This document shows, piece by piece, positions 1 through 20,126 of a DNA stretch of 20,126 nucleotides. The position numbers were made by a program, and so were the translations under genes. How positions within the stretch are numbered: the first letter of the stretch is position 1; each line of letters opens with the position of its first letter. This stretch comes from a virus: positions 1 through 20,126 of the IMG/VR virus record IMGVR_UViG_3300011114_000861; one strand, given 5' to 3'. The notes below the pieces were generated by a model. That model was given only the letters and a program-made list of their open reading frames with translations, searched no databases and was not told the DNA's origin.

Positions 1-299
1 TGCACATACGTATTGCCAATAGGAACCGGACTGTAATTTGCTTTTATAGATGCCAACAACAAAACAGCGTGTTCGTCAATTGAGATTTCTAATGTTTGTT
101 GTCCTGAAAAATTCACATCAGTGGTCCATGTAAACAATTCATTTGTTACAGTATAATCCAGATTTGGTAATGTTGGATAAGACTCATTCAATGTGGTGAC
201 TGGACCCTGGTAGATTACAGTATTGTCAATTTTTGCTGTTATATTTGCAATCTGGGATCCAAATGCTATACCAAATTGTTTAAAAGTACGAGTAGTCAT
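1..299 (-). CDS. Partial small phage protein, function unknown (N-terminal 99 residues)
   Basis: The reading frame starts at ATG 299 and runs off the left edge, so only the N-terminus is visible. It begins MTTRTFKQFGIAFGSQ and continues with alternating polar and hydrophobic stretches typical of beta-rich proteins (for example NITAKIDNTVIYQGPV). I see no signal peptide and no catalytic motif. A GGAG Shine-Dalgarno (307-310) lies 7 bases before the start, and a T4-like late-promoter motif lies just upstream, so late expression is likely. Late expression plus beta-rich character fits a virion-associated or accessory structural protein, but that is inference. It is separated from the upstream glycosyltransferase by only 28 bases. 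Confidence 0.7.
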   Translation of the reverse strand, partial: MTTRTFKQFGIAFGSQIANITAKIDNTVIYQGPVTTLNESYPTLPNLDYTVTNELFTWTTDVNFSGQQTLEISIDEHAVLLLASIKANYSPVPIGNTYV

Positions 300-321
300 A
301 GGTATTCTCCGTTGATATTTT

Positions 322-329
322 TATTTATC
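322..329 (-). promoter_or_regulatory. Putative T4-like late promoter (GATAAATA)
   Basis: On the minus strand the octamer GATAAATA differs by one base from the T4 late-promoter consensus TATAAATA. It overlaps the TGA stop (328-330) of the upstream glycosyltransferase. Late transcripts start roughly 5-6 bases downstream of this box, which would leave a short leader carrying the GGAG ribosome site before ATG 299. There is no recognisable -35 element, as expected for a late promoter that depends on a sliding clamp and a late sigma factor. An A+T-rich octamer can occur by chance, so this rests on position as well as sequence. Confidence 0.45.
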
Positions 330-1062
330 ATTGCCAATGATTCAAAACAAGGGGATCCCGCACTTGATCAGGTTTGGGCTGTCCATGAAAAATCAGTAGG
401 CTTGTTTCAGGTCCAAATCTCGTGCCCTGTCCTGGCACCAAATGTTTACGTGTGTAAGGATCTATGCCTCCATCAAGTGCTTGCCAGCGCCAACTGACTG
501 CGGATTTTTCGGGTAAAAACCTACGTTGTGTGGGTTTTAAAACAGCAGACAAATATTCTTGATCGCCATGATATTTTGCACACAATTTGGGGATATCTTG
601 TTTGACAAACTCAGTCCAAATTCCAGCAAACTTTTTGGTATGCCAATACATCACGCTGGAATTGATACCTTGAAAATCAGGCTTCCAGAGTGTTTTGTAA
701 TCTCTTATGGCCCAAAAATAAGCCGTACTCAGTTGCGTTATCCAATCCAAGTTATTCACTATCACAGTGTCTAGATCTAGATACAACAACTGTCCTGAAT
801 GATGTTGGGGGTTGAACAACTGCATTTTATACCACCAGGATTGTCGAGCACCTTTTATACCAGGCCATTCAGTTAATATATGTTTGATCATGTGTGGCGG
901 AACTGATCTATCATGTTCGGTGTACACATGCAATCTAACAGGCGATGACAGATTGCGTGAGAGCATGCTGTACAAAGTGTCTACATATTTCCAACTGTAA
1001 ACATCGCCATGTATTACACAGGCGCAGTCAATGTGTGCGTTGAGATCAGTTTCTACTGACAT
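328..1062 (-). CDS. GT-A-type glycosyltransferase (GT8-like)
   Basis: A 244-residue protein with the layout of a retaining GT-A sugar transferase. The nucleotide-sugar/metal motif DLD is at residues 96-98 in the hydrophobic context LLYLDLDTVIVNN. It is preceded by WWYKMQLF (about 77-84), the helix that commonly precedes DxD in this group. A later GINSSVMYW segment (about 133-141) resembles the acceptor-site region. No signal peptide or membrane helix is visible, so it should act in the cytoplasm, transferring a sugar from an NDP-sugar donor; donor and acceptor are unknown. ATG 1062 overlaps the TAA of the upstream capsule-like gene by one base (TAATG), so the two are translationally coupled and probably work together. 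Confidence 0.75.
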   Translation of the reverse strand: MSVETDLNAHIDCACVIHGDVYSWKYVDTLYSMLSRNLSSPVRLHVYTEHDRSVPPHMIKHILTEWPGIKGARQSWWYKMQLFNPQHHSGQLLYLDLDTVIVNNLDWITQLSTAYFWAIRDYKTLWKPDFQGINSSVMYWHTKKFAGIWTEFVKQDIPKLCAKYHGDQEYLSAVLKPTQRRFLPEKSAVSWRWQALDGGIDPYTRKHLVPGQGTRFGPETSLLIFHGQPKPDQVRDPLVLNHWQ

Positions 1063-1913
1063 TAACTGCTTTCTAATGCAGGGGCAATTCTGCTAAGCCA
1101 AATACCTCGACGTAGTTCATCTACAGTGTACTCTGTATGACAGATTTGCGTGAGCCATAGTTCCCGATCTTTTATATACGGTTGTTCTATATCTGCAAGT
1201 CCCACGCCAACTGGGTATGCCAGACTGCTGGTTTCAACCACAGGTCTTGAGCCTGCAATAGCGGCCTGGATGCCTATACCCGAATTGTAATTTATCACAG
1301 CATGGCAATCATAATGCATGTCAAAACTGTCGTAGGTATTTTTGACTTTGTTAGGTTGCTCAACAACCACATCAGGTGGTAGATTATCTAACCGCAACCG
1401 TCCACGTGGATGTGGTCTTACAATGACAGGACGATCAGTATGTTTTTTGAGAATTGCCAGTGTGTTGAGCAACCAGGCTTGTAGGTCAACACCTGCAACT
1501 TGTAGACTGCGTTCATGTTGCATGGCCACAACGATGTTGGGTTTGTTGCTGAGTTGTTGAGCCAAACTGATCTTGAGTTTTTTTGGTCTATCCCAATCTA
1601 AATTGTTCAAATGACCATAGTAGCCTTCGGCAGTGATGTTGTTTACTGCAATCTTCCAAGTGTTGCCACGATACAATGCACCGATCTCAATCACAATCAC
1701 AGGTCGACCTTGCGCACGATAATGTTCATACACCTGTTGATTGGCGGCCATCCGGCCCGACCAAAGCACAGACCAAATAACAGCGGCATCAGAGTCCAGG
1801 CTGTTTTCTTGTGTTTCAATACCACGTGCTTGTAAACAATCAAGAACTGCATTTATAACAGGTTTGCTGTTAAGGGCGCATTGAGAAGGAAAATAGGCTA
1901 TGTTTTTGATCAT
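1062..1913 (-). CDS. Capsule-polysaccharide-synthesis-like protein (GT-B-like), subgroup A copy 1
   Basis: A 283-residue soluble protein. The central motif TDRPVIVRPHPRG (159-171) and the downstream block AVINYNSGIGIQAAIAGSRPVV (about 205-226) resemble the C-terminal, nucleotide-sugar-binding half of capsule-synthesis proteins such as KpsC/KpsS. That family transfers Kdo-type or other sugars during capsule assembly; the substrate here is unknown. The start is ATG 1913 (MIKNIAYFPS). The longer frame to 1952 would need a TTG and lies deep inside the divergent gene. The start codons of this gene and its plus-strand neighbour are at most 10 bases apart, so any promoter must lie inside the neighbouring coding sequence. 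It is one of four related proteins here (with 2721-3524, 5979-6905 and 6898-7890) and is closest to 5979-6905, which shares VRPHP. Confidence 0.65.
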   Translation of the reverse strand: MIKNIAYFPSQCALNSKPVINAVLDCLQARGIETQENSLDSDAAVIWSVLWSGRMAANQQVYEHYRAQGRPVIVIEIGALYRGNTWKIAVNNITAEGYYGHLNNLDWDRPKKLKISLAQQLSNKPNIVVAMQHERSLQVAGVDLQAWLLNTLAILKKHTDRPVIVRPHPRGRLRLDNLPPDVVVEQPNKVKNTYDSFDMHYDCHAVINYNSGIGIQAAIAGSRPVVETSSLAYPVGVGLADIEQPYIKDRELWLTQICHTEYTVDELRRGIWLSRIAPALESS

Positions 1914-2724
1914 AAGTATTGCGATGAAATACACAGTAGTTACCACTTTCAATGCGGCTGGTTATGAGAAGTATGGCCAACGCATGATCCAGACCTTTTT
2001 GCAAAACTGGCCAGCATCAGTTGATCTTGTGGTCTATGCCGAAAACTGCTGTGTAGAAGAATCTGCTGACAATCTTGCCGTAATTGATATTGCCCTGGTT
2101 TATGCATTGACAGCATTTAAACAAAGATGGCAAGGAGTTCCCCGAGCCAATGGCGATGTCAGTGATAATCCTGTGCTGGCTCAACGCCGAGATGCTGGCA
2201 AAGGATTTAAGTGGGACGCTGTGAGATTTGCCCATAAGGTCTATAGCATCTTTCATTGTGCTCAAAATATCAAGACTGATTGGTTGATCTGGATGGATGG
2301 GGATACTGTGTGTCATAGTCCCATCACCCTGTCTGATCTTGACAGGCTCTGCCCCAGTCATCATGATCTGTGCTTTTTAGGACGCAGACACAACTACACT
2401 GAATGTGGGCTGTATGCTATGAACCTAAATCATGCCATCATGGAACGTTTCTTATGGGACTTCCAACACATGTACGATGACGCCGAGAATGGTATTTTTA
2501 GATTGGTAGAATGGCATGACTCATTTGTGTTTGATGCTGTTCGTCGAAATCATCAACTGGACGAACTGGATTGGTCTGGACATTTGATTACCGGAGAAGG
2601 GCATCCTTTGATCAATTCGGAATGGGGTGCGTATCTGGATCACCTTAAAGGTGCCAGAAAAGATCTAGGACGTAGCAAGAGAGTGGATCTAAAGGTAAAA
2701 CGCACAGAAGCATACTGGCAATGA
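1900..2724 (+). CDS. GT-A-type glycosyltransferase-like protein, first gene of plus-strand cassette
   Basis: A 274-residue protein with a GT-A-like DGD motif (133-135) in the context WLIWMDGDTVCHSP. The segment GFKWDAVRFAHKVYSI before it is the likely sugar-nucleotide-binding helix, and WHDSFVFD follows near the acceptor side. The C-terminus (INSEWGAYLDHLKGARKDLG) is distinctive. I chose ATG 1900 because GAGAAGGA lies about 9 bases upstream (1883-1890). ATG 1924 (MKYTVVTTFN) has no visible ribosome site but gives a more family-like N-terminus, so both are possible. With 1900, the gene overlaps the divergent minus-strand gene head-to-head by 14 bases. Its end overlaps the next gene by ATGA. 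It probably acts with the capsule-like protein that follows; donor and acceptor are unknown. Confidence 0.7.
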   Translation: MFLIISIAMKYTVVTTFNAAGYEKYGQRMIQTFLQNWPASVDLVVYAENCCVEESADNLAVIDIALVYALTAFKQRWQGVPRANGDVSDNPVLAQRRDAGKGFKWDAVRFAHKVYSIFHCAQNIKTDWLIWMDGDTVCHSPITLSDLDRLCPSHHDLCFLGRRHNYTECGLYAMNLNHAIMERFLWDFQHMYDDAENGIFRLVEWHDSFVFDAVRRNHQLDELDWSGHLITGEGHPLINSEWGAYLDHLKGARKDLGRSKRVDLKVKRTEAYWQ

Positions 2725-3524
2725 CCTGGATATTTCTCAACAAAAACAACTGTGACGAATACATTGAAATGTTTGCGGCTGGCTGTAATACAGCACCCAC
2801 TTGTTTGGAAACCTGGCGCTACGAAGACAGCACAGATCCACTGATTATACGTGGCATTATGAAACACAAAATTATCAAACGCTGTTGGGGGGATGGCCGG
2901 CAGTTTTACTACATGGATTCGGGCTATTTGGGCAATAGACCCAGCAAAAAAAATCCTGGAGGGTGGAAACATTGGCATAGAATAGTGCCCAACGATCTAC
3001 AGCATGGATCAGTGATTGACAGACCAGCAGATAGATTTGAAAGACTAGACATAAAAATCAACTCACGACAAACAGGAGGCCGTGACATATTGTTGGTCGC
3101 TCCAGATCAAAAGCCTTGTGCATTTTATGATACCACACTCGAGTCGTGGATGGAAACCACAGTAAATCTGCTTCAACAACATACTGATCGCCCCATACGT
3201 GTGCGTGATCGTCCGGCCAGTAGATGGGATCGTAAAACACAGGTGGCACAAGATTGGCTGGAAGATGTGCATGCTGTGGTAACTTTTAACAGTACAGCGG
3301 CTACTGAATCGATATTGTCTGGTGTACCTGTTTTTGTTACAGCGCCTTCCAATGCCGCCCGGCCCATGAGCAATACAAATTTGTGTGCCATTGAACAGCC
3401 GTGGTTCCCTGATTCGGACCAGATATATAAATGGGCATGTCATTTGGCTTATGGGCAATTTCATATTGATGAATTGGCCAATGGTACCGCTGCCGCAATA
3501 CTCAAGGAGACTGCTCATGCGTGA
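2721..3524 (+). CDS. Capsule-polysaccharide-synthesis-like protein, subgroup B copy 1
   Basis: A 267-residue protein. The motif GRQFYYMDSGYLGN is at 59-72, HTDRPIRVRDRPAS at about 154-167, and VVTFNSTAATESILSGVPVF at 186-205, which resembles the capsule-synthesis/Kdo-transferase C-terminal region. The same three blocks, in the same order, occur in the minus-strand protein 6898-7890, so the two are paralogues on opposite strands. It lacks the VRPHP form found in the other two family members. No membrane segment is seen. It is coupled to the upstream glycosyltransferase by ATGA and overlaps the FkbM gene by 8 bases. The likely role is transferring or polymerising a surface sugar; this is inferred from family resemblance, not from an identified active site. 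Confidence 0.62.
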   Translation: MTWIFLNKNNCDEYIEMFAAGCNTAPTCLETWRYEDSTDPLIIRGIMKHKIIKRCWGDGRQFYYMDSGYLGNRPSKKNPGGWKHWHRIVPNDLQHGSVIDRPADRFERLDIKINSRQTGGRDILLVAPDQKPCAFYDTTLESWMETTVNLLQQHTDRPIRVRDRPASRWDRKTQVAQDWLEDVHAVVTFNSTAATESILSGVPVFVTAPSNAARPMSNTNLCAIEQPWFPDSDQIYKWACHLAYGQFHIDELANGTAAAILKETAHA

Positions 3525-4164
3525 ACAATACGGATGGTTCTTCCCAGACATCGAACAACACTTTCCCCAAATGCTGGCCAAGAATATCAGCAAAGGAGGA
3601 CCTGCTGAATATCAACAACCAGTGAGACTACGAAGTTTGCAACATGTTCGCAACAAAAGAACCGCACTGGATATTGGTGCTAATGTAGGACTATGGTCAC
3701 GCGATCTTGTGCAACATTTTGAACATGTGGTAGCATTTGAACCTGTTGAGATGTTTAGAGAGTGCTTGGAAAAGAATGTGCTTGCGTCAAACATCTCTAT
3801 TAAACCTGTGGCCTTAGGCGATTCAGATGGGCTGGTAAACATGATTATAACTGAAGGCAACACTGGTCATACTCATGTTGATCCCGACAGCAAGACTGGC
3901 TCCACAGTTATAGTAAAATTAGACACATTAAATTTGCAAAAAGTTGACTACATCAAAATTGATTGCGAAGGCTTTGAATACCGTGTGCTTCAAGGTGCCA
4001 AAGATACTATTCAACGCTGTCGGCCTGTTGTGGTAATAGAACAAAAGCCTCACGATATGTACTCAAAAGACTATGGACAGTTTGCTGCCATTTGTTTATT
4101 GGAGGATTGGGGCATGGTTCGACTAGACCAAGTCAAAGATGATTGGATCATGGGATGGCGATAG
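3517..4164 (+). CDS. FkbM-family SAM-dependent methyltransferase
   Basis: A 215-residue class I methyltransferase. Motif I is LDIGANVGLWS (51-61), the acidic motif is FEPVEMF (74-80), and the family signature YIKIDCEGFEYRVLQGA follows, the form expected of FkbM-type O-methyltransferases (IKIDxEGxE). These enzymes methylate hydroxyls of sugars, polyketides or other small molecules using S-adenosylmethionine, which fits a sugar-modifying role among glycosyltransferases. The start is ATG 3517, served by AAGGAGA (3504-3510) 6 bases upstream. A longer in-frame extension back to 3385 lies entirely within the preceding gene and is rejected. It overlaps the preceding gene by 8 bases and the next by 10. 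Confidence 0.85.
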   Translation: MREQYGWFFPDIEQHFPQMLAKNISKGGPAEYQQPVRLRSLQHVRNKRTALDIGANVGLWSRDLVQHFEHVVAFEPVEMFRECLEKNVLASNISIKPVALGDSDGLVNMIITEGNTGHTHVDPDSKTGSTVIVKLDTLNLQKVDYIKIDCEGFEYRVLQGAKDTIQRCRPVVVIEQKPHDMYSKDYGQFAAICLLEDWGMVRLDQVKDDWIMGWR

Positions 4165-4781
4165 AAGATCCTGACAAAGGAGCCGCTGATTCGGCACAAT
4201 GGTCACGCAAGTGGACCACTGACAAATACATTGCCAAACGCAGAGCAAACTTTGAAACCGTAGATGCTTACTTGAATCAGCCTGTAGGGCGATTGCTGGA
4301 CATCGGTTGTGGTTTTGCCTGGGACTCAAGATGGTTCAATGAAAAGTACGGCACAGAACTTTGGTTGTTGGATGGTGATGCCAGTAACAACACAGCCAAA
4401 CCTGAAAGTGCTAGTTATGGTAATTGGAACACAGATTCTAGTGAATTGAAGTTTTATCACACTTTTGAATTCTTAGATTCAAAATTGCAAGAACTAGGCA
4501 CAAAAAACTACCATCTTGTTGATGCCAGCATGATCAACATACCCAGTGATGTAAAGTTTGATGTCATCACCAGTTGGCTCAGTTGTGGGCATCACTATCC
4601 TGTGGCCACCTATATAGACCTAATGAAACGACATTCACACCCTGGTACCAGAATTGTGTTGGACATTAGATGCAAAGGCACAGAAACAAATTTCATTGGA
4701 GTAGATGGATTTGAAGTTGTTCGTGTGATTTCAAATGCTGGCGGTAAAAAACGTGCCACTGTGGAGATCAAGTTATTATGA
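4155..4781 (+). CDS. Class I SAM-dependent methyltransferase
   Basis: A 208-residue protein with motif I LLDIGCGFA (47-55) and the acidic second strand ELWLLDGD soon after. FDVITSWLSCGHHY fits the post-motif/motif IV strand of small-molecule methyltransferases. No target-recognition or DNA-methyltransferase catalytic motif (such as NPPY) is visible, so a small molecule or sugar is more likely than DNA. I start it at ATG 4155, which overlaps the FkbM stop; the TTG at 4143 is an alternative with no better ribosome site. The stop overlaps the next ATG (ATGA). The substrate is unknown. Confidence 0.78.
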   Translation: MAIEDPDKGAADSAQWSRKWTTDKYIAKRRANFETVDAYLNQPVGRLLDIGCGFAWDSRWFNEKYGTELWLLDGDASNNTAKPESASYGNWNTDSSELKFYHTFEFLDSKLQELGTKNYHLVDASMINIPSDVKFDVITSWLSCGHHYPVATYIDLMKRHSHPGTRIVLDIRCKGTETNFIGVDGFEVVRVISNAGGKKRATVEIKLL

Positions 4782-5452
4782 CAAGTTCTTATTACCAAGA
4801 ATCAGTTAGACTAGGGCGTGAGTTCCAAGAGAACAACAAGAGTTGGGCTGGATACGATGTTGTAAAGTATCAGAAGTGCATCAAAGACCTTGTGGATTGG
4901 TATGGCGCCCGTACCATACTCGATTATGGATGCGGCAAAGGATTACAATATAAAGAACGTTTACCTTATGGTGGCGGTGCTGGAATTGAATTGCCCCCGG
5001 ATCAATGGCAAACGTTTGACAAATACCTTGGTGTCAATGTCTATTGTTACGATCCTTGTGTGGCAGGCTTTGAACAACTGCCCGCTGACGGCACAAAGTT
5101 TGATGGGGTAATATGTACACAGGTGCTGAACAGCATACCCGACGATGACATGCCGTGGGTGCGGAAACGTTTGGAATCCTACGCTGAAAAGTTTTGTTTC
5201 ATTGGCATAAATTTTCAACGCAAAGCCAAAGGCAAAAAGAGCATGTACGATCCTGCACACTTTCAACAGCCTAGAACACGTGACTTCTTTCGCAGTCACT
5301 ATACTGACTGGAACTCGGGTGATTTGTTCTGGTGGTGGAAAGATCGTCCTTACTACAACACTTGGCTAGAAGACCAATTAAACGCAACGTGGAAGGATGT
5401 GCCTGATACTTTCAGTGGCAAGTATGAATACATAGAGGTAAATCACAGATGA
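4778..5452 (+). CDS. Class I SAM-dependent methyltransferase-like protein
   Basis: A 224-residue protein with motif I ILDYGCGKG (47-55) and an acidic strand end VYCYDPCV (about 82-89). FDGVICTQVLNSIPDDD then gives the strand-4 region with a following loop. The C-terminal 70 residues are rich in aromatic residues (FWWWKDRPYYNTW) and may form the substrate pocket. It belongs to the same general fold as the genes before and after but is too different for a recent duplication. ATGA overlaps on both sides give tight coupling. The substrate is unknown; neighbours argue for a glycan or its precursor. Confidence 0.74.
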   Translation: MTSSYYQESVRLGREFQENNKSWAGYDVVKYQKCIKDLVDWYGARTILDYGCGKGLQYKERLPYGGGAGIELPPDQWQTFDKYLGVNVYCYDPCVAGFEQLPADGTKFDGVICTQVLNSIPDDDMPWVRKRLESYAEKFCFIGINFQRKAKGKKSMYDPAHFQQPRTRDFFRSHYTDWNSGDLFWWWKDRPYYNTWLEDQLNATWKDVPDTFSGKYEYIEVNHR

Positions 5453-6006
5453 TTATAGATCCCAAATACCAAGAGCAATTGATTACTATGCACCAGCAGG
5501 GTAGATTCGTAAATGGTGCCAAAACCGCCAAGGTTGTACGTTCAATAATTGAACGTTATAATCCCACAAGTGTGTTGGATTTTGGATGCGGTGTAGGTGC
5601 GTTGGTCAACTCCTTGCAAGAAACTTATCCCAACATGCGTGTGGAAGGTTATGATCCAGGCAATGTGGAACACAGTCGTATACCCAAACGCTCATTTGAT
5701 GTCATAGTCAGTGCAGATGTATTTGAACACATTGAGCCCGAGCATTTGGCTGCAACTTTACAGTTGATTGGTAGCAAGATGCTAGTGGCTGGATGGTTTA
5801 GAATTGCCTGCTATCCTGCGAAGAAACAGTTACCAGATGGACGCAATGCTCACTTGATTGTGGAGAAGCCAGAATGGTGGCGTGAACAGTTGTTGGCCAA
5901 CATGAACGTTGATATTGTTTCAGAAGATATTTCTATATTTGACAAAAGCCAAAAGTGGCCTGAAGTTCGAGGCTGGAATTACGACGTTGTGGTAGAAGTC
6001 AAGTAA
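5449..6006 (+). CDS. Class I SAM-dependent methyltransferase, last gene of plus-strand cassette
   Basis: A 185-residue methyltransferase with motif I VLDFGCGVG (42-50), acidic motif VEGYDPG, and DVIVSADVFEHIEPEHL, the DVxEHI pattern typical of UbiE/Methyltransf_11-type small-molecule methyltransferases. It is short for the family but looks complete. It starts by ATGA overlap with the preceding gene. Its 3' end overlaps the convergent minus-strand gene tail-to-tail by 28 bases, so there is no room for a terminator and the two transcripts would be antisense there. The substrate is unknown; a sugar or lipid-linked intermediate is plausible. Confidence 0.78.
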   Translation: MIIDPKYQEQLITMHQQGRFVNGAKTAKVVRSIIERYNPTSVLDFGCGVGALVNSLQETYPNMRVEGYDPGNVEHSRIPKRSFDVIVSADVFEHIEPEHLAATLQLIGSKMLVAGWFRIACYPAKKQLPDGRNAHLIVEKPEWWREQLLANMNVDIVSEDISIFDKSQKWPEVRGWNYDVVVEVK

Positions 6007-6905
6007 GGCAGAAACTTTTGCCAGATACGCCCGGCCTGTGCGTCTGCATCACTCCAGTGTGCGGTGGCCAAATCCCATAACCATTGTTCTCTTTCAAACA
6101 CCCGACTTGATTCTATTTGTGAGATAGTGTGATGTGCCACTGACCAAGTGACTGCGCTGGCGTCATCAACAAACACCGGTACACCTTCCAACACCGCAGC
6201 CACACTTGCACTGCTGTTAAAAAACACCGAGGAATGTGCCTGTTGTAAATTTTCCAACAACGTAGATTGTGTGGGATCAATCACCCGAACATTCAGTTTG
6301 TTGTGAAACTGCGCAAACTCTCTCATATCAAACTTGCCAGGGTGTGGACGTACAACAATTGCTCGATTGGTGTATTTTCTGATTTCTTGTATTTTACGTT
6401 CAAGCCACAACAAAGGGCTCAAAGTTTTCATACTAAATCCACCATCACGTTGCATACCAATCAAGATATAACCATCTCTTGATTGATCAGGCTTGAGTTG
6501 GATATGCAATCTGTTTTGAATTTCTTGCCACTTGGTAGAATCACTGTTGCGATTTGCGTACTCCGCACGATCATAAAATGGACCACCTAAACTATAGCGC
6601 AGATAGGTACCTGATTGATCCTGGTACTTGAAACAACTGGCATCAATGCACATGGTATCAAGTCCACGTCTGTGTTGTTCAGATATGATTTCTTTGCGCA
6701 AGGCAATGTTACGACCGCCGGTGTTGGTGGTTGCCCAACCCAGCATCACTGCCAATCTACTGGGTGTGTATACGTAATCATGTTCCAGCCTAACTTGGCC
6801 TCCACAGTTGGCAACACCGGTGGCAAAACTCTCAAGACATTGCTGTTTGCGGCTGTGTTTTTTGACATTGGCCACACTGGAAATGTACACAACACAATCA
6901 AGCAT
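5979..6905 (-). CDS. Capsule-polysaccharide-synthesis-like protein, subgroup A copy 2
   Basis: A 308-residue soluble protein. YILIGMQRDGGFSMKT (about 146-161) is followed by YTNRAIVVRPHPGKF (178-192), then SVFFNSSASVAAVLEGVPVF. This is the order of blocks seen in the capsule-synthesis/Kdo-transferase C-terminal half, with the VRPHP form shared with 1062-1913. The middle segment YLRYSLGGPFYDRAEYANR is an additional conserved-looking block. ATG 6905 overlaps the upstream paralogue by 8 bases, so two members of the family are made from one message. It is the last gene of the 14-gene run that begins at gp32 and collides with the plus-strand cassette. The donor sugar is unknown. Confidence 0.65.
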   Translation of the reverse strand: MLDCVVYISSVANVKKHSRKQQCLESFATGVANCGGQVRLEHDYVYTPSRLAVMLGWATTNTGGRNIALRKEIISEQHRRGLDTMCIDASCFKYQDQSGTYLRYSLGGPFYDRAEYANRNSDSTKWQEIQNRLHIQLKPDQSRDGYILIGMQRDGGFSMKTLSPLLWLERKIQEIRKYTNRAIVVRPHPGKFDMREFAQFHNKLNVRVIDPTQSTLLENLQQAHSSVFFNSSASVAAVLEGVPVFVDDASAVTWSVAHHTISQIESSRVFEREQWLWDLATAHWSDADAQAGRIWQKFLPYLTSTTTS

Positions 6906-7890
6906 TGTTTAATATGCGCCAGGCGGTACCATCACGCATTTCCGCTTCAGTAAATTGACAATATGCTATGTGGCGGGCCCAGGCCTCAACTTCGTCCAAT
7001 GTAGGGACTTTGAGATTTTCAATTTCTGACAAACTCTGACTGCACAGTGGCGCGGCTGCATTTGGTCCCAGTGTGATTGCAGGTTTGCCATGTAGCAAGG
7101 CTTCGCCTGCGGCAATGCTGGAAAATGTAACCAAACAATGTACATCGCGATCCAAGGCCATTTCCATGGTATCGTCGTTGACTCTGGTACTGCGTCCTTG
7201 CTTGGTTCTAATTACCACGGGTCTGTCAGTGTATTGAGCGATTTCTTCTTGTACATTGGCCAACCATTCTTTAAGATTGATATCATAATTGTTCAATAAT
7301 TTTTGGCTAGGCGGAGCCAACAAGATATTACGACCACGTCTAAACTTTTTGAGTTGTACTCCGATTTTGCTTAGTCTATCCCCAGGACGTTCTATTACAG
7401 GCCCAAACCACTGTACATCATTGCGTGTGATTCTATGGTACAGTTTCTTTTTACCATTACCAAAATAACCAGTGTCGATATAAAAGAAATCTCTGCCGGC
7501 TGCACGACATGCTTCCATTTGCTTGCGTTTGGTAATACCTCGCAACACCACAGGAGTTGTGGTAAATTCTTCTTTTGACCATGTGCTGATCTGTCCTCCA
7601 GCACCTTGCACAAAACTTTGTAGGATAGGATCGTACATGTGTCCTTTTCTTTCGTATCTATATTCGCTGTCAGTGCTTACTATGTTATTAACTGGCAATG
7701 CGGCAATTTGCGCATACAATGTTTGCAGTGTAATGCCATAGACTGATCCTGCGGAATCCACGCGATACTTTAATATGTTATCAAATATGTCTCGAATCTC
7801 AGGTACAACTTGATCTAACACATGCGGTTCTGGTGGTGCAGGAGGTGCAGGTGGGATATATGATGATTCATCTTCCTGTTCCCAAATCAT
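6898..7890 (-). CDS. Capsule-polysaccharide-synthesis-like protein with extra N-terminal region, subgroup B copy 2
   Basis: A 330-residue protein. About 115 extra N-terminal residues include a proline-rich linker (YIPPAPPAPPEP, about 12-23) encoded by short GGTGCA-type repeats. The C-terminal part carries GRDFFYIDTGYFGN (132-145), YTDRPVVIRTKQGRS (220-234) and CLVTFSSIAAGEALLHGKP. These blocks match the plus-strand paralogue 2721-3524. I start it at ATG 7890, whose ATG overlaps the TGA of the upstream glycosyltransferase (ATGA). The longer frame to 7911 would use TTG. The proline linker suggests a separate N-terminal domain, perhaps for partner binding. Function is inferred as glycan synthesis; no active site is proven. 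Confidence 0.63.
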   Translation of the reverse strand: MIWEQEDESSYIPPAPPAPPEPHVLDQVVPEIRDIFDNILKYRVDSAGSVYGITLQTLYAQIAALPVNNIVSTDSEYRYERKGHMYDPILQSFVQGAGGQISTWSKEEFTTTPVVLRGITKRKQMEACRAAGRDFFYIDTGYFGNGKKKLYHRITRNDVQWFGPVIERPGDRLSKIGVQLKKFRRGRNILLAPPSQKLLNNYDINLKEWLANVQEEIAQYTDRPVVIRTKQGRSTRVNDDTMEMALDRDVHCLVTFSSIAAGEALLHGKPAITLGPNAAAPLCSQSLSEIENLKVPTLDEVEAWARHIAYCQFTEAEMRDGTAWRILNNA

Positions 7891-8576
7891 TCTATCAACC
7901 TTTGCTGACAATATTCAGTTAGTATGCGTTCTCGGTGCCATTCATCGGCTTGAGGAGTATCAGCAAATTCATGAAAGCAAGGTGTGCCCAAGGTGTAATG
8001 CAATAACTTAGCATCTGGGTTAGGCCCGTATTCATCAGGCAACCAGTTCCACTCTCTTGGCAACTCCCCAATACGATCGTCTTCTATCCAGGTAAAGCGA
8101 TGAAGTTCAGCGCCGGTAGATCGCTGGATAAAGTCAGGTGTAAGTTTCCTATTAGGATAAGTGCCGCAATTCCATAGAATAACACTAGACCAATTTTTTC
8201 TCGGGTAATTTTCATTTTTTGCACCTAAATATTTTTCTGTCATCCGGGTTTGATAATCATGTTTGACCACTTGCACATCTTTGCTGTATTCACGTAGGGC
8301 CCATAACTTTGAAATGTCATCTCTCAAGATCATGTCGCCATCGATAAAGATGGCATGACCTACATAGTTCATTAGATATGGCACTAGGAAACGTGTGTAG
8401 ATAAAGTGATTTGATCCGTCGGTGTGTGTTTCACTATAGTCTTGAAACAAGTTCAAGGCCACTGGCACAATGCTCACAGGGCAAGTTGCATGTCTGATGA
8501 TCGAATTCACACAGGTGTGATAAGCAATGGCTTCTCGAGGATCATACCCAATAAAGATTGGTATAATGTCTTTCAT
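7887..8576 (-). CDS. GT8-like glycosyltransferase
   Basis: A 229-residue protein starting MKDIIPIFIGYDPREAIAYH, the usual N-terminus of GT8/LgtC-like enzymes that bind the nucleotide-sugar. The metal-binding DGD is at 79-81 in AIFIDGDMILRDD. An asparagine-containing acceptor segment (SSVILWNCGTYPNR) and C-terminal LLHYTLGTPCFHEF follow; the latter corresponds to the HxxG-type metal site of GT8. These features make it the clearest glycosyltransferase in the window. It should act in the cytoplasm on a phage- or host-derived glycan. ATG 8576 overlaps the upstream stop (ATGA) and its own stop overlaps the next start (ATGA), so it is coupled to the activating enzyme before it and to the capsule-like gene after it. 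Confidence 0.83.
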   Translation of the reverse strand: MKDIIPIFIGYDPREAIAYHTCVNSIIRHATCPVSIVPVALNLFQDYSETHTDGSNHFIYTRFLVPYLMNYVGHAIFIDGDMILRDDISKLWALREYSKDVQVVKHDYQTRMTEKYLGAKNENYPRKNWSSVILWNCGTYPNRKLTPDFIQRSTGAELHRFTWIEDDRIGELPREWNWLPDEYGPNPDAKLLHYTLGTPCFHEFADTPQADEWHRERILTEYCQQRLIE

Positions 8577-9331
8577 CGACGTTCGATGTCCTCTTCCACA
8601 CAATTTTCGCCGTATTGAATTTCAATCAACTTCAAAGGATTGTCAGTTTCATTGCACAATTGATGCCATTCATTGAGTCGGATCCAGGTCGACTGATGCT
8701 TTGAGGGACTGGCCATCAAGTCATATTCTGTACTATGCGGGTCAACTGTGTACACCGTGGCTTCACCTTCTGCTACAAACCAAAACTCTGCACGTTGGTC
8801 ATGGCGTTGCATACTAAGGCATGTTTTGGGATTGACTGTGAGTTCTTTTAACTTGACGTGATTTCCTACTTCGTGTAGCACACGATAGTAACCCCAAGCA
8901 CGTTCTGTCCGGGGTTTCTTCCAGTCTTCAAGTATCCACGAACTAGAGTTGGCTTTGTCCTCGCCGCCTACACCAAACACAAACTCTACATCATCAAATA
9001 TCATTTCTGGAATATTTTCTGCCGTGCGATCTCCGCCATTGGCAAAAATAATTTCATCATTGGGATATTTTTGTTTAACCTGCCGAATAGCATCGCAGGC
9101 TGTGCCATCTGTATCGTCAAATTCAATCACTTCGCCAACCATATGCAGATTGTCTAGTATAGTCATACGTTCACGCCAAGACATAAACGGACGATCTTTT
9201 TTGCGTGTAAGCCAAGCATCTGAGTTCAATGCCACGACCACATGATCGCCCAGATGGTCGGCGTGATTGAGATAGGAAATATGCCCGGAGTGAAGTGGGT
9301 CGAACCCGCCTGAAACAATTACGATTTTCAT
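8573..9331 (-). CDS. Nucleotidyltransferase-cupin fusion (sugar activation)
   Basis: A 252-residue two-domain protein. Residues 1-135 are a cytidylyltransferase-like domain: SGGFDPLHSGH (7-17) carries the HxGH signature, WRERMTIL (52-59) follows, and NSSSWIL (128-134) matches the C-terminal nucleotide loop. This resembles the adenylyl/cytidylyl domain of HldE/RfaE or TagD. Residues 145-245 resemble the cupin of type II mannose-6-phosphate isomerase/ManC: WGYYRVLHE, then LSMQRHDQRAEFWFVAEGEATV (about 172-193) with the metal-ligand region QRH, then WHQLCN. The protein probably makes an NDP-activated sugar or polyol for the downstream glycosyltransferases, but which one is open. I start at ATG 9331; a frame extends upstream without a good start. 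There is an 8-base gap to the gene before. Confidence 0.8.
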   Translation of the reverse strand: MKIVIVSGGFDPLHSGHISYLNHADHLGDHVVVALNSDAWLTRKKDRPFMSWRERMTILDNLHMVGEVIEFDDTDGTACDAIRQVKQKYPNDEIIFANGGDRTAENIPEMIFDDVEFVFGVGGEDKANSSSWILEDWKKPRTERAWGYYRVLHEVGNHVKLKELTVNPKTCLSMQRHDQRAEFWFVAEGEATVYTVDPHSTEYDLMASPSKHQSTWIRLNEWHQLCNETDNPLKLIEIQYGENCVEEDIERR

Positions 9332-9339
9332 GCAGGTAT

Positions 9340-9792
9340 TTACACCTGGATATCTTCCATGCCCGCAGTTCTTAGCCGCACCACATGTCCTGACATCCAG
9401 GATTTGGAGTCTAGGCCTTTCATGACTCCTAGCCAACGATTACGGAGATAGGCCACTTCGTTAATGATGGTTTCATAATCAATCACTTCATCTTCGCCAT
9501 CCACGTATTTTTCAGCATCTCTAGATGTAAGAGCACGGGCATAATTTTCAAGATATTTTTGAAAGTGCTTTCTGCGTATTTTTCTCAATTGTATGTTGAG
9601 GTAATTGAGTACTGCTTCAATCTCTTGCAGTTGATTGAATCTATGTTCGGTTATTCCAGGCAAGGCTGTGATATTTTTTTCTACTATGCCAGAGATTTTA
9701 CAGTCTCGTTTGGCATCTTCAAGTTCGCGCTCGTAGTGACTGATAAAATCTGGAACTGCGGCAAGACTGGCAACTATTCTACTGTACCACAT
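9340..9792 (-). CDS. uvsY: UvsY-like recombination mediator
   Basis: A 150-residue, charge-rich, helical protein. In T4, UvsY (about 137 residues) helps load UvsX onto single-stranded DNA coated by gp32. Here size, helical character and position in the same operon as uvsX and gp32 agree with that role. The basic stretch LRKIRRKHFQKYLE (about 70-83) would suit DNA contact, and the C-terminal segment contains YLRNRWLGVMKGLDSKSW. I call it from these features rather than from a diagnostic catalytic motif, so an unrelated helical protein is the main alternative. ATG 9792 is preceded by AAAGAG and is only 2 bases from the stop of the previous gene. Its base composition is close to that of uvsX, unlike the A+T-rich genes upstream. 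Confidence 0.6.
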   Translation of the reverse strand: MWYSRIVASLAAVPDFISHYERELEDAKRDCKISGIVEKNITALPGITEHRFNQLQEIEAVLNYLNIQLRKIRRKHFQKYLENYARALTSRDAEKYVDGEDEVIDYETIINEVAYLRNRWLGVMKGLDSKSWMSGHVVRLRTAGMEDIQV

Positions 9793-9794
9793 GA

Positions 9795-10379
9795 TTATGA
9801 CTCTTTAAAATATTGTTGTAACTGTAATAAAATATCGCAGTGAGATGTTTCAAACACATGCTTGGTGAGTGTTTTTTGTTTCAGCAAGTTTGTCAAGATT
9901 GGTTTTTGGCAAGATAAACGCCAGATTCCATTGTTGTACAAAACATTTGTTCGCACATCTTTCCAAGTATTGCCTTGTGCATTATATGCATTTTTTTGTT
10001 GTTCTGTCAAGTGATAGGTGGTGAGACTATATTGCCTCAAAAAATCAGGTAGCAGTTTTACCTGATTTATTTCTATCCAGTTAATGTGTACACACTGATT
10101 GGCAATAATTTGATTGTCAATGACTTTGGTATCTTGTGCTTGTTTGTTGATATAATGCAATTCTACATTTAATGCTGAACTGTTGATTTTTAAATTTTCA
10201 AAATGTAATTCATTGTGTTCAATCAATGTATTTTGCCAATGAATACAATTATCTATTATGAGTTTGACATGAGGATATCTTGTGTCTACAGGTACTCCTG
10301 TCAAACTCATTTTGATTGTGTGAGATTCTGACTCGGCTATTAGATACTGAATTTCTGGTATAGAATCAATGAGTGCCAA
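9795..10379 (-). CDS. Unrecognised protein, possibly beta-sandwich ligand-binding
   Basis: A 194-residue protein with no motif I can name. Residues about 20-110 alternate beta-like strands (HTIKMSLTGVPVDTRYPHVK, LNVELHYINKQAQDTKVIDN), a pattern that resembles carbohydrate-binding beta-sandwich modules. That is a weak structural guess. No signal peptide or cysteine pattern is visible. The start is TTG 10379: a strong GAGGAG site (10387-10392) sits 7 bases upstream, and the first in-frame ATG would remove 23 residues. It overlaps the preceding radical SAM gene by 14 bases. Like that gene it is A+T-rich, suggesting they arrived together and may act together. Confidence 0.6.
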   Translation of the reverse strand: MALIDSIPEIQYLIAESESHTIKMSLTGVPVDTRYPHVKLIIDNCIHWQNTLIEHNELHFENLKINSSALNVELHYINKQAQDTKVIDNQIIANQCVHINWIEINQVKLLPDFLRQYSLTTYHLTEQQKNAYNAQGNTWKDVRTNVLYNNGIWRLSCQKPILTNLLKQKTLTKHVFETSHCDILLQLQQYFKES

Positions 10380-11877
10380 CTGCTGACTCCTCGAGTGCCG
10401 ATAACATATTGTTGTAAATTGAATTTAGAACAATTAGGTCTTCTCTTGCAAAAGCCACCGGAATGCCCAGAGCGTCACAAAATTCCTGAGCAATAATTCT
10501 TCTTCTTACTCTTTCTCGGAGAGTGAGAGTAGAATTTTTGAGCCATATCCAGTCATAAGGATTGTCAGATGTGTACTCAAAGTCGTTCAAACGATAATGC
10601 TGGGCATCATCAAACATCAAAGTATACCCTAATCTAATATTGCTTATAGTTCCATCAAAGAAATATCTTTGCAATTTTTTCAATAAATCTAATGTTGACA
10701 AGAAATCTTGCCAGGTTTCATTATAGAATCCTATTAAAAAAAGCAAATTACAATCAATATTATATTGATGAAATTTTGTTATTTCATACAACAAATCTTC
10801 TACAGTAGTATTTTTTTTCATTTCTGCCAGCACCCTATTACTACCGCTTTCGGCACCAATAGTTAGTCCGTGAGCACCCGACAATTTAAGCAATTGAAAA
10901 TCATCATTGGTCATTTGATTTTGAGTCCGGCATATATAATTACCATGCCATTTAATTTGATTTTGCGGATTAGTTTGATTGTACTCTGCTAAAATTCTAA
11001 CAAAATTTTTAAATTCTTTCAAAGATCCATTGGTCAAACTGTCTGTAAATTGAAATTTATATATTCCATATTTTTTGCTCAAATAGATTACTTCGTTGGC
11101 AATTTTGATTCCAGTTTTGAAATAATACTGTGAATAGTTACTGTGTTCTGAGCAAAAGACACATTGACGAATGCAACCTTTGGAACCTTGAACCAATAAC
11201 TTTTTTTCATTATTAGTAAAAAGATATTGATCTAATTTGTAATCATCAAAACTAGGAACGTAGTCATAATCAAATTTGGTTTCGTTGGAAATCAAAGAAC
11301 TCAAATAGTTATCAGAACTTCTTAGAACATTTACTAATTCTTGTTCTCCATCGTTAACAATAGCAAAGTCTGTTAATTTCTTAGATAACATAAAATTAGC
11401 AAAACTAGTTTTCTTTTCAAAATAATTTAAACTAGATATTGAATACAGTCCTTTTGGCGGCTGTGTACAACCCATGCCTCCAATAATAATTTTACATTCA
11501 AATTTTGAATTTTTAATTTTCTGGCAAAGAAAGTAACAAAATCTCTGTTGCCATAGACTAAAAACACTCAAAGCCAAAAACCGTGGATTAAATTCTTCCA
11601 ATAGGTTTAAGAATTCATTGATTGCCTGATTCAGTTGAAATTTATGTTGCTCACTTACCTTGTTATAATCCACATGATTGGGCAAACTGTTTCCCCACTC
11701 AAGATAAGTCTCATAATGTCCCTTGAAAATTTTTTGTAAGCAATGCAGTGAAAAATCCAGTGTTCGACAAGTAAATCCTTGCTTTTCTACTGCTGATTTT
11801 AATAAGGCTGGTGCTATAGGAGGTTCATTCAAATAATTTGGTGGTAGTGTGGCCAATAATAAATCCAATTGATTCAT
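10366..11877 (-). CDS. Radical SAM protein with B12-binding-like N-terminal domain
   Basis: A 503-residue enzyme. The N-terminal part (about 1-140) has the opening of B12-binding radical SAM proteins (LPPNYLNEPPIAPALLKSAV, then a Rossmann-like IIIGGMG at 130-136), but no DxHxxG cobalamin-histidine motif, so cobalamin may be bound base-off or not at all. The radical SAM cluster is C235, C239 and C242 in GSKGCIRQCVFCSEHS. Downstream, LTIGAESGSNRVL and LLFLIGFYNET match the later strands of the barrel. It would use S-adenosylmethionine and a [4Fe-4S] cluster for a radical reaction on an unknown substrate. It is strikingly A+T-rich: 10741-10800 has 12 G+C in 60. ATG 11877 overlaps the previous stop by one base (TAATG). 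Confidence 0.82.
   Translation of the reverse strand: MNQLDLLLATLPPNYLNEPPIAPALLKSAVEKQGFTCRTLDFSLHCLQKIFKGHYETYLEWGNSLPNHVDYNKVSEQHKFQLNQAINEFLNLLEEFNPRFLALSVFSLWQQRFCYFLCQKIKNSKFECKIIIGGMGCTQPPKGLYSISSLNYFEKKTSFANFMLSKKLTDFAIVNDGEQELVNVLRSSDNYLSSLISNETKFDYDYVPSFDDYKLDQYLFTNNEKKLLVQGSKGCIRQCVFCSEHSNYSQYYFKTGIKIANEVIYLSKKYGIYKFQFTDSLTNGSLKEFKNFVRILAEYNQTNPQNQIKWHGNYICRTQNQMTNDDFQLLKLSGAHGLTIGAESGSNRVLAEMKKNTTVEDLLYEITKFHQYNIDCNLLFLIGFYNETWQDFLSTLDLLKKLQRYFFDGTISNIRLGYTLMFDDAQHYRLNDFEYTSDNPYDWIWLKNSTLTLRERVRRRIIAQEFCDALGIPVAFAREDLIVLNSIYNNMLSALEESAVGTH
10387..10392 (-). promoter_or_regulatory. Ribosome binding site deciding a TTG start
   Basis: The minus strand reads GAGGAG, complementary to the 3' end of 16S rRNA, with 7 bases before TTG 10379. 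No other start in that frame is as well placed. It lies inside the end of the upstream radical SAM gene, so translation of the two genes is likely coupled. Confidence 0.55.
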
Positions 11878-12134
11878 TAATTTTCCCAGTCTTCTTCCTC
11901 TTCGTACTCATCTTCGTCGTACTCATCTTCCTCATAGTCCTTGTCATTGTCAAGGTACGTGGTCAAAGCACGTTTGATGTCACCGTCGCCTTTGAAGGCG
12001 TTTCTAATATCTTCCACGTCCGAATCATTGTCCATCAAGATCTGTATCACAGTTTCTGCGGCTTCCGCACGGTCCACTGTGTTTACAAAACGCTTGAGTT
12101 CAGACCATATTTCACTTGCTATTGTTTCACTCAT
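11877..12134 (-). CDS. Small acidic protein adjacent to uvsX
   Basis: An 85-residue protein. The first 60 residues look helical (SEIWSELKRFVNTVDRAEA, then DIRNAFKGDGDIKRALTTYL). The last 22 are almost entirely Asp, Glu and Tyr, encoded partly by a 15-base tandem repeat. Highly acidic C-termini in phage replication proteins often bind partners or mimic DNA; T4 gp32 is an example. Its position directly after uvsX, with an 8-base overlap, suggests a role around recombination. That is inference, as I recognise no family domain. It ends where the radical SAM gene starts (TAATG). Its composition is nearer to uvsX than to the A+T-rich gene downstream. Confidence 0.75.
   Translation of the reverse strand: MSETIASEIWSELKRFVNTVDRAEAAETVIQILMDNDSDVEDIRNAFKGDGDIKRALTTYLDNDKDYEEDEYDEDEYEEEEDWEN
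11902..11931. repeat. 15-base tandem repeat in acidic tail (2 copies)
   Basis: Two adjacent 15-base units (TCGTACTCATCTTCG, then the same ending in C) match at 14 of 15 positions. On the coding strand they give repeated Asp/Glu/Tyr units in the tail of the small acidic protein. The unit is a multiple of three, so copy number could change the length of the acidic tail without a frameshift. Confidence 0.7.
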
Positions 12135-13185
12135 CTGGTGTTTCCTCCTGGGTACTTACCTCTTCTTTGCGTCGACCAAACTCTGACATCACAATGTCAA
12201 GCACACCACCTTCGTTTGACTCCCAGGCTTTGCGGAAGTGTTTGAGAATTTCACCGTCTAGTGTAGTGTAAGCCAAACGATTGCCGTCCTTTTTCAAGAA
12301 GCCTTTCTTTTCAGCCAAGTCCACCAAGCCTGAGTAAGGATTCATGCCTGTTTCGTAAGGAATCTTGACCTGCACACCTTCAAAGGGTTTGGCATAACGT
12401 GTTTTCATTACCTTGCAGGCTGAGCGAATACCCATGACGTCTGACACTTTGTTGCCGTCCTCGTCCTCTTTGAGTTTGAGTTTCTTCATAGCAACAACAA
12501 TACTACTGGCGTAAATAAAACCTTGACCGCCGGAGATCTTGTCATCAGGATCAAACATATCCTGGCTGGCATAGGTGTGATTGGTACATACCAAGCCCAC
12601 GTTGTAACTGCCAAACATGTTGACACAGTTGCGAACTAATGCAGTGAGTGCCTTGGGCTTCCTACCCAGGTCGCCTTTCATTTCACCTGCATCAAACTGA
12701 TTAACATCTGTGGGGGTAAGCAACATGCCCAATGAATCAATCACAAACAACACTTTGGGGCGTTCTCCATCTGCTAGGCCCTTGTAGTCACTCATAAATG
12801 TAGAAATAGTTTTGGCCACATCATCAATCATGGCCATGCTTAGTTTTAATAACTTTGATTCTGATGTATCAACTCCTAACGCTTTGAGCCAATCTTCGTC
12901 AAGAGCGTTTTCAGTATCAATCAACACCACAAAGATGCCTTGTTCTTGTGCGTTCTTGATAATGTTGCCTGAACAGATATAACTTTTACCTGCTCCTGAT
13001 TCACCGGCAAACACAGTTACCTTTCCCAAGGGAATACCTCGGTTAAAGTCTCCTGAAATTAGGTAGTTCAAGGCATAGTTGCCTGTGGAGATCCAGTCTG
13101 TGGGATCATTGAATCCGATTGACAAGCCGTCAATGCTTTTGGTGATTTCCTTGCGGAACTTGCTTACGTCAAATGGTTTTGCCAT
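12127..13185 (-). CDS. uvsX: UvsX, RecA-like recombinase
   Basis: A 352-residue RecA-family ATPase. Walker A is GESGAGKS (61-68). Walker B is the VLFVID region (145-150), followed by SLGMLLTP. The loop after LVCTNHTYASQDMFDPDD and the SGGQGFIYASS segment fit the DNA-binding L2 region and core end of UvsX/RecA. T4 UvsX (about 390 residues) forms filaments on single-stranded DNA and drives strand exchange, with UvsY and gp32 as partners; all three are present here. The C-terminus is acidic (EVSTQEETPDE). ATG 13185 has an AAGGA site (13194-13198) 8 bases upstream. It overlaps the radical SAM gene before it by 17 bases and the small acidic gene after it by 8. Confidence 0.93.
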   Translation of the reverse strand: MAKPFDVSKFRKEITKSIDGLSIGFNDPTDWISTGNYALNYLISGDFNRGIPLGKVTVFAGESGAGKSYICSGNIIKNAQEQGIFVVLIDTENALDEDWLKALGVDTSESKLLKLSMAMIDDVAKTISTFMSDYKGLADGERPKVLFVIDSLGMLLTPTDVNQFDAGEMKGDLGRKPKALTALVRNCVNMFGSYNVGLVCTNHTYASQDMFDPDDKISGGQGFIYASSIVVAMKKLKLKEDEDGNKVSDVMGIRSACKVMKTRYAKPFEGVQVKIPYETGMNPYSGLVDLAEKKGFLKKDGNRLAYTTLDGEILKHFRKAWESNEGGVLDIVMSEFGRRKEEVSTQEETPDE

Positions 13186-14320
13186 AGTTTATGTCCTTAT
13201 ATAAATCTTTAAAAATTGTCTTGCTATCTACGCCCCTACGTCGATCCAATTCTGATAACCGATCAATGGACTGTTGAATATTTTTTCCAAATGGAGTATC
13301 AATATAGTGTAGCAAATTTTGATAACTGTCTTCAAGAAGATAACCTGGTTTTTGGCTGATCCTATCTTGTAACTTGTTCTTTACAGAGTTTAGCACACTT
13401 TCTGGTAAGTGTCTAATATTTAGGTATTCAGGATTCAACAATGCTCCAATCACAAAACTGTTGTTGTGAAATCCTAAAGATTTCAAAAAATCAACACAGT
13501 CAAATATAGAGTTGTAGTTTAATAAAAAATGCAACATGTTGAAAGAAATTTTGTGACCCAACTGCTTGATAATGGTTAGGTTATCCAAAAAATCTGTCCA
13601 CTTACCGCCATGTCGTACATACTCAAATTCTTGTGCTTGCGTTTCAACGCTGACGGTCCAATGCACATTTGAAAATTTACATATGGCCTCAAACACCCTG
13701 GTATCGACTTTGCTTAGGTTGGTGTTGATTCTAATATTGGTGTCAGGGCGCAATTTTTCCAAGAGTGTTAGATTTTCTTTCATCAACAACGGCTCACCGC
13801 CGGCCAGGTACACATGCTTGAGTTGAGACGCATGTTCGTAAATGTAATTTTTAAAATCCGTTAACTGATGTTGATTGGGTATGTCATGCTGGATTTTGAG
13901 TTCTTCGCTCCATCGACTACTAAATTCAGGACCGCAATATACGCATGCAAAATTGCAAAGGTTGGTCCAACGCACATCAACTGTTTGTAAATCAAAGCGA
14001 CCAATTTGATAAGTGTCAATTGGTGTGCTTTTCAATTCTCGTATGTAAAACACGCGGTCACTGATATGATCAAATCCTTTTTTGCCACGGTCTAGGTCGT
14101 AACAGGTATAGCAAGTTTTTACTGGCATTTGATCAACAATTTCTTGCTGTCTTTCACGATTGTTATCAACTAGAATTTGACCAATAGGTTGATCTTTGAT
14201 ATTGCCAAGCGGTCCAGTACTGCGAATACAATTTTTAACTTTACCGTCAAAATTATACATCATGCCTGTCCAGGGCATGGGACAGAAATATGGATTGGTC
14301 AACATATCACGTGGAGTCAT
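13169..14320 (-). CDS. Twitch-type radical SAM protein 1
   Basis: A 383-residue radical SAM enzyme. The cluster-binding cysteines are C122, C126 and C129 (NLCNFACVYCG), and GGEP (174-177) is the usual SAM-contact motif of strand 2. Additional cysteines at 13, 31, 70 and 73, ahead of the barrel, could hold an auxiliary cluster in the twitch/SPASM style, though at the N-terminal side. Later blocks (IRINTN and KWTDFLDNL) are shared with 14859-15824, so the two are distant paralogues. The substrate is unknown: peptide, sugar or nucleotide intermediates are all possible. ATGA overlap couples it to the SDR gene before it. It is A+T-rich (13261-13320: 17 G+C of 60) compared with uvsX. Confidence 0.83.
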   Translation of the reverse strand: MTPRDMLTNPYFCPMPWTGMMYNFDGKVKNCIRSTGPLGNIKDQPIGQILVDNNRERQQEIVDQMPVKTCYTCYDLDRGKKGFDHISDRVFYIRELKSTPIDTYQIGRFDLQTVDVRWTNLCNFACVYCGPEFSSRWSEELKIQHDIPNQHQLTDFKNYIYEHASQLKHVYLAGGEPLLMKENLTLLEKLRPDTNIRINTNLSKVDTRVFEAICKFSNVHWTVSVETQAQEFEYVRHGGKWTDFLDNLTIIKQLGHKISFNMLHFLLNYNSIFDCVDFLKSLGFHNNSFVIGALLNPEYLNIRHLPESVLNSVKNKLQDRISQKPGYLLEDSYQNLLHYIDTPFGKNIQQSIDRLSELDRRRGVDSKTIFKDLYKDINYGKTI

Positions 14321-14862
14321 TTATATGCTGGTCCTAGTGATATGTCCGGAATAATCAAATTGTTTGCGTTGGCCATTTCCAGTATTTTAATCAATACTGA
14401 CGCCCAGATGCTGACATCGGCCGCTGGTGGCACGGTTTTGTCTGCACTGGTTGCCACGTTGCCTGGTCGCACAAGGGAAATTTTGACTCCCAGCCGCTGA
14501 TGTCTTATTTGCTTTACTGCTTCCTCAAGTGCAAGTTTTTGCACACGATAGGCTGTCATGTCAAGTCCAGGCAACACACTCGTGGGATCCCGAGTCATCA
14601 TGGTGCTTATGACCAAAATGTGTTTATTGGTACCTGACCACCGTTTGGCCATTTCAAACAGTAGTTCAGTTTGAGCATAACCAACTTGAGCATTATTCAC
14701 AAATACGTCACAGGGTTCTATGACATCAGCAATCTTAGGCAAAACACGTATGTTGTGCCCGGTTCTTCTACTCAATCTTAGAACCTCGTGTCCACGACTT
14801 TCATACTCATTGCCTAGTGCCTGTCCTATTCCAGCAGTGCCACCTGTGATTGCTATTTTCAT
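14317..14862 (-). CDS. Short-chain dehydrogenase/reductase (SDR)
   Basis: A 181-residue Rossmann oxidoreductase. TGGTAGIG (6-13) is the cofactor-binding glycine motif, NNA (56-58) the structural motif, and Y105 with K109 form the catalytic YxxxK. S86 in VISTMMT is a plausible catalytic serine. RLSRR after strand 2 suggests NADPH over NADH. It is short beside typical SDRs (about 250) but carries the full core. PG in RPGNVATS follows in the expected position. ATG 14862 overlaps the preceding stop (ATGA), and its end overlaps the next start (ATGA), so it sits between two radical SAM genes. Together they suggest a radical step followed or preceded by a carbonyl/alcohol redox step on the same molecule. 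Confidence 0.86.
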   Translation of the reverse strand: MKIAITGGTAGIGQALGNEYESRGHEVLRLSRRTGHNIRVLPKIADVIEPCDVFVNNAQVGYAQTELLFEMAKRWSGTNKHILVISTMMTRDPTSVLPGLDMTAYRVQKLALEEAVKQIRHQRLGVKISLVRPGNVATSADKTVPPAADVSIWASVLIKILEMANANNLIIPDISLGPAYK

Positions 14863-15824
14863 CGATAATAATCCCAAAGTTTAATTCCTCGTAACTGATC
14901 TTGTTGATAGGTCCACAACTGTAGTTCTACTGTGTTGTCTTTATTGTTACCCACTATAGATTTCAATCGATCTGGTACATCTGCCGTTCTTGTAAAATGA
15001 TTGTTGTATTTTACATTCAACACATCAGGTTGTTCTAACAATGCCCACGAGTGATTGATACCTTGATCTCTAGTGTATGCAAAAATATTTTTTAAGTCTC
15101 CAATATTCAATGCACTCACAGTGGTCCATGTATTTAATTCTGTTATGTTCATTGATTTATAGGTCAAGAGATTGCGTTCAAAATTTTGCCATTTTATAGG
15201 CCAGCGTATATAGTCATGTATCAAACCAATGCCATCCAAACTCACAGTTACAGTCACATGTATACCACGATCTAGCAGATGCTCTATTTCTGTTATTACT
15301 GTGGAACAATTGGTATTGATTCTGACACTGGTCACCGATGGCGGAATATTTTTCAGTATATTGCGATAATTCTTGCTGGCACTGGGTTCGCCGCCGTTGA
15401 TGTCCAAATGCACCACACGATCCAACGGCAATTGCCAAAAAGCATTAGAGTTATCTACAATAGGATAATCTCGCGATATCAAACTACCTATTTTTGTGCT
15501 TAAATTTTGATTGCAGGATTGGCAAGCACTGTTACAAATGTTGTCTAACACTCCGCCAACTATGAGATAGTCGGTCCTAGTTTGTCCTTTGTCAAATTCA
15601 ATGGCATTTAGTCTTATACTTGTATTGTTGACTTGTTCGGTTTGTTGACATCTCACACACTCTTTGGGCCATGTGTTGGGCATGCTTTTGATACTGGCCA
15701 ACCATTCACTTGATTCCATTTGCTCCAGACTATCAAACTGTGGAGCATTGATCATGTGTCCACAACGACTCAGGGTGCCATTGGGATTGAATCTCACAAA
15801 GTGATCAAGTCTTGGGCAATACAT
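14859..15824 (-). CDS. Twitch-type radical SAM protein 2
   Basis: A 321-residue radical SAM enzyme with C97, C101 and C104 (ICNSACQSCN) and GGEP (144-147). Cysteines at 3, 21, 56 and 59 precede the barrel, the same spacing pattern as in 13169-14320, and suggest an auxiliary cluster. RINTNCS and IKWQNFERNLL correspond to blocks in the paralogue. It is 62 residues shorter, mostly at the C-terminus. ATG 15824 overlaps the end of the sulfotransferase-like gene by 20 bases. No ribosome site is strong. It is moderately A+T-rich. The substrate is unknown; the link to the SDR is by position only. Confidence 0.82.
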   Translation of the reverse strand: MYCPRLDHFVRFNPNGTLSRCGHMINAPQFDSLEQMESSEWLASIKSMPNTWPKECVRCQQTEQVNNTSIRLNAIEFDKGQTRTDYLIVGGVLDNICNSACQSCNQNLSTKIGSLISRDYPIVDNSNAFWQLPLDRVVHLDINGGEPSASKNYRNILKNIPPSVTSVRINTNCSTVITEIEHLLDRGIHVTVTVSLDGIGLIHDYIRWPIKWQNFERNLLTYKSMNITELNTWTTVSALNIGDLKNIFAYTRDQGINHSWALLEQPDVLNVKYNNHFTRTADVPDRLKSIVGNNKDNTVELQLWTYQQDQLRGIKLWDYYR

Positions 15825-16431
15825 TTTGTATAATATTCATATGATTGCATTTGTAATACTCTAACAACTGTGACCATGAGAATTCTTGACCTGCCAAATC
15901 TAAAAGTATTTGATCCAAAAACAGCCATAACTCTAGGTGGTTATTGTCTTTCAACAAACTATTAACAAATTCACTTGTTGGGTCCAAAACCATGGCTCGA
16001 TCATGGTAATCTGCAATTTTAGCAAAGTCTTTGAAATTTCTCAATCGTATTTTTGCATCACTATGCATGTACCGAGAGAGATTGGCCAACCAATGAAATT
16101 GTGGTAGGTAATGAGTGTTGAGAAATTTATAGCGTTTGGCAAACCAAAAGGCTGTAGAAAAGTCTAATTCAGGGTGATCGCGTTGAAGATGTTGCAGGTA
16201 TGTGTTAACTCCACTGACGTATCTGGCTCGAGGGTTGCGTATGTAAACATCCACATAGTCAAGTGCTCGAATCTGGTCATTGGCAAACACATTAAGATTG
16301 TCTCTTGCTTGCTGACGCCTCAAACTGCTGTTTCCGTTTTTCTGAATTAGATAAACCCATTGACTGTGAAGTGGTATTTCTACCACTTCACAAAGATCTG
16401 GAAACAACTCTATGTCCAGAGCAGTTCGCAT
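15805..16431 (-). CDS. Sulfotransferase-like protein
   Basis: A 208-residue protein. VYLIQKNGNSSLRR (26-39) resembles the 5'-phosphosulfate-binding loop of PAPS-dependent sulfotransferases. VYIRNPRARYVSGVNTYLQ (62-80) resembles the 3'-phosphate-binding block (RxPxxRxxSG). The two blocks have the right order and spacing for the Sulfotransfer_2-type carbohydrate enzymes. It would transfer sulfate from PAPS, supplied by the host, to a hydroxyl or amine of a glycan. The match is to short motifs, and a catalytic base is not obvious, so a related P-loop enzyme remains possible. ATG 16431 overlaps the stop of gp32 (TAATG). Confidence 0.7.
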   Translation of the reverse strand: MRTALDIELFPDLCEVVEIPLHSQWVYLIQKNGNSSLRRQQARDNLNVFANDQIRALDYVDVYIRNPRARYVSGVNTYLQHLQRDHPELDFSTAFWFAKRYKFLNTHYLPQFHWLANLSRYMHSDAKIRLRNFKDFAKIADYHDRAMVLDPTSEFVNSLLKDNNHLELWLFLDQILLDLAGQEFSWSQLLEYYKCNHMNIIQNVLPKT

Positions 16432-17420
16432 TACTTGGCTTGTCTAGCGCGAATCATGGCCAAAATGTCTTCGGCCTTTTGACCACCAGCAGGTTTTGTG
16501 ACAGGAGCAGAAGCCACTGGTGTGTCATCTTCGTCATCAAAACTGGATGGTGCTGGTTTGGCTGTTGCCTTGACTGCAGGAGCAGGTGTGTCATCGTCGG
16601 CCGCAGGTGCCGCCGCAGAACTGCCACCGGGTGCTTGCACACCAGCAGGACGGAAGTATTGACCCCAACGCTCAGTGTCGTATGGTTGTCCGTCTACACT
16701 TGCTTCAAACATTTCTTTGATAACCTTGAGTTCGACATCGGTTGGTTTCTTGGGCAAGAATGTGCTCAAGTCAAACAAACCATGTGCATCAACTGCGGCT
16801 TGTTCTGCTTCGGTCAATGCTGACTCTTTACGTGCCCACTTTGATCCATTGTAGTCAGCAAAGCCGCCTTTGGCACCTTTTGAGATGCGGAAGTCCAAGC
16901 CACGCACATAGTCTGTTGGTAATTCTTCCAGTTCAGGATCCATCAACGCACCCTTGATAGTGGTAAAGATTTGAGGTCCAATGATGAATCTGCGAATGGG
17001 ATTCTCTGGTGTTTTGTCATCTGCGAGAGGATTCTCTCTCACAAAACCTTGGAAGATGTATGAACGTTTCTTCCAGTACTTACGACCCATGTCTTCAAGA
17101 CTCTTGTCCTTGAACCAGGTGCGTACTTCTGCTAGGATGGGACAGGCCTCACCCCACATTTCTACGCAAGGTACTTGTACCATGACTTGTTTGGATTCCA
17201 TCTCTCCTTTGATGCCATTGAATGGCAAACGAATCATGGCTCGTTCTTGCCAAAAGAAAGTGTTTTTTGAGTTACCATCTGGGAGGAAGCGTACTGTAGC
17301 CGATTGGCCTTCTTCCATGTTCCAATGTGGGTAAATTGAATTGTCCCCACCGGTGGATTGCCCACCTTGTTTTGATTCTGCTGCCTGTAGTCTTGCTCGA
17401 ATTTCTGCTAGTGATGCCAT
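16431..17420 (-). CDS. 32: gp32-like single-stranded-DNA-binding protein
   Basis: A 329-residue protein with the gp32 plan: a basic N-terminal segment (MASLAEIRARLQAAESK) for cooperative self-association, a core with aromatic and basic residues (TVRFLPDGN, TFFWQERAMIRLPF, KKRSYIFQGF), and an Ala/Pro linker leading to an acidic tail (PSSFDDEDDTP). T4 gp32 is 301 residues and uses the tail to contact replication and recombination proteins. VPCVEMWGEACPI may be a remnant of the zinc region. The last residues (EDILAMIRARQAK) echo the N-terminal motif. The gene opens the 14-gene run and has AAAGGAG (17429-17435) 8 bases before ATG 17420. A promoter-rich leader lies upstream. Confidence 0.9.
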   Translation of the reverse strand: MASLAEIRARLQAAESKQGGQSTGGDNSIYPHWNMEEGQSATVRFLPDGNSKNTFFWQERAMIRLPFNGIKGEMESKQVMVQVPCVEMWGEACPILAEVRTWFKDKSLEDMGRKYWKKRSYIFQGFVRENPLADDKTPENPIRRFIIGPQIFTTIKGALMDPELEELPTDYVRGLDFRISKGAKGGFADYNGSKWARKESALTEAEQAAVDAHGLFDLSTFLPKKPTDVELKVIKEMFEASVDGQPYDTERWGQYFRPAGVQAPGGSSAAAPAADDDTPAPAVKATAKPAPSSFDDEDDTPVASAPVTKPAGGQKAEDILAMIRARQAK

Positions 17421-17488
17421 AGTTGTTTCTCCTTTAAGTTGCCTATGTTATATGCCTGTTTATCTAGATTTTAGATGTTGCCTGTGCA

Positions 17489-17504
17489 TACAATGTACAT
17501 TGTA
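17489..17504. promoter_or_regulatory. 16-base perfect palindrome, possible operator
   Basis: TACAATGTACATTGTA is its own reverse complement. Six of its bases (17499-17504) form the putative -10 element of the gp32 promoter on the minus strand. A dimeric regulator bound here would block that promoter. As RNA it could form a short hairpin. The flanking bases do not extend the symmetry. Confidence 0.5.
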
Positions 17505-17512
17505 CGCGAATG

Positions 17513-17520
17513 TATTTAGC
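17513..17520 (-). promoter_or_regulatory. Putative late promoter (GCTAAATA)
   Basis: On the minus strand GCTAAATA resembles the T4 late box TATAAATA, and the CTAAATA form reported for T4-like cyanophages. It lies between the -35 and -10 of the sigma70-like promoter, about 95 bases before gp32. Confidence 0.35.
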
Positions 17521-17531
17521 ATAGTCAACAC

Positions 17532-17553
17532 AAAAGACAAATTTATTTTTGCC
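17532..17553 (-). terminator. Weak hairpin with T-run at the end of the methyltransferase gene
   Basis: On the minus strand GGCAAA can pair with TTTGTC (one G-U pair) around a six-base loop, followed by TTTT. The stem is short and A+T-rich and overlaps the TAA stop at 17543-17545. It could give partial termination before the gp32 promoter, but the pairing is weak. Confidence 0.22.
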
Positions 17554-18181
17554 TAATTTTGATATAGTAAATCTGGGTGTGGTGTTCCGCAATGTAGTGA
17601 TTTGGACTGTTGAATACGTCTGTGATTTCGAGTCCGCCAGCATCAATCAAGCCTTCGAACTCTTGTTCTCTTTTCAAAGACCCGGCTTGATTTTCTTGCA
17701 AAAGAATCACTGCGTCGGGCATAAGATATTGACCAATGTTAGCAAAAAATTCTCGGTGAGCAGTCCAATTTTGATCCACTGCAATACGTTGGTAGTTGTC
17801 ATCCCCCGGGCATGTCAAAAAATGTGGCGGGTTGCTGACAACTAAATCAAATTTTTCATGCTGGGGTAGGTCTGACACCGCGTCAGTGGCGTAGGCGGCA
17901 ACATTGGTCAATTTGTGCATTTTGATTGTTTCATTCACTCGATCAATGGCAGGGCCATATATGTCACTCATGCACAAACTAGAACACAGGCCATGATCCA
18001 ATATGTTGAAGCCAATAAAGCCTGGCCCGGAACACCATTCGTAACAACGTTCAAACTGTCGATCGGGATAGAGTTTGGCTATCACATGCACATACTCTTG
18101 TCCGAACCAAGTGCCACCGCCGTCCATCCAACTGTCGTACTGCACACGATATTTATTGTGTCCCGAAGTCACAAAATGCAT
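17543..18181 (-). CDS. Class I methyltransferase with NPPH motif
   Basis: A 212-residue protein. CYEWCSGPGFIGF (46-58) is a variant SAM-binding motif I, MSDIYGPAID (71-80) is the acidic strand, and DLVVSNPPHF (112-121) is an NPP[Y/H]-type motif IV. NPP motifs occur in N-methyltransferases of protein, RNA or DNA (PrmC/RsmC-like), so this enzyme probably acts on a nitrogen, unlike the sugar-type methyltransferases in the plus-strand cassette. The start ATG 18181 overlaps the previous stop (TAATG) and has AGAGG upstream. ATG 18214 would add 11 residues and is possible. It is the last gene before the gp32 promoter gap. The substrate is unknown. Confidence 0.78.
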   Translation of the reverse strand: MHFVTSGHNKYRVQYDSWMDGGGTWFGQEYVHVIAKLYPDRQFERCYEWCSGPGFIGFNILDHGLCSSLCMSDIYGPAIDRVNETIKMHKLTNVAAYATDAVSDLPQHEKFDLVVSNPPHFLTCPGDDNYQRIAVDQNWTAHREFFANIGQYLMPDAVILLQENQAGSLKREQEFEGLIDAGGLEITDVFNSPNHYIAEHHTQIYYIKIRQK

Positions 18182-18945
18182 TATAGCCTCTGAGGCCGAT
18201 TGGGCTCGGTCCATTTTCCTGATCCGTTGATTATTGTTTGTTGCCAATCAGACATGTATTGTTTTGCCTGAGTCGAAAGCAAACCTGGAACAACGTGGTC
18301 CATGTACTCCACATGCTCTAGCGGAGTTGGGTGCAAATCTCTTTTTGTGTCGGTGGGGCTGAGTGGTATACCTCCAGGGCGAGTCCACCATTCGCCGTTG
18401 AAAACAATCTGTAACACGCTGGGTTTAATCATGCTTAGTATATCACCGTAAAGACTTTTGACATCTTGATCGCTTCCACGTGAATCATTGGGATTATAGC
18501 CCAAGCCTGTTGCTTCATTGGTTTGTGACAGCGGAACCATGCTTAGAAAGTGATATTGACACCCCCAATGATCCAACAGTTGTTTGGCGGCAGCAATGTT
18601 GGCCATATCTCTTATGAGGTATCCACGTTCGCATGCAAAATTTTTAACGTATTCAGCAGGCAATTGACTGCCTGCTGTCCAATACACATTGCCACCTTCA
18701 ACCCATTTACGACCTACATAACGATCTTCTCTACTGGTATTGGTCCACATGATCCAGATTTGATCATTTTGATTTAATTTATTTCGCTGGTTGCACTCTA
18801 TCAAACTCCATAGGATGTAACTGTTTCCGCCGCCACACAGGCCCCAATTTTGATAATGATTAAACTGCTGTCCCAGTGCATCTGCCCAGGTTGGCCAACG
18901 CCAGTATTGTGTGAAACTGCATCCAAAAGTAAAAAGTCTAGGCAC
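18181..18945 (-). CDS. SGNH/GDSL-type hydrolase
   Basis: A 254-residue protein. The block-I serine is Ser10 in LFTFGCSFTQY, the block-II glycine/asparagine region is WGLCGGGNSYILW, and the catalytic Asp-His pair is D203 and H205 in RDLHPTPLEH. These are the key residues of the SGNH fold, whose members remove or transfer acyl groups on lipids and polysaccharides. No signal peptide is visible, so it should act in the cytoplasm. I chose GTG 18945 because GGA lies about 7 bases upstream and the gene then overlaps the previous one by 8 bases, as elsewhere here; TTG 18957 is the alternative. With glycan genes nearby it may tailor acyl groups on a sugar. Confidence 0.8.
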   Translation of the reverse strand: MPRLFTFGCSFTQYWRWPTWADALGQQFNHYQNWGLCGGGNSYILWSLIECNQRNKLNQNDQIWIMWTNTSREDRYVGRKWVEGGNVYWTAGSQLPAEYVKNFACERGYLIRDMANIAAAKQLLDHWGCQYHFLSMVPLSQTNEATGLGYNPNDSRGSDQDVKSLYGDILSMIKPSVLQIVFNGEWWTRPGGIPLSPTDTKRDLHPTPLEHVEYMDHVVPGLLSTQAKQYMSDWQQTIINGSGKWTEPNRPQRL

Positions 18946-19780
18946 GATGTTTTCCAAACAGTTGAATCAATTCCCACTCTTGATCGCTTACCACCACATT
19001 GCGTTGTTCAAAATAATCTCGATCAAATTTCCAATCTTTGATTGAACTGTGGTGGAAATTGCCCACATGCAATTGACCAATAGGCAATGGGGTATGATAG
19101 TATCTGTGCCTAAAAACCTCAATCAGTTGAAATTCACTCATGATCATGGTTTGACTTTGGGGGTCGTATGCAACCAGTTGATTAGATTCAAACAAACTCA
19201 AGTGCAATTCAAACAATGACTGTTGATGTACACTTTCTACTCTGTGTTGAAGTTGTTGCAACAGGTCTCTCTCAATGTGTCTAAACGGCACTATACTTGC
19301 GCACCAAAATTGCTGTTCATCCACTACCCAAGGTTTATTGCAATCCAGCATGTGTTGCACATACAACCGATTACCTATATCTATAGGATCCGACTGAGGC
19401 CTTGCTGTGGCTCTTATTTTGTCTAGGCATGGCGGTCCCAAAAATTCAACATCTGCATCAACCACCAACCAATTGTGGCCTTGCACAAAATTGTTCAAAT
19501 GCAGTTTGACCAATTGTTGTCTAAACCAGCCACCAGTTTGTACACGTTGCATGCCAGCAAAGTCGCTGAATCTATGAAACACAATGTCTAAGTTGGGAAA
19601 GTTTGTTTGTATGAATTGTTGACAGTCCTGCACATAAGATGGCCAATAATCAATTTCAAAGTCATCTATAATAATATCAATAGGATATCCACTGGCATAC
19701 TGTTGTATGCTACGCAAACAGAATATTTGTGAAAAATAGTATCCCGGAAAGGTGGTTAAAACAATGCGATCAATGTTCAC
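18938..19780 (-). CDS. GT-A-like glycosyltransferase (DUF6492-like)
   Basis: A 280-residue protein. The metal/nucleotide-sugar motif DAD (108-110) is in NWLVVDADVEFLGPP, preceded by GWFRQQLVKLHL (84-95), the helix pattern of this glycosyltransferase group. An internal KPWVVDEQQFWCASIVPF block resembles an acceptor-site region. It starts with GTG 19780 (MNIDRIVLTTFPGYYFSQ); no strong ribosome site is visible, and the start lies 10 bases from the upstream stop. No membrane helix is seen. It is the first of three coupled genes leading to the gp32 promoter gap. Sugar and acceptor are unknown. Confidence 0.75.
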   Translation of the reverse strand: MNIDRIVLTTFPGYYFSQIFCLRSIQQYASGYPIDIIIDDFEIDYWPSYVQDCQQFIQTNFPNLDIVFHRFSDFAGMQRVQTGGWFRQQLVKLHLNNFVQGHNWLVVDADVEFLGPPCLDKIRATARPQSDPIDIGNRLYVQHMLDCNKPWVVDEQQFWCASIVPFRHIERDLLQQLQHRVESVHQQSLFELHLSLFESNQLVAYDPQSQTMIMSEFQLIEVFRHRYYHTPLPIGQLHVGNFHHSSIKDWKFDRDYFEQRNVVVSDQEWELIQLFGKHRA

Positions 19781-19790
19781 GCCATACTTA

Positions 19791-20126
19791 TTAACGCACC
19801 AAAGCCAATGATTTTATTCTTGCCAATTCCGATTCGTACATGCCGTAGTTGCCGCACTCGGCCAGGCCGTGTTCTGGGCAGTATTCGCCTTCTGCAGTCA
19901 TGTTGCAACCTGAACCTTCAAATGTGGCCAAGTTGTCGCCTTCAAACATCTGTGTTATTTCATACCGCTCGCTGGGATCATCTGCATCTGGAATGTTACC
20001 ATTCATCCATATTTGTGCTTGTTGTTGGCTTGCAAAAGGGCCTTTGACAATATCTGGATGGCCAGATCTCAGTTCGTGAGTAACATACCATCCCGGTGCC
20101 GGGGCTTGGTGGCCTTCTGCCATGCC
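19791..20126 (-). CDS. C-terminal part of an unrecognised phage protein
   Basis: An open frame runs off the right edge. The Met at 20123 is followed by AEGHQAPAPGWYVTHELRSG, with no start signals visible, so it is probably internal to a longer gene. The visible part has GWYVTHEL, then VKGPFASQQQAQIWMNGN, a pattern seen in short repeats or domains of phage proteins. A cysteine cluster follows in CNMTAEGEYCPEHGLAECG (three Cys and a His that could bind metal). The C-terminus is helical (MYESELARIKSLALVR). I do not recognise the family and assign no function. Confidence 0.6.
   Translation of the reverse strand, partial: GMAEGHQAPAPGWYVTHELRSGHPDIVKGPFASQQQAQIWMNGNIPDADDPSERYEITQMFEGDNLATFEGSGCNMTAEGEYCPEHGLAECGNYGMYESELARIKSLALVR

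Follow-up and report, generated by a model that had tools for sequence, protein, structure and literature searches.

Four related proteins, A to D, were found to be encoded as a fixed set in a 20,126-nucleotide stretch of viral DNA (IMG/VR record IMGVR_UViG_3300011114_000861; hereafter the window), the source of which is a large freshwater jumbo phage of bacteria. Their common ancestry, their fold, their conservation as a set with one layout and the pattern of their active-site residues are established. Judged from alignments, all four appear to lack the Asp nucleophile of the retaining Kdo transferases, and B and D the His as well. These altered active sites suggest that A to D contribute to a sugar coat by a chemistry different from that of KpsC. 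On balance, we favor the reading that they are glycosyltransferases with the KpsC/WbbB/KrkA version of the GT-B fold, forming a conserved set within a phage locus for glycan building, with the donors and chemistry proposed below.

Results

All four open reading frames were present where the sequence-only reading had placed them (Table 1), and its suggestion that they are related was borne out. By pairwise blastp every pair was homologous (E 3e-53 to 7e-10), with B and D matching at 38% (E 3e-53), A with B at E 5e-16, A with D at E 2e-14, A with C at E 4e-10, B with C at E 2e-10 and C with D at E 7e-10. At the sequence level this similarity is far above chance, and A, B, C and D are one family of common ancestry. 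Each is a single module of 267-330 aa, D being longer by about 70 residues at its N terminus. The VRPHP expected in A and C was present within TDRPVIVRPHP and TNRAIVVRPHP, respectively, and the motif G-R-x-F-x-Y-x-D-x-G-Y-x-G-N as GRQFYYMDSGYLGN in B and GRDFFYIDTGYFGN in D. An FNS/FSS block followed by G-x-P, claimed for all four, was found in B, C and D, but A has YNS before G-S-R-P. The motif columns were mostly 90-100% conserved among approximately 90-100 orthologues per protein.

Table 1 Features of the locus. Residue numbers given for A in the text are counted from the TTG start of its open reading frame at 1952.
Feature	Position	Strand	Basis or remarks
Glycosyltransferase adjoining A	328..1062	-	phrog_1962 glycosyltransferase, E 1.7e-20
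Protein A	1062..1913	-	Putative KpsC-fold GT-B family member, HP type; coordinates from its ATG
GT-A-like glycosyltransferase	1924..2724	+	Weak Glyco_tranf_2_3 match, E 0.06
Protein B	2721..3524	+	Same family as A, K/R type
FkbM-family methyltransferase	3517..4164	+	Methyltransf_21, E 5e-19; TIGR01444, E 1.7e-27
Class I methyltransferase	4155..4781	+	Methyltransf_23, E 1.9e-8
Class I methyltransferase-like	4778..5452	+	phrog_24759, E 5e-12
Class I methyltransferase	5449..6006	+	Methyltransf_23, E 8e-11; tail-to-tail overlap with C
Protein C	5979..6905	-	Same family as A, HP type
Protein D	6898..7890	-	Same family as A, K/R type
GT8-like glycosyltransferase	7887..8576	-	Glyco_transf_8, E 2e-7, for 7887..8603; overlaps D start by 4 nt
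Sugar-phosphate nucleotidyltransferase (HldE/TagD type)-mannose-6-phosphate-isomerase-type cupin fusion	8573..9331	-	CTP_transf_like, E 8e-13; MannoseP_isomer, E 2e-21

We searched for named relatives of these proteins by several routes. The direct profile test proposed earlier was negative for A to D: Pfam PF05159 (Capsule_synth; curated cut-off 20 bits) had no match in the window at E up to 10, with positive controls. Scanning A to D against NCBIfam and PHROGs gave no real matches, and phmmer of D against PDB sequences returned nothing relevant. PF20471 (DUF6716) was rejected as a family name, since its scores of 18.4 bits for B and 13 bits for D are below the curated cut-off of 27 bits; this sub-threshold match spans only 30-44 residues around the Ser motif. 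The link to KpsC is visible only by profile-profile and fold comparison. With hhalign, bacterial KpsC was matched at a probability of 96.1 (E 2.9e-9), compared with below 1 for reversed controls. The C profile also matched bacterial KpsS-type modules, the type of KpsS and the pseudaminic acid transferase KpsS1, at a probability of 95.1 (E 3.5e-8), and the C/A profile reached WbbB at E 0.005 only. KpsS-type modules retain both QXXXD and HP, whereas the phage proteins have not retained the two together.

Predicted structures were compared with KpsC, as had been proposed. The models of C and D (pLDDT 92.9 and 89.7) were aligned by VIA-align to KpsC 6mgc with Z 14.7, rmsd 3.7 and 243 aligned residues for C, and Z 12.7, rmsd 4.4 and 217 aligned residues for D; the best other GT-B proteins scored Z 11.2 and 9.1, respectively. 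Polysialyltransferase 5wcn (Z 10.1, rmsd 7.5 to C) was among the general GT-B matches. In Foldseek searches of the PDB, the top 23 matches of C, and all matches of D with E <1e-3, were KpsC, WbbB or KrkA. The models thus place C and D in the KpsC/WbbB/KrkA variant of the GT-B fold ahead of all other folds, and A and B are taken to share it through their homology to C and D. Neither a lack of profile matches among the four nor unrelated folds, both named beforehand as counting against kinship, was found. The best-named viral fold matches were 'capsule polysaccharide biosynthesis proteins' of Tetraselmis virus 1, a giant virus of an alga (E ~1e-15, TM 0.68-0.75), which are 13-20% identical to the phage proteins.

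Residues of A to D were compared with those that are CMP-binding or catalytic in KrkA, WbbB and KpsC (PMC12887879, PMC9587256, PMC10148158), and their conservation was counted in 89-102 orthologues per group. The acidic base, the Arg and the phosphate-binding Ser were kept in all four groups. The general-base position was always acidic, being E or D in A (E89-x-G; 102/102) and D in B (D66-x-G), C (D88) and D (D146-x-G); the Ser is S224 in A (102/102), S191 in B, S231 in C and S265 in D. (K/R)XHP was present in every orthologue of A (R179-x-H181-P182; H181 in 102/102) and C (R186-x-H188-P189; H188 in 91/91) and absent from B and D. Instead, B has R162-x-R164 for R-x-H, with position 164 Arg or Lys in 101/101 (R in 99, K in 2), and D has R235-x-K237 (K237 in 89/89); both have gained a cluster of additional conserved basic residues. 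The Gln of QXXXD is kept in A (Q145) and C (Q152) and missing from B and D. Its Asp is replaced by Ser in A (102/102) and Gly in C (90/91), an alignment-dependent assignment, as the active-site alignment of the phage proteins with KpsC is based on ~12-15% identity. The active sites of the two subgroups differ in two ways, as the motifs of the sequence-only reading had suggested; the His difference between the subgroups and the loss of the Asp nucleophile in all four had escaped it.

The four genes formed one cluster with an identical strand layout in 49/49 distinct viral loci, and contigs of >300 kb carried exactly four copies. The last 8 nt of D are shared with the start of C, and an overlap of at least 8 nt was seen in every one of these loci. 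A to D are four ancient orthologous groups held together under purifying selection, with a dN/dS of 0.07-0.12 that excludes decaying gene copies. Recent tandem duplication was likewise excluded, since each orthologous group predates the split of the freshwater viruses. The local expansion within 7 kb that had been envisaged was not supported; in the tree and in distant phages, the four lineages are old and have stayed together. The K/R state needs three changes on the tree; constraining the K/R rows to one clade was not rejected (AU p 0.154), which leaves a single origin unproven. When genome contigs were searched with an alignment of the family, seven MAG contigs were found, and since 6/7 carry further family members, these look like phage contigs binned with bacteria and not host genes. 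The moraphage core genome includes four putative glycosyltransferase groups (PMC12619734). Hypothetical proteins of Caulobacter phages C1 (gp163/gp164) and CcrColossus (gp127/gp128) and of Pelagibacter phage Mosig (185/187) belong to the same family, with two copies in each phage compared to four here. In the Caulobacter phages, one HP-type and one K-type gene are adjacent and follow tail genes, whereas the cluster here sits in a replication/recombination block, with UvsX, UvsY and gp32 on one side and a UvsW-like helicase on the other.

Sugar-nucleotide and decorating enzymes accompany paralogous glycosyltransferases in the window, as in phage LPS/capsule-modification clusters. The gene at 328..1062 is a conserved neighbor of A in relatives. 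That at 1924..2724, divergent from A with 10 bp separating the start codons, overlaps the start of B and is kept beside it in relatives. Of the GT-A-type neighbors claimed earlier, glycosyltransferase genes do adjoin the set (phrog_1962 and Glyco_transf_8), but the GT-A call for 1924..2724 was weakly supported. Like the P-SSM2-type clusters of jumbo cyanophages (PMC7824862), the locus combines paralogous glycosyltransferases, a cupin and a HIGH-type nucleotidyltransferase, the protein at 8573..9331 having jumbo cyanophage relatives and its nucleotidyltransferase sharing 46-50% identity with the S-SSM7 and P-TIM68 enzymes. Unlike those clusters, it is without their epimerase/kinase complement and has the fixed set of four KpsC-fold proteins. 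CMP-sugar synthetase (PF02348) was not found in 10 related contigs, so that a CMP-sugar would have to be host-supplied, and the nucleotidyltransferase encoded by the phage itself belongs to the type making NDP-sugars; both points weigh against the reading that we favor. The window contained no RNA families or tRNA, and scans for promoters and terminators did not exceed chance level.

Discussion

KpsC (GT107), WbbB (GT99) and KrkA (GT140), which act in capsule and O-antigen synthesis, are retaining beta-Kdo transferases. A to D resemble them in the GT-B fold, the acidic base motif and the CMP-phosphate-binding Ser, and A and C also in the Gln of QXXXD and in (K/R)XHP, with a His-to-Ser spacing of 43 against 44 in KrkA. 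Unlike them, A to D are single-module, phage-encoded and unmatched by PF05159, besides the changes at Asp and His. The HP-motif sialyltransferases (GT38, GT52, GT80) likewise have (K/R)XHP, an acidic base and inverting chemistry without an Asp nucleophile.

We propose that A and C are probably inverting CMP-sugar transferases. Their R-x-H-P and Ser would bind a host-supplied sugar activated with CMP, either Kdo or a different acidic sugar, and the Glu/Asp of the E/D-x-G motif would activate the acceptor; since the Asp nucleophile is missing, a single inverting transfer step is inferred. B and D may use some other nucleotide-sugar or act as partners to A and C. They retain the base and Ser, have Arg/Lys instead of His and possess extra conserved basic residues; most likely, their donor is a different and more highly charged one, namely an NDP-sugar. 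These donor assignments rest on motifs. Since their genes overlap, C and D are probably translated together. With the neighboring glycosyltransferases, methyltransferases and nucleotidyltransferase, A to D would assemble a methylated oligosaccharide, placed most likely on the host surface or the virion.

Alternatively, B and D could be non-catalytic pseudo-glycosyltransferases that form part of active heterodimers with the HP-type enzymes (D with C, B with A). The His missing from B and D is essential in this fold, as its replacement by Ala inactivates KrkA (PMC12887879) and severely impairs WbbB (PMC9587256), and the D/C overlap is mirrored by K-type genes overlapping HP-type genes in Caulobacter phage C1 and in two marine loci (L257 and L259). 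However, gene overlaps are commonplace in phages, the base and Ser are invariant in B and D, their basic cluster was gained rather than lost, as fits a ligand site, and Mosig has two K-type members with no HP-type match seen. We therefore consider such pseudoenzymes unlikely, if worth keeping in mind.

It is less probable still that A and C belong to the ordinary retaining Kdo transferases, using a substitute nucleophile, with B and D as variants of these. The overall fold and the Gln are conserved, and two distant family members have canonical QxxxD and HP. In 85/91 orthologues of C, an Asp occurs two residues past the Gln; it might serve as a replacement nucleophile and is a point against the inverting mechanism that we prefer. 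Yet more distant members of the C clade carry N, Q, R or K there, and in the orthologue alignment of A no acid is conserved within the ten residues starting at Q145. Moreover, the Asp of QXXXD has been described as absolutely conserved among all the retaining Kdo transferases known, and its replacement by Ala is inactivating (PMC9587256). Glycosylation of the phage's own hypermodified DNA bases, as by T4 beta-glucosyltransferase, would suit the replication/recombination block but is very improbable: 10 related contigs of 114-343 kb contained no match to a thymidylate-synthase-family base hydroxymethylase (controls positive; these records may be incomplete, and the search covered related contigs only, the window's own genome being a 20-kb fragment), the FkbM methyltransferase, like the cupin and the heptose-type nucleotidyltransferase, suggests a carbohydrate, and the Caulobacter phage relatives come after tail genes.

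We tentatively suggest, as a possibility short of an even chance, that phages have reworked the KpsC fold into an HP type that transfers CMP-sugars in a single inverting step without the Asp and a widespread K/R type, in which Lys/Arg for His and a basic cluster accommodate a different nucleotide-sugar, the two being kept as a fixed set. Retaining Kdo transferases provide the documented case of double displacement among glycosyltransferases, and their Asp and His have been described as invariant. A natural, strongly conserved and widespread phage family that keeps the KpsC fold but has lost the Asp (and the His, too, in one subfamily), with some members still showing the canonical motifs, would allow the change in mechanism and donor to be tested directly. 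Proteins of jumbo, Caulobacter and Pelagibacter phages that currently have no annotation beyond 'hypothetical' would also gain a functional class.

Results

The sequence-only reading had claimed four related capsule-synthesis-like proteins in two subgroups. All four open reading frames, here called A to D, and the motifs quoted for them were found in the window, and homology was significant in each pairwise comparison. A and C keep an R-x-H-P motif (HP type); B and D have Arg or Lys instead of its His (K/R type). In the tree, B and D are sister groups, and A and C, both with the HP motif, fall in separate supported clades. The K/R state requires three changes on this tree, with a single origin not rejected (AU p 0.154).

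Features of the window. Coordinates are those of the whole stretch.
Feature	Coordinates	Strand	Remark
Short protein	3-299		Without family match; adjoins glycosyltransferase; runs off window end
Glycosyltransferase	328-1062	-	
A	1062-1913	-	HP type
GT-A-like gene		+	
B	2721-3524	+	K/R type
Methyltransferase cassette		+	Gene count differs among relatives
C	5979-6905	-	HP type
D	6898-7890	-	K/R type
D N-terminal extension	7678-7890	-	~70 residues, partly helical; A, B and C without such an extension
GT8-like enzyme		-	
Nucleotidyltransferase-cupin fusion	8573-9331	-	HldE/TagD-type; mannose-6-phosphate-isomerase-type cupin
UvsY-like protein	9340-9792		
Radical SAM protein	10366-11877		
UvsX/RecA	12127-13185		66-70% identity to UvsX/RecA of jumbo phages Phosso and Atu_ph07
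Radical SAM protein	13169-14320		
Radical SAM protein	14859-15824		
Sulfotransferase-like protein	15805-16431		Resemblance by eye; without library match
gp32-like SSB	16431-17420		

The structures of C and D were modeled by AlphaFold using alignments built from the window's sequences and their viral relatives, and both models were confident (mean pLDDT 92.9 and 89.7, respectively). In Foldseek searches against solved structures, the top 23 matches for C and all 14 matches for D with E < 1e-3 were KpsC, WbbB or KrkA, which are retaining beta-Kdo transferases. VIA-align matched C to KpsC (6mgc) with Z 14.7 and rmsd 3.7 (243 aligned) and D with Z 12.7 and rmsd 4.4 (217 aligned); the best rows outside this group reached Z 11.2 and 9.1. 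Middling Z values are usual among GT-B proteins, and the fold was called because the KpsC/WbbB/KrkA group leads consistently, not because of absolute Z. The supposed likeness to KpsC was thus borne out in both comparisons, and A to D almost certainly form a KpsC-fold glycosyltransferase family.

The suggested link to PF05159 held in part, as the direct Pfam search gave no match but profile-profile alignment with KpsC modules did. The modules for comparison, 16 KpsC-type and 10 KpsS-type, came from bacterial genomes with PF05159 and were picked by their Q...D...HP signature. Aligned locally with the KpsC modules, a broad set of phage sequences gave a probability of 96.1 and an E of 2.9e-9, and reversed-sequence controls stayed below 1. 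E-D-G and K-x-H-P of KpsC aligned with E/D-x-G and R-x-H-P of the phage proteins, and the Q and the phosphate-binding Ser paired up as well; these columns coincide with those of known function.

KrkA binds CMP through the (K/R)XHP His and Pro and a Ser pair, and its H227A variant is inactive (PMC12887879). The nucleophile of WbbB and KpsC is the Asp of QXXXD and the base is a Glu; across the retaining Kdo transferases known so far, the Asp and His are described as fully invariant (PMC9587256, PMC10148158). We counted conservation at these sites in ~90-100 orthologues per phage protein. The base position is acidic in every orthologue of the four proteins and the Ser is invariant. A and C keep the His (102/102 and 91/91); where the nucleophile would sit, A has Ser (102/102) and C has Gly (90/91). 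C has an Asp two positions past the Gln in 85 of 91 orthologues; this Asp is not dependable as a nucleophile because in more distant members of the C clade it is replaced by N, Q, R or K. We infer each mechanistic step beyond fold, homology and site pattern. A and C probably use a CMP-activated sugar as donor; should they do so, the chances are about even that transfer would proceed by a single inverting displacement.

At the His position, B has Arg in 99 and Lys in 2 of 101 orthologues and D has Lys in all 89; the Gln at the QXXXD place is also gone. Four conserved basic residues are common to B (R162, R164, R168, R171) and D (R235, K237, R240, R243), a site where A and C have fewer. From these residues, B and D could be catalytic with a different donor, a reading we hold tentatively. 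That they are instead non-catalytic partners appears unlikely.

Family members with canonical motifs exist: one from a Manatee Spring podovirus (L251) and one from a marine contig (L257:1512-2429) retain both QxxxD and HP. In some relatives the plus-strand cassette includes an additional, fifth member that evolves fast (L067:8003-8845, L082:5626-6465, L083:4567-5397). Here R-x-K is present and the invariant Ser is also lost (GDRTMAC or GERTMAC), so this member may truly have lost nucleotide binding.

The island of plus-strand genes sits among minus-strand genes with almost no spacers: 10 bp separate the divergent starts of its first gene and A (1914-1923), and its end overlaps C tail to tail by 28 bp (5979-6006). 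Such tight junctions suggest that a cassette was inverted long ago. Layout was surveyed in 49 distinct loci, each with all four genes. All 49 place A, C and D on the same strand with B opposite, and in each the end of D runs into the beginning of C by 8 nt or more, overlaps above 11 nt depending on start-codon choice. The two contigs longer than 300 kb carry four members each and no more, in one ~6 kb cluster. Against the nearest relatives, dN/dS was 0.07-0.12, lowest for D, values that are rough since dS is high (1.6-2.2). The extension of D was found nowhere else in large related contigs outside D orthologues, and one 343-kb contig has a stop within the matching stretch.

Past the glycan block, relatives have a UvsW-like helicase and an AAA ATPase. 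The match of the nucleotidyltransferase-cupin fusion to jumbo cyanophages is confined to the nucleotidyltransferase half; the fusion itself may therefore be specific to the window's lineage. Proteins resembling the short one at the window's edge adjoin the cluster in relatives (e.g. L007:5812-6324); it looks beta-rich, and a role as virion protein and acceptor is only a guess.

The record is a virus contig of 20,126 bases with T4-like recombination and replication genes. Among phages of the reference set, no DNA-level match to the window was found. IMG/VR holds hundreds of relatives for A, B and D and dozens for C, on contigs of up to 343 kb, which points to a jumbo-phage-like lineage. The three radical SAM proteins differ from one another and are interspersed with UvsX and gp32; two match Radical_SAM (E 9e-14 and 2e-14), the remaining one is a weak case with a phrog_14086 match (E 3e-12), and their occurrence and placement differ among relatives.

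Related sets occur elsewhere. Marine relatives L259 and L260 have two HP-type and two K-type members and L257 has three and one; overlap between a K-type and an HP-type gene is seen in L257 and L259. Contigs L257 to L261 (up to 335 kb) are filed as Marinimicrobia, Verrucomicrobia, Rickettsiales and Pelagibacter MAGs. They have the same paralogue set, with a UvsY match in L260, and seem to be phage sequences wrongly assigned to bacterial bins. In Caulobacter phages C1 and CcrColossus, one HP-type and one K-type gene adjoin each other after tail genes. In Pelagibacter phage Mosig, two K-type members adjoin sulfotransferase-like and glycosyltransferase genes. The sulfotransferase-like protein of the window (15805-16431) and the annotated sulfotransferase between the two Mosig members raise the possibility that the product is also sulfated.

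Discussion

The putative targets are a host surface glycan or a virion protein. Neither a CMP-sugar synthetase (PF02348) nor a thymidylate-synthase-family base hydroxymethylase (PF00303) was detected in 10 related, possibly incomplete contigs, controls being positive. The former result implies that the host supplies CMP-sugars, if A and C use them. The latter makes T4-type base modification by this lineage unlikely, and DNA as the target is very improbable.

Jumbo phage glycan clusters with paralogous glycosyltransferases are already known (PMC7824862), as is virion glycosylation in mycobacteriophages (reported in PMC12619734). The literature searched, a weak sample with few subscription journals, contained no description of phage KpsC-fold proteins or of a His-to-Lys/Arg subfamily. 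Tetraselmis virus 1, a giant algal virus, has at least four proteins close to the fold of C (BFVD A0A2P0VNK4, A0A2P0VP54, A0A2P0VP74, A0A2P0VP72), and sets of KpsC-fold proteins may thus also occur in giant viruses. Because the Asp nucleophile is missing in all four, A to D belong within the KpsC-fold glycosyltransferase group and outside the retaining beta-Kdo transferases as defined.

Follow-up and report, generated by a model that had tools for sequence, protein, structure and literature searches.

Exchangeable cargo genes and a candidate insulating hairpin in the gp32-uvsX-uvsY core of uncultivated jumbo-phage relatives

The stretch of DNA analysed here (the window) is a whole virus record of 20,126 bp. 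Its recombination core, together with those of related loci, probably carries swappable cargo and, after gp32, a hairpin that insulates this gene and whose stem the cargo must preserve. Two positions appear to be repeatedly filled and exchanged, slot 1 between gp32 and uvsX and slot 2 between the gene for an 85-aa protein and uvsY; in the window, slot 1 would hold a locus-specific four-gene biosynthetic cassette and slot 2 a rare pair that includes a B12 radical SAM gene. Having no intergenic space of its own, the cargo would ride on the gp32 transcript, and the stem of cargo-free phages would be retained either ahead of the cargo or inside the codons of the first cargo gene.

The gene run and its recombination core

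ORF calling placed 14 ORFs on the minus strand, spanning 17420 to 5979 (Table 1). Most neighbouring ORFs share 1-20 bases; the two gaps measure 2 bases (between the gene for the 194-aa protein, hyp194, and uvsY) and 8 bases (between uvsY and the nucleotidyltransferase gene, with its start methionine at 9331), the latter being the widest. A first-pass annotation of this DNA had described a 14-gene run with no gap above 8 bases, and the mostly overlapping minus-strand arrangement bears this out. PHROG matches likewise agree with its naming of gp32, uvsX and a uvsY-like gene, and family searches recover the three radical SAM proteins, the SDR, the nucleotidyltransferase-cupin fusion and the glycosyltransferase (GT8) that it had listed. 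The T4 late promoter TATAAATA is absent from the window, and scans for sigma-70 promoters and terminators gave the same counts as in shuffled sequences.

Table 1. Features of the window, in the order of the minus strand.
Feature	Position	Strand	Evidence
gp32-type ssDNA-binding protein (core)	16431..17420	-	PHROG 1192 E 1.1e-69
RNA stem-loop 3′ of the gp32 stop, within early sulfotransferase codons	16364..16393	-	13-bp stem, GAAA loop
Cassette gene 1, sulfotransferase-like	15805..16431	-	start overlaps gp32 stop by 1 base
Cassette gene 2, rSAM1, N-terminal twitch-type cysteines	14859..15824	-	NF033640 E 2e-34, 119 bits
Cassette gene 3, short SDR oxidoreductase	14317..14862	-	PF01370 E 2e-7, adh_short
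Cassette gene 4, rSAM2, twitch-domain radical SAM	13169..14320	-	NF033640 227 bits; stop overlaps uvsX start by 17 bases
UvsX recombinase (core)	12127..13185	-	PHROG 97 E 4.7e-69
85-aa acidic protein, core-associated, between uvsX and uvsY	11877..12134	-	>110 related loci
Slot-2 cargo, B12-binding radical SAM	10366..11877	-	PF04055 and weak B12-binding match
Slot-2 cargo, 194-aa protein	9795..10379	-	weak PHROG 11171/2274
UvsY recombination mediator (core)	9340..9792	-	PHROG 231 E 9.6e-13; location beside uvsX
Glycan block, nucleotidyltransferase-cupin (phosphomannose-isomerase type) fusion	8573..9331	-	PF01467 E 1e-12, PF01050 E 3e-21
Glycan block, GT8 glycosyltransferase	7887..8576	-	PF01501 E 2e-7; WbbM E 0.0014
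Glycan block, predicted KpsC/WbbB-like Kdo-transferase fold	6898..7911	-	22 PDB fold matches E<0.001
Glycan block, second capsule-synthesis-like protein	5979..6905	-	kept beside 6898-7911 in relatives

The virus had also been called T4-like, and in the strict sense this does not hold, as the window UvsX is 27% identical to that of T4 compared with 67% for GAP32 and 70% for Phosso, both jumbo T4-superfamily phages. Membership of the Straboviridae (T4 sensu stricto) was rejected on the same grounds. Gene order agrees: T4 uvsX has 40 and segA as neighbours and adjoins neither gp32 nor uvsY, whereas gp32 and uvsX are adjacent, with no cargo between them, in Vibrio 2.275.O, GAP32, Phosso and Atu_ph07. 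In GAP32 and Vibrio 2.275.O uvsY follows uvsX, and in Phosso it probably does so behind one small gene. Judged by UvsX identity and gp32-uvsX(-uvsY) order, the core of this virus, which is known from a 20-kb fragment, is that of jumbo T4-superfamily phages and not of T4 itself. The core comprises gp32, uvsX, the 85-aa gene and uvsY, which belong to a single run with translational overlaps. Profile searches link the 85-aa protein to relatives in Phosso (E 2e-11) and Atu_ph07 (E 7e-8), and its constant place between uvsX and uvsY makes it a possible recombination accessory that has gone unrecognised.

The cassette, the glycan block and the exchange of cargo

Between gp32 and uvsX the cassette runs in the order sulfotransferase-like gene, twitch rSAM1, SDR and twitch rSAM2. 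For each cassette gene, 80 of the 80 loci kept sit beside gp32 or uvsX, and the full set of four is present in 242 of 246 locus counts with both flanks (66/67, 58/60, 64/64 and 54/55 per seed gene), some loci being counted under more than one seed gene. The cassette genes thus behave as a unit. The exceptions point to two sub-modules, sulfotransferase-rSAM1 and SDR-rSAM2, because one locus has the two gene pairs in swapped order (L154), one has sulfotransferase-rSAM1 alone (L079) and three have SDR-rSAM2 with a different partner pair (L116, L276 and L278). Some relatives have a variable extra gene between rSAM1 and SDR, which has no Pfam family.

The protein that the first-pass annotation called sulfotransferase-like is a candidate PAPS sulfotransferase and has no match in Pfam, NCBIfam or PDB sequences. 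In BFVD its predicted structure (pLDDT 90) aligns with a viral model labelled “Sulfotransferase family” (E 5e-13, TM 0.81), its PDB fold matches to 3-O-sulfotransferases are not significant, and the K31-N-G and R65..R70 motifs are conserved; on this model, cassette gene 1 likely encodes a sulfotransferase. The curated cut-off of NF033640 (N_Twi_rSAM) is 170 bits, which rSAM2 exceeds, with C122, C126 and C129 invariant. rSAM1 falls under the cut-off, and its invariant cysteines are those of the CxxxCxxC motif (C97, C101 and C104) along with C3, C21, C56 and C59. The SDR motifs TGxxxGIG and YxxxK are kept in 25 relatives. Among 50,697 phage records, relatives of rSAM2 were found at just 21-23% identity and none of the sulfotransferase-like protein or rSAM1, so that the main cassette of this uncultivated group includes two genes without relatives among cultured phages. 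A genome search for a bacterial source of rSAM2 returned two distant matches only (20-24%), and therefore gave no bacterial pathway context. The cassette product is probably a modified small molecule or glycan, formed by radical-SAM dehydrogenation or rearrangement, SDR reduction and, conjecturally, sulfation.

Downstream of the core, the nucleotidyltransferase-cupin protein conserves the GGFDPxHSGH and cupin motifs, and its PDB matches are cytidylyltransferases. The first-pass annotation had named two capsule-like proteins, one of which gains structural backing: for the model of 6898-7911, all the PDB fold matches below E 0.001 are Kdo transferases (KpsC, WbbB and KrkA; TM-scores 0.3-0.45), and it is predicted to share the KpsC/WbbB fold. 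The other (5979-6905) has no family match. It had been proposed that the rest of the run forms one glycan pathway, coexpressed with replication, by which the host surface or the virion could be altered. The nucleotidyltransferase-PMI cupin fusion, the WbbM-like GT8 and the KpsC-like fold are indeed surface-glycan enzymes, and sugars are possible substrates of the sulfotransferase and SDR. However, the SDR, short and of the classical type, falls in no sugar-specific family, no substrate has been assigned to the radical SAM family, and the cassette and the glycan block assort independently. The nucleotidyltransferase-cupin gene occurs in 18 of 26 loci with the cassette versus 14 of 25 without it (Fisher P 0.39), and the KpsC-like gene in 5 of 26 versus 11 of 25, leaning away from the cassette (P 0.07). 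Co-occurrence of the genes, which that annotation had named as the test of its proposal, is therefore found within the cassette and not between the cassette and the glycan block. Because of this independence a single pathway is not supported and we consider it unlikely; the nucleotidyltransferase-cupin, GT8 and KpsC-like genes are a genuine but separate surface-glycan block.

T4 hypermodifies its DNA by means of glucosyltransferase and hydroxymethylase genes. A corresponding role for the cassette, hypermodification of the phage DNA, would fit its place in a replication and recombination operon, and in T4 beta-gt and gene 42 adjoin uvsX/segA. Such a role is nevertheless very unlikely, since many relatives have no cassette at all and PF00303 (thymidylate synthase/hydroxymethylase) was not found in nine related records of 90-213 kb, which are incomplete.

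Among 66 uvsX-seeded IMG/VR loci with both flanks, picked by similarity from contigs that are fragments and in many cases short, 20 are cargo-free, with gp32 and uvsX about 55-75 bases apart, and the remainder have one to several genes in between. Other slot-1 cargo includes hydroxylases, AMP-binding enzymes, hexapeptide transferases, a desaturase, a symporter and lipases; no homing endonuclease (GIY-YIG, HNH) appears in the Pfam matches of the 14 genes and 79 other slot-1 cargo proteins. Slot 2 is mostly empty or occupied by one twitch radical SAM gene. The B12 radical SAM protein of the window, which matches the B12-rSAM families of NCBIfam below cut-off, has one close relative (70%, L090) and one distant relative (L105), and the 194-aa protein has one at 55% (L090). 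Direct scans for these two proteins found no further relatives, and the pair is a nearly private, rare slot-2 cargo.

Cassette presence is scattered on the UvsX tree as in shuffled labels, with 15 state changes for 17 cassette rows among 86 (shuffled-label mean 15.8), the tree being a quick one with 28 weak branches. Identical UvsX proteins are found with different slot states, and pairwise distances correlate between gp32 and uvsX (rho 0.81) but not between the adjacent rSAM2 and uvsX (rho 0.09). Abrupt DNA breakpoints also occur; loci L157 and L214 are 89% identical over gp32-sulfotransferase-rSAM1 and ~74% from the SDR gene on, and their rSAM2 proteins share 52% identity and their UvsX proteins 99%. 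Cargo exchange outpaces core divergence. Given the mosaic breakpoints, the most likely route of cargo movement is homologous recombination in the conserved core genes on either side.

The hairpin after gp32

A local hairpin of -15 kcal/mol or stronger is found at 147 of 168 distinct gp32 ends, compared with at most 12% after nine other genes, where the figure for the 85-aa gene comes from 4 sequences only. All 20 of the cargo-free junctions have a strong stem-loop after the gp32 stop, and in Vibrio 2.275.O, GAP32, Phosso and Atu_ph07 the intergenic hairpin reaches -16 to -18 kcal/mol. Loci with the cassette usually have no intergenic space here, as the gp32 stop and the sulfotransferase start share 1 base, so the stem lies inside the sulfotransferase ORF, about 39-68 nt from its beginning and at a fixed distance from the overlapping stop and start. 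The embedded stem of the window has an MFE of -21.7 kcal/mol. Across 70 relatives the median z against synonymous shuffles is -4.1, and in 57 of these no shuffle (40 each) was as strong, which for most loci rejects the hairpin as a mere by-product of the protein sequence. Covariation is seen at 6 of 12 pairs (0 of 500 shuffles), separately in the 208-aa and the diverged sulfotransferase types, which code different residues at the stem.

Where more than 24 nt separate the gp32 stop from the sulfotransferase start, the stem is found in this spacer, and the ORF itself usually does not exceed background. After dereplication, the median ORF stem is -10.7 for these far genes (n=13, most from related lineages) versus -21.7 for near genes (n=95; P 9e-8), and one far locus (L144) is an exception with both hairpins. 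Among leading cargo genes from other families that directly adjoin gp32, 12 of 19 reach z below -2; a minority of the cargo genes next to gp32 have no strong stem, L031, L068 and L116 among them. We lean slightly towards a general rule, by which the first incoming gene must encode the gp32-finishing stem-loop in its own codons and unrelated genes have evolved such dual coding independently.

In T4, no message is more stable than that of gp32, and RNase E cuts it near the stop of the gene (PMC3014915). In the relatives studied here, the stem probably insulates gp32 expression, through protection of the 3′ end of its message, attenuation of read-through, or both. It would thereby protect or delimit the gp32 message while still allowing limited expression of the cargo and uvsX, and only stem-preserving cargo would be tolerated. 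The fixed distance of the embedded stem from the overlapping stop and start could also indicate a translational device of the cassette, one that delays or favours re-initiation at the start codon in the overlap and is unrelated to gp32. This is not a likely explanation, since a like stem is present in cargo-free phages, ahead of non-abutting cargo whose ORF usually has none, and in first cargo genes of other families. That the inverted repeat serves at the DNA level, as a target for recombination or insertion rather than as an RNA element, is highly improbable; the repeat does mark the side of the slot where cargo starts, but pairing, including G-U pairs, is conserved across cargo types where sequence is not, and filled slots have no comparable stem on the uvsX side.

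Insulation of gp32 by an RNA stem thus remains the preferred reading, and classical termination is not claimed because a consistent U-tract is missing. On average, 3.1 T in cargo-free junctions and 4.2 T behind embedded stems fall within the next 8 nt, with no consistent run. The stem itself is present, but an intrinsic (Rho-independent) terminator, a GC-rich stem with a U-tract directly behind it, is not supported. Rfam gave no match.

Comparison with known systems

The stem-in-cargo pattern suggests how an essential operon could take in foreign genes and itself stay intact, and it offers a testable rule for adding metabolic cargo to such operons, namely that the 3′ RNA element of the upstream gene is kept, where necessary by overlap with protein code. 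The analysis further brings to light a group of jumbo-phage relatives that is abundant, uncultivated and rich in radical SAM genes. We found no description of the gp32-uvsX slot or its hairpin in the open-licence literature. The closest cultured UvsX proteins are those of Rak2-like and rhizobial jumbo phages (GAP32, CBB, Phosso and Atu_ph07); GAP32, Phosso and Atu_ph07 share the gp32-uvsX order and the intergenic hairpin but have no slot-1 cargo.

The nearest precedent for a stem embedded in coding sequence is provided by mobE and segF of T-even phages, mobile homing-endonuclease genes whose 5′ coding regions contain terminators (PMC2988022). Here, in contrast, the cargo is a biosynthetic cassette without an endonuclease, the stem has no clear U-tract, and it recurs in different cargo families behind one core gene.

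For gene content, the marine T4-type viruses of TARA_ERS488813_N000010 are similar, their radical SAM genes numbering about a dozen alongside an A-type Fe-S carrier (PMC5332604). The nine related records here are likewise rich in NF033640 matches (up to 15 each, with none in one record), and six of them carry the A-type Fe-S carrier (PF01521). Weak matches to APS kinase occur in three of the nine. The section concerned of the TARA_ERS488813_N000010 paper deals with genome content and does not describe the gp32-uvsX slot, the four-gene cassette or the hairpin (PMC5332604). The hypervariable islands of pelagimyophages offer a further likeness, as radical SAM cassettes and GT8/LPS genes are swapped there between related T4-type phages; those islands lie in the structural and tail-fibre region, whereas the exchange described here takes place within the gp32-uvsX-uvsY core (PMC7029224).

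Cargo around the recombination core

Slot 1, the cargo position between gp32 and uvsX, holds the window's cassette of sulfotransferase-like, rSAM1, SDR and rSAM2 genes. The rSAM1/SDR interval of many relatives (L082, L094, L124 and others) holds an additional gene of ~154-218 aa, which is absent from the window cassette; these genes fall into several sequence clusters and had no Pfam matches. At locus L019, a radical SAM gene shares slot 1 with an amidinotransferase-like gene, whose product has a single, weak Pfam match, to GMC oxidoreductase. The downstream NT-cupin/GT8 block is inverted in several relatives (L042, L047, L054).

Coordinates of features
Feature	Location	Strand	Remark
Acidic 85-aa protein gene	window 11877-12134	-	fixed position, uvsX/uvsY interval
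Amidinotransferase-like cargo gene	L019:974-2152		slot 1; resemblance judged by eye
Glycosyltransferase-like, FkbM-like, other methyltransferase-like genes	window 1900-6006	+	divergent block facing the 14-gene run

Radical SAM content of related records

Four records of 145-213 kb (L193, L252, L106, L214) each carry 10-15 matches to the twitch radical SAM family NF033640, and six of nine related records encode an A-type Fe-S carrier. The related L056 record has no NF033640 matches, and its slots 1 and 2 (the latter between the 85-aa gene and uvsY) are both empty.

The 85-aa protein

The acidic 85-aa protein, a candidate recombination accessory, occupies the same position in more than 110 related loci, and profile comparison identified relatives encoded by the cultured jumbo phages Phosso and Atu_ph07.
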